The notes under the pieces: generated by a model
Seen by the model: the letters and a program-made list of their open reading frames with translations, nothing else
What the model was told of the DNA's origin: nothing
The model's database searches: none
Shown: piece by piece, positions 1-64,000 of the stretch
How the letters are laid out: the number at the start of each line of letters is the position of its first letter
Position numbering within the stretch: the first letter of the stretch is position 1
Origin: Brevundimonas sp.
Lineage (GTDB): Bacteria > Pseudomonadota > Alphaproteobacteria > Caulobacterales > Caulobacteraceae
DNA: 64,000 nucleotides
NCBI RefSeq assembly: GCF_013912005.1
Contig: NZ_JACESB010000012.1
Location: 17,608 to 81,607, forward strand
Direction: 5' to 3'
Translations under genes and position numbers: made by a program

Positions 1-1798
1 CTTCCTCGGCCGTGCCCGCCGCCTGGCGGAAGGACGCGAACAGCTCGCGCCCGAAGCCCCAGGCCGAGCCGCTGGCGTGGGCCTCGGTGCGCTGCGCCGC
101 CGGGCGGGCGCGCAGGTCGCCGACGCCGACCGTGGTCAGGACGCCGGCCTCGGCGTCGAGCCGGATGACGTCGCCGTCGCGCACATGGGCCAGCGGTCCG
201 CCGGCGAGCGCCTCAGGGCTGACGTGGATGGCGGCCGGCGTCTTGCCCGAGGCGCCGGACATGCGGCCGTCGGTGACGAAGGCGACCTTGAAGCCGCGGT
301 CCTGCAGCACGCCCAGCGCCGGCGACAGGCTGTGCAGCTCGGGCATGCCGTTGGCCTTCGGGCCCTGGAAGCGCAGCACCACGACGACGTCGCGGTCCAG
401 CCGGCCGTCCCTGAAGGCCTGCAGCGCTTCTTCCTGGGTCTCGAACACGGCGGCGGGGGCCTCGATGATGCGGTGCTCCGGTTTGACGGCCGAGACCTTG
501 ATCACCGCCCGCCCGAGGTCGCCCTGCACCAGGCGCAGGCCGCCGTCCTTCTGGAACGGGTCCGAGGCGGGACGGAGGATGTCGGTGTCGAGGCTTTCCG
601 CCACCCCGTCGCGCCAGACCAGCTCGCCGTCGATCAGCGAGGGCTCCTGGAAATAGTGGTGGATGCCGCGGCCCATGATGGTCTCGACGTCGGCGTGGAT
701 GTGGCCGTTCTCCGCCAGCTCGCGGGCGACGAAGGCGACGCCGCCGGCGGCCTGGAAGGCGTTCACGTCGGCCGAGCCGTTGGGATAGACGCGGGCCAGC
801 AGCGGCGTGACCGAGCTGAGCTGGTCCATGTCGGTCCAGTCGATGAGGATGCCGCCGGCGCGCGCCATGGCCACCAGGTGGATGGCGTGGTTGGTCGAGC
901 CGCCGGTGGCCAGCAGGGCCACGATCATGTTGACCACCGACTTCTCGTCGATGACGTCGGCCATGCGGCCGCGGCCCTCGCGGGCCAGGATCACCGCCTG
1001 CTTCGCGGCGGCGGCGGTGAGGGCGTCGCGCAGCCCGGTCTCGGGATGGACGAATGCCGTGGACGGCATGTGCAGACCGGCCAGCTCCATCATCATCTGG
1101 TTGGAGTTGGCCGTGCCGTAGAAGGTGCAGGTGCCGGGCGAGTGGTAGGAGCCGACCTCGCTCTGCAGCAGGGTGTGGCGGTCGACCTTACCCTGGGCGT
1201 AGAGGGCGCGGACCCGGGCCTTCTCGGCGTTGGGGATGCCCGAGGGCATGGGCCCGGCCGGGGCGAAGACCACCGGCAGGTGGCCGAAGGCCAGCGACCC
1301 CATGAACAGGCCGGGCACGATCTTGTCGCAGACGCCGAGGCAGATGGCGGCGTCGAAGGCGTCGTGGCTCAGGGCCACGCCGGTCGACATGGCGATGACG
1401 TCGCGGCTGAACAGCGACAGCTCCATTCCGGGGCGGCCCTGGGTGACGCCGTCGCACATGGCCGGGGTCGCGCCGGCGACCTGGGCGGTCGCGCCCATCT
1501 CGCGCGCCGCCTCGCGGATGATCGGCGGGAAGCGCTCGAACGGGACGTGGGCCGACAGCATGTCGTTGTAGGCGGTGACGATGCCGACGTTGGGCTGGGT
1601 CCCGGACATGACGGTCAGCTTGTCGACCACCGGCTGACCGGCGAAGGCGTGGGCCCAGTTGGCGCAGCTGAGCTTGGCCCGGCCGGGCCTGTCGGAACCG
1701 GCGGCGTCCATGCGGCGCAGGTAGTCGGCGCGGGTCGCGCGGCTGCGCTCGACGATCCGGGCGGTGACCTCGGCGACGACGGGATTGAGCGGCTTCAT
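1..1798 (-). CDS. edd: Phosphogluconate dehydratase (Edd), 3' end cut by window edge
   Basis: Dehydrates 6-phosphogluconate to 2-keto-3-deoxy-6-phosphogluconate in the cytosol, the committed Entner-Doudoroff step. The protein starts [12 protein letters not shown] and runs 599 codons to the window edge, so only a few C-terminal residues of the usual ~605 are missing. It reads as an IlvD/Edd-family dehydratase throughout, with the family segments [30 protein letters not shown] and [17 protein letters not shown]; this family carries an Fe-S cluster. Its ATG overlaps the TGA of pgl by 4 bases (1795-1798), so zwf-pgl-edd is translationally coupled. In Caulobacter glucokinase follows edd; that gene would lie outside the window. 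Confidence 0.97.
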
Positions 1799-2508
1799 CG
1801 GGCGGTCTCCGTCCACAGGACCTCGATGTCTCCGCCGCGCGCGGCGACCAGGGCGGCGATCGGCGAGACCGAGGGATCGCCGCCGACCTCGCGCTCGAAG
1901 ACCTCCCGCTTGGTCGCGCCGGTGAGGGCCAGGATCACGCGCCGGGCCTGGGCCAGCCAGGGCAGGTTCAAGCTGAGACGGTCCTCGCGCGGCGCCGAGG
2001 TCGAGCGGCTCCGGTGCACGGCGAGGACGAGGGGCGGGTTGGCGGGCGCGAGCAACTGCTTCAGCGCGGGATTGTCGGGGAACATGGAGCAGATATGGCC
2101 ATCCTCCCCCATGCCGAGAAGGACTGCGTCCAGAGGCCGCCCGACGGCGCGCAGGGCGTGGGCGGCGAGCAGGCCGGCGCGGTCGACGGTGACCTGTTCG
2201 CTGTACAGCGGCACGAAGCGGGCGGCGGCGGCGGGCCCCGTCAGCAGGGTCTGCTTCAGCAGGCGGGCGTTGGACTTGTCCGAGGTCTCCGGGACGTAGC
2301 GCTCGTCGACGAGGGTGACCGCGACGCGCGACCAGTCGAGGGGGCGCGGGGCGAGGGTGCGGTAGATCGGCTCCGGCGTGGAGCCGCCGGCGCCGGCGAG
2401 GAAGGCGGCGCCGTCCGCCGCGAGGGCGGCCGACAGGGCGTCGGCGAGGCGGTCGGCGCAGGCCACGGCCCAGGCGCCGGCGTCGGAGAAGGCGCGGACC
2501 TCAGCCAT
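1795..2508 (-). CDS. pgl: 6-phosphogluconolactonase (Pgl/DevB type)
   Basis: Hydrolyses 6-phosphogluconolactone to 6-phosphogluconate, between Zwf and Edd. The protein is 237 aa, normal for the DevB family, and contains the SugarP-isomerase-type segments [31 protein letters not shown] and [18 protein letters not shown] chose the ATG at 2508 (MAEVRAF): it sits 8 bases inside the 3' end of zwf, gives the normal family N terminus, and the upstream extension is proline-rich and inside zwf. The gene is the middle member of the zwf-pgl-edd operon. Confidence 0.96.
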
Positions 2509-3961
2509 GACCGGTGTTCCATTCGCGGCCGCTGCGGGCCAGCAGGGCGGTGGCGGCTTCGGGCCCCCAGGTTCCGGCTGCATACTCCTGCGGTCTCACC
2601 CGGCGCCGGGCCCAGGCCTCCGACACCTCGTCGACCCACTTCCACGCCTGCTCGGCCTCGTCGCGGCGCACAAACAGGGTCGAGTCCCCGGACAGGGCGT
2701 CCAGCAGCAGGCGCTCGTAGGCGATGCGGCGGCGCGGCGGCCGGTCGTCCCGGTCGTTCTGCCCCCAGGAGAGCGACATGCGGATCGGCTGCAGCTGCAT
2801 GCGCTGCTCGAGGCCGGGCCGCTTGTTCATCACCGACAGGGAGATGTCCTCCTCGGGCTGCAGCTCGATGACCATGCGGTTCGCCGCCAGGGTTCCGCGG
2901 TCCCCGTGATCGAAGATCGAGTGGGGCACCGGCTTGAACTGGATGACGATCTCGGTCCGCTTCTCCGGCAGGCGCTTGCCGGTGCGCATGAAGAAGGGCA
3001 CGCCGGCCCAGCGCCAGTTGTCGATGTCGGCGCGGATGGCGACGAAGGTCTCGGTGTCCGAATCCTGCCCGCGCTCCTCGTCGTAGCCCTTCACCGCCTC
3101 GCCATCGACGGCTCCGGCCACATACTGGCCGCGCACGGTGACGCGTTCGGCGTCGTCCGGGGTGATCGGGCGGAGGGAGCGGAGGACCTTCACCTTCTCG
3201 TTGCGCACCGAGTCCGGGTCGAGGTCGGCCGGCGGCTCCATGGCCACCAGGCAGAGCAGCTGCAGCATGTGGTTCTGCAGCATGTCGCGCAGCGCGCCGT
3301 ACTCGTCGTAGTACGGCCAGCGGTCGCCGACGCCGACGGTCTCGCCCACGGTGATCTGCACGTGGTCGATCGACAGGTTGTTCCACAGCGGCTCGAACAC
3401 GGTGTTGCCGAAGCGGAGGGCGATCAGGTTCTGGACCGTCTCCTTGCCGAGGTAGTGGTCGATGCGGAAGACCTGGTTTTCGCTGAAGGCGTGGGCCACG
3501 GCGTCGTCGATCTGGCGGAAGGTCTCGAGATCGCGGCCGACCGGCTTCTCCAGCACCACCCGGTCGTCCGGTCCTGCCAGGCCCGCCGTCTTCAGGGCGG
3601 TGACGATGCGGCCGTAGAGCGAGGGGGAAACGGCGAGGAAGGAGGTGGTGGGCCCGTCGCCGACCCGCTCCCGGAGCGGCTTCAGGCTCTCCGGGTCGGT
3701 GGCGTCGACGGCGAGGTAGTCGAGGCGGCCGGCCAGCCGCTCCCAGGCCGCGTCGGACCAGGCCTCGTCGGCGCGGGCCTTGCCCTCTACCGCGGCGCGC
3801 ACCTTGTCGAGGTATTCGTCGCGGCTCTCCTCCGAGCGCGCGGCGCCGATGATCTTCAGCGCGTCGGGCAGCAGGCCGTCGTGCTCGAGGAAGTAGAGCG
3901 AGGGCAGCAGCATCCGCATGGCGAGGTCGCCGCCGCCGCCGAACAGCACAAGGGCCGCCAT
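2501..3961 (-). CDS. zwf: Glucose-6-phosphate 1-dehydrogenase
   Basis: Oxidises glucose 6-phosphate to 6-phosphogluconolactone with NAD(P)+. The protein is 486 aa, standard for bacterial G6PD. The dinucleotide-binding loop is FGGGGDLAMR (residues 7-16), the EKP motif is at 138-140, and the active-site signature RIDHYLGK is at 166-173. A GGAG ribosome-binding site precedes the ATG. First gene of the zwf-pgl-edd operon. Two hairpins lie upstream (4018-4086), in or near its leader. Together with the maltodextrin locus at 35-50 kb it supplies the downstream route for imported glucose. Confidence 0.98.
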   Translation of the reverse strand: MAALVLFGGGGDLAMRMLLPSLYFLEHDGLLPDALKIIGAARSEESRDEYLDKVRAAVEGKARADEAWSDAAWERLAGRLDYLAVDATDPESLKPLRERVGDGPTTSFLAVSPSLYGRIVTALKTAGLAGPDDRVVLEKPVGRDLETFRQIDDAVAHAFSENQVFRIDHYLGKETVQNLIALRFGNTVFEPLWNNLSIDHVQITVGETVGVGDRWPYYDEYGALRDMLQNHMLQLLCLVAMEPPADLDPDSVRNEKVKVLRSLRPITPDDAERVTVRGQYVAGAVDGEAVKGYDEERGQDSDTETFVAIRADIDNWRWAGVPFFMRTGKRLPEKRTEIVIQFKPVPHSIFDHGDRGTLAANRMVIELQPEEDISLSVMNKRPGLEQRMQLQPIRMSLSWGQNDRDDRPPRRRIAYERLLLDALSGDSTLFVRRDEAEQAWKWVDEVSEAWARRRVRPQEYAAGTWGPEAATALLARSGREWNTGHG

Positions 3962-4017
3962 CCCCGCTCCTTCGCTCGTTGAACCCGTCTCCGAGAAGGG
4001 TCTTTGGCCGCTTCCGG

Positions 4018-4046
4018 AGGCGGAGCCAACCGATACGGCTCCGCCT
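4018..4046. terminator. Perfect 10-bp inverted repeat upstream of zwf
   Basis: The arms AGGCGGAGCC (4018-4027) and GGCTCCGCCT (4037-4046) are perfect complements around a 9-base loop. The repeat lies 56 bases 5' of the zwf start and 3' of the secreted-protein gene. It could be a second stem of that gene's terminator or a structured zwf leader. There is no clear U-run on either strand, so the role is uncertain. Confidence 0.45.
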
Positions 4047-4056
4047 GAAACACCAT

Positions 4057-4086
4057 GTGACGGCCGGGCCGGAGCCGGGCCGTCAC
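4057..4086 (-). terminator. Hairpin downstream of the duplicated-domain secreted protein
   Basis: The arms GTGACGGCC (4057-4065) and GGCCGTCAC (4078-4086) are perfect 9-bp complements with a GC-rich loop. On the minus strand the hairpin comes 58 bases after the stop of the gene at 4145-5026 and before zwf, so it probably ends that transcript. The following bases are only weakly T-rich. Confidence 0.5.
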
Positions 4087-4144
4087 ACGGAAGAATCCGC
4101 GGCGCCGCCGGGGGGTTCCCGCCGATCGCCCGAAGGTCGAAGGC

Positions 4145-5026
4145 TCAGGGGACTTCGGTGATCAGCAGGTCGGCGGAAGCGGTGCCCCCGCCGTAGGTTC
4201 CGACCCAGACGTCGTAGACGCCGGAGGACGGCTTGTCGAAGCGGACCTCGGCGTTGTTGCCGTTCCAGCCGTCGTCGTCGCAGTACCACTGGCCGTCCGG
4301 GCCGTTGATGACGAGGGTGGTGTCGGAGGACGCCTCGGTGCGGAACACCAGCGGCAGCGAGCCGCTGCTGTAGGTGACCTCGTAGTCGGGGGCGACGGCG
4401 ATCGACCCCGCGCAGCCGGCGGAGACGTCGGAGGCGGAAATGGTCCCGCCGGCGGTCAGGCTGATGCGGCGCGGATCGGGCGTGAAGCCGCTGCTCAGCG
4501 AGATCTCGCCGAAGGTGGCGCGCAGGCTGGCGTCCGGCGCGTCGCCGTCGCCCGAGCTCGAGCCGTCGTCCTCCGAGAGCTCGGAGATGTGCAGGGTGGC
4601 CGAGGCCGTGCCGCCGCCGAAGGTGCCGACCCAGATGTCGTAGGTCCCCGAGCGGGGGCTGTTGAAAGTGACCTGCGGGTTGAGGTTCCCGTTGGAGTCG
4701 TCGTCGCAGTACCACTGGCCGTCCGGACCGTTGACCACCAGGGTCGTGTCGCTGTCAGCCTGGGCGTAGATGTAGAGCGGCAGCGAGCCGGCGGTGTAGG
4801 TGACCTCGTAGTCCGGGGCGTTGGCGACCGAACCGGAGCACGGCGAGCCGATGCGCGACGCGTCGATCGAGCCGCCCGCCGTGATGCGGACCGAATGCGG
4901 ATCGGGCGTGAAGCCCGAGCTGAGCCGCACCTCGCCGTAGGTGGCGCGGGCCGACGCGTCCTGGGCGGCGACCCCCGAGGCGGACGCCAGCAAGGCCGCC
5001 AGCGCAGCCGCAATCACTTTCTTCAT
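4145..5026 (-). CDS. Secreted protein with two tandem PPC-like beta-sandwich domains
   Basis: The protein is 293 aa with a signal peptide (MKKVIAAALAALLASASG, cleaved after VAAQ). The rest is a tandem duplication: residues 28-150 and 170-293 align nearly end to end, joined by an acidic Ser/Asp/Gly linker (about 151-166). Both copies contain SSGFTPDP, PDYEVTY, a GPDGQWYCDDD segment and a YD(I/V)WVGT(F/Y)GGGTAS end. The pattern of a YDIWVGT strand and an Asp-rich turn resembles bacterial pre-peptidase C-terminal (PPC) domains; the family assignment is tentative. Each copy has two cysteines (one in the GxPC/AGC region, one in WYCDDD), likely a disulfide. No catalytic domain is present. The ATG at 5026 was chosen because it opens the signal peptide. 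Confidence 0.8.
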   Translation of the reverse strand: MKKVIAAALAALLASASGVAAQDASARATYGEVRLSSGFTPDPHSVRITAGGSIDASRIGSPCSGSVANAPDYEVTYTAGSLPLYIYAQADSDTTLVVNGPDGQWYCDDDSNGNLNPQVTFNSPRSGTYDIWVGTFGGGTASATLHISELSEDDGSSSGDGDAPDASLRATFGEISLSSGFTPDPRRISLTAGGTISASDVSAGCAGSIAVAPDYEVTYSSGSLPLVFRTEASSDTTLVINGPDGQWYCDDDGWNGNNAEVRFDKPSSGVYDVWVGTYGGGTASADLLITEVP

Positions 5027-5151
5027 GAACCCCGATCCCCCGGATTGAATGTGGGTGGAAAAATGGCACGCGGCGGGAGCGTCAGCAACGGCGTTCGCCA
5101 ACCGCGCATCTTTGCTTGGCGGATCGGCCCGCCGCGTCCTACTTCCCGAAC

Positions 5152-6360
5152 ATGACGAAGGTTCTGATCATCGGCGCCGGGCATGCCGGCGGTACGGCGG
5201 CCGCCCTGCTGCGGCAGTACGGGCATGCGGGTCCGATCATCCTGGCGGGCGAGGAGCCGACGCCGCCCTACCAGCGGCCGCCGCTGTCGAAGGCGTGGCT
5301 GAAGGGCGAGGCCGGGCTCGAGGACGTGCTGTTGCGGCCGGAAAGCTTCTACGCCGAGCAGGACATCGCGCTGCGCACCGGCGTAACGGCGACGGCCATC
5401 GATCCGGCGGCGCGGACGGTGCGGTTCGCCGACGGGACCGCCGAAACCTACGAGGTGCTGATCCTGGCCACGGGATCGACGGCGCGGAAGCTCGCCCTGC
5501 AGGGCGCCGACCGGCCGGAGCTGCTGGAGCTGCGCACCCTCGCCGACGCGCAGCGGCTGAAGGCGGCCCTAGGGCCGGGCCGGCGGCTGGCGGTGGTCGG
5601 CGGCGGCTACGTCGGCCTGGAGGCCGCGGCCTCGGCGCGCGCCCTGGGCGCGGACGCTGTCGTCATCGAGCGCATGGACCGGGTGCTGGCCCGGGTCGCG
5701 TCGCCGGCGTTGTCCGACTTCTTCACCCGCTATCACCGCCAGCAGGGAGTAGAGGTCCTGACCTCGGCGGAGGTGACCGGGTTCGAGGCGGCCGGGGTGC
5801 GGCTGGCCGACGGGCGGCTGATCGAGGCGGACGCGGTGCTGGTCGGCGTCGGGGCGCTGGCTTGCGACCAGCTGGCGCGGAGCGCCGGGCTGGCGTGCGA
5901 GAACGGGGTGGTGGTCGACGAGACGGCGCGAACCTCCGATCCCCACATCCACGCCATCGGCGACATGACCTTCAGGCCCGTCCCGGCGATGGGCGGCGGC
6001 CGCCACCGGCTGGAGAGCGTGCCCAACGCCCTCGAACAGGCGAAACAGGCCGCGGCGGCGATCACCGGGCGCGCCCCGCCCGCGCCCGAGGTCCCGTGGT
6101 TCTGGTCCGACCAGTACGACCTGAAGCTTCAGATCGCCGGCCTGCCGGACGGCGCGGACCGGACGCTGGTGCGCGGCGAGGTCGGCCCGGGCGGCTTCGC
6201 CGTGTTCCATCTGGCCGGCGACCGGATCGTCTGCGTCGAGGCGGTCAATGCGGCGGCGGAGTTCATGGGCGGGCGGCAGATGATCGGCCGCCGGACCCCG
6301 GTGGACGAGCGGCGACTGGCCGATCCGGGCGTGCCGATGAAGGCGGTGGCCGCCGGCTGA
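5152..6360 (+). CDS. FAD-dependent NAD(P)H:ferredoxin/rubredoxin reductase family protein
   Basis: The protein is 402 aa and should pass electrons from NAD(P)H through FAD to a small iron-sulfur partner in the cytosol. It has an N-terminal FAD-binding GxGxxG (IIGAGHAGGTAA), a second Rossmann motif (VVGGGYVGLEAAA), the IHAIGDMTF FAD segment and a C-terminal reductase domain starting WFWSDQYDLKLQIAG, typical of reductases serving P450, ring-hydroxylating or rubredoxin systems. The ATG at 5152 places the Rossmann strand right at the N terminus. No ferredoxin, rubredoxin, P450 or oxygenase gene is adjacent, so the partner is unknown. It is not obviously part of the iron-uptake genes downstream. 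Confidence 0.88.
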   Translation: MTKVLIIGAGHAGGTAAALLRQYGHAGPIILAGEEPTPPYQRPPLSKAWLKGEAGLEDVLLRPESFYAEQDIALRTGVTATAIDPAARTVRFADGTAETYEVLILATGSTARKLALQGADRPELLELRTLADAQRLKAALGPGRRLAVVGGGYVGLEAAASARALGADAVVIERMDRVLARVASPALSDFFTRYHRQQGVEVLTSAEVTGFEAAGVRLADGRLIEADAVLVGVGALACDQLARSAGLACENGVVVDETARTSDPHIHAIGDMTFRPVPAMGGGRHRLESVPNALEQAKQAAAAITGRAPPAPEVPWFWSDQYDLKLQIAGLPDGADRTLVRGEVGPGGFAVFHLAGDRIVCVEAVNAAAEFMGGRQMIGRRTPVDERRLADPGVPMKAVAAG

Positions 6361-6381
6361 CCGGGGTTGGCTGGCAGAATT

Positions 6382-6400
6382 ATTGCGAATGCGTCGCAAT
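6382..6400. promoter_or_regulatory. Fur-box-like 19-bp inverted repeat upstream of the siderophore receptor
   Basis: ATTGCGAATGCGTCGCAAT pairs 7 of 9 positions about a single central base, including perfect ATTGCGA/TCGCAAT arms. Size and symmetry match Fur boxes. It lies 68 bases before the receptor ATG. Similar elements occur at 6430-6444 and 14639-14657. Fur binding is inferred, not shown. Confidence 0.6.
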
Positions 6401-6429
6401 TAGGTTGCGTCTGCGGCCGAAGGTGATAA

Positions 6430-6444
6430 TGCGACCGGGTCGCA
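6430..6444. promoter_or_regulatory. Second Fur-box-like 7-1-7 palindrome
   Basis: TGCGACCGGGTCGCA is a perfect 7-1-7 inverted repeat sharing TGCGA/TCGCA half-sites with the element at 6382-6400. It ends 23 bases before the receptor start codon. Two such sites in one promoter fit co-operative iron repression. Confidence 0.5.
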
Positions 6445-6467
6445 ACTAACCTTTGCCGGATTCCCCG

Positions 6468-8726
6468 ATGACCGACCGCGCCGACGCGCTCCGCGCCCTC
6501 CTTTTCGCCTCGACCGCCGCCGGGATGCTGATGGCGGGGCCGACGCTGGCCGCGGAGCCCGGGCCGGGCGATGATCCGCAGGACGCGACCACCCTCGGCA
6601 CGGTGACGGTGACGGGCCAGCCGGTCGCCCGCGAGCCGCAGTCCCCGGAGTTCGTGGCACCGCTGGTCGACACGCCGCGGTCGGTGACCATCATTCCGCA
6701 GCAGATCATCGAGCAGACCGCGGCGACCTCGCTGCAGGACATCCTGCGGACGTCGCCGGGGATCACCTTCGGGGCCGGGGAAGGCGGTCAGCCGCTGGCG
6801 GACCGGCCGTTCATCCGCGGGCAGTCGTCGGGCAACAACGTCTTCGTCGACGGCATCCGCGACACCGGCGGCCAGCAGCGGGAGGTCTTCAACCTCGAGC
6901 AGGTCGAGGTGATCAAGGGACCGGACGCCGTCTACTCCGGCCGCGGCTCCGGCGGGGGGAGCATCAACCTGTCGTCGAAGACGCCGCGCCTGACGGATTT
7001 CTCGCGGGTCGGGCTGGGCGTCGGCACGGACGGCTATCTGCGCGGCGTGCTGGACCAGAACTGGCGCGTGGGCGAGACGGGCGGCCTGCGGCTGAACCTG
7101 ATGGCGGCCGGGGGAGACGTGCCCGGACGCGACTCGGTCGATTACGACAGGTGGGGCCTCGGACTCTCCGGCGCGATCGGTCTCGGGACCGCGACCACCG
7201 CGACCCTGAGCTATTACCACCTGACCTCGGACCAGATGCCGGACTACGGCATTCCGCTCTTCACCAAGATCGGCGTGCGAACGACCGACAGCGGCGTCCT
7301 GGATGTGCCCTATGACAGCTTCTACGGACTGACCGCCCGCGACTACCTGACCAACGAGGTCGACAGCCTGACGCTGGAGGTCGAGCACCGGCTCACGGAC
7401 GCGCTGTCGATCCGCAACGTCACCCGCTACGCAGAGACCCTGAACGACTACGTCGTCACCAACCCCGGCGACGGCGGCCGCTTCGACACGAACCCGCCGG
7501 GCGCGGCTCTTGTCGGCGGGGAGTGGTGGATGAAGCGCGGGACCAAGTCGCGCTGGAACCCCACCTCGACCTTCGCCAACGTCGTCGACCTGTTCGGGCG
7601 CGTGAACGCGGGCGGACTCAGCCACAGCTTTGACGTCGGCGCCGAGTACAGCCGCGAGATCAACCGCAACGCCTCGTATGCGGTCGTCACCACCGGGGGA
7701 AGCGCCTGCCCGGCGCCGCTGACCGGGCTGGACTGCACCCGCGTCTATGCGCCGAACCCGTCGGACCCGTGGCAGGGGACGATCACCCGCGGCGCCGAGA
7801 CCCACTCCAACACCAACACCCTGGGCCTCTACGCCTTCGACTCGATCGCCTTCGGAGAGCGCTGGGTCCTGAACCTCGGCGTGCGTCACGACAGCTACGA
7901 GGTCGACGGCACCTCCCTCCCGCGGGGCGCCACCGTCCCGACGGTCGAGGCGGCGTCGTGGGACTTCGTCAACTACCAGGCCGGACTGGTCTACAAGCCG
8001 ACCGGGAACACCAGCGTGTACGCCTCCTGGGCCACCTCCTCGACGCCGCCGACGGTGGCCGGGGGCGACCAGAACGGCACGGGCGGGTCGGGCTCCGGCA
8101 ACCTCTCGGGGGAGCTGCTGGATCCGGAGGAGACCGAGAGCGTCGAGATCGGCGCCAAGGCCGCCCTGTTCGGCGACCGCCTCTCCCTCAGCGGCGCCCT
8201 GTTCCGCACCACGCGGCGGAACGCGCAGATCCTCGTCTCGGCAGGGGTCTACGAGCAGGCCGGAGAGGCCGAGGTGCGCGGGCTGGAGCTCGGCGTCTCG
8301 GGCAACATCACCCGCGAATGGCAGGTGTTCGGCGGCTACACGTACATGGACTCCGAACTGGTTTCCGGCGCCTACAACAACGTCAACGTCGGCGACCCGC
8401 TGGCCAACACGCCGGAGCACAGCTTCAGCCTGTTCAGCACCTGGCGCGCGACGCCCCGGCTCGCGCTGGGCGGCGGCGTCTACTACGTGTCGGACAGCTT
8501 CGGCGGCAACCAGGGCGGGGCCGGCGGCGGTTCGAACCGGATCTACGCCCCGGCGTACACCCGCGTGGACCTGTTCGCCTCCTACGATCTGACCGACAGC
8601 GCCACATTGCAGCTGAACGTCCAGAACGCCGGCGACGAGGAATACATCCTGCGGACCAACGGGGTGCACCACGCCGACGTCGCCCCTGCGCGGCAGGCCA
8701 TCCTGACCCTCAACCTGCGCTACTAG
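6468..8726 (+). CDS. TonB-dependent siderophore receptor (catecholate, Fiu-like)
   Basis: Outer-membrane receptor, 752 aa, for ferric siderophores powered by TonB-ExbBD. A signal peptide ends near LAAEPGPGDD. The plug follows, with VDTPRSVTIIPQQIIEQ, RPFIRGQSSGNNVFVDGIRDTGGQQR and VIKGPDAVYSGRGSGGGSINL. The beta-barrel ends in a C-terminal aromatic strand (LTLNLRY), as usual for outer-membrane insertion. The plug resembles Fiu/catecholate receptors more than sugar receptors. The ATG at 6468 is preferred over an in-frame TTG at 6453. Two Fur-like repeats lie just upstream and a PiuC hydroxylase follows, which is the typical partner of such receptors. Confidence 0.93.
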   Translation: MTDRADALRALLFASTAAGMLMAGPTLAAEPGPGDDPQDATTLGTVTVTGQPVAREPQSPEFVAPLVDTPRSVTIIPQQIIEQTAATSLQDILRTSPGITFGAGEGGQPLADRPFIRGQSSGNNVFVDGIRDTGGQQREVFNLEQVEVIKGPDAVYSGRGSGGGSINLSSKTPRLTDFSRVGLGVGTDGYLRGVLDQNWRVGETGGLRLNLMAAGGDVPGRDSVDYDRWGLGLSGAIGLGTATTATLSYYHLTSDQMPDYGIPLFTKIGVRTTDSGVLDVPYDSFYGLTARDYLTNEVDSLTLEVEHRLTDALSIRNVTRYAETLNDYVVTNPGDGGRFDTNPPGAALVGGEWWMKRGTKSRWNPTSTFANVVDLFGRVNAGGLSHSFDVGAEYSREINRNASYAVVTTGGSACPAPLTGLDCTRVYAPNPSDPWQGTITRGAETHSNTNTLGLYAFDSIAFGERWVLNLGVRHDSYEVDGTSLPRGATVPTVEAASWDFVNYQAGLVYKPTGNTSVYASWATSSTPPTVAGGDQNGTGGSGSGNLSGELLDPEETESVEIGAKAALFGDRLSLSGALFRTTRRNAQILVSAGVYEQAGEAEVRGLELGVSGNITREWQVFGGYTYMDSELVSGAYNNVNVGDPLANTPEHSFSLFSTWRATPRLALGGGVYYVSDSFGGNQGGAGGGSNRIYAPAYTRVDLFASYDLTDSATLQLNVQNAGDEEYILRTNGVHHADVAPARQAILTLNLRY

Positions 8727-8756
8727 GTCGTTCCGCCCGAAGACCGGCGGCGCAGA

Positions 8757-8793
8757 GCCCGGGATCCGGTTTCCTGATGGCCGGATCCCGGGC
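8757..8793 (+). terminator. Strong hairpin between siderophore receptor and piuC
   Basis: GCCCGGGATCCGG (8757-8769) and CCGGATCCCGGGC (8781-8793) are perfect 13-bp complements around an 11-base loop. There is no T-run, and the piuC ribosome-binding site (AAGGAGG) begins about 12 bases later. It may therefore be a partial terminator or a stabilising structure that lowers piuC expression relative to the receptor. Confidence 0.6.
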
Positions 8794-8816
8794 GCCATCG
8801 TTTCAAGGAGGCGGCC

Positions 8817-9494
8817 ATGCTGCTGCACATTCCCGGCGTGTTCACCAAGGACGAGGTCGCGGCCCTGCGCGCCCGGCTGGACGCCGGCGACTGGGTCGAC
8901 GGCAACGTCACCTCGGGCCACCAGTCGGCCACCGCCAAGGTCAACCGCCAGCTGCCGGAGGACTCGCCGGAGGCGAAGGAGGTCGGCGCCCTGGTGACGC
9001 AGGCGCTGAACGCCAATCCGATGTTCGTCTCGGCGGCCCTCCCGCACACCATCTTCCCGCCGCTGTTCAACCGCTACGAGGGCGGCGAGCACTTCGGCGT
9101 GCACGTCGACAACGCCATCCGGCAGCGGGGGGCGGTGCGCATCCGCAGCGACCTGTCATGCACCCTGTTCCTGTCGGAGCCCGAGGACTACGACGGCGGC
9201 GAGCTGGTGGTGGAGGAGATGTACGGCCCCCAGACGGTCAAGCTGCCGGCCGGCGACCTGGTGCTGTATCCGTCCAAGAGCCTGCACCGGGTGACGCCGG
9301 TGACGCGCGGGGCGCGGGTGGCCAGCTTCTTCTGGCTGCAGAGCCTGGTGCGCGACGACGCCGACCGCGAGACCCTGTTCCGCCTCGACGTGGCGATCCA
9401 GCGGGTCAGCCGCGAGAAGGGGCCGAAGGACGCGGCCGTGCTGGAGCTGACCGCCGTCTACCATAACCTGCTGAGGCGCTGGTCGGAGGTGTGA
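8817..9494 (+). CDS. piuC: Fe(II)/2-oxoglutarate-dependent PKHD-type hydroxylase PiuC/YbiX
   Basis: The protein is 225 aa, a cytosolic prolyl-4-hydroxylase-like dioxygenase of the PiuC family. It shows the facial triad HVD (His96, Asp98) and distal His157 (SKSLHRV), with Arg167 as the likely 2-oxoglutarate ligand. The [15 protein letters not shown] and [14 protein letters not shown] segments are characteristic. PiuC genes usually follow siderophore receptors, as here (90 bases apart, same strand). The physiological substrate of the family is not established. A near-perfect Shine-Dalgarno AAGGAGG precedes the ATG. Confidence 0.95.
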
Positions 9495-9704
9495 GGCGGG
9501 GGGAGGCGTCGGGTGAGCCCTTTCTCGGCGCCGCCTGCTGAAGGTCGTCATGCGGGCGGAGCGCAGAGGTCGGTTCCCGACCCGTTGCGGACATTCCTTC
9601 TGCGTCTAGGATCAGCCTATGCACGTGTTCCTTTCGCTCGGTTCAGCTATCCTTCTGGGCGCGACCCCCCATCGCCTGTTCAAATCTCAACATGCGAGGT
9701 CGCT

Positions 9705-10178
9705 ATGGCGGCGGAGACCAGTGCAGCGACTTGGCTCGATGCCTTCAACAAGCGTTGGGGTCACGAACAATACCCACCCCTCGAAGTGCAACCTGCCGAC
9801 CTGGAGCAGGCAGAGAAGGATTTGAGCTATACCTTTCCGGCGACCTACCGTGGCGCGGTCTTGGCAGTCGGCCTTCCGGAACCCACAGCCGATCTGTGGG
9901 ACGCCATCGATGAACACTCGGACTTGCCGCACTTGGGAGACTTCCTGACGCCGACCGAGATCATTGAGAGCATTCAAGACTGGACGCCCTCGGGCTATCC
10001 TGCCGACCTCGTGCCGTTTGCGTCAGACAGCGGGGGCAACCTGCTTTCGTTCCGGAGGAGCGATGTCAGTGACACCGTATATCTCTGGGATCACGACTTC
10101 GGCACGGTTCAGCAGATCGCTCCGTCTTTTGCGGACCTTCTAAAGGCGTATTGCAGCCCTCGGGGTGAGACTACCTAG
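9705..10178 (+). CDS. Orphan SMI1/KNR4 (SUKH) family protein
   Basis: The protein is 157 aa and cytosolic. It has the SMI1/KNR4 fold hallmarks: an N-terminal YTFPATYRGAVLAVG helix region, then DSGGNLLSF, TVYLWDHDFG and IAPSFADLL near the C terminus. SUKH proteins are often immunity proteins of contact-dependent toxin systems, but no toxin lies next to this one. Base use is visibly less GC-rich than its neighbours, with TTG, ATT, AGT and TAT codons that are rare elsewhere here, suggesting recent transfer. The ATG at 9705 was chosen because the family N terminus begins there; the upstream 210 bases (9495-9704) hold no convincing gene and share the lower GC. Confidence 0.8.
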   Translation: MAAETSAATWLDAFNKRWGHEQYPPLEVQPADLEQAEKDLSYTFPATYRGAVLAVGLPEPTADLWDAIDEHSDLPHLGDFLTPTEIIESIQDWTPSGYPADLVPFASDSGGNLLSFRRSDVSDTVYLWDHDFGTVQQIAPSFADLLKAYCSPRGETT

Positions 10179-10257
10179 GTCCGCTCCCCACCCATAGCCG
10201 CCCATTGGACCGTCCGCATCGCGGCGACTCCCGCCTCGCGCAGCAGAGCATCCGGGG

Positions 10258-11628
10258 TCAGTAAACGTCGCGACGGTAGCGCCCGGTCTCCAGCAGCTCC
10301 AGGACCCGTTCCGCACCGAGCACAGCCTCCAGCGCGGCGTGCACCCCGGTCGACATGCCCTCGAGGCTGCCGCAGACCAGCACGCTGGCGCCCCGGTCGA
10401 CCCAGGCCCGCAGCTCGCCGGCGTGTTCCGCGATCAGCGCCTGGACGTAGCGGCCGTCGCCGGGTTCGCGCGAGAACACGCGGTCCAGACGGGTCAGCCG
10501 CCCGGAGGCGAGGGCGGCCTGAAGTTCGGCGTCCAGCCAGGCGTCATGCGCGCGGCTGCGCTCGCCCCACAGCAGCCAGGCGCCGCCGGGACCGCCCTCG
10601 GGCCGGGCGCGCAGGTGGCCGCGCAGGCCGGCGAGGCCCGTGCCGGCGCCGATCAGCACCAGCGGGACCTCGGGGGAGGGGCCGTGGAAGCTGCGGTTCG
10701 CGCGCAGCCGCATGTCGACCTCGTCGCCGGGCTGCAACTCGCCGGTCAGCCAGCCGGAGGCGAGGCCGGGGGAGCCGTCGTCGCGCACCACCCGGCGGAC
10801 GATCAGCTCGACGCGGCCGTCGGCGGGAAGGGAGGCGACGGAGTATTCGCGGCTGGCCCGGGCGGCGCCGTCCGCCGGCGGCAGGCCGATCTCGGCGATG
10901 TCGCCCGCCTGCCAGTCGGGGGCGTGGCCGACGGGTTCGAAGGCGAGCAGCCAGGCCTCGCCGCCGGGGCTGCCCGGGTTCAGCCGGCTGCGCTCGACCA
11001 GCCGCCAGCGGTCGAAGGCGGGCGGGGCCCAGTCGGCGGCGACGGGCGCCCCGGCGACGGCGGCCAGCTGGCGCCGCCAGTGGCGGATGGCGCCGGCGTC
11101 GCCGTCGTCCACCTCGACCCGGTCGAACAGGGGCTCGGCGCCGGAGCGGCGCAGCCAGGCGTCCAGCGCCCGGCCGAAGCCGCAGAACTGCGCATAGGCG
11201 CGGTCGCCCAGCGCCAGCACGCCATAGCGCAGGCCGGCGAGGTCGGCGGGCCCCGCCATGTGCCGGCGCACGAAGCGGGACAGGCTGTCCGGCGCGTCGC
11301 CCTCGCCGGTGGTGGCGGCGACGATCAGCACCCGGCCGGCGGCCCTGAGGTCGGCGGGCTCGAGCTCGCCAAGCGGCGCGACGCGGACGGGGGTTCCGGC
11401 GCCGGACAGGGCGTCGGCGGTCATCCACGCCAGCTGTTCGGCGAGCCCGGTCTGGCTGGCGAAGGCGACCAGCACGCCCTCGCCTCCGGCGCCGGCCGAC
11501 AGGGCCCCGGCGCGGGCGGCGGCGGCGCGGCGGGCGCGGGCCCGGACAAGGGCGACGGCGGCGATCGACAGCAGCCACAGGGCGACCGCCGCGGCGGCCC
11601 AGAGCCAGCGCACGGGATCGGTGGTCAC
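10258..11628 (-). CDS. Membrane-anchored flavodoxin/FNR diflavin reductase (CysJ-like)
   Basis: The protein is 456 aa. One N-terminal membrane helix (about residues 8-28) is followed by a flavodoxin-like FMN domain (about 50-195; FASQTGLAEQLA, AATTGEGDAPDSLSRF) and a ferredoxin-NADP reductase module (about 205-456; REYSVAS for FAD, GAGTGLAGLRGHL for NADPH). The arrangement should take electrons from cytosolic NADPH to a membrane or periplasmic acceptor. It is the last gene of the PepSY-DUF2271-DUF4198-ApbE operon; its GTG start overlaps the apbE stop as GTGA (11625-11628). Homology is to CysJ and PepSY-linked reductases, but there is no sulfite-reductase partner, so sulfite reduction is unlikely. 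Confidence 0.88.
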   Translation of the reverse strand: MTTDPVRWLWAAAAVALWLLSIAAVALVRARARRAAAARAGALSAGAGGEGVLVAFASQTGLAEQLAWMTADALSGAGTPVRVAPLGELEPADLRAAGRVLIVAATTGEGDAPDSLSRFVRRHMAGPADLAGLRYGVLALGDRAYAQFCGFGRALDAWLRRSGAEPLFDRVEVDDGDAGAIRHWRRQLAAVAGAPVAADWAPPAFDRWRLVERSRLNPGSPGGEAWLLAFEPVGHAPDWQAGDIAEIGLPPADGAARASREYSVASLPADGRVELIVRRVVRDDGSPGLASGWLTGELQPGDEVDMRLRANRSFHGPSPEVPLVLIGAGTGLAGLRGHLRARPEGGPGGAWLLWGERSRAHDAWLDAELQAALASGRLTRLDRVFSREPGDGRYVQALIAEHAGELRAWVDRGASVLVCGSLEGMSTGVHAALEAVLGAERVLELLETGRYRRDVY

Positions 11629-12566
11629 GCGGCCTCGTCGAGCATCGCCTCGAAGGCGGGGGTGACGGTTTCAGCGAGCCCGGCCTCGCTCCGGACGACG
11701 AAGGCGGCGGCGAGCCCGGTCGCCGCGGCGAAGGCGGGCCCCTCGGCCGGTCCCATGACCGCCAGGGCGGTGGCCATGGCGTCGGCCTGCATCGCCGTCT
11801 CCGCCAGCACCGTCACCGAGGCGACGCCGTTGTCCAGCGGCCAGCCGGTGCGGCCGTCGAGGGTGTGGGCGTAGCGGCGGCCCTCGTGGTCGAAGCCGCG
11901 GATCCAGTCGCCGGAGGTGGCGGCGGCGAGGTCGAACAGGGCCACGAGGGTGCGCGGGGCGGGCGCGCCGGGGGCCTGCTGCAGCTCGACCCACCACGGC
12001 TGGCCGTCGGGCTTGACCCCGCGGCCGCGCAGCTCCCCGCCGATCTCCACCAGGTGGTGGTCCGCGCCCAGCCCGGCGACGCGGTCCGAGACGAGATCCA
12101 CCGCATGCCCCTTGGCGATCCCGGACAGGTCGAGCTTCATGCCGCCGACCTGCTGCACGGCGCGGGCGTTGCGGTTCAGCCGCAGGCCCTTCCAGCCGGA
12201 CCGGCCAAGGGCTTCGGCGATCTCGGCCTCGTCGGGGAGGTCGCCGGCCGGTCGCGGGCCCGGCGGGCCGAAGCCCCACAGGTCGACGAGGGCGCCCAGC
12301 GTCGGATCGACCGCCCCGTCGGTGTCGTCGGCGAGATCGAGGGCGGCGTTGAGCAGGGTCCAGAATGGCTCCGACACGGCGTAGAAGCCGGGGGGTGCGC
12401 CGTTGAACCGGGCCAGCTCCGAGCGCGGATCCCAGTGGCTGAAATGCTGGACGACGCGGGCGAGCTCCGCCTCCACCGCCGCCCGGGCCGTCGCCGGCTC
12501 CAGCCCCGGCGGCGGGACCAGCCGGACCGACCAGGTGGTGCCCATGGTCTCGCCGGCGAGGTCCAT
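11625..12566 (-). CDS. apbE: FAD:protein FMN transferase ApbE
   Basis: Transfers FMN from FAD to a threonine or serine of periplasmic target proteins. The protein is 313 aa from the ATG at 12566 (MDLAGETMGTTWSVR), preceded by GGGGA. An in-frame GTG at 12620 would add 18 residues. It contains the family motifs GETMGTTWSVR, FSHWDPRSELARFN, KLDLSGIAKGHAVDLV, EIGGELRGRG and the metal-binding AETAMQADAMATAL. There is no clear signal peptide at either start, which is odd for an enzyme whose relatives act outside the cytosol. Its likely substrate is the DUF2271 protein two genes upstream (motif DGISSAT). Confidence 0.93.
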   Translation of the reverse strand: MDLAGETMGTTWSVRLVPPPGLEPATARAAVEAELARVVQHFSHWDPRSELARFNGAPPGFYAVSEPFWTLLNAALDLADDTDGAVDPTLGALVDLWGFGPPGPRPAGDLPDEAEIAEALGRSGWKGLRLNRNARAVQQVGGMKLDLSGIAKGHAVDLVSDRVAGLGADHHLVEIGGELRGRGVKPDGQPWWVELQQAPGAPAPRTLVALFDLAAATSGDWIRGFDHEGRRYAHTLDGRTGWPLDNGVASVTVLAETAMQADAMATALAVMGPAEGPAFAAATGLAAAFVVRSEAGLAETVTPAFEAMLDEAA

Positions 12567-12640
12567 GACGTCCCCGCCGGGCGGCCGCGTCGGCGTCCGC
12601 CCGTGGTTGGGGATCAGCACCCGGTTGTCGCCGGATCCGG

Positions 12641-13441
12641 TCAGGGCAGAACTTCCATGACGCCGTTGTACTGGGCGCTGGCGGCGGGCTGGCCGTCGGC
12701 GGCGGGCGTGCGGACGGCGGCGTTGATCCAGTACAGTCCGGCCTCGGGCCAGGTGACGGTGAAGGCGCCGTCGGCGGCGGTCGTGACGGTCATCTCCTCC
12801 GGATTGTCGCGGTAGCGCGTCCCGCCGCGGGCGATGGTCACGTCGAGGCCGGCGGCGGGCTGGCCGTCGCGGAGCAGGCGGAAGGTCGCGGGCTCGCCGG
12901 CGACGAGATCGTTCGGATGGGTGACCGGCGCCAGTTCGATGCCCTTGCCCGTCGGGGCGAGGGCGGCGGTGTCCGGCGCACCGAGGGTGACGAAGGTCTC
13001 CACCCGGCTGTCGGAGCGGGTGACCGCGACGTTGGTCGCCCCGGCCGGCACGTTGGCGGCGATGTCGGCCTCGGCCCCGCGCCAGCGGCGGGTGGTCCCG
13101 TCCACGGTGTAGGCCACGACCACCCCGCCCATGACGTTGGCGACCCGGTAGGTGCCCGGCTTCGTCAGGTGCAGGTCGAAGGAGGAGCGGTAGCGGGCGC
13201 GGTGCAGGTTCTCGGGCTGGACCGTCGCGCCGTCGGGACCGGTGATGACGAGGCCGTCGAGGTTCATCGCCGCATGGTCGGCGATGAACACGCCGTTCGA
13301 CATGCCGGCGTCGAACCCGACCCAGGCCTCGTCGCCCGACAGGACGGTGGAGGTCGGGGCCAGCCAGGCGCGGTGGGCCTGGGCCGACATGGGGACGGCG
13401 AGGGCGGCGAGCGCGGCGAGGAGGGCGAGGGACTTCTTCAT
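12641..13441 (-). CDS. Periplasmic DUF4198 protein
   Basis: The protein is 266 aa with a signal peptide (MKKSLALLAALAALAVPMSA, cleaved near AQAH). The mature protein starts HRAWLAPTSTVLSGDEAWVGFDAGMSNGVF, characteristic of DUF4198 (CbiK/NikK-like periplasmic beta-sandwich proteins), and has a second carboxypeptidase-regulatory-like domain near 195-260 (TTAADGAFTVTWPEAGLYWINAAV). The histidine right after the cleavage site is conserved in the family and could bind metal. It lies 12 bases from the DUF2271 gene in one operon with PepSY, ApbE and the reductase, which points to periplasmic metal handling. The precise function is unknown. Confidence 0.9.
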   Translation of the reverse strand: MKKSLALLAALAALAVPMSAQAHRAWLAPTSTVLSGDEAWVGFDAGMSNGVFIADHAAMNLDGLVITGPDGATVQPENLHRARYRSSFDLHLTKPGTYRVANVMGGVVVAYTVDGTTRRWRGAEADIAANVPAGATNVAVTRSDSRVETFVTLGAPDTAALAPTGKGIELAPVTHPNDLVAGEPATFRLLRDGQPAAGLDVTIARGGTRYRDNPEEMTVTTAADGAFTVTWPEAGLYWINAAVRTPAADGQPAASAQYNGVMEVLP

Positions 13442-13453
13442 GGCGGGCTTCCT

Positions 13454-13960
13454 CTAGCGGGTGACGGTGACGGCGACGGCGCCGAGTTCGGTGGAGCCGG
13501 AGGCGCGGCCGGCGTTCGGCGCGCCCCAGCGGAAGGGCACGCGCACCACCTCGCGTCCGCCCAGTTCGCGGGCGGCCTCGACCACCAGCACATAGTCGCC
13601 GGCCGGCAGGTTCGACAGGCGGGCGCCCGGCACGCGGATCGCGTGGGTTCCGGGGGCCTTGGTGGCGCTGGAGATCCCGTCGGCGGGCAGGGTCATCGAC
13701 CGGCCGCCGCGCCGCCACCAGGTGCGCATGTCCTTCAGCCAGTCCTTGCCCTCGGCGACGTTCGAGACCTCGTACCAGACCGCGAGGGTGCGCACCGCCG
13801 TGTTGTCGGGCCGCTCGATCCACACCGCGACGTAGGGGCGGTGATAGGCGGCGACGTTCAGGCGCGGGAGGGTCACCGACACGTTGAGGTCGGCGGCCAG
13901 GGCCGGGCCGGCGACCGAGCCGGCGGCGAGGGAGGCGAGGGCGAGAGGCAGCTTGCGCAT
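13454..13960 (-). CDS. Periplasmic DUF2271 protein, probable ApbE flavinylation target
   Basis: The protein is 168 aa with a signal peptide (cleaved after ALAA, about residue 23). The mature chain is a single DUF2271 domain: VSVTLPRLNVAAYHRPYVAVWIE, then TLAVWYEV, DWLKDMRTWWRR and GSTELGAVAVTVTR. Residues 94-100 read DGISSAT, very close to the Asp-Gly-x-(Ser/Thr)-x-Ala-Thr pattern flavinylated by ApbE, with Thr100 the candidate FMN site. DUF2271 genes are known to travel with PepSY, DUF4198 and apbE genes, as here. Inferred role: periplasmic FMN carrier receiving electrons from the membrane reductase/PepSY pair. Seven bases separate it from the PepSY gene. Confidence 0.9.
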   Translation of the reverse strand: MRKLPLALASLAAGSVAGPALAADLNVSVTLPRLNVAAYHRPYVAVWIERPDNTAVRTLAVWYEVSNVAEGKDWLKDMRTWWRRGGRSMTLPADGISSATKAPGTHAIRVPGARLSNLPAGDYVLVVEAARELGGREVVRVPFRWGAPNAGRASGSTELGAVAVTVTR

Positions 13961-13967
13961 CGGGAGC

Positions 13968-14621
13968 TCAGTGGATGAACAGGAGGGCGATGAGAACGGG
14001 GACGAGCACGCCCAGCCCGAGCAGGGGCCAGGTGGAGGGGCGCTGGCGGGCGTGCATCCAGGCGAGGGCGAAGCCGGTCACCGCGAAGACCACGCAGGCG
14101 ACGGCGAAGACGTCGATGAACCAGTACCAGACGGGGCCGGTGTTGCGGCCCTTGTGCAGGTCGTTGACCCAGGCCACCCAGCCGCGCGTGGTGCGCTCGC
14201 GCAGCGCCTCGCCGGTGGCGCGGTCGATGGTCAGCCAGCCGTCCCCGCCGGGCTCCGGCAGGGCGACGTAGACCTCTTCGGCTGTGGTTTCCGTCGGCCG
14301 GCCGGCGATCTGGACCTGCAGGGCCTGCGCGGCCCAGCGGGCGACGGCGTCGGGGACGGGCGCGGTGGTGTCGGCGGGAAGGCTCGAGAGCCGCTCGAGA
14401 AGCGGGGCCGGGAGCTGCGCCGTCGTCTCGACCGTCGCCGGCTCGGCGGGAATCTGGGCCGCGTGGTTGAGGGTGACGCCCGTGATCGCGAACAGCAGCA
14501 GGCCGGCGAGGCTGACGGCCGCCGAGATCCAGTGCCACTGGTGCAGCTGCTTGAGCCAGAACGACCGGCGGGCGTTCAGGGCGGTCTTCGGCCTGGCGGG
14601 GGCTGCGGGAGCGTCGGTCAC
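13968..14621 (-). CDS. PepSY-associated transmembrane protein
   Basis: The protein is 217 aa with a GTG start. An N-terminal ARRSFWLKQLHQWHWISA leads into a first membrane helix (about 31-50, SLAGLLLFAITGVTLNHA). A periplasmic PepSY-like region follows (about 95-160, EEVYVALPEPGGDGWLTIDRATGE), then WVNDLHKGRNTGPVWYWFIDVFAVACVVFAVTG containing a second helix, and a third at the C terminus. Several histidines at membrane boundaries could bind heme, as proposed for PepSY membrane proteins in iron reduction. It begins the operon PepSY-DUF2271-DUF4198-apbE-reductase. A Fur-like repeat sits just upstream (14639-14657). Confidence 0.88.
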   Translation of the reverse strand: MTDAPAAPARPKTALNARRSFWLKQLHQWHWISAAVSLAGLLLFAITGVTLNHAAQIPAEPATVETTAQLPAPLLERLSSLPADTTAPVPDAVARWAAQALQVQIAGRPTETTAEEVYVALPEPGGDGWLTIDRATGEALRERTTRGWVAWVNDLHKGRNTGPVWYWFIDVFAVACVVFAVTGFALAWMHARQRPSTWPLLGLGVLVPVLIALLFIH

Positions 14622-14638
14622 GCCCGGCTTGTGCCGAA

Positions 14639-14657
14639 CCTGCGAACGATTTGCAAT
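14639..14657. promoter_or_regulatory. Fur-box-like repeat before the PepSY operon
   Basis: CCTGCGAACGATTTGCAAT contains TGCGAA and TTTGCA half-sites around three bases (5 of 6 positions complementary). It resembles the elements at 6382-6400 and 6430-6444. It lies between the receptor stop and the PepSY GTG, where an internal promoter could act. Confidence 0.4.
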
Positions 14658-14673
14658 AAGGAGATGCGCAGGC

Positions 14674-16686
14674 TCAGCGCGACAGTCTGACGCCGAGCCT
14701 CAGGGTCCGCGGGGGACCGTAGCCGGCGACGCCGGTTCCGCTCTCCGCCACCTCGACCTCCGCGTCGAACAGGTTGTCCGCGGCCAGCCAGAGATCGACC
14801 CCCGGGCGGAGGGTCCAGTCGGCCCGCACGGCGGCGGTGACCGCGCCCTCCAGGACCCGGCTGTTCAGATCGTCCTCGTAGCGGTCGCTCTCCCACCGCA
14901 GGTCGGCGGCGAGGGCCAGCCGGTCGGTCGCGCGCCAGTCGAGGCCGGCCGTGGCGCTCCATCGCGGGGCTTGGGCGGGACGGAGCCCGGTCAGCTGCGG
15001 CGCGTCGGACCCGCCGTCGACCTCGGCCTCGGTGAAGGCGGCGGCGGCGCGAACGGACAGCGCGTCTGTCACCGCTAAGCGGCCATCGACCTCCACGCCG
15101 ACCGCCTCGATGGTCCCTGCGTTCCGCCGTTGCCGCAGCACGCCGCCGGCGGGCACGAAGCCGGCGCGGGGGAAGGTTCCGGGCCCCTCGGCCAGGGTGA
15201 CGTTGACGATGGCGTCCTCGATCCGGTTCCAGAAGACGCCGGCGGACAGCGACGCGCGCTCGCCGGCCCAGCTCCAGCCGGTCTCCACGCCGCGCAGCCG
15301 CTCGGGCTCAAGCCCGGCGTTGGCCTCGGTGATGTCGTTGCCCACCCGGAACGGCCGGTGCAGCTCGTTCAGCGTAGCCGGGCGGAAGCCGGAGTAGGCG
15401 GCGGCGCGGACGGCGTGGCCGGTCCCGAGATCCCGTCGCGCACCGAGGCGCGCGCTCACCACCTCCCCGGCGCGGTCAGGGTCCGCCTCGTCCAGGGTGG
15501 GCGCGCCGGTGGCCAGGTCGAACTCGCGCCGCACGCCGTCGCTGTTGCTCCAGCGGTCGGCCCGGAGGCCGCCGGCCACCAGCCACGGGCCGTGCGTCCA
15601 GGATCCGTCCGCGTAGAGGCCCGCCACCGCCGTCTCACCGCCGGCGACGCGGCCGCGCGTGAAGCCTGCGCCGAGATTGCGGAAGCGTTCGCGGGTCTCG
15701 CCCTCGGCCAGCCGCACGTCGGCGCCGAGCTCCCATTCGACCCGCGCGACCCCGCTGACGATCACCCGGCGCAGGGCGGCGCTGGCCCCCCAGCCGACGG
15801 CGGGCGTCTCGAACTGATGGTTGGCCGGCGTGGCCGACGAGCGGTCGTCGGCGAGGGCGACGAAGACGTTGGTGAGGTCGCTTCCGCGTCGCCAGAGCTG
15901 CAGGCGCCAGCCGGGGCGGTCCGCGCCGGGCGCGGCCGCGGCGGTGGCCGAGAGCACATCGCCGCGCGCCGTGGAGCGCGAGCCCTCCACGCCGGAGCCG
16001 CGGTCCTCGTCGAAGGCGCCCGCCCGCAGGGACACCACGGCCTCGCCGGCGGGAATGTCGGCGCGCAGCGAGGCGCTGCGCGTCTCCAGGTCCAGCGGCG
16101 TGTCGGCGGCGCCGGCCTGCGGGCCGCGCACGGGGACGTAGCCGTCGCTGGTCTCGTACAGGGCCGACCCGACCAGCCGGGCCCGTCCGAGCGTCGTCGC
16201 GCCGGCGGCGGAGAGGCGGGCGCCGCCGCGTTCGGCGAGCGAACCGTCCACCGCCCGGCCGGAGTCGCGCTCGCGCAGCTGGATCACCCCGGTCAGGGCC
16301 CCCGCGCCGTACGGGCCGGCGCCGGCGCCGCGGACGATGTCGAGGCCGGAGAGGCTCTCCGTCGGGACCTGGGACCAGATCACCCAGCCGCCGAAGGGAT
16401 CGTTCAGCGGCACGCCGTCGAGGGTGACGAGCGTCCGGCCGGCGCCCGAGGGCGCGATGGCGCGCAGCGAGATGCCCTGGGTCGTGGGATTGGCGGCGAG
16501 GCTGGAGGTGCGGCGGAACAGCGACACGGCCGGGACCGCGGCCAGGGCCTCGTCCAGCCGTTGCTGGTCGCGCAGGTCGCGGTCATCCAGCCGGATGACC
16601 GAGAAGGCGGCCTCGGAGGCGGCGGGCGGGAGCCGGGCGCCGGTGACGACGATCTCGGGGAGTTCGGGGGGCGGGACCTGGAGCAT
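14674..16686 (-). CDS. TonB-dependent receptor with no visible signal peptide
   Basis: The protein is 670 aa. The plug begins almost at once (LPEIVVTGARLPPAASEAAFSVI), followed by LRDQQRLDEALAAVPAVSLFRR, ISLRAIAPSGAGRTLVTLDG and IVRGAGAGPYGAGALTGVI; the barrel ends with LRLGVRLSR. Normally 20-30 residues of signal peptide precede such a plug, but an in-frame stop lies two codons before the ATG at 16686 and the histidine kinase gene ends 39 bases upstream, so no export signal is encoded in this frame. It may be a decayed gene, or it may have lost its 5' end. The neighbours (PepSY, DUF2271, DUF4198, ApbE) suggest a metal-complex substrate. Confidence 0.88.
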   Translation of the reverse strand: MLQVPPPELPEIVVTGARLPPAASEAAFSVIRLDDRDLRDQQRLDEALAAVPAVSLFRRTSSLAANPTTQGISLRAIAPSGAGRTLVTLDGVPLNDPFGGWVIWSQVPTESLSGLDIVRGAGAGPYGAGALTGVIQLRERDSGRAVDGSLAERGGARLSAAGATTLGRARLVGSALYETSDGYVPVRGPQAGAADTPLDLETRSASLRADIPAGEAVVSLRAGAFDEDRGSGVEGSRSTARGDVLSATAAAAPGADRPGWRLQLWRRGSDLTNVFVALADDRSSATPANHQFETPAVGWGASAALRRVIVSGVARVEWELGADVRLAEGETRERFRNLGAGFTRGRVAGGETAVAGLYADGSWTHGPWLVAGGLRADRWSNSDGVRREFDLATGAPTLDEADPDRAGEVVSARLGARRDLGTGHAVRAAAYSGFRPATLNELHRPFRVGNDITEANAGLEPERLRGVETGWSWAGERASLSAGVFWNRIEDAIVNVTLAEGPGTFPRAGFVPAGGVLRQRRNAGTIEAVGVEVDGRLAVTDALSVRAAAAFTEAEVDGGSDAPQLTGLRPAQAPRWSATAGLDWRATDRLALAADLRWESDRYEDDLNSRVLEGAVTAAVRADWTLRPGVDLWLAADNLFDAEVEVAESGTGVAGYGPPRTLRLGVRLSR

Positions 16687-16700
16687 GAGGCGCTACAATG

Positions 16701-16719
16701 ACCCGGGACCGCTCCGGGT
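16701..16719 (-). terminator. Short inverted repeat between histidine kinase and receptor
   Basis: ACCCGG (16701-16706) pairs with CCGGGT (16714-16719) around seven bases, directly after the histidine kinase stop and before the receptor start on the minus strand. It is weak and lacks a T-run. Confidence 0.3.
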
Positions 16720-16725
16720 TGCCAG

Positions 16726-18339
16726 TCAGGCGGCTTCCGCGGCGGCGGCCGCAGGATCCGCCGCCGAGAGCACGCGGCGGATGGCGTCCAGCAGGGCGTC
16801 GGGCTGGATCGGCTTCTGGGCCACGCCGTCCATGCCCGCCGCGCGGTACTCGACCTCGTCGCGCGGGTCGGCGTTGGCGGTCAGGGCGAGGATCGGCACG
16901 GCGGCGGCCGGGCCCGGCAGGGCGCGGATCGCCCGGGTCGCCTCGACGCCGTCCATCACCGGCATCTTGACGTCCATCAGCACCAGGTCGAAGCGCCCCT
17001 CGCGCATTCGCTCAAGGGCGTCGCGGCCGTCCACCGCCGTCTCGTGCGAGCAGCCGAACAGCTCCAGCACCTTGCCCGCCACGAAGCGGTTGGTGGCGTT
17101 GTCGTCGACCACCAGCACGTGCAGGGTCTCGTGCGGCGTCGGGGCGGCGCGCGCCGGCTCGGCCGCCAGCAGGTCGGGCCCCGCCCGGTTCAGTTTCAGA
17201 TCGAAGGCGAAGCGGGCCCCGCCCAGGGCGCTGCGGTCGACCGCGATGGCGCCGCCCATCCGCTGGACGATCTGCCGGCAGATGGCGAGGCCGAGACCCG
17301 CCCCGGCCCCGTCACGGCCGGCGTGCCCGGTGTTGAACGGCTCGAAGATGCGATCCGCGGTCGCCGCGTCGACGCCGGGGCCGGAGTCCTCCACCGTCCC
17401 CGAGAGGGCGATCTGCTCCCCGTCCGGGCGGGCGGTCAGCCGGACGGCGATGGTTCCCGCGGGCGTGAACTTGATGGCGTTGCCGATCAGGTTGTTGAGC
17501 AACTGCTTGAGGCGGGTCTCGTCGGCGATGACCCCGGCCACGCCGGGCGCGTCGCAGGAGACGGCCAGGGTCAGGTTCTTCTCCAAGGCCCGCGGCCGCC
17601 ACAGGGCCAGCAGGTCGTCGGCCAGCGCCTGCAGCCGGAGCGGCGCCTCCTCGAAGCTCATCAGCCCCGCCTCGGCGCGGCTCATGTCCAGCGCGTCGGT
17701 CAGCAGCCGCAGGAGGCTCTGGCCGGAGTCGAGGATGGTGCGGACATAGGGGCGGAGGGACTCCTGCTCGAGCTCGCGCTCCATCAGCGCCGCCACGCCG
17801 AGCACCCCGTTCAGCGGCGTGCGGATCTCGTGGCTCATCACCGCGAGGAACTCGGACTTGGCGCGGCTGGAGGCGCGGGCCTCCTGCTCGGCGAGCGCGA
17901 GGTCGCGGGCCAGCGCCGCCATGTCCTCGGCGCGGCGGCGGTGAACGGCGGTCCCGGCGCGCAGCAGGTGGATGCCGGCGCCGACGCCGGCGTAGCGGCC
18001 GCCCGAGACGACGACGAAGCCGTTCAGCAGGGCGCCGAGGCCGGCGGCGTCGACGCTCTCGAACAGGGTGGCCGCGTCGGCGTCGGCGTCGAGCACGCGC
18101 GGATTCGCGTCCATGAAGCTGGAGGCCGGACGGCGAGCGTAGAGGGCGCGGCCGAACTCGGCCGCCATGCGCAGGGTGAAGGCGTTGCGTTCGACGAGAC
18201 CGAGCGGGCGGCCCGCCTCGTCGACCACGGCGATCGCCAGGGTGTCGGGTTCGTCGCGGAAACGCTCGACGATGTGGGCGCCGGGCGTATCCGGCGACAC
18301 CGGCGCCGGCGTGCTGGCGAAATCCCCGACCCTGGCCAT
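16726..18339 (-). CDS. Hybrid sensor histidine kinase with CBS-like input and receiver domain
   Basis: The protein is 537 aa, soluble, with no membrane segment. The N-terminal ~125 residues (VERFRDEPDTLAIAVVDEAG, GLVERNAFTLRMA, FMDANPRVLDADADAATLFE) resemble a CBS-pair sensor. A short helix then leads to HisKA with His170 in FLAVMSHEIRTPLNG, and HATPase_c with NNLIGNAIKFTPAG, EDSGPGVD and GAGLGLAICRQIV. The C-terminal receiver has phospho-acceptor Asp456 (DLVLMDVKMPVMDG) and the KP lysine. No response regulator or phosphotransfer gene is adjacent, so the output is unknown. The receptor gene follows on the same strand. Confidence 0.93.
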   Translation of the reverse strand: MARVGDFASTPAPVSPDTPGAHIVERFRDEPDTLAIAVVDEAGRPLGLVERNAFTLRMAAEFGRALYARRPASSFMDANPRVLDADADAATLFESVDAAGLGALLNGFVVVSGGRYAGVGAGIHLLRAGTAVHRRRAEDMAALARDLALAEQEARASSRAKSEFLAVMSHEIRTPLNGVLGVAALMERELEQESLRPYVRTILDSGQSLLRLLTDALDMSRAEAGLMSFEEAPLRLQALADDLLALWRPRALEKNLTLAVSCDAPGVAGVIADETRLKQLLNNLIGNAIKFTPAGTIAVRLTARPDGEQIALSGTVEDSGPGVDAATADRIFEPFNTGHAGRDGAGAGLGLAICRQIVQRMGGAIAVDRSALGGARFAFDLKLNRAGPDLLAAEPARAAPTPHETLHVLVVDDNATNRFVAGKVLELFGCSHETAVDGRDALERMREGRFDLVLMDVKMPVMDGVEATRAIRALPGPAAAVPILALTANADPRDEVEYRAAGMDGVAQKPIQPDALLDAIRRVLSAADPAAAAAEAA

Positions 18340-18387
18340 GCGATCCTGCTCCCGGAAAGGCGCACAGGGCGTAGCGGGAGGGCGCTT

Positions 18388-18405
18388 AACGGCAGCTTTG
18401 CCGTT
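18388..18405 (-). terminator. 7-4-7 hairpin between Mur ligase and histidine kinase genes
   Basis: AACGGCAGCTTTGCCGTT is a perfect inverted repeat with a 4-base loop, located 48 bases after the Mur ligase stop and 49 bases before the kinase start (both minus strand). It could terminate the ligase transcript or serve as a kinase operator. Confidence 0.4.
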
Positions 18406-18452
18406 CGTGAAGCTTTCGCGATTTTCTGTTGTAGATCAGTCCGTGCCCGGAG

Positions 18453-19856
18453 TTACAGGCGGCCCAGAAGGTCGGCGGCGAAGGTCGACAGGGTGTCGTC
18501 GCGGGCGCCCATCACCACGATGCGGTCGCCGGGGCGGGCGAGCTCGACCAGGCGGTCGCCGCAGGTCTCGCGGGTCGGCAGGGCCTCGGCCTGGCGGCCG
18601 GCGGCGCGAACCCCTTCGGCGATGTCGCCGGAGCTGACCGAACGGTCGGTGGTGCCGCCGTAGTAGACCGGCTCGGGCATCAGCAGCACGTCGTCCGGCC
18701 GCAGCAGGCCGGCGAAGCCGTCGATGAACTCGCGCTTCATCAGCTTGAGCGGGCCGAAACCGTGCGGCTGGAACAGCACCAGCAGACGGCCGTCGAAGGC
18801 GTGCAGGGTCTTGAGGGTGGCGGCGATCTTGTCCGGGTTGTGGGCGAAGTCGTCGATGACGGTGACGCCGTTGCGGGTCCCGACCGTCTCCATGCGGCGG
18901 CGGACGCCGGCGAAGGTCTCCAGCGCGCTGACGGCCTGGTCGAGCGGCACATCCAGCGCGCGCACGGCGGCGAGGGCGGCGAGGGCGTTGGCGACGTTGT
19001 GGGCGCCGGGGACGGCGAGCGTCAGGGCGCGGCGGGCGCCCGAGCGCCGCTCGGCCAGCTCGAACCGGATTCCGGTCGCCAGGGGCTCGAGGTCGTGGGC
19101 GGCGAAGTCGGCCGAGTCGTCGCCGAGCGCGAAGGTCAGCACGCTGTCGCCGCGGCCGGCCTCGACCATCTGCTGGGCCAGGGCGGCGGTCTCGGGATTG
19201 TCGAGGTTGAGCACGGCGGCGCGGGCGCGGCCGGTGAAGCCGCCGAACAGGTCGCGCAGCTCCTCCATCGACTTGTGGTCCAGCGAGATGTTGGAGACCA
19301 CCGCCACGGTCGGGTCGTAGCGGGCGATGGAGCCGTCCGACTCGTCGACCTCGGAGACGAACAGGTCGGACCCGCCGACGAGGGCGCTGGCGAACGGGTG
19401 ATCGGCGTCGGCGAAATTCTTCATCACCGCCCCGTTCATCACGGTGGGCGCGCGGCCGGCGCTGTGCAGCATCCAGGCGATCATGCCGGTGATGGTCGAC
19501 TTGCCCGAGGTGCCGGCGACGCCGACCGAGGTCGCGGCCGCGTTGAACAGCTGGCTGAGCAATTCGGGGCGGGTGACGATGCGCGCCCCGACCGCCCGGG
19601 CTGCGCCGATGTCGGGCACCGTGTCCTCGACCGCGCCGGTGGCGACGACGATCTGGTCGGCACGGGTGACGCCCGACCCGTCCTGCGGGTGCAGGGCCAC
19701 GCCGTGCGCCTCCAGCCAGGCGAACTTCTCCGGCGTGCGGCCCTGGTCGCGCGAGCGGTCGGAGCCGGCGATGCGGTTCCCCTGCGCCTGCACGATCATC
19801 GCCAGCGGCAGCATGCCCGAGCCGCCGACGCCGCAGAAGAAGTAGTCGTTCGCCAT
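18453..19856 (-). CDS. Mur ligase family protein (MurC/Mpl-like)
   Basis: The protein is 467 aa. The three Mur ligase domains are visible: an N-terminal UDP-sugar Rossmann domain ([15 protein letters not shown]), a central ATPase with P-loop GTSGKST (115-121), and a C-terminal domain ([26 protein letters not shown]). Length and domain order match Mpl, which joins recycled L-Ala-gamma-D-Glu-mDAP to UDP-MurNAc, or MurC. The P-loop differs from the usual GTHGKTT, and the C-terminal [21 protein letters not shown] segment is atypical, so specificity is not certain. A divergent LD-carboxypeptidase gene 98 bases away supports a peptidoglycan-recycling role. Confidence 0.85.
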
Positions 19857-19954
19857 GAGCCGCTGAGTAGAGGCCGGAAGGCGCGAGGGGAAGGGATTGG
19901 TTCGGGAGGGGGAGGCGCTCTAAGAAGGGACGCACAGTTCCCCGGGGGCGCGTC

Positions 19955-20776
19955 TTGAAGATCGGCATCGTCAACGCCAGTTCGCGCTTCAGCCGGGAGC
20001 GCGGCGAAGCCGTCGAGGCGTGGTTCGCCGCCAACGTGCCGGACGGCTCGGTGAAGGTCGTCTTTCACCCGGCCAGCTTCAGCAAGCACGGCCACTTCGG
20101 CGGGGACGACGCCACCCGGGCCCGCGCCTTCGTCGAGTTCGCCAACGACCCGCGGCTGGACGCGATCTGGTTCGCCCGCGGCGGCTACGGCTCCTGCCGC
20201 ATCGCCGAGGCGGTGCTGCCGCAGCTGACCGCGGCGGCGCGCAAGAAGCGCTATCTCGGCTATTCCGACGCCGGCAGCCTGCTGGCGGGGCTGTACCGGG
20301 CCGGCTTTCCGCACGTCGCGCACGGGCCGATGGCGTCGGACGCGGTGCGCCACGACGAGACGGCGTGGCGGGCGCTGAACTGGCTGACCTCCGGCGACCG
20401 CGGCGCGTGGGAGCCGTCGCTGCACCTCGACCCGCGGCCGGCCGTGGCCTTCAACCTGACCATCCTCGACCAGCTGATGGGCACCTATCTGGAGCCCGAC
20501 CTCGCCGGGCATGTGGTGATGCTCGAGGAGGTGTCGGAGGCGCTCTACCGGGTCGACCGGATGATGTTCCACCTGACCGCCCAGCCCGGCATGAAGCGGG
20601 TCGCGGGCATCCGCCTGGGGCGGGTGTCGGACATCACGCCGAACGACCCCGACTTCGGCCTGACCCCGGAGCAGATCGTTCGCTACTGGTGCCAGCGCGC
20701 GGGCATTCCCTTCCTCGGCGCGGCCGACATCGGTCATGACGCCGCCAACAAGGTGGTGCCGTTCGGGCCGCGCTGA
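19955..20776 (+). CDS. LD-carboxypeptidase, peptidase family S66 (LdcA-like)
   Basis: The protein is 273 aa. It should remove the terminal D-alanine from murein tetrapeptides in the cytosol, yielding tripeptides that Mpl-type ligases reuse. The S66 triad is visible: Ser104 (YLGYSDAG), Glu191/192 (MLEEVSEALYRVDR) and His261 (ADIGHDAANKVVPFG); the IWFARGGYGSCR segment is also typical. It starts with a TTG codon at 19955, giving MKIGIVNASS with the family strand at the N terminus; no better ATG is available. Divergent from the Mur ligase gene. Confidence 0.9.
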   Translation: MKIGIVNASSRFSRERGEAVEAWFAANVPDGSVKVVFHPASFSKHGHFGGDDATRARAFVEFANDPRLDAIWFARGGYGSCRIAEAVLPQLTAAARKKRYLGYSDAGSLLAGLYRAGFPHVAHGPMASDAVRHDETAWRALNWLTSGDRGAWEPSLHLDPRPAVAFNLTILDQLMGTYLEPDLAGHVVMLEEVSEALYRVDRMMFHLTAQPGMKRVAGIRLGRVSDITPNDPDFGLTPEQIVRYWCQRAGIPFLGAADIGHDAANKVVPFGPR

Positions 20777-20831
20777 TCCGCCCCGCGCGGGCGACTGGCG
20801 CCGACCGCGCCTCGCCGCCATCTTGGGCCGG

Positions 20832-21782
20832 ATGAACCGCCGCAGCCTCCTGATCCGCGCCGCAAGCCTGGCCGCCGTCGCCGGCGGGGCCTGGTGGGTG
20901 CGCGAACACATGCTCTGGCCGGCGCCGGAGCTGGCTTTCGGCCCGGACGGGGCGACGGCGTGGATGCGCTACGGCCGGCGCTCGGCCGCGCCGACGGTCG
21001 AGGTCGGGATCGCCGGGCGTCGCGAGCTGGCCCTGATCGACAGCGGGGCCCAGTACTCGGTGATCGACCGGAGCCTGTTCGACGCCCTGCCGCCGGCCCG
21101 GCGCTCGCTGTTCGACATGCCGCTGGTCGCCTATGGCGTCGGCGGCGGGGCCCAGATGGGCCGCGGCACGACGCTGGAGCTGGGCCTCCCGGGACTGGCC
21201 GTGCGGGGGCTGCGGGCCGCCATCCTCGATCTCGGGCCGCTCGCCTCCGAGGACGGGCTGCGCACGCGGCTGATCATCGGCCAGGACGTGCTGGGCGAGG
21301 CGGTGCTGGCGCTCGACCCGCCGCGGCGACACGTGCGCCTGATCGACCGCGCCGCCTTCGTCGCGCCGCCGGACCTGGCCCCCACGCCGGTGCGGCGGGT
21401 CGGCACGGCCATGCACGCCGAGGTTTCGGTCGAGGGAACGGTGCTGGAGGCGGTGGTCGACACCGGCGCCTCGGCCCTGCTGGGCCTGAGCCGCGAGGCC
21501 GCCACGGGGGCGGGGCTGCTGGATGGACGACGCACGCGCTCGGGCGTCAGCCTGGTGCTGGGCGGCGCCCTGCAGTCGCTGGCGGTCGAGGCCCGCACCG
21601 TGACCTTCGCCGACCACCTGTACCGCGAGGTGGAGGTGGGGGTGTTCGAACAGCCGCCCCTGCCGAACTTCCCCGGCGGTCTGGTCGGCATGGGGGCCTT
21701 CGCCGAGCGGCGGGCGGCGCTGGATCTCGGCCGGGGCTCGCTCCTGGTGTCGCGTCCGCTGGACCTGACCGTCGGCCGCTGA
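20832..21782 (+). CDS. Retropepsin-like aspartic protease, exported
   Basis: The protein is 316 aa. An N-terminal MNRRSLLIRAASLAAVAGGA has a twin-arginine-like motif or a signal anchor, so it probably acts in the periplasm. Two retropepsin modules follow, each with a catalytic aspartate: Asp70 in LALIDSGAQYSVID and Asp210 in AVVDTGASALLGLS. A single chain with both aspartates resembles eukaryotic pepsins or fused bacterial retropepsin domains. The ATG at 20832 is preferred because it opens the export signal. Convergent with the metallopeptidase gene, with stop codons abutting at 21782/21783. Confidence 0.85.
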   Translation: MNRRSLLIRAASLAAVAGGAWWVREHMLWPAPELAFGPDGATAWMRYGRRSAAPTVEVGIAGRRELALIDSGAQYSVIDRSLFDALPPARRSLFDMPLVAYGVGGGAQMGRGTTLELGLPGLAVRGLRAAILDLGPLASEDGLRTRLIIGQDVLGEAVLALDPPRRHVRLIDRAAFVAPPDLAPTPVRRVGTAMHAEVSVEGTVLEAVVDTGASALLGLSREAATGAGLLDGRRTRSGVSLVLGGALQSLAVEARTVTFADHLYREVEVGVFEQPPLPNFPGGLVGMGAFAERRAALDLGRGSLLVSRPLDLTVGR

Positions 21783-22637
21783 TCAGAGGGCGGCGAAGGT
21801 GTCGCAGGCGGCGGGATCGCCGGTCTCGTAGCCGCGCCGCAGCCACTGCTGGCGCTGGGCCGAGGAGCCGTGGGTGAAGCCCTCCGGGACCACCCGGCCG
21901 CCCTGGCGGCGTTGCAGCGTGTCGTCGCCGATGGCCGAGGCGGTGCGCAGGCCTTCCTCGAGATCGCCGGCGGTCAGCGCGACCTGGCCGTTGGAGACGG
22001 CGGCGGCGTTGGCGGCCCAGACGCCGGCGTAGCAGTCCGCCTGCAGCTCCAGCGCCACCGACCAGCGGTTGGCCTCCGCCTCGCTCCCGGCCGCCTGCTG
22101 CGCCCGCTGCACCTGCTGCGAGGCGCCGGTCAGGGTCTGGACGTGGTGGCCGTACTCGTGGGCGATCACATAGGCGCGGGCGAAGTCGGCGCCTGAGGCC
22201 CCCAGCTGGGTCTCCATCTGCCGCCAGAAGGACAGGTCGAGGTACACGCGCTGGTCGGTCGGGCAGTAGAACGGCCCCATGGCCGCCTGACCGAAGCCGC
22301 AGCCGGTGGACGTGCCCTGCTCGTAGAGAACCACCGTCGGCGGCCGGTAGCCCTGCAGCTGACGCGCCCAGACGTCGTCGACATTGGCGCCGATCACGTC
22401 GACGAACTGGCCGGCCTCGTCCTCGGGCGTGCCGCGCGCGCCCTGCTGCTCCGCCCCGACCCCGCCCAGCTGGCTGGTGATCTGCCGGGTGGTGGAGGGG
22501 TCGATGCCGAAGACGAAGTAGGCGATGGCGGCGACCACCAGGGCGCCCACGCCGCCGCCCGCCAGGCCGACGCCGCCCATGCCGCGCCGATCCTCGATGT
22601 TGCCGCCGCGCCGTCCGCCCTGCCACCGCATCCGCAT
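21783..22637 (-). CDS. Neutral zinc metallopeptidase (YpfJ family)
   Basis: The protein is 284 aa. The N terminus MRMRWQGGRRGGNIEDRRG is typical of the family and is followed by one membrane helix (about 26-45), placing the catalytic domain in the periplasm. The zincin motif HEYGHH lies in AYVIAHEYGHHVQTLTG, with the downstream glutamate in ALELQADCYAGVWA. Further family segments are GCGFGQAAMGPFYCPTDQRVYLDLSF and GSSAQRQQWLRRGYETGD. The physiological substrate of this family is unknown. Start taken at 22637; an in-frame ATG two codons on is possible. Confidence 0.94.
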   Translation of the reverse strand: MRMRWQGGRRGGNIEDRRGMGGVGLAGGGVGALVVAAIAYFVFGIDPSTTRQITSQLGGVGAEQQGARGTPEDEAGQFVDVIGANVDDVWARQLQGYRPPTVVLYEQGTSTGCGFGQAAMGPFYCPTDQRVYLDLSFWRQMETQLGASGADFARAYVIAHEYGHHVQTLTGASQQVQRAQQAAGSEAEANRWSVALELQADCYAGVWAANAAAVSNGQVALTAGDLEEGLRTASAIGDDTLQRRQGGRVVPEGFTHGSSAQRQQWLRRGYETGDPAACDTFAAL

Positions 22638-22693
22638 CTCCCTCGGTCGAAGCTACGCCGGAACGCCGTCGGCAGAGAAGGGATGCGCGCGGA

Positions 22694-23059
22694 TCAGTCG
22701 GGAACGCGGTCCAGCCAGGCGTCGATCTCGCCGAAGTCCTCGGCCGCGGCGCGACGGCGGGCCGCGGCCGCCTCGCGGGCGGCGCGGGCCTCCTCCGGGC
22801 TGCGCAGGGCGGGCGGCGTGGCGGGAATGTAGGGCTCCGGCTGACGCCGCGCCTCGATCTGCATACGCGTGAAACGGCTTTCCAGCGCCTGCTGCCGGGC
22901 CTGCAGCTCGCGCTGGTCGGCGCGGCTGCGCAGCCGGTCGATCTCCATCCGGTGCTGGTCGGCCTGCCAGCGGTGGCGATCCCAGGCGTCGGCGGGCGGC
23001 GTCTGCGCGACGGCCGGCGCCGCGGCGGCGAGAAGGACGAGGGCGAGCAGGCGGGTCAT
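22694..23059 (-). CDS. Small secreted helical protein of unknown function
   Basis: The protein is 121 aa with a clear signal peptide (MTRLLALVLLAAAAPAVAQ). The mature part is highly charged and predicted helical (WQADQHRMEIDRLRSRADQR, ELQARQQALESRFTRMQIEA), with a second Ala/Arg-rich helix (EEARAAREAAAARRRAAAED), so it probably forms a coiled coil. No cysteine, no enzyme motif, and I recognise no family. It is on the same strand as the metallopeptidase gene, 56 bases upstream of it, and may be co-transcribed. Confidence 0.75.
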   Translation of the reverse strand: MTRLLALVLLAAAAPAVAQTPPADAWDRHRWQADQHRMEIDRLRSRADQRELQARQQALESRFTRMQIEARRQPEPYIPATPPALRSPEEARAAREAAAARRRAAAEDFGEIDAWLDRVPD

Positions 23060-23165
23060 GCCTCCAAGATGGGCCTGCGGCGAATGTTCTCCAAGCGGAG
23101 CCGCAACCCCCTGCGCCGCCGCGCGGTTCTGGTCGCATCCCCGAATGCACAAAAAGGAGCCGCCC

Positions 23166-23759
23166 ATGAGCCGCCTCACCGGAAAGACCGTCGCCGTCCT
23201 CGCCACTGACGGAGTCGAGCAGATCGAACTGCTGGAGCCCGTGAAGGCCCTCAGGGAGGCCGGCGCGAAGGTCGAGGTGGTGTCGCCGAACTCGGGCGAG
23301 ATCCAGGGCTTCGAGCACCTGACCCCGTCGCAGAAGATCCCGGTCGACCGGGCGCTCGACGGCGCCGACGCCTCCGCCTACGACGCCCTGCTGCTGCCCG
23401 GCGGCGTCGCCAATCCGGACCAGCTGCGCGGCAGCGAAAAGGCGGTGGCCTTCGTCCGCGCCTTCTTCGACGCGGGCAAGCCGGTGGCGGCGATCTGCCA
23501 TGCGCCGTGGCTGCTGGTGGAGGCGGGCGTCGCCGAAGGCCGCACCCTGACCGGCTACGAGACCATCCGCACCGACCTGCGCAACGCCGGCGCCAACGTC
23601 GTCAACGAGGCGGTGGTGGTGGACGACGGCCTGGTGACCAGCCGCTGCCCGGACGACATCCCGGCCTTCAACGAGAAGATGATCGAGGAGTTCGCCGAAG
23701 GGCGGCACCGCGGACAGGCGCAGGCGGCGGCGGAGACTCCGCAGCCGACCGCCCACTGA
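23166..23759 (+). CDS. DJ-1/PfpI family protein (type 1 glutamine amidotransferase fold)
   Basis: The protein is 197 aa and cytosolic. DJ-1/PfpI fold: VAVLATDGVEQIELLEPVKA at the start, DALLLPGGVANPDQLR, and the nucleophile elbow VAAICHAPWLLVEAG, where the cysteine in AICHAPW is the catalytic residue and its histidine is adjacent. Relatives include PfpI/YhbO-type stress proteins with protease, chaperone or deglycase activity; which applies here is not decided by sequence. A good ribosome-binding site (AAGGAG) precedes the ATG. A 58-residue acidic protein follows 15 bases downstream in the same operon. Confidence 0.93.
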   Translation: MSRLTGKTVAVLATDGVEQIELLEPVKALREAGAKVEVVSPNSGEIQGFEHLTPSQKIPVDRALDGADASAYDALLLPGGVANPDQLRGSEKAVAFVRAFFDAGKPVAAICHAPWLLVEAGVAEGRTLTGYETIRTDLRNAGANVVNEAVVVDDGLVTSRCPDDIPAFNEKMIEEFAEGRHRGQAQAAAETPQPTAH

Positions 23760-23774
23760 AACGAGGAGGACACG

Positions 23775-23951
23775 ATGCACGAGGAACAGCAGGTGCGCGA
23801 GGGCGAGCCCGGCTTCGGCCGCGAGGAGGATCTGGAGGCGGCGCGCCACGGCGGCCGGCCGGCGGAGGCCGACATGGACGCCGATCCGAAGGCGGCCGCG
23901 GACGATCCGCTGACGGTCTCGCCGGATCCCGATGCGGAAGAAGGCCGCTAG
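23775..23951 (+). CDS. 58-residue acidic protein downstream of the PfpI gene
   Basis: The ATG at 23775 follows AGGAGGA at a proper distance and reads 58 codons to TAG at 23949-23951. The product starts MHEEQQVREGEPGFGREEDL and is very rich in Glu, Asp, Ala and Pro, with no hydrophobic core, so it is probably disordered. Its stop shares the CTAG palindrome with the convergent methyltransferase gene. Placement 15 bases after pfpI and the strong ribosome-binding site support it as a real co-transcribed gene. Function unknown. Confidence 0.6.
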   Translation: MHEEQQVREGEPGFGREEDLEAARHGGRPAEADMDADPKAAADDPLTVSPDPDAEEGR

Positions 23952-24595
23952 AGCGCCCAGACCGCGGACCGCTTGACCTCCTGGTCCTCCAGTTCGCGGG
24001 TGGTCGGCACCCGGTACTCGGCCAGGAAGGTCAGGCCTTCGCGCGGAAAATAGGTGCGCCCGGGATCGCCGATCAGCACCCGGGCGCCGGCCGCCTTCGC
24101 CTGCGCCAGCCACGACAGCACCCGGTCCGTCATCGGCTTCTCGTAGCAGACGTCGCCGGCGCAGATGAGGTCGACGTCCGGCGGCGGCGGGGCGTCCAGA
24201 AGATCGGCCTCCGTAAAGTCGAGCCGCACCCCGTTGGCGGCGGCGTTGGCCTGGACGGCGGCGCCGCAGAAGGGGTCGATGTCGGCGCACAGCACAGACG
24301 CCGCGCCGGCCCTCGCCGCGGCGACGCCGATGAGGCCGGAGCCGGTCGCGAAGTCGAGCACCCGCCGGCCCGCGACCTCGTGCGGATGATCGAGCAGATA
24401 GCGCGCCAGCGCCTGCCCGCCGGCCCAGGCGAAGGCCCAGAACGGCGGCGGCAGGCCCAGCTCGCCCAGCTCCTCCTCGGTCAGCCGCCAGATCGGCGTC
24501 ACCTCGTCGGCCAGATGCAGCGAGATCTCCGGCGCGTGCGGCACGGGCTGCAGCCGGGTGTTGGCGACGATGAAGGCCGCGGGGTCGGCGATCAC
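23948..24595 (-). CDS. Class I SAM-dependent methyltransferase (lysine methyltransferase-like)
   Basis: The protein is 215 aa. Rossmann motif I is VLDFATGSGLIGVAAARAGA, motif II is VLCADIDPFCGAAVQANA, and VDLICAGDVCYEKPMTDRVL is the motif IV region. PFWAFAWAGGQALARYLLD before motif I is typical of the ETFB-lysine methyltransferase/nicotinamide N-methyltransferase-like group, which suggests a protein-lysine substrate. It starts with GTG at 24595, overlapping the stop of the fatty acid desaturase gene as GTGA, so the two are translationally coupled. Confidence 0.85.
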   Translation of the reverse strand: MIADPAAFIVANTRLQPVPHAPEISLHLADEVTPIWRLTEEELGELGLPPPFWAFAWAGGQALARYLLDHPHEVAGRRVLDFATGSGLIGVAAARAGAASVLCADIDPFCGAAVQANAAANGVRLDFTEADLLDAPPPPDVDLICAGDVCYEKPMTDRVLSWLAQAKAAGARVLIGDPGRTYFPREGLTFLAEYRVPTTRELEDQEVKRSAVWAL

Positions 24596-25527
24596 GAGCG
24601 GCCGGAGGCGGTCTTCAGCACCTCCAGGTAGCCGTCCGCCACCTCCATGCGCGCGCCCTGCGGCGTCGTCCGCACCGCGCGGTGCAGGGCGGGCAGCTTC
24701 CAGCACGGCACGTGCATGAACAGGTGGTGCTCGGCGTGGAAGTTGACCCAGTAGGGGGCGATGAAGGCGCGCTCCCACCAGTTGGCCCGGGTGGTGCGCG
24801 CGGCGCGGAAGGGGTCGGTCGCCGAGCCGTCGACGCAGGCGTGCTCGGCGATGTTCCTCAACCGGGTGACCATCGGGAACCAGGTCGCCATCGGCAGCAG
24901 CCACAGGACGAAGTACGCCCACCAGACCCCGAGCAGGCCCAGCCCGGCGAGCAGGGCGAGGTTGACCAGCAGGAAGGGCGCGACGGAGCGGCCGGTGACG
25001 ACGGCGCCTTCCGCCACGTCCTCGTCCCGCTTCGAGGCGAAGGCCCGGAAGAGGAACAGCACCCGCTGCTTGAAGAAGGTCTGGCCGGTCAGATCGCGGA
25101 TGATCTTGCGGCGCAGGGAGGCGCGGGTGACCGGGAAGGGGGCGGACAGCACCAGGTCCGGGTCCTCCGGCTGCTGGGCGAACTTGTGGTGGCTGAGATG
25201 GTAGGGCCGGTACAGCCTCAGCGAGGCGCCGATCGGCACGGCGCACAGCCAGTGGCCGAGGAAGTCGTTGAGTCTCGCGTTCGGCGACAGGCCGCCGTGC
25301 GCCGCCTCGTGCATCAGGATGGCGAGGCCCAGCTGGCGCGTGCCGATGACGGCGACGCAGACCGGGATCAGCCACGGCCAGGCGACGCCGACGGCGACGG
25401 CCAGGCCGATGACCGCCCAGCAGTGGGCGACAAGCAGGGGGCCGACCCACGCCGACCGGGTCTGGAACGGCGCCCAGGCCTCGGGCGGGAACAGGTCGGC
25501 GGGACGGGCGCGGGGCGCGGCGGGCAT
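24592..25527 (-). CDS. Membrane fatty acid desaturase
   Basis: The protein is 311 aa and should introduce a double bond into fatty acyl chains or oxidise a related lipid at the inner membrane. The three histidine boxes binding the di-iron centre are HEAAHGG, HLSHHKF and HAEHHL. Membrane helices occur before the first box (VGPLLVAHCWAVIGLAVAVG, WLIPVCVAVIG) and in the middle (LLVNLALLAGLGLLGVWWAY). The ATG at 25527 gives MPAAPRARPADLFPPEAW, the usual N terminus. The substrate cannot be told from sequence; the class includes phospholipid acyl and carotenoid-like desaturases. Coupled to the methyltransferase gene downstream. Confidence 0.9.
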   Translation of the reverse strand: MPAAPRARPADLFPPEAWAPFQTRSAWVGPLLVAHCWAVIGLAVAVGVAWPWLIPVCVAVIGTRQLGLAILMHEAAHGGLSPNARLNDFLGHWLCAVPIGASLRLYRPYHLSHHKFAQQPEDPDLVLSAPFPVTRASLRRKIIRDLTGQTFFKQRVLFLFRAFASKRDEDVAEGAVVTGRSVAPFLLVNLALLAGLGLLGVWWAYFVLWLLPMATWFPMVTRLRNIAEHACVDGSATDPFRAARTTRANWWERAFIAPYWVNFHAEHHLFMHVPCWKLPALHRAVRTTPQGARMEVADGYLEVLKTASGRS

Positions 25528-25595
25528 GGCCGAAGGATACGCCCGCCGGCCGGCCTCGCAAGCGAGACCTGCCATGTCAGGCGTTCCTTGCAAAA

Positions 25596-25613
25596 TGTCA
25601 TGTTGACATGACA
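25596..25613. promoter_or_regulatory. Operator-like 7-4-7 palindrome (upstream copy)
   Basis: TGTCATGTTGACATGACA is a perfect inverted repeat with a 4-base centre. It overlaps a candidate -35 hexamer (TTGACA, 25603-25608) of the membrane protein/XRE operon. With the matching element at 25623-25640 (both 18 bp, TGT...ACA ends, centres 27 bases apart) it probably binds the XRE regulator encoded downstream. Confidence 0.65.
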
Positions 25614-25630
25614 CGAAGCGGATGTAAGGT
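25603..25630 (+). promoter_or_regulatory. Candidate sigma-70 promoter of the membrane protein/XRE operon
   Basis: TTGACA at 25603-25608 is followed after 16 bases by TAAGGT at 25625-25630. The start codon of the membrane protein is at 25661. Both hexamers lie inside operator-like palindromes, which would make this promoter easy to repress. Confidence 0.5.
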
Positions 25631-25640
25631 ACGCCTTACA
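25623..25640. promoter_or_regulatory. Operator-like 7-4-7 palindrome (downstream copy)
   Basis: TGTAAGGTACGCCTTACA is a perfect inverted repeat with the same 18-bp size and TGT...ACA ends as the copy at 25596-25613. It covers the candidate -10 hexamer. It ends 20 bases before the membrane-protein ATG. Confidence 0.65.
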
Positions 25641-25660
25641 ACACGTCAGGAGGACTTGTC

Positions 25661-26065
25661 ATGCACGCCATCGGGAAGAACGGCACGCCGGCCGGCCGCC
25701 GGTACGTCGTCCGCACCTTCGCCTTCATGGCTCCGTACGCCGCCATCAACGTCGCCGCCATCTTCGGGGCCTTCGACGAGATCTACGGAAAGCCCGCCGC
25801 CTGGGGTCTGGCGCTGGCGGTTTCGGCCCCGGTGATCGGGCAGATCTGGGCGACCCTGTCGCTGATGAACGAGTCCGACGAGTTCATCCGCGCGCTGGTC
25901 GCCCGCCAGTTCATCCTCGCCGCCGGCCTCGCCATGGCCATCGCCAGCGTCTGGGGCTTCGGCGAGAGCTACGCCGGCGCCTACCACCTGCCGGTCTGGC
26001 TGATCTATCCGCTGTTCTGGGCCTGCTTCGGCGTGGTCGCTCCGTTCGTGCGGAGCAGCCGATGA
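25661..26065 (+). CDS. Small four-helix membrane protein paired with an XRE regulator
   Basis: The protein is 134 aa with four predicted membrane helices (about 18-36, 45-65, 82-101 and 109-128) and conserved-looking acidic residues in the loops (FDEIYGK, NESDEF). It overlaps the following XRE gene as ATGA (26062-26065). Pairs of a small multi-helix membrane protein with a compact XRE regulator are common in bacteria, but the function is not defined. An AGGAGG ribosome-binding site precedes the ATG, and the promoter is flanked by two palindromes. Confidence 0.82.
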   Translation: MHAIGKNGTPAGRRYVVRTFAFMAPYAAINVAAIFGAFDEIYGKPAAWGLALAVSAPVIGQIWATLSLMNESDEFIRALVARQFILAAGLAMAIASVWGFGESYAGAYHLPVWLIYPLFWACFGVVAPFVRSSR

Positions 26066-26259
26066 AAAACCGCCTCAAGCTGCTGCGCGTCGAGCGCGGC
26101 TGGACCCAGGAACAGCTGGGGCAGGCGCTGGGCGTCTCCCGCCAGGCGGTGAACGCCCTCGAGACCGAGAAGCACGACCCGTCGCTGGACCTCGCCTACC
26201 GCATCGCCGTGCTGTTCGCCCGGCCGGTGGAAGACATCTTCGAGAATCCCCACGCCTGA
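26062..26259 (+). CDS. Compact XRE-family transcriptional regulator
   Basis: The protein is 65 aa, one helix-turn-helix domain: LKLLRVERGWTQEQLGQALG, then VSRQAVNALETEKHDPSLDLAY, then RIAVLFARPVEDIFE. This is the short Cro/C1-type regulator often found after a small membrane protein gene. It starts inside the stop of that gene (ATGA). Likely autoregulator of its own operon through the two palindromes at 25596-25640; binding is inferred from position and symmetry. Confidence 0.92.
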   Translation: MKNRLKLLRVERGWTQEQLGQALGVSRQAVNALETEKHDPSLDLAYRIAVLFARPVEDIFENPHA

Positions 26260-26289
26260 CCGGCGCGGACGCAACCCAAGGACATCGCC

Positions 26290-27234
26290 ATGCTGCACCT
26301 CCGCCACTTCGTCGGGCGTTCGACCCTGCGCGCCCTGCTGTTCGCCTCGGCCGCCGCGCTGGCGGCCGGCGGCGCCCTCCTCGCCACCGACGCCCTGGCG
26401 GCCCCGGCCGCAGCCCAGGCGCCGGCCCCCTTCGCCTCCGACCGGCTGTCGGTCGAGGTGGTCGGCTCGGGGCCCGACGTCATCCTGATCCCGGGCTTTG
26501 CCTCGTCGCGGGAGGTCTGGCGGGCCGAGGCGGACCGGCTCAAGGGGACGCACCGCGTGCATCAGGTGCAACTGGCGGGCTTCGCCGGCGAGCCGTGGAC
26601 CCACGGCGACGGGCCGTTTCTCGAGCCGATGCTGGCCGAGCTGGCGCGTTATGTCCGGGAGCAGGGACTGGAGCGGCCGGCGGTGATCGGCCATTCGATG
26701 GGCGGGCTGACCGGCCTGATGCTGGCGCAGCGTCATCCGGAGCTGGTCGGGCGGGTGATGAGCGTCGACAGCCTGCCCTTCTTCAGCGTGCTCTACGGAC
26801 CGACCGCCACGGTCGAGAGCGCGCGGCCGTTCGCCGACCGGACGGCGGCCGCGATCCGCGGCATGGACCCGGCCGCCTTCCGGGCCGGGCAGGTCCAGAC
26901 CGCCGCGACCATGGCCCGGGATCCGGCCGTCCGCGAGGCCATGGTCGAGTGGTCCGTGGCTTCGGACCGTCAGGCCATGGCGGCGGCGATCAGCGAGGTG
27001 ATGACCACCGACGTCCGGCCCGCACTCGCCGCCATGACCACGCCGGTGTGGGCGGTCTACGCCGCCGACGCCGACGGCGGCGCGCCCGCGGCCATGGCCG
27101 ACGCCCTGTGGGGCCGCGAGTACGCCGGCCTGCCGGGGGTCCGGCTGGAGCGGGTCGACGGCAGCCGGCACTTCATCATGGCGGACCAGCCGGCGCGGCT
27201 CGCCGCCCTCGTCGATCAGTTCCTCGCCGACTGA
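26290..27234 (+). CDS. Exported alpha/beta hydrolase
   Basis: The protein is 314 aa. The N-terminal ~43 residues form a long signal peptide or anchor (STLRALLFASAAALAAGGAL, cleaved near AAAQA). Alpha/beta-hydrolase features: IPGFASSREVW oxyanion region, nucleophile Ser136 in VIGHSMGGLTG, and catalytic His294 in GSRHFIM. The substrate is unknown. The gene lies 30 bases downstream of the XRE gene and may belong to the same operon. Its last 19 bases overlap the convergent lipoprotein gene. Confidence 0.9.
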   Translation: MLHLRHFVGRSTLRALLFASAAALAAGGALLATDALAAPAAAQAPAPFASDRLSVEVVGSGPDVILIPGFASSREVWRAEADRLKGTHRVHQVQLAGFAGEPWTHGDGPFLEPMLAELARYVREQGLERPAVIGHSMGGLTGLMLAQRHPELVGRVMSVDSLPFFSVLYGPTATVESARPFADRTAAAIRGMDPAAFRAGQVQTAATMARDPAVREAMVEWSVASDRQAMAAAISEVMTTDVRPALAAMTTPVWAVYAADADGGAPAAMADALWGREYAGLPGVRLERVDGSRHFIMADQPARLAALVDQFLAD

Positions 27235-28067
27235 TCCATGCCCGGGGTCACGTCCCCGACCTTGGTCGGCTGACCCCCGAACTCGTCGGCGTAGGCGGGG
27301 GCGAGCAGCGAGCGGAACACCGTGGCCGGGATCGCCAGTTCATAGGCGCCCTCGGCGTAGGGGCCGACCTGGTAGGGGCCGATCAGGAAGGTCAGGCCGG
27401 CCGCCTTGCCGGGGGCCGAGCCGGGCGTCAGCACGAAGGGGGTGGCGGAAGCGTGCGGGCAGGCCCAGTCGTCGCCGTTCAGGGTCAGGGAGGCGCTGTC
27501 GGGCACGCGGGCGCGCTTGGCCGCGTTGACCGCCGAGCACAGGGCCTGGTCGAGCACCGACAGGTCGGCGCCCTTCCGGAACAGGTCGGAGAAGCCGATC
27601 TCCCGCTTCAGCGCCTTGTCCCACAGCAGGCCGGTGGTCAGGGTGTTGGGGTGGGCCCCGCCGGACCAGTCGTAGTCGACCCGCTTGAGGCTGAGCAGCT
27701 TCCCGGTCTGGCCGGCGACCGCATACTCGATGGTCTTGGCGTAGGGCGGCATGGATTCGTCGAAGCCGGCCTCGGTGCGTTCGCCCTGGGCGCCCTCGAC
27801 GAACTGGCGCAGCTTGCGCACCTCCTCGCTGTAGAGGCGGGCGTGCAGGTCCGTCTGCGGCTTCAGCCCCTCGGGCAGGGCGAGGCTGACCTCGGCCCAC
27901 GGCGTCTTCGTCTCGAACTTCAGCGGCGCCGCGGCGTCGGCGGGGGTGACCACGGCGGCCGCGCCGGGGGCGGGGGCTCCGGGTTCGGCCGCGCGCTCGC
28001 GGTTGCAGGCGGCGAGGACGCCGCACAGCGCGGCGGCGGTCAGCAGCAGGCGGACGGGAGCGGACAT
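27216..28067 (-). CDS. Lipoprotein with DUF4163/DUF3298 (RsiV-like) domains
   Basis: The protein is 283 aa with a lipobox (LLLTAAALCGVLAAC) placing it in the envelope. After a Pro/Ala-rich linker, a DUF4163-like region (about 50-150) leads into the DUF3298 signature SLKRVDYDWSGGAHPNTLTTG, then FSDLFRKGADLSVLDQAL and the C-terminal part GPYQVGPYAEGAYELAIPATVF. These domains occur in RsiV and in many uncharacterised lipoproteins. No sigma factor gene is adjacent, so an anti-sigma role is not supported. The gene lies 11 bases after ubiA on the same strand. Confidence 0.87.
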   Translation of the reverse strand: MSAPVRLLLTAAALCGVLAACNRERAAEPGAPAPGAAAVVTPADAAAPLKFETKTPWAEVSLALPEGLKPQTDLHARLYSEEVRKLRQFVEGAQGERTEAGFDESMPPYAKTIEYAVAGQTGKLLSLKRVDYDWSGGAHPNTLTTGLLWDKALKREIGFSDLFRKGADLSVLDQALCSAVNAAKRARVPDSASLTLNGDDWACPHASATPFVLTPGSAPGKAAGLTFLIGPYQVGPYAEGAYELAIPATVFRSLLAPAYADEFGGQPTKVGDVTPGMDQSARN

Positions 28068-28078
28068 GCGGATCTCCT

Positions 28079-29113
28079 TCACAGCGGCAGCGTAGCCGCG
28101 CCGAGAATGATGGCGAGAAACAGGACGAGGCCGGCGTCGCGGTTGGATTTGAAAAGCTGCAGGGCCAGGGCCGGGTCGTCGGGCCGCAGCCGCCGGGTCT
28201 GGCGCAGCAGGTGCAGGGCGTAGACCCCCAGGACCAGCCAGAACAGGGCGCCGAGCCCGGCCGCCGCGCCGGCCGCGCCGGCGAGAATGGCGGCGAGCAG
28301 GTAGAACAGGCTGACGCCCGGCCGGACGTTCTCGCCCAGCCGGCGGGCCGAGGACTTCACCCCGACCATGGCGTCGTCCTCGATGTCCTGCAGGGCGTAG
28401 ATGGTGTCGTAGCCGAGGGTCCAGAACACGCCGCCGAGGTAGAGGAGGAGGGCGGGAAGCCAGGCCTGCCACGCCATGGCCAGCGCGTGGCCGCCCGCGG
28501 GCGGCGCCTGCCACCAGAAGGGACGCAGCTCGTCGCGCAGCTCCGGCGGCAGGATGACGGCGGCGGCCAGCGGCAGGGCGGCGGCGAAGCCCATCAGGGC
28601 GCCCCAGTTGAAGGTCAGCCCCAGCCAGGCCTGCGGCCACCAGGTGATCCGCTTCATGAAGGGGTAGGCGGCGACGAGGGCGAGGGAGGCGACCCCGAGC
28701 AGCAGGGTGGTGGTGTTCAGGGTCAGCAGGATCAGCAGGCTGACCAGCGAGCAGCCGACCACGAAGGCCCAGGCCTGTTTCACCGAGATTCGGCCGGAGG
28801 GGATCGGCCGCATCGCGGTGCGCGCCACCCGGGCGTCGAAATCCCGGTCGACGATGTCGTTGAAGGCGCAGCCGGCGGCCCGCATCAGTCCGGCCCCGAG
28901 GGCGAAGCCGAGGAACAGCCAGGCGTCGTAGAGGTCCGGCGTCTTGCGGTACTGGGCCAGCGCCAGGGCGATGCCCTGCCAGCCCGGCAGCAGCAGCAGC
29001 CAGATTCCGATCGGGCGGTCGAACCGCCCCAGCTTCAGCCACGGCTTCAGCCCCTCCGGCGCATGCCGGTCGACCCAGTTGGCGCCGGCGTCGGGCAGGG
29101 GGGCGGAGGTCAT
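28079..29113 (-). CDS. ubiA: 4-hydroxybenzoate polyprenyltransferase UbiA
   Basis: Attaches the polyprenyl chain to 4-hydroxybenzoate in ubiquinone synthesis at the inner membrane. The protein is 344 aa with about eight or nine membrane helices. Both Asp-rich motifs are present: NDIVDRDFD (85-93) and DTIYALQDIEDD in the second half, which bind the Mg-diphosphate. It is longer than E. coli UbiA (290 aa) through an N-terminal extension (ANWVDRHAPEGLKPWLKLGR) and a loop before the second motif. Followed 11 bases later by the DUF3298 lipoprotein gene. Confidence 0.95.
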   Translation of the reverse strand: MTSAPLPDAGANWVDRHAPEGLKPWLKLGRFDRPIGIWLLLLPGWQGIALALAQYRKTPDLYDAWLFLGFALGAGLMRAAGCAFNDIVDRDFDARVARTAMRPIPSGRISVKQAWAFVVGCSLVSLLILLTLNTTTLLLGVASLALVAAYPFMKRITWWPQAWLGLTFNWGALMGFAAALPLAAAVILPPELRDELRPFWWQAPPAGGHALAMAWQAWLPALLLYLGGVFWTLGYDTIYALQDIEDDAMVGVKSSARRLGENVRPGVSLFYLLAAILAGAAGAAAGLGALFWLVLGVYALHLLRQTRRLRPDDPALALQLFKSNRDAGLVLFLAIILGAATLPL

Positions 29114-29165
29114 GCGGCGGTTGTAGCGGGCCCCCGCCCGTGTTCCAACCGTCCCGCCGGCCGGG

Positions 29166-31763
29166 TCAGAGCCCCAGCTTTTTCAGCACCGGCCGCAGGT
29201 CGGCCTCCGCGGCGCGGAAATCCTTCCACGGGTCCGGCTTCTTCAGCAGGGCGGCGGCGTCGTGCAGGGTGTAGGCCTTCGGGTCGAGGCCCTTCTTCAC
29301 CTGCCCCCACGACAGGGGGAAGGCGAGTCCGGCGCCCGGCCGCGCCCGCGGCGACCACGGCGCCACCGCGGTGGCCATGCGCCCGTTGCGCAGGTAGTCG
29401 AGGAAGATCTTCCCGCCCCGCGCCTTCTTGGCGAGGGTGGTGGTGAAGCGGTCGGGCTGCGCCCGGCGCATGATCTCCGACACCTCCTTCGCAAAGGCCT
29501 TGCACTGGTCCCACTCGACCCGCGCCTTCGCGTCGGCGCGGATGGGCACGACCACGTGCAGCCCCTTGCCGCCGGTGGTCTTGACGAAGGGGGTCAGCCC
29601 CAGCCCCTCCAGCTCCTTGCGCACCCTCTTCGCGGCGTCGATGACGTCGTCGAAGTCGAGGCCCTCGTCGGGGTCGAGGTCGAAGGTGACCTGCTCCGGC
29701 GTCTCGGGATCGTCGGGCTTGCAGCCCCACGGGTGCAGCTCCAGCCCGCCCGACTGGCCGATGGCCACCAGGCCGCCCGCGTCCGACACGCCGACGTAGG
29801 GCTTGCGCTCCTTCACGTCGATCAGCTTCAGCCGCGGATTGGAGCCGGGCATGGCGTGACGCTGGAAGAATTTCTCGCCGGTGATGCCTTCGGGGGCGCG
29901 GATGATCGACACCGGCCGGTCGGCCACGTGCGGCAGGAGGCGCTCCGCCGCCATCTCGTAGTAACGCACCAGCTCCGCCTTGGTGATCGCCGGCTTCCCG
30001 TCCGCCGCGGGCCACAGCACCTTGTCGGGGTTGGAGATGGTCACGCCCGAGACGACCAGCTTGCCCTTGCGCGGCCGCTCTCCCGGCACGGCCAGGCCGG
30101 GCAGGTCGGCCGGCGCGCCCGGCTCCTTCGACGCCTTCGACGGCGCCTGCGGCCGGTCCGTCACCTCGGTCGCGGGCTTGTCGTCGCGCAGCCCCTTGAA
30201 CGCCGCCTGCCGGATCGAGCCGGTGTCCGTGTAGCCGCCGTGCTCGATCTCGGCGACCAGGGTCGGCGTGGTCCAGTGGGTGCTCAGGCCGGCGGTCCGG
30301 GTCTTCTTCGGCGCCCCCTTGCCGACGAAGGGGCTGCGGTCGGTCTCGGCCGCCTTGAGGGCGGGCAGCAGGGTCTTCAGCAGGGTCTGGTTGTAGCCGG
30401 TGCCGACGCGGCCGAGGTGGCGCAGGCCGTCCTTGTCGCGGACCCCGACGATCAGCGAGCGGAAGCGGCTCCCCTCGGCGGTCCAGCCGCCGATGATCAC
30501 CTCGTCGCGCCCGCGGCACTTGGACTTCAGCCAGGTGGTGGAGCGACCCTCCGTGTACGGAGCGTCCAGCTTCTTGGAGATTACGCCCTCGAGATCCATC
30601 CGGCAGGCGCTCTCGAGGATGGCCTGGCCGGTGGTGGCGAAGTGGTCGACGTAGCGGATCCGGCCGCGGGCGGCCCTCGGGATGCGGTCGATGTACGCCT
30701 GCAGGCGGGCCTTGCGGTGGGACAGCGGCAGCTTGCGCAGGTCCTCGGGGCCTTCGAAGAGCAGGTCGAAGGCGAAGTAGACCAGCTCGCCGGTGCGCCG
30801 CTCCGAGATCGCCGCCTGCAGGGCGGAGAAGTCCGGCATGTGGTACTCGGCCAGGGCGCACAGCTCGCCGTCGACCACCGCGTCCGGCCATTGCGCCGCG
30901 TCGGCGGCCAGCTCCGGAAATTTGTCGGACCAATCCAGCCCCTTGCGGGTGCGGATCGTGGCCCGCCCGCCCCCGGTCCCCACCTGCAGCCGGTAGCCGT
31001 CGAACTTGATCTCGTGCGCCCAGCCGGTCCCCTGCGGCGGGTAGTCGGCGACCTTGCACAGCTGGATCGGCACGAAGGCGTGCGGCTTGCTCGCCTGCTC
31101 CGTCACCGCCGGGCGCGCCTTCGGCTTCGGCGGGGCCTTGCGCGTGGTCGTCTTCGGCGACCCCCAGGTCTTCTTCCCTTCGGCGATCTCGGCCAGCGAA
31201 CGGCCGGTGGTCACCGAGGCGTCGATCTCCATGTTGGCGTCGCCCTCGCCGGGCACGGCGAATTCGTCCTTCTCCTTGATCAGCAGCCAGTTGTTGCGCT
31301 TCGACGGCTTGCCGCGATCGCCCTTCAGCCGGATCAGCGCCCACTTGCCCGACAGCCGCTCGCCGTGGAGCACCATCTTGACGTTGCCGCGGGCGAAGGC
31401 GGCGTCGAGGTCGTCCTCCTGCGGCTCCCATTCGCCGACATCCCACATCTGCACCGTGCCGGCGCCGTAGTTGCCGGCCGGGATGGTCCCCTCGAACGAG
31501 CCGTAGTCGAGCGGATGGTCCTCGACCTCCACCGCCAGCCGCTTCACGGCCGGGTCGCGCGACGGCGCCTTGGTCACCGCCCAGGACTTGAGCACCCCGT
31601 CCAGCTCGATGCGGAAGTCGTAGTGCAGCCGCGTCGCCGCGTGACGCTGGATCAGGTAGCGCAGGCCCGACTTGCGGGCGCGGCCCTTCTTCCCCGCGGG
31701 CTCGGGCGTGGCGGCGAAATTCCGCTTCTTCTTGTAGGTGTCGAGTTCGCCCTTGGCCGCCAT
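29166..31763 (-). CDS. ligD: DNA ligase D (phosphoesterase-ligase-polymerase)
   Basis: The protein is 865 aa and carries the full non-homologous end-joining ligase in PE-LIG-POL order, as in Pseudomonas. Phosphoesterase: IQRHAATRLHYDFRIEL and SFEGTIPAGNYGAGTV. ATP-dependent ligase: adenylation lysine in HEIKFDGYRLQ, with KSKCRGRDEVIIGGWT further on. Polymerase/primase: ISNPDKVLWP, FQRHAMPGSNPRL and TFDLDPDEGLDFDDVI. The ATG at 31763 (MAAKGELDTYKKKRNF) fits better than an in-frame start six codons earlier. The usual partner Ku is not in the window. The amtB stop lies 33 bases upstream. Confidence 0.97.
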   Translation of the reverse strand: MAAKGELDTYKKKRNFAATPEPAGKKGRARKSGLRYLIQRHAATRLHYDFRIELDGVLKSWAVTKAPSRDPAVKRLAVEVEDHPLDYGSFEGTIPAGNYGAGTVQMWDVGEWEPQEDDLDAAFARGNVKMVLHGERLSGKWALIRLKGDRGKPSKRNNWLLIKEKDEFAVPGEGDANMEIDASVTTGRSLAEIAEGKKTWGSPKTTTRKAPPKPKARPAVTEQASKPHAFVPIQLCKVADYPPQGTGWAHEIKFDGYRLQVGTGGGRATIRTRKGLDWSDKFPELAADAAQWPDAVVDGELCALAEYHMPDFSALQAAISERRTGELVYFAFDLLFEGPEDLRKLPLSHRKARLQAYIDRIPRAARGRIRYVDHFATTGQAILESACRMDLEGVISKKLDAPYTEGRSTTWLKSKCRGRDEVIIGGWTAEGSRFRSLIVGVRDKDGLRHLGRVGTGYNQTLLKTLLPALKAAETDRSPFVGKGAPKKTRTAGLSTHWTTPTLVAEIEHGGYTDTGSIRQAAFKGLRDDKPATEVTDRPQAPSKASKEPGAPADLPGLAVPGERPRKGKLVVSGVTISNPDKVLWPAADGKPAITKAELVRYYEMAAERLLPHVADRPVSIIRAPEGITGEKFFQRHAMPGSNPRLKLIDVKERKPYVGVSDAGGLVAIGQSGGLELHPWGCKPDDPETPEQVTFDLDPDEGLDFDDVIDAAKRVRKELEGLGLTPFVKTTGGKGLHVVVPIRADAKARVEWDQCKAFAKEVSEIMRRAQPDRFTTTLAKKARGGKIFLDYLRNGRMATAVAPWSPRARPGAGLAFPLSWGQVKKGLDPKAYTLHDAAALLKKPDPWKDFRAAEADLRPVLKKLGL

Positions 31764-31796
31764 GTCTGCTCGAACGCCCAAGCTGCGCCGTCGTTG

Positions 31797-33107
31797 CTAG
31801 GGATGCAGGGTCTCGCCGTGCTGGGTGTAGTCGAGCCCCTCGATCTCCTCCTCCTTCGTCACCCGCAGGCCGGTGGTGAAGCGGCAGATCATCAGGATCA
31901 CGAAGGTGCCGATCCCCGACCAGGCGGCGACGGCGGCCAGGCCGATCAGCTGGTTCAGGACGTTGGCGTTCGCCGCGGCCGGATTGATGGCCGCGCTGGC
32001 GAAGACGCCGGTCAGGACCGCGCCGACCATGCCGCCGACGCCGTGCACGCCGAAGGCGTCGAGGCTGTCGTCGTACTTCAGGGCCCGCTTCAGCCACACG
32101 GCGCCGGCGTAGCAGGCGGGGCCGCAGATGAGGCCGATCAGGAAGGCGCCCTTCGGGTCCACCAGTCCCGCGGCGGGGGTGACGCCGACGAGGCCGGCGA
32201 CGAGGCCGGACAGCATGCCCAGCAGGGTCGGGCGACGGTGGTCGATCCACTCGACCGCGGTCCAGCCGATCACGCCGGCCGCGGCGGCGAGCAGGGTGTT
32301 GAAGGCGGCGACGGCGGCGATGGCGTCGGCGGCCCAGGCCGAGCCGGCGTTGAAGCCCAGCCAGCCCACCAGCAGCAGGCCGGCGCCGATGGCGGTCAGG
32401 CCGAGGTTGTGCGGGGCCATGTTGTCCCGTCCGAAGCCGTGGCGGGGCCCGATCACGAGGGCGGCGACGAGGCCGGCCACCCCGGCGTTGACGTGCACCA
32501 CCGCCCCGCCGGCGAAGTCGAGCACGCCCAGCGAACCCATCCAGCCGCCGCCCCAGACCTGGTGGCAGATCGGCGCGTAGACGAGCAGGTGCCAGAGGGC
32601 GAAGAACAGCAGGGAGGCGGAGAATTTGATCCGCTCGGCGAAGGCGCCGGCGATCAGGGCCGGGGTGATGATCGCGAAGGTCAGCTGGTAGGCGATCCAG
32701 AGGAACTCGGGCAGGCCGGGCGCCAGCCCGTGGGCGGTGGCCGGGGTCACCCCGTTCAGAAACAGGGCGTCGAGGCCGCCGACGAGGCCGTTGATCGCCG
32801 CGGGCCCGGTTCCGAACGACAGGCTGTAGCCGGCGACGAACCACAGCACGGTGACGAGCGCCAGGGCGGCGGTCGAATGGGCGATGGCCCCGATCAGGTT
32901 CTTGCGCCGCACCATGCCGCCGTAGAACAGGGCCAGCCCCGGCAGGGTCATCAGCAGGACAAGGGCGGTCGAGGTCAGGATCCAGGCGGTCGCGGCCGGG
33001 TCGGCGGCGAGCGCGGCCTGGTGCGCGAGGCGCGGCGGCGCGGCGGCGAGGGCAGGGGTGGCGCAGAGACCGGCGAGGGTCGCAAGAAGGAGGGCAGACC
33101 TGCGCAT
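31797..33107 (-). CDS. amtB: Ammonium transporter AmtB
   Basis: The protein is 436 aa: a signal peptide (MRRSALLLATLAGLCATPALA) followed by 11 predicted helices. Family signatures are LPGLALFYGGMVRRKN, DFAGGAVVHVNAGVAGL and the twin pore histidines, one in APICHQVWGGGW and one in DAFGVHGVGGMVGA. The C-terminal tail (EEIEGLDYTQHGE) matches the region that contacts PII proteins. No glnK gene is adjacent, which is unusual for amtB. A long inverted repeat lies upstream at 33175-33196. Confidence 0.96.
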   Translation of the reverse strand: MRRSALLLATLAGLCATPALAAAPPRLAHQAALAADPAATAWILTSTALVLLMTLPGLALFYGGMVRRKNLIGAIAHSTAALALVTVLWFVAGYSLSFGTGPAAINGLVGGLDALFLNGVTPATAHGLAPGLPEFLWIAYQLTFAIITPALIAGAFAERIKFSASLLFFALWHLLVYAPICHQVWGGGWMGSLGVLDFAGGAVVHVNAGVAGLVAALVIGPRHGFGRDNMAPHNLGLTAIGAGLLLVGWLGFNAGSAWAADAIAAVAAFNTLLAAAAGVIGWTAVEWIDHRRPTLLGMLSGLVAGLVGVTPAAGLVDPKGAFLIGLICGPACYAGAVWLKRALKYDDSLDAFGVHGVGGMVGAVLTGVFASAAINPAAANANVLNQLIGLAAVAAWSGIGTFVILMICRFTTGLRVTKEEEIEGLDYTQHGETLHP

Positions 33108-33174
33108 GGATGCTCCGCTTTCGGATGACTCGGTCCGAAGCCCCGCGCCCGTCCCGCGGAACCGGATAGGAGCC

Positions 33175-33196
33175 TATTGCGCTGCGACACGCAATA
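33175..33196. promoter_or_regulatory. Inverted repeat upstream of amtB
   Basis: TATTGCG (33175-33181) and CGCAATA (33190-33196) are perfect complements around eight bases, 68-89 bases before the amtB ATG. This is a plausible operator; it does not match the usual NtrC consensus that I know. The remaining bases between amtB and the next gene (33108-33326) show nothing else clear. Confidence 0.4.
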
Positions 33197-33326
33197 AATT
33201 TCCTTGTGCGCCGCACCATGGAGCGGCTGTTCCTCGGCGCGGGCGCGCTGTCCGCCGCGGGCGCATGATTCCGTCCCTGTCGCCGACACGGGTCGAAAGG
33301 CCTCGCCACCCGATCGCCGGCGGCTC

Positions 33327-33851
33327 CTAGTCGAGCGGCCGGCGCATCTCCGCGACCACATCCGCTGGCGGTCGGCTGCTGATCGTCCCCGCGTTCGCCA
33401 GCCACTCGTCCAGTCTCGCGTTGATGGCGCGACAGGGAGCGATGTCGACGACCTGGGCGATGCAGGCGGTCTGCAGCACGAGCACCTCCGCGCCGGTGCA
33501 GGCGGCGCCCTCGCGCCAGCCGGTCTCGCTCAGGCATCCGCGGCCGTAGCGCCAGAAGTCGGCCGACCCTCCGGTGCGGCCGTAGCGCCAGAAATAGGCG
33601 GAGCCCTCGGTGCGGCCGTAACGCCAGAAGTAGGCCGACCCAATCTGGTCGCCGAAGATCAGGTAATAGAAGGAGCCGGCGCCGCGCCCGTAGGCCAGCT
33701 CGTGGCCGGACGGATAGCGATCGCCATACTCGAAGTAGTGGCGGGAAGTCGGGCCGCGTCCGTACGTCCACTCCTGCTCGCCCCAGGCATGGCCGGGCCG
33801 GTCTTGCGGGGCTGTGGCCAGAACGGCGGCGGCGAGGGCGGCGGCGACCAT
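33327..33851 (-). CDS. Secreted 12-residue-repeat protein, copy B
   Basis: The protein is 174 aa: a short signal peptide (MVAAALAAAVLATAPQ), the leader WGEQEWT, seven tandem 12-residue repeats (30-113), and a C-terminal domain of about 60 aa. Units begin Tyr-Gly, or Phe-Gly once, have Ser at position 7 and usually aromatics at 9-11 (for example YGRTEGSAYFWR). The C-terminal part has cysteines in CLSETGW, ACTGAE, TACIAQ and APCRAINARLDEWL and is clearly homologous to the neighbour at 33859-34389. The two genes are 7 bases apart. I do not recognise the family. The start at 33851 opens the signal peptide. Confidence 0.8.
   Translation of the reverse strand: MVAAALAAAVLATAPQDRPGHAWGEQEWTYGRGPTSRHYFEYGDRYPSGHELAYGRGAGSFYYLIFGDQIGSAYFWRYGRTEGSAYFWRYGRTGGSADFWRYGRGCLSETGWREGAACTGAEVLVLQTACIAQVVDIAPCRAINARLDEWLANAGTISSRPPADVVAEMRRPLD
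33513..33764 (-). repeat. Seven tandem 36-bp coding repeats (12 aa each), copy B
   Basis: Residues 30-113 divide into seven exact 12-residue units: YGRGPTSRHYFE, YGDRYPSGHELA, YGRGAGSFYYLI, FGDQIGSAYFWR, YGRTEGSAYFWR, YGRTGGSADFWR and YGRGCLSETGWR. The three central FWR units are most alike, which suggests recent duplication inside an older array. Confidence 0.85.
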
Positions 33852-33858
33852 CGCCGGC

Positions 33859-34389
33859 TCACCCGTTCGGTTCGCGCATGCGCGCGACGACGTCCGCGGG
33901 ATGGCCGGGGCCGTAGAAATCCGAGCGGGACAGCCACTCGTCGAGCCGAGCGTTGACGGCCCGGCAGGGCGCGACGTCGATCTTCCGGGCGATGCACAGC
34001 ACCTGGAAGACCACGGTCTCCCCCGAGCTGCAGGCGGTGGTGTTCGCCCAACCATACCGGCTCAGGCAGCCGCGACCGTTCTCCCAGTAGTACCGGCTCC
34101 CCGGCTCGCGGCCATTGTCCCAGTAGTAGCGGCTGCCCGGGCGGACCCCGTTCTCCCAGAAGTGCGACGACCCCGCCGAAGTGGCGTTGAAGAGGTGGTG
34201 TATCGAGCCAACCTGCGTGCTGTTGAGCAGATGGTGAGCCGACGGGAACCCGGTCCGGTTCTCGAAATAGTGGCGGGACAGGAAGCCCGTGCCGTTGACC
34301 CACTCGTGCTCGCCCCATCGCGCGGCCTGGCCGGAGGTCGGGGCGGCCGTCTGGGCGGCCAGGGCGAGGGCGAGGGCGGCGGCGAACAT
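33859..34389 (-). CDS. Secreted 12-residue-repeat protein, copy A
   Basis: The protein is 176 aa: a signal peptide (MFAAALALALAAQTAAP), the leader WGEHEWV, seven 12-residue units (32-115) and a C-terminal domain (CIARKIDVAPCRAVNARLDE). Units begin with Asn, usually Asn-Gly, rather than Tyr-Gly, for example NGREPGSRYYWE, again with Ser at position 7 and aromatics at 9-11. The same cysteine pattern as copy B (CLSRYGW, TACSSGE, VLCIAR, APCRAV) suggests two disulfides and a shared fold. Possible roles include an envelope or surface-associated repeat protein; nothing in the sequence shows catalysis. First gene of the two-gene operon. Confidence 0.8.
   Translation of the reverse strand: MFAAALALALAAQTAAPTSGQAARWGEHEWVNGTGFLSRHYFENRTGFPSAHHLLNSTQVGSIHHLFNATSAGSSHFWENGVRPGSRYYWDNGREPGSRYYWENGRGCLSRYGWANTTACSSGETVVFQVLCIARKIDVAPCRAVNARLDEWLSRSDFYGPGHPADVVARMREPNG
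34045..34296 (-). repeat. Seven tandem 36-bp coding repeats (12 aa each), copy A
   Basis: Residues 32-115 divide into NGTGFLSRHYFE, NRTGFPSAHHLL, NSTQVGSIHHLF, NATSAGSSHFWE, NGVRPGSRYYWD, NGREPGSRYYWE and NGRGCLSRYGWA. Unit number, unit length and the final unit with a cysteine match copy B, so the array predates the gene duplication. Confidence 0.85.
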
Positions 34390-34495
34390 CGAGACTCCGT
34401 CGTGGCGCTGACGCCCCGAGGCTGGAGCGGCGCCGACGCAAGGTCAACGTCGCGGTCCTGTCGGGACCTGACGGCCCGCTGGGGGCCAGTTGCGC

Positions 34496-35515
34496 TCAGA
34501 CGCCGTAGAAGCCCCGATACCACTCCACGAAGCGGTGGACGCCGACGTCGATGGGCGTCTTCGGGTCGTAGCCGAGCGCCGCGCGCGTCTCGGTCACGTC
34601 GGCCTCGGTGCGGGTCATTTCGCCGTCCTGGGTCGGCAGGACGTTGAGGATGGCCTTCCTGTCCAGCGCCTGTTCCAGCACCTCGATGTAGCGCGACAGC
34701 TTTTCGCGCCGGCCGGCGCCGAGATTGAGCAATCGCCACGGGGCGACGCCGCTGGTCGCCTGGCCGGGGGCCTCGGCGCGCCAGGCGGGGTCGGCGGCCG
34801 GGACGTCGTCGAGGGCGGCCACCACGCCGTCGACGATGTCGTCGACATAGGTGAAGTCCCGCTCCATGGCGCCCGCGCCGTAGACGTCGATCGGCCGGCC
34901 TTCGAGGATGGCGCGCGTGAACTTGAAAAGGGCCATGTCCGGCCGGCCCCACGGGCCGTAGACGGTGAAGAAGCGCAGGCCGGTCGAGGGGATGCCGAAG
35001 ATGTAGGCGTAGGAATGCGCCATCGCCTCGTTGGCGATCTTGGTGGCGGCGTAGACGTTCAGCGGGTGGGCGACCCCCTGCTGCACCGAAAACGGCAGGG
35101 CGGCTGAGGCGCCATAGACGGAACTGGTCGAGGCGAACACCAGATGCTCGGCCTGCACCGCGCGGGCGCCCTCGAGCACGGTCAGGAAGCCGACCACGTT
35201 GGAGTCGACGTAGGTCTCGGGGTTCTCGACGCTGTAGCGGATGCCGGCCTGGGCCCCGAGGTGGACGATGCGGCGGGGCGCATGTTCGGCGAACAGGGCC
35301 CGCATGCCCTCGCGGTCGGCGAGATCCAGGGTGTGGTGGACATAGCCGGGCAGGGCTTGCAGCCGCTCCAGCCGCGCCTGCTTCAGGGCGGGCTCGTAGT
35401 AGGCGTTGAGGTTGTCCACCCCGACCACGGTCTCGCCCCGCTCGAGCAGCCGCCGGGCGGTGTGATAGCCGATGAAGCCGGCCGAGCCGGTGACGAGGAC
35501 GGGACCCTGGGTCAT
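34496..35515 (-). CDS. NAD-dependent epimerase, probably UDP-glucuronate 4-epimerase
   Basis: The protein is 339 aa and converts UDP-glucuronate to UDP-galacturonate, a precursor for surface polysaccharides. Extended SDR features: N-terminal GSAGFIGYHTARRLL, VGVDNLNAYYEPALKQARL (typical of the CapI/LspL group), catalytic FASTSSVYGAS and YAATKIANE (YxxxK), and RFFTVYGPWGRPDMALFKF. The group is called from the NAYYEPALK and PWGRPDMA segments. No glycosyltransferase or capsule genes are adjacent, so the polysaccharide it serves is unknown. It lies 38 bases downstream of the glucoamylase gene on the same strand. Confidence 0.93.
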   Translation of the reverse strand: MTQGPVLVTGSAGFIGYHTARRLLERGETVVGVDNLNAYYEPALKQARLERLQALPGYVHHTLDLADREGMRALFAEHAPRRIVHLGAQAGIRYSVENPETYVDSNVVGFLTVLEGARAVQAEHLVFASTSSVYGASAALPFSVQQGVAHPLNVYAATKIANEAMAHSYAYIFGIPSTGLRFFTVYGPWGRPDMALFKFTRAILEGRPIDVYGAGAMERDFTYVDDIVDGVVAALDDVPAADPAWRAEAPGQATSGVAPWRLLNLGAGRREKLSRYIEVLEQALDRKAILNVLPTQDGEMTRTEADVTETRAALGYDPKTPIDVGVHRFVEWYRGFYGV

Positions 35516-35553
35516 CCGTCCTCGTTAGCTCCGGCCGCGCCGCCGCGCCAGCG

Positions 35554-37941
35554 TCAGCGGGCGTAGCGTTCCTCGACCGGCGCGTAGCGGTCCCACACCG
35601 CGCGGTCGGCGAGCGAGCGCAGCAGCTTGACGTATTCGGCGTGGGTCCAGGCCAGCGGGGTGGCGGAATTGGTGCCTTCGCCGGGCTCGTAGCCGTGGGC
35701 CGTCGGGTGGCCGACGCCGTCCCACGCCTGTTCGGGCAGCAGGAGGCCGCCGTTGGCGAAGGACTCCATGCCCCGCACGTACGTCTGGCGGACACCGTTC
35801 AGCTGGGCCTCGGTCCAGCCGGCGTCGGCGGACGGATTGTGCAGGGCGGCCGCCAGTTCGTAATGGCCGCGCTCGCCGGTGAAGAAGGGCCACAGCCGGC
35901 CGCGCTGGCCGGGGTGCATCTCGCCGCCGACGCCGTAGTTTTCGCCCGTGTCGGTCTGTTCGCCGTAGCCGTCGTTGCCGTAGCGGCGGAAGGCGGGGAC
36001 GCCGTTGACGTCGTAGCGGACGCGGAAGCGGTCCTCGCGGGTCTGGTCGTCGTACTCGGGCAGGGAGGCGAGGATGGAGGGGGCGTCGGGGGCGCGGACG
36101 CCGTAGCGGACCAGTTCGAGGAAGCCGCCGTCGACGATCTTGTCTTCCGCATGGGCGGGCTGGCCGTTGTTCTCGCCGATCGGGGCCTTGTCGTTCGGGT
36201 TGTCGTTGCGGGTGATGCGGATGAAGTAGCGGCCGTCGCCCCATTCGCCGTTGGTGGTGAACATCCGCGCCTCGACCCTGGACTCATAATCGTCGGCGGC
36301 GGCCTGGTAGCGGTCGGCCGAGGCCGCGTCGCCCGCGGCGCGGGCGATGTCGGCGGCGGTGACCAGGCCGGCGATGACGGCGGCGGTGGTCGAGGGGGAA
36401 TGGCCCTCCTGCTCCTCCCAGCGCTCCTGCTGGGTCCAGGGCGGGGTGACCGTGCGGTCGTTCCACAGCAGGCCGACCGTGCCGCCGTCGACGAGGAAGT
36501 CGGCGGCCGGCTTGATCATGCCGGCGTACATGCGCGCCATCTCGGCGTCGGAGACCAGGCCGGCCTTCCACAGCTTCCAGCCCAGCATGATCGGCATGGC
36601 GGTCTGGTCCAGCTGGACCCCGACCCATTCGATCTCGCCGTCGACGTGGGTCTTCTGCAGGAACCAGCCCGTGGCGCCGGTGTTGCCGGGGGTCCCGGCG
36701 TCGACCTGCACCTGGGGCAGGTAGCGGAAGGCGGCGAGCGGCGTCTCAGTGTCGCCGAGCGCCAGCAGGGCCATGGCCACCTGGTAGAAGTCTCGCGGCC
36801 AGACGGCCTTGTAGCCGGTCGAGGGGTTGGTGGCGTCGACGGTGTCGCCCCACGGATTGGACAGGGAGGCGATCAGGGCGCCGGCGTGGGTGCGGTCCTC
36901 CTGCACCTTGAGCATCAGGGCCGAGACGTACGTCAGCCGGCCGCCGTCGGTGGACTGTTGGGCGAGGCGGGGCAGCTGGTCGAGGGAGGCGATGTAGTCT
37001 TCCCAGCCCACGCGGTCGCCCTCGCCGTTAAAGCGGCGGAGGACCTCGTCGAGGTCGTCCGTGTGGCTGGCCATGGCGGCGTCGGTCGCGGCCTCGCGGC
37101 TCGACCCGAAGCCAATGACGAAATCGCGGGACAGGTTCTCGCCCGCGCGAAGGGTCGGCAGGGCGCCCGTCAGCATGAGGTTGCCGCCCTGCTCGCCGGT
37201 GGAACGGTAGAGTTGATCGAGGTCGCCGTCGGCGAGATCGGTCAGACCATCGGAGGCCCCGACGAACCCGACGCTGGCGGCCTCGAACGGCTCGTTCGGA
37301 ATGAGCGCCAGATGCACGTCCGCCTCGGAGGCGAAGAGCCCCTGCAGGCCCGCGTGGTCCGCGCCCGCGATCGCCTCGCCCCGGTCGCCGACGCCGGTGT
37401 TGGCCATGTGCGGCTCGAGCAGCAGGTAAGGCGTGATGTCTCCACGCAGCGCGCGGATCGTCGTGCGGACCACCAGCGCCTGCCGGTCGGGATCCGTGAA
37501 GATGCGCTTCTCGATCTCGTAGCGACCGGCCTTGTCGGTGGTGGTCACCCGGTAGGCGGGGGAGAGGGGGCGGCCTTGCGCGTCCACGTGCAGGTATTCG
37601 GTGCGGTGGGTGGTGTCGGCGCCCTCGACCGACAGGCCGTCTTCCGTGACGACGGCGAAGCGCAGTTGCTTGATCTGGGCCTCGTGGATGAGGCCGTACA
37701 TGGTCTCGGTCAGGACGCCGTCGGCGATGGAGAACCAGACGCGGCTGACGTCGCCGGTCGGGCCGCCGTCGCGGTACTCGCCTTCGACATAGGCCTCGTA
37801 GGACGCGCCAGCGCCGGTCTTGGCGGCGTTCACCCAGGTGGGCGTCTCGCCGGGCGCGCCGGGGGCGACCTGGGCGAGGGCGGGCGCGGCGGCCATGAGG
37901 GCGAGGGCGGCGACGCCGGAGAGCAGGAGGGGAAGACGCAT
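35554..37941 (-). CDS. Exported glucan 1,4-alpha-glucosidase (GH15 glucoamylase)
   Basis: The protein is 795 aa and releases glucose from the ends of maltodextrins or starch in the periplasm. A signal peptide (MRLPLLLSGVAALALMAAAP) is followed by an N-terminal beta-sandwich glucodextranase-type domain (about 35-290; DVSRVWFSIADGVLTETMYG) and an (alpha/alpha)6 catalytic barrel (about 300-780) with YKAVWPRDFYQVAMALLALG, DGEIEWVGVQLDQTAMPI, AHAEDKIVDGGFLELVRYG and LLPEQAWDG. The ATG at 37941 lies 9 bases beyond the MFS stop. Third gene of the operon GH97-MFS-GH15, divergent from the LacI gene. Confidence 0.94.
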   Translation of the reverse strand: MRLPLLLSGVAALALMAAAPALAQVAPGAPGETPTWVNAAKTGAGASYEAYVEGEYRDGGPTGDVSRVWFSIADGVLTETMYGLIHEAQIKQLRFAVVTEDGLSVEGADTTHRTEYLHVDAQGRPLSPAYRVTTTDKAGRYEIEKRIFTDPDRQALVVRTTIRALRGDITPYLLLEPHMANTGVGDRGEAIAGADHAGLQGLFASEADVHLALIPNEPFEAASVGFVGASDGLTDLADGDLDQLYRSTGEQGGNLMLTGALPTLRAGENLSRDFVIGFGSSREAATDAAMASHTDDLDEVLRRFNGEGDRVGWEDYIASLDQLPRLAQQSTDGGRLTYVSALMLKVQEDRTHAGALIASLSNPWGDTVDATNPSTGYKAVWPRDFYQVAMALLALGDTETPLAAFRYLPQVQVDAGTPGNTGATGWFLQKTHVDGEIEWVGVQLDQTAMPIMLGWKLWKAGLVSDAEMARMYAGMIKPAADFLVDGGTVGLLWNDRTVTPPWTQQERWEEQEGHSPSTTAAVIAGLVTAADIARAAGDAASADRYQAAADDYESRVEARMFTTNGEWGDGRYFIRITRNDNPNDKAPIGENNGQPAHAEDKIVDGGFLELVRYGVRAPDAPSILASLPEYDDQTREDRFRVRYDVNGVPAFRRYGNDGYGEQTDTGENYGVGGEMHPGQRGRLWPFFTGERGHYELAAALHNPSADAGWTEAQLNGVRQTYVRGMESFANGGLLLPEQAWDGVGHPTAHGYEPGEGTNSATPLAWTHAEYVKLLRSLADRAVWDRYAPVEERYAR

Positions 37942-37949
37942 GGCGATAC

Positions 37950-39491
37950 TCACGAACGGACGGCGGAGGGGGCGACGGGGACCAGCAGGCTGGCCCCGGC
38001 GGCGATCAGGAAGCTGACGGCGCCGAGGGCGAGGGCCCAGATCGGCCGGCCGCCGAAGACGGCGTTCAGCACGGCGCCCAGGATGGTGGCGGCGACCAGC
38101 TGGGGCACGACGATGAAGATGTTGAAGACGCCCATGTAGAGCCCCATTTTCCGGCCCGGCACGGCGTTCGACAGGATGGCGTAGGGCATCGACACGATGC
38201 TGGCCCAGGCGAAGCCGACGCCGATCATCGGCAGCCACAGCCACTGCGGATCGCGGATCAGGAAGACGCCGAGGAAGCCGGCGGCGCCGAGGGTCAGGTT
38301 CAGGGCGTGGGCGCCGCGCAGGCCGGTGCGGTGGGCGATGACCGGGATCAGGAAGGCGGCCATGGCGGCGACGCCGTTGTAGATCCCCATCAGCACCCCG
38401 ACCCAGTTGGCGCCCTCGCCGTAGCCGGCCGAGGTCGGGTCGGGCGAGGCGTAGTGGACGGCGGTGACTGCCGGGGTCATGTAGATCCACATGGCGAACA
38501 GGGCGAACCAGCTGAAGAACTGGACCACGGCCAGGCCCTGCATGGTCTTCGGCATGGCGAAGATGTCGCCCATGATGTCGGTCAGGGGATTGGAGCGGCC
38601 GGCGGCGGCGAGGGCGCCGACCAGCATCTGCATCAGCCCGAAGGCGAGGACGAAGCCGGCGAGGACGTAGAGTTCCTTCTGCAGGTCGAAGGCGCCCACC
38701 GCCGCCACGCCGAGGGAGCCGGCGAAGGCCCACAGCAGGCCGCCCGTGTACCAGGCGTTGCGGGAGCGGGCGGCGGCCGGAGCGGGGCCGGCGTCGCGGG
38801 ACGTCTCGAAGGCGTCGATCTGTTCGGGGCTGTATTCGCGGGTGGTGAAGACGGTCCACAGCACGGCGGCCAGCAGGGCCGCGGCGCCGACGTAGAAGGA
38901 GAGACGCACCGCCATCGGCACCACCCCCTCGGGGGCGGTGGCGGCGACGTCGAACCACTCGGTCAGGATCCAGGGCAGGCAGGAGGCGAACACCGCCCCG
39001 GCGCCGATGAAGAAGCTCTGCATCGCATAGCCCGTGGTGCGCTGCTCCTCGGGCAGGTTGTCGCCGACGAAGGCCCGGAACGGCTCCATTGTGATGTTGA
39101 TCGAGGCGTCCATGATCCAGAGCATGGAGGCCGCCATCCAGAGCCACGGGCTGTGCGGCATGACGACCAGGGCGAGGGTCGTCAGGATGGCCCCGGCGAG
39201 GAACCAGGGCCGGCGGCGGCCCAGCCGGGTCCAGGTGCGGTCGCTGAAATAGCCGACGACCGGCTGGACCAGCAGGCCGGTCAGGGGGGCGGCGATCCAC
39301 AGGATGGCGAGGCTGTCGACCTCGGCTCCCAGGGTCTGGAAGATGCGGCTGGTGTTGGCGTTCTGCAGGCCGAAGCCGATCTGGATGCCGAAGAAGCCGA
39401 CGCACATGTTCCAGATCGACCAGCCGCTGAGGCGGGGTCGGACGGCGGCGGCGGCGCCGGGGGCGAGGCCTTCAGGAGTCGTGGTGGTCAT
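37950..39491 (-). CDS. MFS sugar transporter, SLC45/MalY-like
   Basis: The protein is 513 aa with 12 predicted membrane helices. It should carry maltose or glucose across the inner membrane with protons. The N-terminal FGIQIGFGLQNANTSRIFQ helix, FSDRTWTRLGRRRPWFLAG and the helix 4-5 region ASINITMEPFRAFVGDNL are characteristic of the SLC45/GPH sucrose-maltose group, to which Caulobacter MalY belongs. It sits between GH97 (29 bases upstream) and the glucoamylase in one operon next to a LacI regulator. Start ATG at 39491. Confidence 0.92.
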   Translation of the reverse strand: MTTTTPEGLAPGAAAAVRPRLSGWSIWNMCVGFFGIQIGFGLQNANTSRIFQTLGAEVDSLAILWIAAPLTGLLVQPVVGYFSDRTWTRLGRRRPWFLAGAILTTLALVVMPHSPWLWMAASMLWIMDASINITMEPFRAFVGDNLPEEQRTTGYAMQSFFIGAGAVFASCLPWILTEWFDVAATAPEGVVPMAVRLSFYVGAAALLAAVLWTVFTTREYSPEQIDAFETSRDAGPAPAAARSRNAWYTGGLLWAFAGSLGVAAVGAFDLQKELYVLAGFVLAFGLMQMLVGALAAAGRSNPLTDIMGDIFAMPKTMQGLAVVQFFSWFALFAMWIYMTPAVTAVHYASPDPTSAGYGEGANWVGVLMGIYNGVAAMAAFLIPVIAHRTGLRGAHALNLTLGAAGFLGVFLIRDPQWLWLPMIGVGFAWASIVSMPYAILSNAVPGRKMGLYMGVFNIFIVVPQLVAATILGAVLNAVFGGRPIWALALGAVSFLIAAGASLLVPVAPSAVRS

Positions 39492-39520
39492 GAAGGCCTG
39501 CCTCCCCGCAGGTCGGTGGT

Positions 39521-41599
39521 TCAGCGCCGGCCGCGGCCGAGGGGCACGAAGCGGATGGCCTGGCCGCCGCCGGGGGCGAGGCGCAGGGTCAGGACGTCGG
39601 CCGAGGTCACCTCGCGGGTCGAGATGTCGATGGCCGTGCGGTTGTCGGTGAAGTTGGCCCCGGGGCCGTCGGCGTAGATCTCGGCGCGGTAGCGGCGGCC
39701 GGGGTCGAGGAAGCCGAGGGCGGCGGTGAGGACGCGCGGCTGCTCGTCGGTGATCGCGCCGAGGAACCATTCGTCGGAGTTGCGGTCCTTGCGGGCGATG
39801 GTGACGAAGTCGCCGACCTCGCCGTTCAGCACCCGGGTCTCCTCCCAGTCGACGGCGACGTCCTTGATGAACTGGAACGGGGCCGGGTTTGCCTCGTAGT
39901 TCTCCAGCAGGTCCGCGGCCATCTGGATCGGGCTGTAGATGACGACATACAGCGCCAGCTGCTTGGCCCAGGTGGTGGCCACGCCCTCCGGCACCCGGGT
40001 CTCCATGCCGAAGATGCCCGGCGTGTAGTCCATCGGCCCGGCCAGCAGGCGGGTGAAGACCAGGTTGGGCTCGTGCTCCGGCGGATTGGCCGGCTGGCCC
40101 CAGGCGGCGTACTCCATGCCGCGCGCGCCCTCGCGGCTGATGATGTTCGGATACGTCCGGCGCAGGCCGGTGTCCTTGATCGGCTCGTGGGCGTTGACCG
40201 CGACCTCGTACCGGGCGGCCGTCTCGACGACCTTCAGGTGGTGGCGGGCCATGTGCTGGCCCTCGTGCCAGGCCAGCGCCGAGCCGCCGTCGCCGGTCGC
40301 CACGCGCGCCCCGCCGGCGTCGGCGACATAGCCGGTCTTCACCGAATGCCAGCCGTGCCGCTGCATCAGGGCGAAGGCGTCCTCGAGCTGCTGTTCGTAA
40401 TGGAAGGCGTTGCCGCCGGTCTCGTGGTGGCCGACGATCTCGACCCCCTTCTCGCGGGCGTAGGCGGCGACGCGTTCGATGTCGAAGTCCGGATAGGGCT
40501 GGGTGAAGCTGTAGTCCCAGCCGGAGCCGAACCATTCGCCGTCCCAGCCGACGTTCCAGCCCTCGACCAGCACCCCGCCGAAGCCGTGCTCGGCCGCGAA
40601 GTCGATGTGGCGCATCGTGTATTCGGTGGTCGCGCCGTGCTTCGGCCCCGAGTTCCAGCTGCGGGTGTCGAGGTGCATGTCCCACCAGATGCCGACGTAT
40701 TTCATCGGCCTGAACCAGCTGACGTCGCCCAGCTTGTTGGGCTCGTTGAGGTTCAGGATCAGGCTGGACTCGACGAGGCCGCCGGCCTGGTCGGCGATCT
40801 GCAGGGTGCGCCAGGGGGTGTGGAAGGGGGCTTCGCGGACCACCGCGGCGCTGGTCAGGCCCGGGGTCAGCATGGCGCGGAATTTGCCGCCCTCGACCCG
40901 GCGCAGGTTCATGCCCGAATAGTCGACCAGGGCCGCCTCGTGGATCGACAGATGGGTCCCGTCTTCCAGCCGCATGGTCAGGGGCGTCTGGCTGACGCCG
41001 ACCGAGGCGATCGGGGTCCGGTTGTAGAGATATTCGGCGCGGTTGTACTCGAAGGCCGGCAGCCACCAGGCCGTCCCGGCCGCGTCGGCGAGATTGAACT
41101 CGGTCAGTTCGGCGCCGATGTTGACCGTCTTGAGCTCGGGCTGTTCGGGGAATTCGTAGCGGAAGCCGAGGCCGTCGTCATAGAGGCGGAAGACCACGTC
41201 CATGCGCCGCATCAGGCCCCAGCGCTCCTGCAGCTGGACGCGCAGCTCGTTGTAGCGGTTGCGGATGAAGCGGCGCTCGCCCCACGGCTGCTCCCAGGTG
41301 TCGTCGTGGCTGGTGACGGTCTGCCCAAGGATGCCGAAGGCGCGCTCCAGCTTGCGGGCGTCGGTGAGCAGGAAGCCCAGCCGCGACTGGGCGATGACCT
41401 GTCGTCCGAGACGGTGGACCGAGTACGAGACGAAGCCGTCGTTGTCGGCCTCCAGCTCGACGGAGATCACGCTCTCGGGCGAGGCGGCGCGGGCGACCCC
41501 GGGCTGCGCGCCGCCGGCCGGGGCGTCCTGGGCCGAGGCGGCGACCGGAACGGCGGCGACCGCGGCGCTGGTGGTGATCAGGGAACGGCGGTTGATCAT
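39521..41599 (-). CDS. Exported GH97 alpha-glucosidase (SusB-like)
   Basis: The protein is 692 aa and hydrolyses alpha-glucosidic bonds of maltooligosaccharides in the periplasm. The export signal is MINRRSLITTSAAVAAVPVA, with a twin-arginine-like start. Then come the GH97 N-terminal sandwich (to about 270), the (beta/alpha)8 barrel and a C-terminal sandwich. Candidate catalytic and calcium-site glutamates are in VGHHETGG, VNAHEPIKDTG and ISREGARGMEY; this Glu-rich set resembles inverting GH97 enzymes such as SusB rather than the retaining galactosidases. First gene of the minus-strand operon; candidate operators lie in the 107 bases before it. Confidence 0.94.
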   Translation of the reverse strand: MINRRSLITTSAAVAAVPVAASAQDAPAGGAQPGVARAASPESVISVELEADNDGFVSYSVHRLGRQVIAQSRLGFLLTDARKLERAFGILGQTVTSHDDTWEQPWGERRFIRNRYNELRVQLQERWGLMRRMDVVFRLYDDGLGFRYEFPEQPELKTVNIGAELTEFNLADAAGTAWWLPAFEYNRAEYLYNRTPIASVGVSQTPLTMRLEDGTHLSIHEAALVDYSGMNLRRVEGGKFRAMLTPGLTSAAVVREAPFHTPWRTLQIADQAGGLVESSLILNLNEPNKLGDVSWFRPMKYVGIWWDMHLDTRSWNSGPKHGATTEYTMRHIDFAAEHGFGGVLVEGWNVGWDGEWFGSGWDYSFTQPYPDFDIERVAAYAREKGVEIVGHHETGGNAFHYEQQLEDAFALMQRHGWHSVKTGYVADAGGARVATGDGGSALAWHEGQHMARHHLKVVETAARYEVAVNAHEPIKDTGLRRTYPNIISREGARGMEYAAWGQPANPPEHEPNLVFTRLLAGPMDYTPGIFGMETRVPEGVATTWAKQLALYVVIYSPIQMAADLLENYEANPAPFQFIKDVAVDWEETRVLNGEVGDFVTIARKDRNSDEWFLGAITDEQPRVLTAALGFLDPGRRYRAEIYADGPGANFTDNRTAIDISTREVTSADVLTLRLAPGGGQAIRFVPLGRGRR

Positions 41600-41662
41600 C
41601 GGGGGAGGCTCCGGATAACGGGACTTGCCAAGCGCGGCCGCAGCGGCGCAGAACAAGCAAGG

Positions 41663-41682
41663 TTTGCAGCAAAATTTGCAGC
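41663..41682. promoter_or_regulatory. TTTGCA-type repeat between GH97 and lacI-family gene
   Basis: TTTGCAGC occurs twice, 12 bases apart (41663-41670 and 41675-41682), enclosing the palindrome GCAAAATTTGC. The same TGCAA/TTGCA half-sites recur before the alpha-amylase and TBDR genes (46200-46217, 46357-46381). Candidate LacI-family operator controlling both divergent transcripts. Confidence 0.5.
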
Positions 41683-41706
41683 CGTGCCATTCGCGAGAAA
41701 CGAAAC

Positions 41707-42717
41707 GTGAGCCGCCGCAACACCCGCCTGGAGGATCTGGCCCGGCTGGCGGGCGTATCGATCTCGACGGCGTCGCGCGCGCTCAACGACAGCCCGGCGG
41801 TCAACGCGCGGACCAAGCAGCTGATCTGGAAGCTGGCGCGCGAGCACGACTATCCCTTCCGCCGCTACATGCCCTCGGGCCCGGTCGGCGCCGAGGGCGT
41901 GATCGCGCTCGTCACCCCGCGCCCGCAGGGCCGGGAGGGGCGGCTGAGCGATCCCTTCTTCCTCGAACTGCTGGCCGGCGTCGGCGAGGCGGCGCGGGAG
42001 CGCGGCTGCGACGTGATCATGAGCCACTTCTCGCCGACCAGCTACGACGACCTGGTGGCGGCGATGAACACCCGCGCGGACGGGGTGATCTTCCTCGGCC
42101 AGAGCTTCCTGCACCAGAGCCTCAACCGGCTGGCCGAGACCGACGGGCGCTTTGTGGTCTGGGGCGCCCAGATGCCGGACCAGCTCTACTGCTCGGTCGG
42201 ATCCGACAACCTCGCCGGCGGCCGACGCGCCACCCGCCATCTCGCCCGGCTGGGCCGGCGTCGCATCGTCTTCCTCGGCGACCTCGATCCGCCCGAGGCC
42301 ATGCAGCGCCACCGGGGCTACCTCGAGGCGCTGGAGCAGACCGGCCTGGGCGTCGATCCCGACCTGATCATCGAGGCGCATTTCGAGGTGGAGTCCGCCG
42401 AGGCCTCGGTGGACGGGCTGATCCGCCGCGGCGTGCCGTTCGACGGCGTCGTCTGCGCCTCGGACCAGATCGCGCTCGGGGCCGTCCGGGCCCTGCTGCA
42501 CGCGGGCCTGCGGGTGCCGGAGGACGTGTCGGTGATCGGCTTCGACAACGTCCCGTTCAGCCGCTACGCGCGCCCGGCCCTGACCACCATCGCCCAGGAC
42601 ACGATGAAGGCGGGGCGGCTGCTGGTCTCCAAGCTGATCGACAACCCCGGCGACTCGGTCGGCCGGTCGGAACGGATCCCGACCGACCTGATCGTGCGCG
42701 AGAGCTGCGGCGGCTAG
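41707..42717 (+). CDS. LacI-family regulator of maltodextrin genes (MalI-like)
   Basis: The protein is 336 aa. N-terminal HTH: LEDLARLAGVSISTASRALN plus the hinge region. The periplasmic-binding-protein-like effector domain includes ADGVIFLGQS, GGRRATRHLARLGRRRIVFLG, DGVVCASDQIALGAVRALL and VIGFDNVPFSRYARPALTTI. GTG start. Divergent from the GH97 operon and convergent with the GH13 gene (2 bases between stops). By analogy to Caulobacter MalI, it probably represses the hydrolase, transporter and receptor genes until a maltose-type inducer is present. Confidence 0.93.
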   Translation: MSRRNTRLEDLARLAGVSISTASRALNDSPAVNARTKQLIWKLAREHDYPFRRYMPSGPVGAEGVIALVTPRPQGREGRLSDPFFLELLAGVGEAARERGCDVIMSHFSPTSYDDLVAAMNTRADGVIFLGQSFLHQSLNRLAETDGRFVVWGAQMPDQLYCSVGSDNLAGGRRATRHLARLGRRRIVFLGDLDPPEAMQRHRGYLEALEQTGLGVDPDLIIEAHFEVESAEASVDGLIRRGVPFDGVVCASDQIALGAVRALLHAGLRVPEDVSVIGFDNVPFSRYARPALTTIAQDTMKAGRLLVSKLIDNPGDSVGRSERIPTDLIVRESCGG

Positions 42718-42719
42718 AG

Positions 42720-44345
42720 TCATCCCTCGGCCAGCACCAGTCCCGCCGCCGGCGGCAGGGCGGCTCCGGAACCGGAGGGCAGGTTGACGCTCTCGACCAG
42801 CCGCCAGCCCCGCGGCGGCGCCCACGCCACCGCCTCGCGGCCAAGGTTGAAGGCGCAGAGCAGGCGCTCGCCGCCGAGGATGCGTTCGAAGCAGACCATC
42901 CCTTCCGGGGCCTCAAGCAGGCGCATCTCCCCGCGCGCGAGGGCCGGATGGGCCTTGCGCAGGGCGATCAGGCGGCGGGTGGCGTGGAGCATGGAGGCGG
43001 GGTCCGCCTCCTGCCGGTCGACCGCGAGGTCGACGTGGCGCGGATCCACGGGCAGCCAGGGCCGGCCGGTGGAGAAGCCGGCCTCCGGCGCGTCGGCCTT
43101 CCACGGCATCGGCGTGCGGGCGCCGTCGCGGCCCAGCGTCTGGGGCCAGTTGGCGATGGCCTCGGGATCCTGCAGCCGCTCGAACGGCACCTCCGCCTGC
43201 GGCAGGCCCAGCTCCTCGCCATAGTAGACGAAGACGTTGCCGCGCAGGCACATCAGCAGCAGCATGGCCATCTCGGCGAAGGCGCGGGGATCGCGCTCGC
43301 GGGCCCAGCGCGAGATCGCCCGCGGCGCGTCGTGGTTGGAGAAGGTCCACGAGGGCCAGCCCTGGCCCTCGCGGCCGTGCCAGGCCTCGGCCCCCTGGCG
43401 GACCAGCTGGCACTCCAGCGTCGGGGCGTAGAGGTAGAGAAAGCCGTAGGCGCTGTTCAGCCGGTCGTCCCCGGCGGTGAAGGCCTGCATCTCCCGCTCC
43501 GCGTGGTCGCCCCCGACCTCGGCCACCGAGAAGCGGCCGCCATAGCTGTCGGTCAGGGCGCGGATGCGCTTCAGGAAATCGACGATGGCCGGATGCGACT
43601 GGTTGTGGACCTTGTCCTGGAAGTCGAACGGCCGGGTCCGCTTGCCGCCCGGCGGCAGCGGCGGGTTGTCCCGCAATTGCGGGTCATGCATGGCGAAGTT
43701 GATGGCGTCGAAGCGGAAGCCGTCGACCCCGCGCTCCAGCCAGAAGCGCGCCACGTCCAGCAGGGCGTCCTGCACCGCCGGATTGTGCACGTTCAGCTGC
43801 GGCTGCTCGGGCAGGAAGTTGTGCATGTAGTACTGGCCGCGGCGGGCGTCCCAGGTCCAGGCGGGACCGCCGAACACCGACTGCCAGTTGGTCGGCGGCG
43901 AGCCGTCGGCCCGGGCGTCGGCCCAGACGTACCAGTCGGCCCTGTCGCCGGTGCGGGACTGGCGGCTGTCGCGGAACCAGGGGTGCTGGTCCGAGGTGTG
44001 GGCGAAGACGAGATCGATGATGATGCGCAGCCCCAGCCGGTGCGCCTTCAGCACCAGGGCGTCGAAGTCGGCCAGCGTGCCGAAGATCGGGTCGACGTCG
44101 CAGTAGTCGGCGACGTCGTAGCCGAAATCCTTCATCGGGGAGGTGAAGAAGGGGCTGAGCCAGACGGCGTCCACCCCGAGGGAGGCGATGTGGTCGAGGT
44201 GCTCGGTCACGCCCTTCAGGTCGCCGACGCCGTCGCCGTTGGTGTCGGCGAAGCTGCGCGGATAGACCTGATAGACGACGGCCCCGCGCCACCATTCGGC
44301 GGCGTCGGCTTCGGCGGCGGGGGAGGCGAGAATCTGGGCGGTCAC
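42720..44345 (-). CDS. GH13 alpha-glucosidase
   Basis: The protein is 541 aa and cleaves terminal glucose from short maltodextrins or isomaltose-type sugars. It shows GH13 regions with WWRGAVVYQVYPRSFADTNG, nucleophile Asp213 (GFRFDAINF), acid/base Glu276 (SVAEVGG) and transition-state Asp339 (SNHDAPR). No signal peptide, so it is cytosolic. GTG start overlapping the alpha-amylase stop as GTGA (44342-44345), so the two are coupled. Confidence 0.95.
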   Translation of the reverse strand: MTAQILASPAAEADAAEWWRGAVVYQVYPRSFADTNGDGVGDLKGVTEHLDHIASLGVDAVWLSPFFTSPMKDFGYDVADYCDVDPIFGTLADFDALVLKAHRLGLRIIIDLVFAHTSDQHPWFRDSRQSRTGDRADWYVWADARADGSPPTNWQSVFGGPAWTWDARRGQYYMHNFLPEQPQLNVHNPAVQDALLDVARFWLERGVDGFRFDAINFAMHDPQLRDNPPLPPGGKRTRPFDFQDKVHNQSHPAIVDFLKRIRALTDSYGGRFSVAEVGGDHAEREMQAFTAGDDRLNSAYGFLYLYAPTLECQLVRQGAEAWHGREGQGWPSWTFSNHDAPRAISRWARERDPRAFAEMAMLLLMCLRGNVFVYYGEELGLPQAEVPFERLQDPEAIANWPQTLGRDGARTPMPWKADAPEAGFSTGRPWLPVDPRHVDLAVDRQEADPASMLHATRRLIALRKAHPALARGEMRLLEAPEGMVCFERILGGERLLCAFNLGREAVAWAPPRGWRLVESVNLPSGSGAALPPAAGLVLAEG

Positions 44346-46153
44346 TCGGAGCCTTCTGAAACGCAGACGACATAGCCCAGGGCGGGCACGGAGACGGAGA
44401 CCGCCCCCGGGGCGGCGGCGCGGGAGGGACAGTGCCCCAGCGCGGCGCGCCAGGCGAGGGAGTCGACCTCCACCGGCACGTTGACGTCGCGCGGGGCGGT
44501 CGAGGTGTTGAAGACGACGAGGGTTTCGCCGGCCGCGTCGAGGCGCGAGAGGGCGAGGACGCCCGGCTCCTGGTCGGCGACGCGCACCCGCACCTCGCCG
44601 CGGCGCAGGCGGGGATCGGCGGCGCGGACCCGGGCCATCTCCGCGATGCGCCGGTACATGTCGGCGTTGGTATCAAAGGGGCCGGCGGCGGAGCCGATGC
44701 GGCGGTCGTCGGCGTAGGCGGCGACACGGGTCTCGAACATGTCCTGGCGGGCGCGGCGGTCGTCGCCGTCGCCGGTGAAACCCTGCTCGTCGCCATAGTA
44801 GATCACCGGCACGCCGCGGCCCAGCAGGACCAGGGCGTGGGCCAGGGTCGCGCGGTCCAGCAGTTCGGCGTCGGAGACGTCGGGCATGGCGTTCAGGATC
44901 AGGTGGCCGATGCGGCCCATGTCGTGGTTGCCGGTGAAGGTCGGCAGCCGGCGCGCCGTCTCCACCCCGCCGGCGTAGATGGCGTCCTCCATCAGCAGGT
45001 AGCCCATGGCGTCGGGGTGCTGGACGCCCGTGACCATGTTCTGGACGACGCGCTGATAGGCGAAGTCGAGCACCGTCGGCAGGCCGTCGACGACCGTGTG
45101 CATGGCCGCCGCGCCCGACTGGAAGTCGTAGGTCTCGCCGAAGATGTGGAAGTTCGGAATGCCGCGGGCCCGGGCGCGCTCGAGGATGGCCGGGACGAAG
45201 GCCTGCCAGAACTCCGGATTGACGTGGCGGGCGGTGTCGATGCGGAAGCCGTCGATCCCGTAGTCGTCGATCCAGGCGCCGTAGACGTCGATGAAGCCCT
45301 CGATCACGCGCGGGTGCTCGGTGAACAGGTCGTCGAGCCCGGCGAAGTCGCCGTCCATGCGGGCCTCGCCGTACCAGGCGCTGTTGCCGCGATTGTGGTA
45401 GAGGCCGACGTCGTTCAGCCAGGCCGGGACCTTGACCGTCTCCTCGCCGGCGGGGACGTACGGCGTGTACGCGTAGTCGGGGCGCGTCAGGGTCGAGAAG
45501 TCGCTCCCGGGCTCGCCGGTGAAGCCGGGGTTGATCGGCTGGCCGTCCAGGCCCCCGCGGCGCTGGTACGGATAGTCGCCCTTCCAGCGGTAGCCGCAGT
45601 CGTTCTCCGGGCATTCCCGATAGCGGATGACGTCGGCCGTGTGGTTGATGACGATGTCCAGATAGACCTTCATCCCGCGGGCATGGGCCGCCTCCACCAG
45701 GGCGCGGAAGTCGTCATTGGTCCCGAAATGCGGATCGATCCGGGTGAAGTCGGTGATCCAGTAGCCGTGGTAGGCGGCGCTCTCGTGGCCCGGCGGCCCC
45801 TGCACCGCCTTGTTGACGAAGGGCGGGGCGATCCACAGGGCGGTGACGCCGAGGCCCTGCAGATAGTCGAGCCGCCCCGTCAGGCCGGCGAGGTCGCCGC
45901 CGTGGTAGAAGCCGGGGTCGGCCGGATCATGGCCCGTCACGAGCCGGTCGCCCGCGAGCCCGCCGCGATCGTTCGAAGGGTCGCCGTTGGCGAAACGGTC
46001 GGGCAGCAGGAAGTAGATGACCTCGTCCTCGGGCAGCCGGTCGCGCAGACCGGAGCCGGGCGACTGGGCCCCCGCCGGCGCCGCGAACGCCGCCGCCGCG
46101 GCGGCGATCATGAGCGCGCGTGAGACGCGCGACGGCCGGAACCGTGCGGGCAT
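44342..46153 (-). CDS. Exported GH13 alpha-amylase (cyclomaltodextrinase-like)
   Basis: The protein is 603 aa with a signal peptide (VSRALMIAAAAAAFAAPAGA). Catalytic residues: Asp306 (GFRIDTARH), Glu340 (HIFGETYDF) and Asp411 (FTGNHDMGR). Region I reads VYLDIVINHTADV. The start IYFLLPDRFANGDPSNDRGG is typical of periplasmic alpha-amylases in TBDR-linked loci. The C-terminal beta-sandwich contains LVVFNTSTAPRDV. It should cut imported oligosaccharides in the periplasm. First gene of the alpha-amylase/GH13 operon, divergent from the TBDR with 288 bases between. Confidence 0.95.
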   Translation of the reverse strand: MPARFRPSRVSRALMIAAAAAAFAAPAGAQSPGSGLRDRLPEDEVIYFLLPDRFANGDPSNDRGGLAGDRLVTGHDPADPGFYHGGDLAGLTGRLDYLQGLGVTALWIAPPFVNKAVQGPPGHESAAYHGYWITDFTRIDPHFGTNDDFRALVEAAHARGMKVYLDIVINHTADVIRYRECPENDCGYRWKGDYPYQRRGGLDGQPINPGFTGEPGSDFSTLTRPDYAYTPYVPAGEETVKVPAWLNDVGLYHNRGNSAWYGEARMDGDFAGLDDLFTEHPRVIEGFIDVYGAWIDDYGIDGFRIDTARHVNPEFWQAFVPAILERARARGIPNFHIFGETYDFQSGAAAMHTVVDGLPTVLDFAYQRVVQNMVTGVQHPDAMGYLLMEDAIYAGGVETARRLPTFTGNHDMGRIGHLILNAMPDVSDAELLDRATLAHALVLLGRGVPVIYYGDEQGFTGDGDDRRARQDMFETRVAAYADDRRIGSAAGPFDTNADMYRRIAEMARVRAADPRLRRGEVRVRVADQEPGVLALSRLDAAGETLVVFNTSTAPRDVNVPVEVDSLAWRAALGHCPSRAAAPGAVSVSVPALGYVVCVSEGSE

Positions 46154-46199
46154 GGGGTGTCCTCCAGGCGTCCCCGGACGTCGTGGCCCGATGGATCAG

Positions 46200-46217
46200 T
46201 TTGCAAGATTTTGCAGC
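46200..46217. promoter_or_regulatory. TGCAA-GATT-TTGCA palindrome near the alpha-amylase start
   Basis: The perfect 5-4-5 inverted repeat TGCAAGATTTTGCA lies at 46202-46215, inside two TTTGCA direct copies. It is 47 bases before the alpha-amylase ATG. It shares half-sites with 41663-41682 and 46357-46381. Candidate LacI-family operator. Confidence 0.5.
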
Positions 46218-46356
46218 GCGGGCGGTTTCTGTCAATCCGGCGAGGCGACCCGCCAGAAATGCGGCCGGAACACTGGTCTCCCCCGGATTCGCAACCCTGA
46301 AGCGCGCCGTGTGCGTCACATTTCCGCCACGGTGCGGGGTCGGCGCGGCGGAGTCG

Positions 46357-46381
46357 CTTGCATGGGTGCAAGAAGTTTGCA
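46357..46381. promoter_or_regulatory. Overlapping CTTGCA/TGCAAG palindromes upstream of the maltodextrin TBDR
   Basis: CTTGCATGGGTGCAAG (46357-46372) is a perfect 6-4-6 inverted repeat. It overlaps TGCAAGAAGTTTGCA (46367-46381), a perfect 5-5-5 repeat, and another TTTGC follows at 46386. Located 60-85 bases before the TBDR start. Best operator candidate for the LacI-family regulator. Apart from these sites the 288-base gap (46154-46441) holds no gene. Confidence 0.55.
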
Positions 46382-46441
46382 TAACTTTGCGATGACGCTG
46401 GACGCTTCCACAGAAATGCGCCGGCTCCAGGGAGGATTGAG

Positions 46442-49246
46442 ATGAGAACCCAGGTGACCCCGCGCGCGCGCCTTCTCGGCGGAGCCGCGCTCAGCGTTTT
46501 CGGCCTTCTGGCCCTCGCCGGCGCAGCGCAGGCGCAGACTCCGCCGCCGCCGCAGGACGAGCCGTCCGAGATCGGCGAGATCATCGTCACCGGCATCCGC
46601 GGCTCGATCGAGAGCTCGATCGCCGAGAAGCGCGGGAACTCCTCGATCGTCGAGGTCGTCACCGCCGAGGACATCGGCAAGCTGCCGGACGTGTCGATCG
46701 CCGAATCGCTGGCCCGCCTGCCGGGCCTGGCCACGCAGCGTCTGGACGGCCGGGCGCAGATGATCTCCATCCGCGGCCTGGCCCCGGACTTCACCAGCTC
46801 GCTTCTGAACGGCCGCGAGCAGGTCTCCTCGGGCGACAACCGCGGCGTCGAGTTCGACCAGTATCCCTCGGAGCTGCTGGGCAGCGTTCTGGTCTACAAG
46901 ACTCCGGATGCGGCCCTGATCGGCCAGGGCCTGGCCGGCACCGCCGACCTGCGCACCATCCGGCCGCTGGAGTACGGCCGGCAGGCGATCGCGCTGAACG
47001 CCCGCTACGAGTGGAACGATTACGGTGCGCTGAACTCGGGCACCGAGGACACCGGCCAGCGCTATTCGATCAGCTATATCGACCAGTTCATGGACGACAC
47101 CCTGGGCGTGGTGCTGGGCTACGCCCACATGTCGACGCCCTACCAGGCCGAGCGCTTCAACGCCTGGGGCTATCCGAACTACTCGGACGGCAACCTGCTG
47201 ATCGGCGGCGCCAAGCCCTATGTCCAGTCCAGCGAGCTGGTCCGTGACGGCTATCTCGCCACCGTCGAATACCGACCGAATGACCGCTGGCGCTCGACCT
47301 TCGACGCCTTCTATTCCGAGTTCGACAACACCCAGATCCTGCGCGGCATCGAGTTCCCGCTGGCCTGGGGCGGCGGGGCGGAGTCGGTGGCGGGCGCCTG
47401 CGCCGCCAGCGGCGGCGCCCAGACCGCCACCTGCCGCCCCGGTCCGTCGCTGCGGCCGGGATACACGGTCGAGGACGGCGTCATCGTCGCCGGCACCTGG
47501 GACAATGTGAAGGGCGTGGTGCGCAACGACGGCAACCGCCGCACCGCCGAGCTGACCTCGGTGGGCTGGAACAACCAGTTCCAGCTGACCGACGCCTGGA
47601 CCGCCAACTTCGACCTCAGCTATTCGAAGGCCGACCGCACCGACGTGGTGCTGGAAACCTACTCGGGCACCGGGCGGAACGTCACCGGGGCGCTCGACAC
47701 GCTGAGCTTCGTGACGACGCCGGAAGGGACCACCTTCACGCCCAACCTGGACTATTCGGACCCGTCGCTGATCCTGCTCACCAGCCCCCAGGGCTGGGGA
47801 GTCCCTCCCGGCGGCCAGGACGGCTTCATCAACAGCCCGACGACGATCGACGAACTGACCAGCGCCCGCGTCGACTTCGCCCGTGACATCGACAATGGCG
47901 GGCCGTTCAGCCGGATCGCCTTCGGCTTCAATCTGACCAGCCGCGACAAGGAGCTGGACCTCGAGCGCTATTACCTGTCGCTGGACGCCAACGTCGCGGA
48001 CCCGACCCACAGCACCAGCGTGCCGATCCCGAGCGAATACCTGCTGGAGCCGACCGACCTGACCTATCTCGGCCTCGGACCGATGGTCAGCTACGATCCC
48101 TTCGCCCTGATCGACAGCGGCATCTACACCCTGATCGCGCCGCAGGATGACAACTTCCTGGCCTTCGGCTGGGCCGTCTCGGAAGAGGTCTTCACCGGCT
48201 ACTGGAAGGCGGACATCGACAGCGAGCTGTTCGGCGCCCCGGTCACCGGGAACATGGGCTTCCAGGTGGTGCGCACCGAGCAGAGCTCGGACGGCACGGT
48301 CGCCTCGGGCGACCCGGCGGTGCCGGTCGCCCGCTCCGACGGCGACGACTACATCTACGTGCTCCCGAGCGCGAACCTGTCGTTCGAGGTCGCCGAAAAC
48401 CTGTTCTTCCGGCTCGGCGCGGCGCGAGAGATGGCCCGGCCGCGGATGGATCAGATGCGCGCGTCCATCAACATCGACTACAACGCCGGCTTCGCCAACA
48501 ACACCTCCCTCACCGCGTCTCCGTGGGACGGATCGGGCGGCAATCCGCGCCTGCGGCCGTGGATCGCCAACGCCCTGGACGTCTCGATCGAGAAGTACTT
48601 CGGCCGCCGCGGCTACGTCTCGCTCGCCGGATTCTACAAGGATCTGGAAAGCTACATCTACGACCAGGAGACGCTGACCGACTTCACCGGCTACCCGGTG
48701 ATCAGCGGGCCGGAGCCGGTCCTCCGCCAGGGCTATCTGTCGGTCCCGCAGAATGGCGAAGGCGGGGTCATCCAGGGGCTGGAGTTCGCCCTGTCGGTGC
48801 CGTTCGACATCCTGTGGCAGCCGCTGGAGGGCTTCGGCATGACCTTCAGCGCCTCGCTCACCGACAGCGACATCGTGCCGAACCCCGGCAGCCCGTCCAC
48901 GCCGCTGCCCGGCCTGTCGGAGAAGGTCGGCAACCTGACGGTCTACTATGAGCGCGCCGGCTTCCAGGCCCGGATCTCGAACCGCTACCGGTCGGAGTTC
49001 CTCGGCGAACTGTCCGGCGTCGGCACCGACCGCATCCAGCGCATGGTGGACGAGGAGAACGTGGTCGACGCCCAGGTCGGTTACGAGTTCCAGTCCGGCC
49101 CGATGGAAGGCCTGTCGATCCTCGCCCAGGTCAACAACCTGACCGACGAGCCGTTCAAGACCTTCGAGAACAACGACGACCGCCGGGTCATCGACCACCA
49201 GCAGTACGGCCGCACCTTCCTCGTCGGCCTGAACTACCGCTACTGA
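46442..49246 (+). CDS. TonB-dependent receptor for maltodextrins (MalA-like)
   Basis: The protein is 934 aa in the outer membrane. Signal peptide up to AGAAQAQ; plug with EIGEIIVTGIRGSIESSIAE, VVTAEDIGKLPDVSIAESLA and QMISIRGLAPDFTSSLLNGR; then the 22-strand barrel ending in LVGLNYRY. This plug pattern is the carbohydrate-receptor type abundant in Caulobacter and Sphingomonas. Its place among alpha-amylase, glucosidases and the LacI regulator makes maltodextrin import the likely role. Two or three palindromes precede it and a strong terminator follows (49268-49297). Confidence 0.93.
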   Translation: MRTQVTPRARLLGGAALSVFGLLALAGAAQAQTPPPPQDEPSEIGEIIVTGIRGSIESSIAEKRGNSSIVEVVTAEDIGKLPDVSIAESLARLPGLATQRLDGRAQMISIRGLAPDFTSSLLNGREQVSSGDNRGVEFDQYPSELLGSVLVYKTPDAALIGQGLAGTADLRTIRPLEYGRQAIALNARYEWNDYGALNSGTEDTGQRYSISYIDQFMDDTLGVVLGYAHMSTPYQAERFNAWGYPNYSDGNLLIGGAKPYVQSSELVRDGYLATVEYRPNDRWRSTFDAFYSEFDNTQILRGIEFPLAWGGGAESVAGACAASGGAQTATCRPGPSLRPGYTVEDGVIVAGTWDNVKGVVRNDGNRRTAELTSVGWNNQFQLTDAWTANFDLSYSKADRTDVVLETYSGTGRNVTGALDTLSFVTTPEGTTFTPNLDYSDPSLILLTSPQGWGVPPGGQDGFINSPTTIDELTSARVDFARDIDNGGPFSRIAFGFNLTSRDKELDLERYYLSLDANVADPTHSTSVPIPSEYLLEPTDLTYLGLGPMVSYDPFALIDSGIYTLIAPQDDNFLAFGWAVSEEVFTGYWKADIDSELFGAPVTGNMGFQVVRTEQSSDGTVASGDPAVPVARSDGDDYIYVLPSANLSFEVAENLFFRLGAAREMARPRMDQMRASINIDYNAGFANNTSLTASPWDGSGGNPRLRPWIANALDVSIEKYFGRRGYVSLAGFYKDLESYIYDQETLTDFTGYPVISGPEPVLRQGYLSVPQNGEGGVIQGLEFALSVPFDILWQPLEGFGMTFSASLTDSDIVPNPGSPSTPLPGLSEKVGNLTVYYERAGFQARISNRYRSEFLGELSGVGTDRIQRMVDEENVVDAQVGYEFQSGPMEGLSILAQVNNLTDEPFKTFENNDDRRVIDHQQYGRTFLVGLNYRY

Positions 49247-49267
49247 CCGGACGGACCGGTGAGATGC

Positions 49268-49297
49268 AGGGCCGCTCCGGGAGACCGGGGCGGCCCT
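49268..49297 (+). terminator. Intrinsic terminator after the maltodextrin TBDR
   Basis: AGGGCCGC and GCGGCCCT form an 8-bp outer stem (49268-49275, 49290-49297), extended by inner pairing of CCGG with CCGG, and followed by CGCCTTTTCC. It separates the receptor from the sugar MFS gene. Confidence 0.75.
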
Positions 49298-49428
49298 CGC
49301 CTTTTCCACCCCCGCGGGCCACTTTTGGTTACGGCGGAACGCAAAGCGCTGGACGCGAGCGTCGCCGGATGGAAGCAAGGGCGCTGGAGAAGGCCGCGCG
49401 CGCTTGACGCAGGCCGCCGGGGAGAGAC

Positions 49429-50730
49429 ATGACCGACACCACAGCTTCGCCGCCGTCGCGCACCCAGGGCACGGGCCTCGCCTTCGCCTATGTGACGACC
49501 CTGTTCTTCGCCTGGGGCTTCGCCACCTCGCTGATTGACCCGCTGATCGCGGCGGTGCGCAAGGTGTTCGACCTGAGCACGGCCGAGGCCATGCTGACCG
49601 CCTCGGCCTGGTTCATCGCCTACGCTGTCGTCTCGGTGCCCGCCGCCGCCGTGCTCGGCAAACTGGGCTACAGCCGCTCGATCATCTCGGCCCTGGCGGT
49701 GATGGTGCTCGGCTGCCTCCTCGTGCCGCTGGCCACGATCGTCGACTGGTACCCCGGCGTGCTGATCGCCCTGTTCGTCATCGCCTCGGGGGTGACCCTG
49801 CTGCAGGTGGCCGCCAACCCGCTGGTGGCGGCGCTCGGCTCGCGCAAGAGCTCGCACGCCCGCCTGAACTTCTCGCAGTTCTTCAACTCGCTCGGCACCA
49901 CGGTCGGCCCGTGGCTCGGCTCCACGGTGCTGCTGACCGGCGGCGTGTTCGCCGCCGGCGCAGTCGTCACCGCGGCCACCCGCGACGAGTCGCTGCGCAG
50001 CATCGACTTCGCCTTCCTGGCGCTGGGCGGCTTCTTCGCCGTCGTGGCCTTCTTCATCTTCACCGCCCGCAAGAAGATCAACGCGGCGGCGGCCGGGGCG
50101 GACGAGGGCGGCGGCGTGGCCTCGCCGCTCAAGGCCTTCGGCTCGAAGTGGGCCCTCTTCGGCGCCCTCGCCATCTTCATCTACGTCGGCTCGGAAGTGA
50201 CCATCGGCGGCCTGCTGACCAACTTCCTGCACAGCCCGACCATCCTGAACATTCCCGAGGCCGACGCCGGCCGCATGGTCAGCCTGTACTGGGGCGGGGC
50301 CATGGTCGGCCGCTTCATCGGCGCCCTGCTGCTGACCCGCGTCCGCGCGGGCGTGCTGCTGACGGTCAACACGACCATCGCCGCCGTGCTCTGCCTCGTG
50401 GTCACCCAGACCACCGGCGAGACCGCGGCCTACGCCGCCATCGCGGTCGGCTTCTTCAACTCGATCATGTTCCCGACCATCTTCACCCTGACGCTGGAGC
50501 GGTCGGGCGCGCCGGCCTCGGCGACCTCGGGCCTGCTGTGCACCGCCATCGTCGGCGGCGCCGTGCTGCCCTACATCGCCGGCCATCTGGTCGACGACGC
50601 CGCGGCGGTGTTCAACCCGGCCTTCTTCGTGCCGCTGGCCGGCTACGTCCTTCTCACCGTGTTCGCGATCGCCTGCGCCCGCTCCAAGGCCCGCGACGGC
50701 GACGTGGTGGCGGCGCCCGCCTCGCACTGA
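49429..50730 (+). CDS. FucP/GluP-type sugar MFS transporter
   Basis: The protein is 433 aa with 12 membrane helices. N-terminal TLFFAWGFATSLIDPLIAAV and the helix 4-5 segment VTLLQVAANPLVAALGSRKSS are FucP-family signatures; RLNFSQFFNSLGTTVGPWLG is also typical. It probably imports glucose freed in the periplasm by the amylase and glucosidases, a role GluP-like transporters play in related bacteria. ATG at 49429. Strong terminator after it (50752-50782). Separate promoter likely, since a terminator precedes it. Confidence 0.92.
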   Translation: MTDTTASPPSRTQGTGLAFAYVTTLFFAWGFATSLIDPLIAAVRKVFDLSTAEAMLTASAWFIAYAVVSVPAAAVLGKLGYSRSIISALAVMVLGCLLVPLATIVDWYPGVLIALFVIASGVTLLQVAANPLVAALGSRKSSHARLNFSQFFNSLGTTVGPWLGSTVLLTGGVFAAGAVVTAATRDESLRSIDFAFLALGGFFAVVAFFIFTARKKINAAAAGADEGGGVASPLKAFGSKWALFGALAIFIYVGSEVTIGGLLTNFLHSPTILNIPEADAGRMVSLYWGGAMVGRFIGALLLTRVRAGVLLTVNTTIAAVLCLVVTQTTGETAAYAAIAVGFFNSIMFPTIFTLTLERSGAPASATSGLLCTAIVGGAVLPYIAGHLVDDAAAVFNPAFFVPLAGYVLLTVFAIACARSKARDGDVVAAPASH

Positions 50731-50751
50731 GCCGGCGCGCACCGGGACCGC

Positions 50752-50782
50752 AGGGCCGCCGGGGGCATCCCCCGGCGGCCCT
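50752..50782 (+). terminator. Very strong hairpin terminator after the sugar MFS gene
   Basis: AGGGCCGCCGGGGG (50752-50765) and CCCCCGGCGGCCCT (50769-50782) are perfect 14-bp complements around a 3-base CAT loop, 21 bases after the stop codon. It marks the boundary between the maltodextrin locus and the glutamate locus. Confidence 0.75.
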
Positions 50783-50875
50783 TGTGCGTCCGGCGCACCG
50801 GCCGCGACACGCCCGCGCGATCGACGGGCGCCGGGCGCGAACCCCATTCCCGCAGGGCATATACCCGGGCGGATC

Positions 50876-50889
50876 GCGCAATATTGCGC
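50876..50889. promoter_or_regulatory. 14-bp perfect palindrome upstream of the LysR gene
   Basis: GCGCAATATTGCGC reads the same on both strands and lies 102-116 bases before the LysR ATG. Candidate regulator-binding site (LysR-type autoregulation). No other strong signal was seen in the 261-base gap 50731-50991 apart from the terminator. Confidence 0.5.
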
Positions 50890-50991
50890 ACTGCTGATGC
50901 GTGATAATCCCCGCGGGGGCGCCTGCGGCGCCGGGAGTCCATCAGGGGGAACGAGGTCGCCGCAGCTGGCGGCCCCGGCTGAGCAAACACA

Positions 50992-51885
50992 ATGAAGTTT
51001 CGGCACATCGAGGTATTCCACGCCGTCTACCAGACGGGATCGGTCACCGGCGCGGCCCGCGCGCTCCACGTTTCGCAGCCGTCCGTCAGCAAGGTCCTCG
51101 GGCACGCCGAGGATCAGCTGGGCTTCAAGCTGTTCGAGCGGGTCAAGGGGCGACTGACGCCAACGCGGGAGGCGGACGCCCTCTACCGCACGGTGGACGA
51201 GATCTACGGACAGATGGCGTCCCTCGACACCATGGCCGACAACCTCCGGCGGGGAACGGGGGGCCATATCCGCCTGGGAGTCACCCCGACCCTGGGTCTC
51301 GGGGTGGCGCCCGATGCGATCGCGCGTTTCCGGGGCGCTCATCCCGACGTCGCCTTCGACATCCGGACCCTGAACCACGACGAGGTGCGGGGCGCTCTCA
51401 TCGCGATGGAGTGCGACATCGCCGTGAGCTACGATTCTCCCCGGCACCCGCGTCTCGCGTCGACAGCGATCGGCAGCGGCGAACTGGGCATGCTGTACAG
51501 ACGATGCGACATGCCCGACGCCCCGGCGCGGATCGACTTCGACCTGCTGCAGTCAAAGGACTGGATCGCGCTCGCCGCCGACGGCTGGGTCGCCCAGACC
51601 TGCGCCCAGGAGATCGAGCGCCGCAGGCTGCGTCTGAACGCAGTCGTCTCGGTGCGGACCTACTATGTCGCCGCAGCCCTGGTCGCGCGTGGCGTCGGCG
51701 TCACGGTCATGGACCAGCACTCGGCCCAGGCCTGCCTCACGCCCGAGATGGCGTTCCGCCCGTTCATCGAGCCGCTCCCGCTGACGATGTACTGCATCTA
51801 CCTCCAGGACCGGCCGCCATCGAAGATGATCGGGAAGTTCATCGACGTCCTGCGCCGCGAGATCGCGCAGCCGCCGCCTCCATAA
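50992..51885 (+). CDS. LysR-family regulator (DgcR-like) of the D-glutamate genes
   Basis: The protein is 297 aa. N-terminal winged HTH (FRHIEVFHAVYQTGSVTGAA, then LHVSQPSVSKVLGHAEDQLG) and a LysR substrate-binding domain (HIRLGVTPTLGLGVAPDAIARF). It sits 91 bases upstream of dgcN-dgcA on the same strand, the arrangement in which DgcR activates D-glutamate catabolism in marine proteobacteria. The effector is probably D-glutamate, but that is inferred from context. The co-directional layout is less common than the divergent LysR layout. Confidence 0.88.
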   Translation: MKFRHIEVFHAVYQTGSVTGAARALHVSQPSVSKVLGHAEDQLGFKLFERVKGRLTPTREADALYRTVDEIYGQMASLDTMADNLRRGTGGHIRLGVTPTLGLGVAPDAIARFRGAHPDVAFDIRTLNHDEVRGALIAMECDIAVSYDSPRHPRLASTAIGSGELGMLYRRCDMPDAPARIDFDLLQSKDWIALAADGWVAQTCAQEIERRRLRLNAVVSVRTYYVAAALVARGVGVTVMDQHSAQACLTPEMAFRPFIEPLPLTMYCIYLQDRPPSKMIGKFIDVLRREIAQPPPP

Positions 51886-51976
51886 CCCGCAGGTATGAAT
51901 CCGCCTCAAAACAGCAGTATGCGCGGCCGGCGCGATATCTGAGGGTTCGGTCGACGACATCGCCCGAAGGCCTCAC

Positions 51977-53014
51977 ATGCTGCCTGGTCCCTATCTGCTT
52001 CACCTCGGTTCCGCGACTGACGCCCTCGCCGTGAAGACGGCGCGGGGCGTCCTCCAGTGGCGGCCGCACGCCTGCCTCGCCCAGCGCCGACTGCCGGACT
52101 GTTCGGTCGACCTGGGACTCCCGGAGATGACCTTCGCCGAGGCGGTCGACCGGGGCGCGCGGACGCTGGTCCTCGGTAGCGCCAACGCCGGCGGGGTCAT
52201 GGGACGGGATCTGATCGACGAAGCGGTTCTCGCCCTGGAGGCCGGGCTGAACGTGGCCAGTGGCCTCCACGACCGGCTGGTCGACCAGCCCGAAATCGCG
52301 TCGACCGCCTCGCGCTGCGGACGACGTCTGTTCGATCTCCGCACGCCTCCGCACGATCTTCAGGTCGGCGCCGGCGTCCCGCGCGCCGGCTTCAGGCTGC
52401 TGACGGTGGGCACCGACTGTTCGGTCGGGAAGATGTACACCAGCCTCGCCCTCGAGCGGGGCCTGCGACAGGCTGGTCTGGCCGCCGATTTCCGGGCGAC
52501 CGGCCAGACCGGAATCCTGATCGCCGGGGAGGGGGTTCCGGTCGACGCTGTTGTCGCCGACTTCATTTCCGGCGCGGTGGAGCGCATCTCGCCCGCCCGC
52601 CACGATGGCGGCTGGGATGTGATCGAGGGTCAGGGGTCCCTGTTTCATCCATCCTATGCGGGCGTGTCGCTCGGCCTGCTGCACGGGGCTCAGCCGGACG
52701 CGATCGTCCTGTGCCATGAACCGGGGCGGCGACATATGCGAGGACTGCCCGGCCGGCCGCTGCCGGATCTGGCCGCCTGCCTTGAAGCCAACCTGGCCGC
52801 CGCCCGTCTGACCAATCCGGCCGTTCAGGCGGTCGGGGTGGCCCTGAATACCGCGACTCTGGATGAGGCCGGAAGGGCGCAGGCGATCCGCCTGGCCGAA
52901 CGGGACACCGGCCTGCCGTGCGTCGATCCTCTCATCCACGGCGTTGCGCCGATCATTGACCGGTTACTTGCATGCTACAAAACCTCTCCTGCGCGGCAGA
53001 CCGTCGGCGCCTGA
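51977..53014 (+). CDS. dgcN: D-glutamate N-acetyltransferase DgcN (DUF1611)
   Basis: The protein is 345 aa, a DUF1611 protein. The central Walker-A-like loop is VGTDCSVGKMYTSLALE, with FRATGQTGILIAGEGVPVDAVVADFISG and DVIEGQGSLFHPSYAGVSLGLLHG further on. DgcN acetylates D-glutamate to N-acetyl-D-glutamate in the cytosol. This is established for the marine Pseudoalteromonas protein; here it is assigned by family and by the adjoining dgcA. Its 3' end overlaps dgcA by 43 bases. Confidence 0.85.
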   Translation: MLPGPYLLHLGSATDALAVKTARGVLQWRPHACLAQRRLPDCSVDLGLPEMTFAEAVDRGARTLVLGSANAGGVMGRDLIDEAVLALEAGLNVASGLHDRLVDQPEIASTASRCGRRLFDLRTPPHDLQVGAGVPRAGFRLLTVGTDCSVGKMYTSLALERGLRQAGLAADFRATGQTGILIAGEGVPVDAVVADFISGAVERISPARHDGGWDVIEGQGSLFHPSYAGVSLGLLHGAQPDAIVLCHEPGRRHMRGLPGRPLPDLAACLEANLAAARLTNPAVQAVGVALNTATLDEAGRAQAIRLAERDTGLPCVDPLIHGVAPIIDRLLACYKTSPARQTVGA

Positions 53015-53958
53015 AGGCGCCGTTCCGCATCTCTCGAGGCGTGAAGACGGAGATCGAAACGGTCGTCGCCACGGTGGAACGCGAGGGCCGGATCGGTCGC
53101 GGCGAGGGGACGCCCTATCCCCGCTACGGCGAGAACACGCAATCGGTGATCGGACAGATCGAGTCGGTCCGGTCCCGCGTCGAGGCCGGTCTCGATCGAG
53201 AGAGCCTCATCGAACTGCTGCCGCCGGGCGCGGCCCGCAATGCGCTGGATTGCGCCCTCTGGGACCTGGAGGCCCGCGCCGCCGGCTCGACGGTCTCGGC
53301 CCTCCTGGGCCGGCCGCGGCCCGGCCCCTGCGTCTCGGCCCTCACCGTCAGCCTCGACTCGCCCGAACGCATGGGGCGGGCCGCGGCTGCCCTGGCCCCC
53401 GCCCCGCTGCTGAAGGTGAAGGTGGACGGTGCGGAGCCGCAGGCGCAGATCGAGGCCGTGCGCGCCGCCGCGCCCACGGCCCGGCTGATCGTGGATCCGA
53501 ACGAGGGCTGGGACCTCCAGCTGCTCAAGGACCTGCAGCCGTTTCTCCGCTCGGCCCGGGTGGACCTGGTGGAGCAGCCTCTCCCGGCGGCGGACGACGA
53601 GGCCCTCGAGGGCTACACGCCCTTGGTGCCGATCTGCGCCGACGAATCGTTTCACTCGGGCGCGGATCTCGATCGCGTGTCTTCGCGGTACCAATGCGTC
53701 AACATCAAGCTCGACAAGAGCGGCGGTCTTACTCACGCGCTTGAGCTGGAGACCCTGGCGCGCGCCCGCGGCATGATGGTCATGGTCGGCTGCATGGTCT
53801 GCACCTCCCTGTCGATCGCTCCGGCCCTGCTGCTGGCGGAACAGGCTGATTTTGTTGATCTGGATGGGCCGCTCTGGCTGGCCGACGACCACCCCGGCGG
53901 GGTGACGGCGGAGGGCGGCGTTCTCACGCCGTCCGGCGAGGCGGTCTGGCGTCTATAG
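52972..53958 (+). CDS. dgcA: N-acetyl-D-glutamate racemase DgcA (enolase superfamily)
   Basis: The protein is 328 aa, close to dipeptide epimerases. Capping N-terminal part, then the barrel with KxK lysines 148 and 150 (LLKVKVDG), metal ligands Asp175 (LIVDPNEGW), Glu201 (DLVEQPL) and Asp224 (ICADESF), and the second base lysine at 246 (NIKLDKSGG). DgcA turns N-acetyl-D-glutamate into N-acetyl-L-glutamate; an L-Ala-D/L-Glu epimerase role in murein recycling is the alternative. The dgcN neighbour favours DgcA. The ATG at 52972 lies 43 bases inside dgcN; the next start (GTG at 53041) would remove the first strand. Confidence 0.85.
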   Translation: MLQNLSCAADRRRLKAPFRISRGVKTEIETVVATVEREGRIGRGEGTPYPRYGENTQSVIGQIESVRSRVEAGLDRESLIELLPPGAARNALDCALWDLEARAAGSTVSALLGRPRPGPCVSALTVSLDSPERMGRAAAALAPAPLLKVKVDGAEPQAQIEAVRAAAPTARLIVDPNEGWDLQLLKDLQPFLRSARVDLVEQPLPAADDEALEGYTPLVPICADESFHSGADLDRVSSRYQCVNIKLDKSGGLTHALELETLARARGMMVMVGCMVCTSLSIAPALLLAEQADFVDLDGPLWLADDHPGGVTAEGGVLTPSGEAVWRL

Positions 53959-54078
53959 CCGGGAGGCATAGCGCGAAGAACAATTGGAAATACTTGCCGA
54001 GCCCCAACTGTGTCCACTTAATGACACGGGCGCGACAGACGCCGTGAGGGCGGGCTCGCATTCCAGGGGGGATTTTCG

Positions 54079-57000
54079 GTGGGATCGATCAATCTGCGTA
54101 TGCTTCTGACGGTGGGGGCTTCCGTTGCGGCGCTCGGCACCCACGCCTATGCCCAGACGCCGCCCCCGGCGTCCGGGCCGCAGGAGCAGGACGCCGCGAC
54201 CCTCGACGAAGTGGTCGTCGTCGGCTCCCAGATCCGGGGCGCGCGCGTCAACGACGCCCTCCCGGTGACCGTGCTGGAGGCTGAAGACCTTGACGGGGTC
54301 GCCGCCACCAACGGCGACGAACTGTTCCGGGCCATTCCCCAGGCCGCAGACGTGGCCTTCAACGAGTCCCAGGACGTCGGCGGGATCAACGACGCGCGCG
54401 GCGACACGGCCTCGATCAATCTGAGGGGGCTGGGGACCGGCAACACCCTGATGCTGCTCAACGGCCGGCGCATGGTGCTGCACCCGGGAACCCAGACCGA
54501 GAACCTCGTGCCGGTGACGACGGTGAACACCAACGCCATCCCGAATCTCGGCGTGCGTCGCGTTGAAGTGCTGCTGGACGGCGCCGCGGCCCTCTATGGC
54601 ACCGACGCCGTGGCGGGGGTGATCAACACGGTCCTGCGCTCCAACTTCGAGGGCTTCACCTTCGAGGCGGGGGCCGGAACGGCCGAAGGCACAGATTTCG
54701 CCCAGTATGATTTCAGCCTGCAGGCGGGTCGGGACTTCAATGGCGGGCGCACCAATCTCTCGCTGATGGCTGACTACGCCACCCGCAACGAGCTGTGGGC
54801 CCGCGAGCGCGAATACGCTCGCCACAGCGACAACCGGCCCCTGCTGGTCGGCACCCCCTTCGAGGGCGACACGGACTTCCAGAACACCTCCCTGGACACC
54901 CCGTGGGGCGAGTTCATCCGGCTGACCAACAGCTACAACACCAGCACCGCCCTGACGCGGGTCAACGGCCAGACCCTGACCACCAGCGGCGTGTTCCACG
55001 TCCAGCCCAACTACAACGAGGGCTGCGTCGCCCCCGGGATCGTCGCCGGCACCTGCTTCGACAACTCGTCGCTCTCCAGCGCCAGCACCGACAACAACCT
55101 CCGCTACAACATCAACGATGTGCGCGCGCTGACCGGGGCGAACGACCGGCTCAACGTCTTCCTGTTCGCCAACCACGAGTTCGACAACGGCCTGGAGTTC
55201 TTCGGCGAGGCCGGGGTGTACTTCGCCGACTACAACACCCAGCGCGAGCAGGAGACGCCGCTCACGGCGGCCCGCATCATCATGCCGGCGAACGCCTACT
55301 GGAACCCGCTGGGTCCGGTGGGCAGCCCCAACCGTCTGCCGGGGCTGACCTCCGGCGCAGGCAACTCCCCGTTCCCGGCCGATGGCGCGCCGCTCGCCTT
55401 GCAGGACTACCGGGTGGTGGACGCCGGGCCGCAATATGTGAACGTCGAGAGCCTCTCGACCCGCTTCCTGGCGGGGCTGCGCGGCGAGTGGCGCGGCTTC
55501 GACTGGGAGTCGGCGGTGCTGTATTCGACGTCGCGCACCGACGACACCATGCGGGCGATCAGCAGCACCCTGTTCCAGCAAGCCATCGCCCGGACCACGC
55601 CTGACGCCTACAACCCCTTCATCGGCGGCAGCCTGATCGACCCCTCGCGCGGGCCCGAGGTCGGCAATCCGCAGTCGGTGATCGATTCCTTCATGGTCGA
55701 CGTGTCGCGGATCAGCGAAACCTCGCTGGCCATGTGGGACATGAAACTGTCCCGCCCGGACCTTTTCTACATGCCGGCCGGGCCGGTCGGGATGGCCCTG
55801 GGGATCGAGGCGCGCCACGAGACCTTTGAGGACGACCGCGACGATCGCCTCGACGGCACCATCACCTTCACCAACCTGGCGGGCGAGAGCACCGGCAGCG
55901 ACGTCATGGGCGCCAGCCCGACTCCCGACACCGAAGGGGATCGCGACGTCCTGGGCGCCTTCGTCGAGTTCGCCGTGCCGCTCGTGTCGCCGGACATGAA
56001 CGTTCCGCTGGTCCACTCGCTGGACCTGCAGGTGGCGGGCCGGGCCGAGAACTATTCGGTGTTCGGCTCGGTGGCCAAACCCAAGGTCGCACTGGCCTGG
56101 CGCCCCGCCTCGTGGATGATGCTCCGCTCGGCCTGGTCGCAGGGCTTCCGGGCGCCGAACCTGCCGCAGCTCTACGAGGAGGGCGTCGAACGTGCGAACA
56201 CCCGCTCGGACTGGGCGCGGTGCGACATCGAGGTGCGGGCCGGTCGCGTGCCGGACTTCGACTCATGCTCGGTCGGCGTCTCGTCGGTCAGCCAGCGCTC
56301 GGGCAGCACCGAGCTCAAGCCGGAGGAGTCGGAGAACTTCACGGCCGGCCTGGTGGTTGAGCCCCGTTTCCTGCCGCAGGGCTGGGGCGAGCTGACCTTC
56401 ACCGTCGACTACTGGAACGTGCGCCAGGAAAACCTGATCGGCATTTTCGGCGACGCCAACGCCCTGACGCTGGACTATCTGCTGCGCGCCCGCGGCAGCT
56501 CGAACCCCAACGTCGTGCGCGCCGCGCCGACCCAGGAGCAGGTGGACGCGGCCGCCGGGACGGGCCTCGCGCCGGTCGGCACCCTCCAGTACGTGATCGA
56601 CCACTACCGCAACCTGCAGCCGCGCGAGGTCGATGGCGTCGACTTCGGCATCTACTATGATCTGGACGACACCCCGTGGGGCGATTTCAGCTGGCGGCTC
56701 AATGCGGCCAAGCTGCTGACCTTCTACCAGGAGCCGAGCGAGGACGCCGCGGAGCTGCTGGCGGCGCAGGCGGCGGGCGAGATCGATCCGAGCATCCGCA
56801 TCGTGGGGGCCGAGGACCTGCGCCTGCAGAACGGGCTGCCGGAGTGGCGAGCCACCTCGACCGTGACCTGGCGGAACGGCGCCTGGGGCGCCGGCCTGTA
56901 CAGCAGCTATGTCAGCGAGGTCTATGACACCAGCGCGACCCTGCCGGACGGCACCCAGTGGGTGGTCGACGACTGGCTGACCCACAACGTCTACCTGCAG

Positions 57001-57168
57001 TACGAGTTCGACGGCGAAGGTCCGTTCAACGACACGCGCCTGCGGATCGGCGTGCGCAACATCGAGGGCAAGGATCCGCCTCTGGCCGACCAGTCGTTCG
57101 GCTACATGGGCAGTCTGCACTCGAACCGGGGGCGCTGGTTCTACGCCACCTTGCGCAAGCGTTTCTGA
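54079..57168 (+). CDS. TonB-dependent receptor of the gamma-glutamyl/D-glutamate locus
   Basis: The protein is 1029 aa in the outer membrane with a GTG start after GGGGGGA. Signal peptide cleaved after HAYAQ; plug with LDEVVVVGSQIRGARVNDAL, INLRGLGTGNTLMLLNGRRM and VRRVEVLLDGAAALYGTDAVA; long barrel ending WFYATLRKRF. The length and plug style match receptors annotated for peptides or oligosaccharides rather than siderophores. It sits between dgcA and an acidic amino acid symporter with two gamma-glutamyltransferases, so its cargo may be gamma-glutamyl peptides or polymer fragments. The 120 bases before it (53959-54078) contain GTGTC/GACAC half-sites (54010-54027) of unknown meaning. Confidence 0.9.
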   Translation: MGSINLRMLLTVGASVAALGTHAYAQTPPPASGPQEQDAATLDEVVVVGSQIRGARVNDALPVTVLEAEDLDGVAATNGDELFRAIPQAADVAFNESQDVGGINDARGDTASINLRGLGTGNTLMLLNGRRMVLHPGTQTENLVPVTTVNTNAIPNLGVRRVEVLLDGAAALYGTDAVAGVINTVLRSNFEGFTFEAGAGTAEGTDFAQYDFSLQAGRDFNGGRTNLSLMADYATRNELWAREREYARHSDNRPLLVGTPFEGDTDFQNTSLDTPWGEFIRLTNSYNTSTALTRVNGQTLTTSGVFHVQPNYNEGCVAPGIVAGTCFDNSSLSSASTDNNLRYNINDVRALTGANDRLNVFLFANHEFDNGLEFFGEAGVYFADYNTQREQETPLTAARIIMPANAYWNPLGPVGSPNRLPGLTSGAGNSPFPADGAPLALQDYRVVDAGPQYVNVESLSTRFLAGLRGEWRGFDWESAVLYSTSRTDDTMRAISSTLFQQAIARTTPDAYNPFIGGSLIDPSRGPEVGNPQSVIDSFMVDVSRISETSLAMWDMKLSRPDLFYMPAGPVGMALGIEARHETFEDDRDDRLDGTITFTNLAGESTGSDVMGASPTPDTEGDRDVLGAFVEFAVPLVSPDMNVPLVHSLDLQVAGRAENYSVFGSVAKPKVALAWRPASWMMLRSAWSQGFRAPNLPQLYEEGVERANTRSDWARCDIEVRAGRVPDFDSCSVGVSSVSQRSGSTELKPEESENFTAGLVVEPRFLPQGWGELTFTVDYWNVRQENLIGIFGDANALTLDYLLRARGSSNPNVVRAAPTQEQVDAAAGTGLAPVGTLQYVIDHYRNLQPREVDGVDFGIYYDLDDTPWGDFSWRLNAAKLLTFYQEPSEDAAELLAAQAAGEIDPSIRIVGAEDLRLQNGLPEWRATSTVTWRNGAWGAGLYSSYVSEVYDTSATLPDGTQWVVDDWLTHNVYLQYEFDGEGPFNDTRLRIGVRNIEGKDPPLADQSFGYMGSLHSNRGRWFYATLRKRF

Positions 57169-57183
57169 CCCGGCCTCCGCCGC

Positions 57184-57207
57184 GCCCGCGACGGGACCGT
57201 CGCGGGC
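57184..57207 (+). terminator. Hairpin after the glutamate-locus TBDR
   Basis: GCCCGCGACG (57184-57193) and CGTCGCGGGC (57198-57207) are perfect 10-bp complements around GGAC. It follows the receptor stop by 15 bases and precedes the symporter ATG by 30, so it may only partly terminate, setting receptor expression apart from the downstream genes. Confidence 0.6.
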
Positions 57208-57237
57208 CTGCCGTTCCGTTCGTGCGAGTTTGCCTGA

Positions 57238-58542
57238 ATGACTGATTCCACCCCGACTGCGCCGCCTGCTCCACGTGGGGGGGCGGCCAGCCGCCTGGCC
57301 CGGCTGTGGTTCGGAACGGCGCTCTGGAAGCGGATCCTGCTGGGTCTGGCTCTCGGGGTGGCGGCGGGGCTGGTGCTGCAGGAGCGGGCGGTCGACATCA
57401 AGTGGATCGGCGACGCCTTCGTCCGGCTGATCCGGATGCTGGTCGTGCCCCTCGTGTTCGTCACCATCGTCTCCGGGGTCGCGGCCATGTCCGAACCCCG
57501 GAGGCTGGGCGCGATCGGCCTGAAGACGATCGGGCTGTACTTCGGCCTGATGCTGATCGCCAGCGCGCTGGGACTGTTCATCGGCACGGTGCTGCAGCCG
57601 GGGCTGGGCGTGGACCTGAGCGGCGTCGTTCCCCTGCCCGCAGCCGGGGCTCCGCCGAGCTTCGGCGAGACCCTGATGAACGTCATCCCCACCAATCCCT
57701 TCGCCGCCCTCGGCTCGGGGGACGTGCTGGCGGTGATCTTCTTCGCCCTGCTGCTCGGCGTCGGAATCCTGGTGGTGGGCGAGGCGGCGCAGCCTATGCA
57801 GCGCGTCTTCGACGCCGGCTCCGCGGTGATGCTGCAGATCACCTACTTCGTCATGGAGCTGGCTCCCTTCGGCGTGTTCGCCCTCATCGCCTGGGTGGTG
57901 GGCGTCAGCGGACCGGACGCCTTCGTCAGCGTCTTCAAGCTGGCCCTGTGCGTCATCATTGGCTGCGCCGTGCAGACGCTGGTCGTCCATGGCGGGCTGA
58001 TCCGCCTGCTCGGCCGCCTGCCTGTGCGACCCTTCTTCCGCGACGTGACGGACGCCATCGTCGTCGCCTTCACCACCTCGTCCAGCTCGGCCACCCTGCC
58101 GGTGGCGATGAGGGTGGCTCAGCGGAACCTCGGCGTCGCGCCGGTCGTCGCCTCGACCACCCTGCCGATCGGCGTGACGCTGAGCATGGATGGCACCGCC
58201 CTCTACGTCGCGCTGCTGGCCACCTTTTCGGCCCAGGTGTTCGGCGTCGAACTGACCGTGGTCGACTATCTGATGGTCATCGCCGCCACCACCCTGGTGG
58301 CGATCGGCACCGCGCCCGTGCCCTCCGCCTCCCTGTTCATCCTCGCCGCCGTGCTGTCGGTGATCGGCATCAGCGCCGAGCAGACGGCGCTGATCGTCGG
58401 CTTCATCCTGCCGTTTGACCGGCCGCTGGACATGATGAGGACGATCCCGAACTGCACCAGCGACCTGTCGGTCGCCGTCGTGGTCGCCCGCTCCGAGAAC
58501 GAACTGGACGTCGAGTCCTATCGCGCCCACCCGGTCGAATGA
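57238..58542 (+). CDS. Dicarboxylate/acidic amino acid:cation symporter (GltP/DctA family)
   Basis: The protein is 434 aa with eight predicted membrane helices and two re-entrant loops. The serine-rich motif is AFTTSSSSATLPVAM. The substrate-site helix reads DMMRTIPN at 398-405: Asp398, Arg401, Thr402 and Asn405 line up with the residues that bind aspartate or glutamate in GltPh, so an acidic amino acid substrate is well supported. It imports glutamate, plausibly D as well as L, for DgcN/DgcA. Stop overlaps the first ggt start as ATGA (58539-58542). Confidence 0.92.
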   Translation: MTDSTPTAPPAPRGGAASRLARLWFGTALWKRILLGLALGVAAGLVLQERAVDIKWIGDAFVRLIRMLVVPLVFVTIVSGVAAMSEPRRLGAIGLKTIGLYFGLMLIASALGLFIGTVLQPGLGVDLSGVVPLPAAGAPPSFGETLMNVIPTNPFAALGSGDVLAVIFFALLLGVGILVVGEAAQPMQRVFDAGSAVMLQITYFVMELAPFGVFALIAWVVGVSGPDAFVSVFKLALCVIIGCAVQTLVVHGGLIRLLGRLPVRPFFRDVTDAIVVAFTTSSSSATLPVAMRVAQRNLGVAPVVASTTLPIGVTLSMDGTALYVALLATFSAQVFGVELTVVDYLMVIAATTLVAIGTAPVPSASLFILAAVLSVIGISAEQTALIVGFILPFDRPLDMMRTIPNCTSDLSVAVVVARSENELDVESYRAHPVE

Positions 58543-60275
58543 GGTCATCAGCCGTGCGCCTTGTCCGAACCTCCGTCCTCGCCGCCGCCGTCCTCCTTGT
58601 CTGGCCTGCCGCCGCCGCGTCCCAGACCGCCGCCCCCCGGGAGCGGCCGCGTCAGGCCATGGTCGCGGCCGCCAATCCGGCGGCGGTCGAAGCCGGGCTG
58701 GATATCCTGCGGCAGGGCGGCAGCGCCATCGACGCGGCGGTCGCCGTCCAGGCGATGCTGGGACTGGTCGAGCCGCAGAGTTCAGGGATCGGAGGCGGCG
58801 CCTTCATCATGCATTTCGCCGCGGCCACCGGGGAGGTCGACGCCTACAACGGGCGCGAAACGGCCCCGGCGGCGGCGACGCCGGAAATGTTCCTGGACGA
58901 CTCCGGCCGGCCGTTGCCCCGCAGTCAGGCGATGCTGGGGGGCCGCGCCACCGGCGCGCCGGGGGCGGTGCCCGTGCTGGCCCTGGCGCATGCCCGACAT
59001 GGCCGTCTGCCGTGGGATCGGCTGTTCGACGGCGCGATCGCCCGGGCCGAGGAGGGGTTCGAGGTGACGCCGCGACTGGCCGAGCACATCCACGGCTCCT
59101 TCCCCCAGGCCTCGGCGCCGGACGTGCGGGCCTACTTCTCCCGGCCCGACGGTTCCCCGATGCAGGTCGGCGACCGGCTGAGGAACCCGGCGTATGCGGC
59201 CGTGCTGCGACGCATCGCGACCGAAGGCGCCGCGGCGCTCCAGCGCGGTCCGGTCGCCGAGGGCATCGTCGCCCGCACGACCGCCGGGCCCCTGCCTGGC
59301 CGGATGACCCTTCAGGATCTCGCCGCCTACCGCCCCGAGGCCGTGGAGCCGGTGTGCGGGCCCTACCGGGCGTACGTCATCTGCACGCCGCCGCCTCCTT
59401 CCAGCGGGGCGGCGCTGCTGCAGCTGATGGCCCTGCTCGATCGCACCGACGTCGCCGGACGAGGGCCCGAAGATCCGATCGCCTGGGTGCGCTTCGCCGA
59501 GGCCAGTCGGTTGATGTACGCGGATCGGGACCACTATTTCGGCGATCCGGCCTTCGTCGAGACGCCCGTGGCGGGCCTGCTTGATCCGGCCTACCTGGAG
59601 ACCCGCGCCGCGCTGATCGGCGAGATCGCGGCCCCGGAGGCTCCCCTGCATGGCCAGCCCCCGGGCGCCGCCGTTCCCGGACCGGACGCCACGGCCGAGC
59701 CCGGCGGCACCACCCACTTCGTGGTGGTCGACTTCGACGGCAACGCCGCCTCGGTGACCTCGACGGTGGAATCCTATTTCGGCTCGGGCCGGATGGTGGA
59801 GGGCTTCTTCCTCAACAACCAGCTGACCGACTTTTCCTTCGCTCCGGTCGACCGGGATGGCGCGCCGGCGGCGAACGCGGTGGCCGGCGGGAAGCGGCCA
59901 CGCTCGTCGATGTCGCCGGTCATCGTTCTGGACCGGGAGGGGCGGCTGGTGGCGGCGCTCGGCTCACCCGGCGGCAACGCCATCCTGGCCTACAACGCCA
60001 AGGCCCTGTTGGGCCTGCTCGGCTGGGACATGTCGCTGCAGGACGCCTTCGCCCTGCCAAACGTCGTCGCCCGCGGCGAGACGTTCAACGGCGAGGCGGC
60101 CAGGTTGCCACAGCCGCTGCGCGAGGAACTGTCGCGGCGCGGCGTCGAGGTGCGGCCCGGAAGCGGCGAGGCCTCGGGTCTGCACGGGGTGACCGTCGGG
60201 CCGGACGGCCGGCTCACGGGCGCGGCCGATCCCCGGCGCGAGGGGACAGCGGTGGTTCTGGAGGAACAGCCATGA
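58539..60275 (+). CDS. ggt: Gamma-glutamyltransferase, canonical copy
   Basis: The protein is 578 aa and exported (LVRTSVLAAAVLLVWPAAAA). Ntn-hydrolase that self-cleaves before Thr391 (GGTTHFVVVD), the catalytic nucleophile. The arginine that holds the glutamyl alpha-carboxylate is present (NGRETAP, Arg106). The small-subunit motifs RPRSSMSPVIV and LGSPGGNAIL are also normal. It should split gamma-glutamyl bonds in the periplasm, freeing glutamate for the symporter encoded just upstream. Both ends overlap neighbouring genes by 4 bases, so symporter, ggt and hydrolase are translationally coupled. Confidence 0.94.
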   Translation: MRSSAVRLVRTSVLAAAVLLVWPAAAASQTAAPRERPRQAMVAAANPAAVEAGLDILRQGGSAIDAAVAVQAMLGLVEPQSSGIGGGAFIMHFAAATGEVDAYNGRETAPAAATPEMFLDDSGRPLPRSQAMLGGRATGAPGAVPVLALAHARHGRLPWDRLFDGAIARAEEGFEVTPRLAEHIHGSFPQASAPDVRAYFSRPDGSPMQVGDRLRNPAYAAVLRRIATEGAAALQRGPVAEGIVARTTAGPLPGRMTLQDLAAYRPEAVEPVCGPYRAYVICTPPPPSSGAALLQLMALLDRTDVAGRGPEDPIAWVRFAEASRLMYADRDHYFGDPAFVETPVAGLLDPAYLETRAALIGEIAAPEAPLHGQPPGAAVPGPDATAEPGGTTHFVVVDFDGNAASVTSTVESYFGSGRMVEGFFLNNQLTDFSFAPVDRDGAPAANAVAGGKRPRSSMSPVIVLDREGRLVAALGSPGGNAILAYNAKALLGLLGWDMSLQDAFALPNVVARGETFNGEAARLPQPLREELSRRGVEVRPGSGEASGLHGVTVGPDGRLTGAADPRREGTAVVLEEQP

Positions 60276-61180
60276 AGAGACTGATGATCGCGGCGGCCCT
60301 GGCAGCCGCCTGGCCGGTCGCGGGGGCGGCGCAGGAGCCGGCCGCTGCGGCGCAGGAGCCGGCGGCGGCGGTTTCGCCGGCGCCGCCGCAGCGGGTGACA
60401 TTCCCCAGCCTCGACGACGGACGCACCGAACTGGTGGGCTATCTGTACGCGCCGGCGCGGGCCGACGCGGCGGCGCCGGCCGTGGTGCTGATGCACGGCC
60501 GCGCGGGCGCCTATTCCACGCTCGCCGACGGAGTCTACGACGCCAGCACCCTGAGCCAGAGGCATCAGTTCTGGGCCCGGTACTGGGCCGGGCGCGGCTA
60601 CTACGCTCTCATCGTCGACGGCTTCGGGCCCCGCGGCTATCCGGGCGGCTTCGGCCGGGGCAGCTACAGCCAGCGCCCGGCGGCGGTGAATGAGGTGACG
60701 GTGCGTCCGCTGGACGCCTACGGAGCGCTGCAGTACCTGCGGACGCTCCCCGGCGTGGATGACGACCGGATCGGCCTGATGGGCTGGTCCAACGGCGGCA
60801 GCGCCACCCTGGCGACGATGGCCGACGACAAGCCCGGCGACATGCGGCGGCTGGGCTTCCGCGCCGCGATCGCCATGTATCCCGCGTGCGGTCTGCACAA
60901 CCGCTTCGACCGCACGGGCTACAGCACCTATGCGCCGGTCCGGGTCTTCATGGGCACCGATGACGAGGAGGTCTCGCACGATCGCTGTCGCGACCTGATC
61001 GGAACCGCGCGCGCCCGTGGCCACGACGTGGAGTTCACCTCCTATCGCGGCGCGACCCACAGCTTCGACGATCCGGGCCGCCGTCGGCAGTCGGTTGCAG
61101 CCAACGCCCGCGCCACGGCCGACGTCCGCCAGAAGCTCGGCGAATTCTTCGACGCGGCTCTGGCTCCCCGCGCCGAGTAA
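60272..61180 (+). CDS. Exported dienelactone-hydrolase family protein
   Basis: The protein is 302 aa with a signal peptide (MKRLMIAAALAAAWPVAGAAQ) followed by a short duplicated AAAQEPAA linker. Catalytic triad: Ser173 (LMGWSNGGSAT), Asp230/231 (FMGTDDEEV) and His263 (GATHSFDD). The dienelactone-hydrolase name reflects fold; the nucleophile is serine rather than the cysteine of classical enzymes, so an esterase or amidase activity is more likely. Its ATG overlaps the ggt stop, and a second ggt follows 9 bases later, so it probably acts on a related periplasmic substrate. Confidence 0.88.
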   Translation: MKRLMIAAALAAAWPVAGAAQEPAAAAQEPAAAVSPAPPQRVTFPSLDDGRTELVGYLYAPARADAAAPAVVLMHGRAGAYSTLADGVYDASTLSQRHQFWARYWAGRGYYALIVDGFGPRGYPGGFGRGSYSQRPAAVNEVTVRPLDAYGALQYLRTLPGVDDDRIGLMGWSNGGSATLATMADDKPGDMRRLGFRAAIAMYPACGLHNRFDRTGYSTYAPVRVFMGTDDEEVSHDRCRDLIGTARARGHDVEFTSYRGATHSFDDPGRRRQSVAANARATADVRQKLGEFFDAALAPRAE

Positions 61181-61189
61181 GGAGTCCCC

Positions 61190-62944
61190 ATGCGCCTGCG
61201 CTGGCTGAAGTCCCTGGCGGTGGCCGCCGCCCTGGCGGCCGTGACCTGTCCCACGGTCGCGCAGGAGGCGCCCGCCCAGGCCCGCCCCGGCCTCGGCTCG
61301 GGCGGGGACATCGTCAGCTACGGCCAGATTCACCAGCCGGTGATCGGACGGGGCGGCATGGTGGTCAGCCAGAGCGGCCTGGCCACACAGGTCGGGGTCG
61401 ACATCCTTCGCGGCGGGGGCAACGCCGTCGACGCCGCTGTGGCGGTCGCCTTCGCCGAGGCCGTGACCCTGCCGCGGGCCGGCAACATCGGCGGCGGCGG
61501 CTACATGCTGCTGCACATGGCGGCGACGGACGAGCGGCCGGCGGTGGATCTGGCCATCAACTACTACGGGGTGGCGCCGCGGGCGACGACGCCGGATCTG
61601 CTGCTGGACGACAACGGGCGTTTCGACCGCGGCGCGCCGGCCGGTTTCCTCAACGTGTCGGTGCCCGGCACCGTGGCGGGGCTCTGGGAGGCTCACCGCC
61701 GCTTCGGCTCCCTTCCGTGGGCCGATGTGGTGGCGCCGGCCGTGACGCTGGCGGAGGAGGGGGTGATCCTGACCGACGGGGAGGCGGACGCCACGGCGGG
61801 CCGGGCGGCCGTGCTGGCGCGCGACCCCGGCGCGCGCGAGGCCTATCTGAAGCCCGACGGGACGCCCTATCGCGCAGGCGAGTTGTTCCGACAGCCGCAG
61901 CTCGCCTGGAGCCTGCGGCAGATCCAGCAGGGGGGCGCCGACGCCTTCTACAGGGGCGAGTTGGCCCGGCGCATCGTCGCAGGCGTCCAGGCCGGCGGCG
62001 GCATCATGGATCTGCAGGACCTCGCCGATTATCGCGCCGAGGTGACCGACCCGATCTGGTCCAGTTACCGCGGGCGGCGCATCGCCGTCATGCCGCCGAC
62101 CGCGTCGGGGGTCAGCGTGGCCGAAGCCCTGAACCTGCTGGAGCATTTCCCTCTGCGGGAGATGGGCTGGGGCAGCTCCGACAGCCTCCATCTGATCGCC
62201 GAGGCGATGAAGGTGGTCTCGGCCGATCGCCGGCTGATCGGCGGCGGACCTCAGTGGCGGACCCCGGCGGCCGGCCTGGCCAGCAAGGGGTTCGCCGCGG
62301 AACGGGTGCGGCTGATCTCGGCCGACCGCGTGCTGGGCGAGGGCGACGTCGCCGCCGGCGATCCCTACCCATGGGAGAGCCCGGACACGACCCATTACTC
62401 GGTCGCCGATGCGGCGGGCAACGTGGTCAGCAACACCTACACCCTGTCCAACTCCTACGGCGCGCATGTCGCGCCCCCCGGAACCGGCATCCTGCTGAAC
62501 AACTCGCTCGACAACTTCTCCTGGGGGCGCCGGGAGGACGGCCCCGCCGCCAACCAGCCCGCTCCGGGAAAGCGGCTGGGTTCGACGATCACGCCGCTGA
62601 TCGTCTTCGGCGAGGACGACAGGCCGTGGCTGGTCACCGGGACGCCCGGCGGCGGCTACATCATCGCCACCATGGTGCAGTTGATCGTCAATGTGGTCGA
62701 TCATGACCTGAACATCGCCGAGGCGGCCATGAGGCCGCGGATCAACCAGGGGCCGGCGGGGCGTCCGCTCGAGCTCGAGGGCGGCTTCTCGCCGGAAGTG
62801 GAGCGGCTGCTGCGCGCCCGCGGCCACCGGACCCGGGGCTCGGCGACCATGGGCAGCACCCAGTCGATCATGATCGAGGGCGATCGATTCCTCGGAGCGG
62901 CCGACACCCGGCGGCCGGACGCGCTGGCGCTGGGGGTGCGCTAG
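61190..62944 (+). CDS. Gamma-glutamyltransferase family protein, divergent copy
   Basis: The protein is 584 aa and exported (LKSLAVAAALAAVTCPTVAQ). Ntn-hydrolase with catalytic Thr400 (SPDTTHYSVADAAG) and small-subunit motifs GKRLGSTITPLIV and TGTPGGGYIIATM. Unlike ggt upstream, the segment that normally holds the alpha-carboxylate arginine (xREMAP) reads NYYGVAPR, so the key arginine is missing at that position. It may therefore prefer substrates without a free alpha-carboxylate, or act on another acyl group. Last gene of the symporter-ggt-hydrolase-ggt operon. Confidence 0.9.
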   Translation: MRLRWLKSLAVAAALAAVTCPTVAQEAPAQARPGLGSGGDIVSYGQIHQPVIGRGGMVVSQSGLATQVGVDILRGGGNAVDAAVAVAFAEAVTLPRAGNIGGGGYMLLHMAATDERPAVDLAINYYGVAPRATTPDLLLDDNGRFDRGAPAGFLNVSVPGTVAGLWEAHRRFGSLPWADVVAPAVTLAEEGVILTDGEADATAGRAAVLARDPGAREAYLKPDGTPYRAGELFRQPQLAWSLRQIQQGGADAFYRGELARRIVAGVQAGGGIMDLQDLADYRAEVTDPIWSSYRGRRIAVMPPTASGVSVAEALNLLEHFPLREMGWGSSDSLHLIAEAMKVVSADRRLIGGGPQWRTPAAGLASKGFAAERVRLISADRVLGEGDVAAGDPYPWESPDTTHYSVADAAGNVVSNTYTLSNSYGAHVAPPGTGILLNNSLDNFSWGRREDGPAANQPAPGKRLGSTITPLIVFGEDDRPWLVTGTPGGGYIIATMVQLIVNVVDHDLNIAEAAMRPRINQGPAGRPLELEGGFSPEVERLLRARGHRTRGSATMGSTQSIMIEGDRFLGAADTRRPDALALGVR

Positions 62945-63146
62945 GTTGCGCCGCGGGGGCGGTTCGCCCCACCATGGCGCGGCTGATGACCTTCAAGCCG
63001 TTGGGCCGACATTGATGCGACGGAAGCGTTCGGAACAGGAGACCGGGGCCGAGGCGCCGCCGGCGATTGCACGACGGGCATCTCGCCGCGCCTTCGCACG
63101 TTGGAGGAGCAGCACCCTGGAGCCCGGCCGCCAGCCGGAGAGCCGC

Positions 63147-63728
63147 ATGATCCGACGTCTGTTGCGAAGCCTCGCCGCCGCCCTGCTGCTGGCGCTCGCC
63201 GCCGCTCCGGCCTGGGCCGAGGTGACGCTGACCTTCTACGCCCATCCCGGAGCCCGCATCCGCGGCGGCGAGCTGCTGTTCCCCCACGCCTTCGTGCACG
63301 CCGTCGGCGTCCTCGACGACACGGGGGAGCCGGTCGACTGGGCGGCGGGCTTCACGGCGAAGAACCCCGGACCGCAGTTGCTGTTCACGCGCGGGACGGG
63401 CGTGGTCCTCGAGCCCGACCCGCGCTACGTCGGCGAAGGGCGGCCCTATCTGCAGCTGACCGTCGCGGACGAGGTCTATCGCGCGGTCCGCGCCCGCGCC
63501 GACTGGTGGAACGGCCCCGAGGGCTCGGTCTACGAGCTGCGCCGGCGCAACTGCATCACCTTCGTGGCTGATCTCGCCCGCCTGGCGGGACTGCGGACCG
63601 CGGACGAACCGTCGATGAAGCCCGGGACCTTCCTTGAGGCCACGGCGGCGCTCAATCCGGCGGCGGCGTGGCGGGAGGGGGCCCTCGAGGCGACGGACCG
63701 GTCCCTGGACGCCGGCGCCGCGCGGTAG
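63147..63728 (+). CDS. Exported protein of unknown function with a conserved NCITF segment
   Basis: The protein is 193 aa with a signal peptide (LLRSLAAALLLALAAAPAWA). Mature residues include TLTFYAHPGARIRGGELLFP, HAFVHAVGVL and RRRNCITFVADLARLAGL. A histidine early and one cysteine late would fit a permuted papain-like (NlpC/P60-type) fold, but this is only a resemblance. I do not recognise the family. The ATG at 63147 opens the signal peptide; the 202 bases before it (62945-63146) hold no convincing gene. Confidence 0.75.
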   Translation: MIRRLLRSLAAALLLALAAAPAWAEVTLTFYAHPGARIRGGELLFPHAFVHAVGVLDDTGEPVDWAAGFTAKNPGPQLLFTRGTGVVLEPDPRYVGEGRPYLQLTVADEVYRAVRARADWWNGPEGSVYELRRRNCITFVADLARLAGLRTADEPSMKPGTFLEATAALNPAAAWREGALEATDRSLDAGAAR

Positions 63729-63863
63729 CCGCCGCCTCACGCGATCGTGAACCCGGGGCGGTCGGCGGGCGGGGAGGCGCGGCTGCGCCCCTCCTGAAAA
63801 CGATTGCATCTCCGAAAAAGTGAGCACTACAAACGAAATCAGTATCTTGGGGAGAGACTGATC

Positions 63864-64000
63864 ATGGCGCAGCGTCGGGTGAAAGAGCTGGTCGTCACGG
63901 TGGCGCTGGCGGCCATGCTCACGCCGCTGGCGGCGTGCGGGGGCGGGGGCGGAGCCAGCGGCAGCATCGTGACGCCCATTCCGCCGCCGCCCCCGCACGC
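63864..64000 (+). CDS. Start of a glycine/proline-rich lipoprotein, cut by window edge
   Basis: The ATG at 63864 follows GGGGAGAG. The 45 visible residues give a lipoprotein signal (ELVVTVALAAMLTPLAAC), then a Gly-rich run and PIPPPPP. This N-terminal pattern is typical of Caulobacterales S8 serine-protease autotransporters, but no catalytic part is visible, so that is only a guess. The upstream region (63729-63863) contains an imperfect GC-rich hairpin and an AT-richer promoter-like stretch. Confidence 0.7.
   Translation, partial: MAQRRVKELVVTVALAAMLTPLAACGGGGGASGSIVTPIPPPPPH

Follow-up and report, generated by a model that had tools for sequence, protein, structure and literature searches.

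Introduction

What is achieved by a gene set that joins the catabolism of D-glutamate to a TonB-dependent receptor (TBDR) and to two members of the gamma-glutamyltransferase (GGT) family? The question is raised by a Brevundimonas locus within a stretch of 64,000 nucleotides, which is called the window here. Peptidoglycan D-glutamate is a large, slowly used pool of nitrogen and carbon, and to our knowledge the import and opening of foreign murein peptides by Gram-negative cells is poorly known. DgcN and DgcA were reportedly defined in Pseudoalteromonas CF6-2, in an ISME J paper of 2023. PMC6962226 describes a strain, reportedly the same one, which degrades peptidoglycan and grows on D-glutamate. 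A first-pass annotation knew of no prior description of the combined unit, and none was found in the open-licence literature that was searched.

Results

Layout and borders of the cassette

Eight genes were read from the open reading frames of the window (Table 1). Their families were named by Pfam and NCBIfam profiles judged against the curated cut-offs, and in this way the gene content, common direction and order given by the first-pass annotation were confirmed. The spacing, described there as coupled or nearly so, proved to consist of overlaps of 4 bases (symporter/GGT1 and GGT1/hydrolase) and a gap of 9 bases between the hydrolase and GGT2 genes. The dgcN and dgcA genes overlap by 43 bases, and the TBDR gene follows dgcA after a gap of 120 bases. 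Scanning the cassette for consensus promoter signals gave 0 promoter-like sites, and 2 terminator-like sites were found against 2.9 in shuffled sequences.

Table 1. Genes of the cassette, in window coordinates, with the profiles that name them
Product	Position	Strand	Profile
LysR-type regulator, putative cassette regulator	50992..51885	+	PF00126/PF03466
DgcN (DUF1611), D-glutamate N-acetyltransferase by family	51977..53014	+	NF041892
DgcA, enolase-superfamily N-acetyl-D-Glu racemase by family	52972..53958	+	NF042940
TBDR, plug and barrel, no STN	54079..57168	+	PF07715, PF00593
Glutamate/aspartate-type symporter, SDF family	57238..58542	+	PF00375
GGT1, exported gamma-glutamyltransferase, canonical donor-site residues	58539..60275	+	PF01019
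Exported alpha/beta-hydrolase	60272..61180	+	PF01738/PF00326
GGT2, exported GGT-fold hydrolase (predicted), altered donor pocket	61190..62944	+	PF01019

A foreign base composition was rejected, the GC content of the cassette (0.68-0.74) being similar to that of the remaining window (0.68-0.76). The TBDR and MFS transporter genes at 46442-50730 were likewise rejected as members: they are grouped with the LacI and glycoside hydrolase genes upstream, and were left out because the similarity to a Brevundimonas MAG (L005) starts only at 50992. The genes at 41.7-50.7 kb resemble a separate alpha-glucan locus.

Recurrence and modularity

The same cassette is present in L005, whose DNA is similar to window positions 50992-62939 in two pieces with 49 window bases between them, while the 2.3 kb upstream of it gave no match to the window. 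The co-occurrence proposed earlier as a check, that of DgcN, DgcA, the TBDR, the symporter and both GGTs, was found together with LysR in seven Caulobacteraceae genomes (the window's, L005, L121, L122, L157, L158 and L162), five of them of the Caulobacter group, and in a different gene order in G178, which belongs to another family. Protein identity in the Caulobacter-group genomes is 47-69%, with 76% for one cut hydrolase. Since the cassette is shared with L005, whose upstream flank is unlike, and recurs at such identities, it is more than a product of chance; the claimed join of the D-glutamate pathway to import, periplasmic hydrolysis and a symporter recurs in another genus and in another family.

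The further claim of a full single unit stood only in part. The cassette recurs, but the part from the TBDR to GGT2 (TBDR-SDF-GGT1-hydrolase-GGT2) was also found behind FecI/FecR in place of dgcNA, L165 and L166 being loci in which no dgcNA is adjacent, and in the TBDR tree the association with dgc has switched at least four times. The cassette is a composite of two modules which associate and separate, and the substrate of the TBDR-to-GGT2 module, since this exists without dgcNA, need not contain D-glutamate. The TBDR-anchored regions comprised 15 of the top 20 TBDR matches and 5 lower-scoring ones; of the other five top matches, two are the window and L005, two already belonged to the regions read, and G502 was left out. 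Genes in the relatives were predicted with a codon score fitted to high-GC genes, which failed on some loci; among these, L117 and L118 were read by tblastn and L132 was excluded.

Regulator, DgcN, DgcA and the transporters

DgcN reached 503 bits against the NF041892 cut-off of 480, its nearest solved chain is 7xrj, and by family it is predicted to acetylate D-glutamate. DgcA scored 433.8 bits with NF042940 (cut-off 400) and 310.7 bits with NF011708, the model of the E. coli-type L-Ala-D/L-Glu epimerase YcjG, below its cut-off of 343. The LysR is the probable regulator of the cassette. In 40 of the 80 named loci, the best of at least 579, a LysR with 40% identity or more to it stands no further than about 10 kb from DgcN.

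By Pfam, the window TBDR consists of plug and barrel; its N-terminus is hydrophobic and signal-peptide-like. The STN signalling domain and FecI/FecR are present in its relatives L165 and L168; in the window the domain is missing and LysR-dgcNA stands upstream, which is not the composition of a FecI/FecR-regulated receptor. The symporter carries Asp398, Arg401, Thr402 and Asn405 exactly as had been claimed, residues which we take to be the substrate-site set of SDF, GltPh-like glutamate/aspartate symporters, and its nearest solved chains are aspartate/glutamate transporters.

The two GGTs and the alpha/beta-hydrolase

GGT1 possesses R114, T391, T409, E411, Q430, D433, S462, S463, G483 and G484 (E. 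coli numbering), including the whole canonical set of R114, D433, S462-S463, the nucleophile T391 and the oxyanion pair G483-G484. With TIGR00066 it scored 354.8 bits, 3 bits under the cut-off of 357.85, and it passed that of PF01019. Its lid-loop region has 4 residues fewer than that of the E. coli enzyme and lacks Tyr444, yet in the alignment it is 6 residues longer than in the lid-less Bacillus GGT. GGT2 exceeded the TIGR00066 cut-off (443.8 bits) and has an altered pocket with Y114, S411, S430, N433 and S462-T463: all three reported contacts of the donor alpha-amino group (411, 430 and 433) are replaced, by Ser, Ser and Asn, and Arg114 by Tyr. The lid region of the window GGT2 is shortened, without Tyr444, whereas the Caulobacter GGT2s keep a full-length lid.

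Judged from its sequence, GGT2 is a protein of the GGT fold and not a canonical GGT. The two enzymes are not equivalent, because GGT2 is devoid of the residues which bind a free alpha-amino group; the two gamma-glutamyltransferases claimed at first are both of the GGT family, but only GGT1 has the canonical donor site. We predict that GGT2 acts as a hydrolase on the gamma-bonds of glutamate with an acylated amino group, e.g. in L-Ala-gamma-D-Glu-DAP. Two points count against this function: the lack of Arg114 in the Brevundimonas enzyme alters the alpha-carboxylate contact of the glutamyl donor too, and according to PMC8062742, the same Asp-to-Asn change lowered the activity of B. subtilis GGT by 90%. 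That text also reports that bacterial GGTs accept D-Gln as donor and hydrolyse gamma-D-Glu-Trp.

Asn433 was present in 19/19 distinct TBDR-linked GGT2s, a count which excludes the cut genes of L160 and L170, and the Asn433 GGTs form one clade in a tree built without the duplicates L001, L002, L003, L008 and L010 and without BG_L216, which matches neither GGT. Forty further GGTs were picked down the list from DgcN-bearing genomes, blind to TBDRs and with known cassette genes excluded, although both G178 genes had been seen before as DgcN neighbours; the forty included 23 Asp433 genes, the surroundings of which were read for 22 (L221 and L117 among them, L212 excepted). In the order sample, which is less neighbour-dependent, this TBDR type adjoined 4/5 Asn433 genes and 1/22 Asp433 genes, the single Asp433 case being GGT1 of the G178 cassette; in the class-wide sample it stood beside 0/19 Asp433 genes. 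Another TBDR type occurs in the stretches of three Asp433 genes (L268, L276 and L221).

In the hydrolase, Ser173, Asp231 and His263 are invariant in 8/8 aligned sequences and are read as a putative catalytic triad; it matches dipeptidyl peptidases and esterases only weakly and in part, too little to identify the enzyme.

Neighbourhoods of dgcNA in other genomes

The 80 named DgcN loci, the best of at least 579, are biased to near relatives and some have short flanks. Among them a glutamate symporter was found in 45 (SDF in 35, GltS in 11), a D-aminoacylase-like gene in 40, a beta-lactamase-fold peptidase in 25, a PBP4-like protein in 21, a GGT and an AmpG-like permease in 15 each, and a DAP decarboxylase in 5. 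As related species are not independent, the Poisson values serve as guides. AmpG lay near DgcN in 15/33 Sphingomonadales, where 0.37 would be expected (these were chosen by name, and the window genome was added). GGT was near DgcN in 12/50 genomes against 0.78 expected, counted on the first 50 of the 80 with full or nearly full flanks; a looser reading adds one GGT fragment at the border of L037. In the order sample, 5/67 genomes had a GGT no more than about 10 kb from DgcN (1.34 expected, p 0.012; read by eye), and nearness of GGT to DgcN was rejected as a general rule. The GGTs so counted belong to several types: of the 15 in these 80 top loci (out of at least 579), Asn433 is found in L005, L008, L010, L036 and L056, Asp433 in L011, L012, L018, L020, L023 and L025, and another residue in L050, L058, L064 and L074.

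These neighbours favour murein peptides over glutathione, and the murein reading is owed to dgcNA loci in other genomes, not to the cassette's own genes: no AmpG, PBP4 or amidase lies within the window cassette, and the AmpG of the window genome is encoded outside it. The D-aminoacylase is present in G178, in most Caulobacter-group and in many Sphingomonas loci. As a query it gave no match in the genomes of the window and L005 and did match in control genomes, so that the release of D-glutamate from L-Ala-D-Glu has no assigned gene there.

Discussion

We give about even chances to the reading that the eight genes together serve to scavenge gamma-linked peptides which contain D-glutamate, the stem peptides of murein being the most likely ones. 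Through the TBDR, peptides or muropeptides would pass the outer membrane. In the periplasm GGT2, which would not demand a free alpha-amino group, could hydrolyse the gamma-bond of N-acylated D-glutamate as in L-Ala-gamma-D-Glu-DAP, GGT1 the gamma-bonds of N-terminal glutamate as in gamma-D-Glu-DAP, and the alpha/beta-hydrolase might make one further cut. Free D-Glu (or L-Glu) would enter the cytoplasm by the SDF symporter, be acetylated by DgcN and racemised by DgcA to N-acetyl-L-Glu, from which a deacetylase encoded elsewhere would yield L-Glu; LysR would turn the cassette on. The route is built on observed gene content, order, recurrence, residues and evolutionary association; its symporter and DgcN/DgcA steps follow what we take to be established for the families, and we infer the substrate, the regulation, what GGT2 does and the cut made by the hydrolase.

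Scavenging of poly-gamma-glutamate is a less likely alternative: the TBDR would take D/L oligomers, GGT1 trim the ends, GGT2 cut inside and DgcNA use the D-glutamate. The internal residues are N-acylated by their neighbour, which suits GGT2, the TBDR-to-GGT2 module can do without dgcNA, and the short lids of GGT1 and of the window GGT2 recall the open clefts of lid-less GGTs, said in PMC8062742 to accept this polymer. However, the intermediate lid of GGT1 and the complete ones of the Caulobacter GGT2s do not fit well, and the polymer would not need the murein-type peptidases and AmpG-like permeases of dgcNA loci elsewhere. Of the three substrates named at first glutathione is the least likely. 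Its scavenging, or that of other gamma-L-glutamyl peptides, with the GGTs freeing L-Glu for the symporter and dgcNA serving only co-imported D-Glu, is improbable: the canonical GGT1 agrees with it, but the recurrence of dgcNA with the unit in two families and the missing alpha-amino contacts of GGT2 are left unexplained, and glutathione fits through porins, which makes a dedicated TBDR unnecessary. A nutritional supply of glutamate by periplasmic GGT is nevertheless known, e.g. from Helicobacter (PMC8062742).

DgcA might also epimerise L-Ala-D-Glu like YcjG, DgcN having a different or additional role. Across 107 DgcA rows, which were taken from the loci and contain duplicates, 64 positions are conserved, and 60 of these have the YcjG residue. 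They include both Asp of the DLD motif, which presumably binds the amino group of the dipeptide, and 1jpd is almost the top solved match of DgcA. The motif was rejected as a discriminator, being kept in 107/107 rows, and from sequence the two activities cannot be told apart by the active site. Against the epimerase stand the profile scores, the overlap of dgcA with dgcN, the company of DgcA and DgcN in 70 of the 80 top-ranking loci out of at least 579, and a symporter type which takes up single amino acids, leaving this explanation a small probability. That two unrelated operons merely lie end to end is very improbable: the gap before the TBDR gene and the separate existence of the downstream part would allow it and the promoter and terminator scan speaks neither for nor against it, but the same join recurs in the diverged Caulobacter-group genomes and, rearranged, in G178.

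Under the preferred murein reading, the cassette is a defined, testable gene set which names a probable outer-membrane importer. More tentatively, GGT2 may found a GGT-fold subfamily of gamma-D-Glu-DAP amidases and the TBDR may be a dedicated murein-peptide importer. If so, together with dgcNA they would form an outside-in pathway of Gram-negative cells from foreign murein to D-glutamate and the N-acetyl route, which would be new as far as known and searched. The pocket of the Asn433 clade speaks for an activity which present models label as ordinary gamma-glutamyltransferase.

Murein peptide recycling in E. coli uses AmpG, MpaA and YcjG to recover the D-Glu and the DAP of stem peptides. The window genome resembles it by its AmpG and its YcjG-like DgcA, but differs by the predicted periplasmic cutting by GGT-family enzymes, TBDR uptake, import of free D-Glu and N-acetylation. 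The periplasmic GGTs of Helicobacter and others likewise hydrolyse gamma-glutamyl compounds outside the cytoplasm for use of the glutamate, although neither a TBDR nor D-Glu catabolism is described with them in the available part of PMC8062742. Class IV cephalosporin acylases and D433N variants of GGT, known from the same source, share with GGT2 the Asn in place of the alpha-amino-binding Asp, whereas GGT2 is a natural, TBDR-linked clade within the E. coli-type GGTs. FecI-FecR-TBDR modules contain the same TBDR type, with STN, in sister loci of Brevundimonas and Caulobacter, in contrast to the STN-free receptor behind LysR-dgcNA. A further comparison is the DgcN-DgcA-DgcR pathway of Pseudoalteromonas CF6-2 (mentioned in PMC10845958): adjacent DgcN and DgcA over their cut-offs and a regulator alongside are common to both, the regulator of the window being a member of the LysR family, and to these the window adds a TBDR, a symporter, two GGT-family hydrolases and an exported hydrolase.

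Gene content of the cassette

The eight genes, the order and the common direction given by the first-pass annotation were borne out by the gene calls, by curated models for DgcN (503 bits, cut-off 480) and DgcA (434 bits, cut-off 400), and by Pfam, which named the other genes. The source genome (2.89 Mb, Caulobacterales-type, 100% complete, 0.48% contaminated) holds the window as C4:17608-81607, and the cassette is not distinguishable by GC content from the rest of it. The dgcN and dgcA genes (dgcNA) overlap by 43 bases. The last four genes, described earlier as coupled or nearly so, are indeed joined by overlaps of 4 bases each (symporter/GGT1 and GGT1/hydrolase), followed by a gap of 9 bases between the hydrolase and GGT2. 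All four Glu/Asp-site residues claimed for the symporter (Asp398, Arg401, Thr402, Asn405) are retained; Asp398 and Thr402 presumably also separate it from C4-dicarboxylate carriers. A crude hydrophobicity check found signal-peptide-like starts in the TonB-dependent receptor (TBDR), the hydrolase and both gamma-glutamyltransferase-fold enzymes (GGT1, GGT2), and none in DgcN and DgcA.

Features with coordinates in the window, its genome (G000) and loci of relatives
Feature	Sequence	Position	Strand	Remark
LysR, DgcN, DgcA, TBDR, SDF symporter, GGT1, alpha/beta-hydrolase, GGT2	window	50992-62944	+	gene calls, this order
Probable alpha-glucan uptake locus directly upstream of the cassette	window	41707-50730		TonB-Xanth-Caul receptor, GluP-type MFS transporter (model-named); LacI-type regulator, alpha-glucosidase/amylase-like genes (named by eye)
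193-aa reading frame after GGT2	window	63147-63728		next to contig end; no Pfam match at E<=0.001
Further GGT gene	G000:C9	35-1582		
Further GGT gene	G000:C38	132889-134451		
DHDPS-like lyase, SDR, RraA-like aldolase after GGT1	L122	16254-18704		domains checked
Large protein beside the TBDR	L168	13682-16414		about 910 aa; M14 carboxypeptidase family
M81/MlrC-like metallopeptidase	L042	5154-6743		one of three before dgcN; domain checked in one

Recurrence of the cassette and its two modules

A Brevundimonas MAG (L005) is, among the matches listed, the closest named relative at the locus. Its DNA is 81% identical over window bases 50992-62939, the match falling into two pieces separated by 49 bases of the window. 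The L005 contig stops at GGT2, the comparison thus covering the cassette and the left flank, and the 2.3 kb upstream of its LysR have no match in the window DNA. The cassette is sporadic in the genus, since DgcN is present in 3/131 genomes: the window's, that of L005 and G375, the last with a more distant DgcN in different surroundings (L120). The DgcN-DgcA pair of L120 precedes an esterase gene and one for an M32 carboxypeptidase.

A search of the family with the TBDR matched 195/390 genomes at E<=1e-100, many of them only distantly, and 20 regions around the best relatives were read in addition to other loci. Conserved co-occurrence, proposed as a check by the first-pass annotation, was found: LysR-DgcN-DgcA-TBDR-symporter stands together with both GGTs in seven loci of the family (window, L005, L121, L122, L157, L158, L162). 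The hydrolase is present in six of these, cut in L157, and the available stretch of L158 stops before its place. L167 holds the first five genes, LysR to symporter, the symporter being cut by the contig end. A variant order occurs in another family of the order (G178), where DgcN, DgcA, a D-aminoacylase, the TBDR (38%) and the symporter are followed by a beta-lactamase-fold gene plus both GGTs on the opposite strand, as well as a LysR. Among Gammaproteobacteria, the DgcN-D-aminoacylase-GltS genes of Pseudoxanthomonas L056 run divergently from a TBDR (44%), an Asn433 GGT (E. coli numbering) and a LysR, and no DgcA was found next to DgcN; Luteimonas L036 has DgcN-DgcA-D-aminoacylase-GltS adjoining an Asn433 GGT, GGT1 and a much less similar TBDR (26%). 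The cassette is real and recurring, its putative function being assigned by family and context. By similarity, L157 and L158 also carry the lyase, SDR and aldolase genes of L122 after GGT1, which suggests that Caulobacter-group cassettes also serve to break down a side product set free.

The single combined unit of the first-pass annotation has to be qualified: the joint cassette recurs, and it is a composite of two modules, of which the TBDR-to-GGT2 part also exists without dgcNA. All five genes of this part, with protein identities of 79-84%, are found so in Brevundimonas-group L165 and L166, whose main DNA matches fall within window bases 54202-62942, preceded by an ECF sigma factor and FecR. 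In Caulobacter-group L168, L169 and L171, TBDR-GGT2 stands behind genes similar to these two. The TBDR of the FecR-type locus carries an STN signalling domain (domains checked in L165 and L168 only), whereas Pfam detects none in the window's TBDR. LysR adjoins TBDR-GGT2 without dgcNA in the available stretches of L170 (9 kb) and L217. The dgc link, present in 9 rows (long-branched L056 included) of a 25-TBDR tree, needs 5 changes there, at least 4 of them forced by well-supported branches, by which it is judged to have been made or lost repeatedly. A large protein (about 910 aa), as in L168, also adjoins the TBDR in the FecR-type loci L169, L171 and L172; the M14 family includes gamma-D-Glu-DAP amidases.

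The active sites of GGT1 and GGT2

GGT1 has the canonical donor site (R114, T391, T409, E411, Q430, D433, S462, S463, G483, G484); in the lid region, where Tyr444 is absent, it has 4 residues fewer than the E. coli enzyme and 6 more than lid-less Bacillus GGT. The corresponding residues of GGT2 are Y114, T391, T409, S411, S430, N433, S462, T463, G483 and G484. According to excerpts of a review (PMC8062742), B. subtilis GGT binds the donor alpha-amino group by Glu423, Glu442 and Asp445, which a 12-residue offset places at 411, 430 and 433 of the E. coli enzyme, and the carboxylate by Arg113 and two serines. Comparison with these contacts indicates that all three alpha-amino contacts and Arg114 are naturally lost in the window's GGT2. 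The same excerpts describe E. coli D433N, which abolished transpeptidation, kept 82% of hydrolysis and created glutaryl-7-ACA acylase activity; B. subtilis D445N, which lost 90% of activity and gained acylase activity; and E423Y/E442Q/D445N, in which acylase activity rose 963-fold (PMC8062742).

Asn433 was found in 19/19 distinct TBDR-linked GGT2s read; those of the Caulobacter group keep Arg114, with Gln or Glu at 430 and Gly at 411. In a quick tree, the 25 rows with Asn433 group as a single clade (SH-aLRT 96) within the E. coli-type GGTs. In 40 further GGTs from the order, drawn from DgcN-bearing genomes down the list regardless of TBDRs (two from G178 with closeness to DgcN known beforehand), position 433 is Asp in 23, Asn in 5 and another residue in 12. 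Relatives of the window's TBDR adjoin 4/5 of the Asn433 genes (L117/L118, L217, L218 and L219, not L220) against 1/22 examined Asp433 genes, namely GGT1 of G178's own cassette (Fisher p 0.0014). A class-wide search with a GGT2 profile matched 20/385 genomes at E<=1e-150; apart from the window's, 19/19 have Asp433, and DgcN, DgcA, this TBDR type, LysR and the symporter were seen in none of their flanks (in most about 8.5 kb to either side; in L243 about 5 kb, and in L259 2.6 kb on one side only). Both controls associate the altered pocket with the dedicated receptor. Of the further GGTs of the window's genome, one is a canonical GGT1 relative (59-60%), the other is of a divergent group in which position 433 is Leu.

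Neighbours of dgcNA and the likely substrate

Neighbours, named through representatives, were counted within about 10 kb, or as the contig allows, of the best 80 of at least 579 named DgcN loci: DgcA 70, LysR (at least 40% identity) 40, D-aminoacylase-like 40, SDF 35, beta-lactamase-fold 25, PBP4-like (S13) 21, GGT 15, AmpG-like 15, penicillin-amidase family 14, GltS 11, DAP decarboxylase 5, M19 dipeptidase 4, this TBDR type 4 and the cassette's hydrolase 1. With 330 bits, the AmpG-like representative stays below its model's cut-off (350); the representative of the D-aminoacylase-like genes matches structures of D-aminoacylase and N-acyl-D-glutamate deacylase. Against expectations from whole-genome gene counts, which are not strict probabilities because the species are related, GGT (several types) is near DgcN in 12/50 genomes (0.78 expected) and AmpG in 15/33 of Sphingomonadales (0.37 expected); in the order sample of 67 DgcN genomes the nearness of GGT is weak (5/67, 1.34 expected). 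The genes around dgcNA are those expected for peptides containing D-residues, chiefly those of murein. Sphingomonadales dgcNA islands (L017, L019, L022, L028, L060, L069, L072 and others) carry a second AmpG-like permease, PBP4 and beta-lactamase-fold peptidases, many adding a penicillin-amidase-family enzyme, and are probably murein-use islands. One M81/MlrC-like gene also lies near dgcNA in L040; MlrC acts on microcystin, which contains gamma-linked D-Glu.

Large or scarce ligands require a TBDR for uptake, and neither free D-Glu nor glutathione, the latter among the substrates listed by the first-pass annotation, would need one. The presence of dgcNA points to D-Glu, the symporter would take free Glu across the inner membrane, and the Asn433 pocket suggests that the gamma-bond cut is of a Glu with a blocked alpha-amino group. 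L-Ala-gamma-D-Glu-DAP would fit these cues together. Poly-gamma-glutamate, also on that list, would fit them as well, as internal poly-gamma-D-Glu; the neighbours of dgcNA elsewhere tip the balance to murein peptides, which are favoured here. DgcA may have a dipeptide-epimerase role, agreeing with YcjG, the E. coli L-Ala-D/L-Glu epimerase, at 60/64 conserved positions. For the release of D-Glu from L-Ala the cassette's hydrolase is a candidate; a D-aminoacylase query that matches control genomes had no match in the window's genome or in that of L005 (75% complete). Both synthesis and hydrolysis of gamma-D-glutamyl compounds are reported for bacterial GGTs (PMC8062742, in excerpt).

Comparison with known systems

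DgcN and DgcA were reportedly defined in an ISME J paper. In excerpts, a Shewanella study used the DgcN-DgcA route (PMC10845958), Pseudoalteromonas CF6-2 grows on peptidoglycan and on D-Glu (PMC6962226), and work on peptidoglycan recycling in Caulobacter deals with AmpG, AmiR and NagZ and does not mention DgcN, YcjG or MpaA (PMC13046382). Searches of open-licence literature yielded no paper joining a TBDR and a gamma-glutamyltransferase with a glutamate symporter, Caulobacter or D-glutamate, and, judged by title, none on a system of glutamyltranspeptidase and TBDR; in the excerpt of PMC3751524 a GGT gene appears only as a table entry. The earlier statement that no description of the combined unit was known holds within these searches. 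As in GGT2, class IV cephalosporin acylases have Asn at the alpha-amino-binding Asp position of GGT (PMC8062742, in excerpt). The parts of the cassette are of known kinds; new, as far as our searches of the open-licence literature go, are the gene combination, the module swap and the receptor-tied Asn433 GGT clade.
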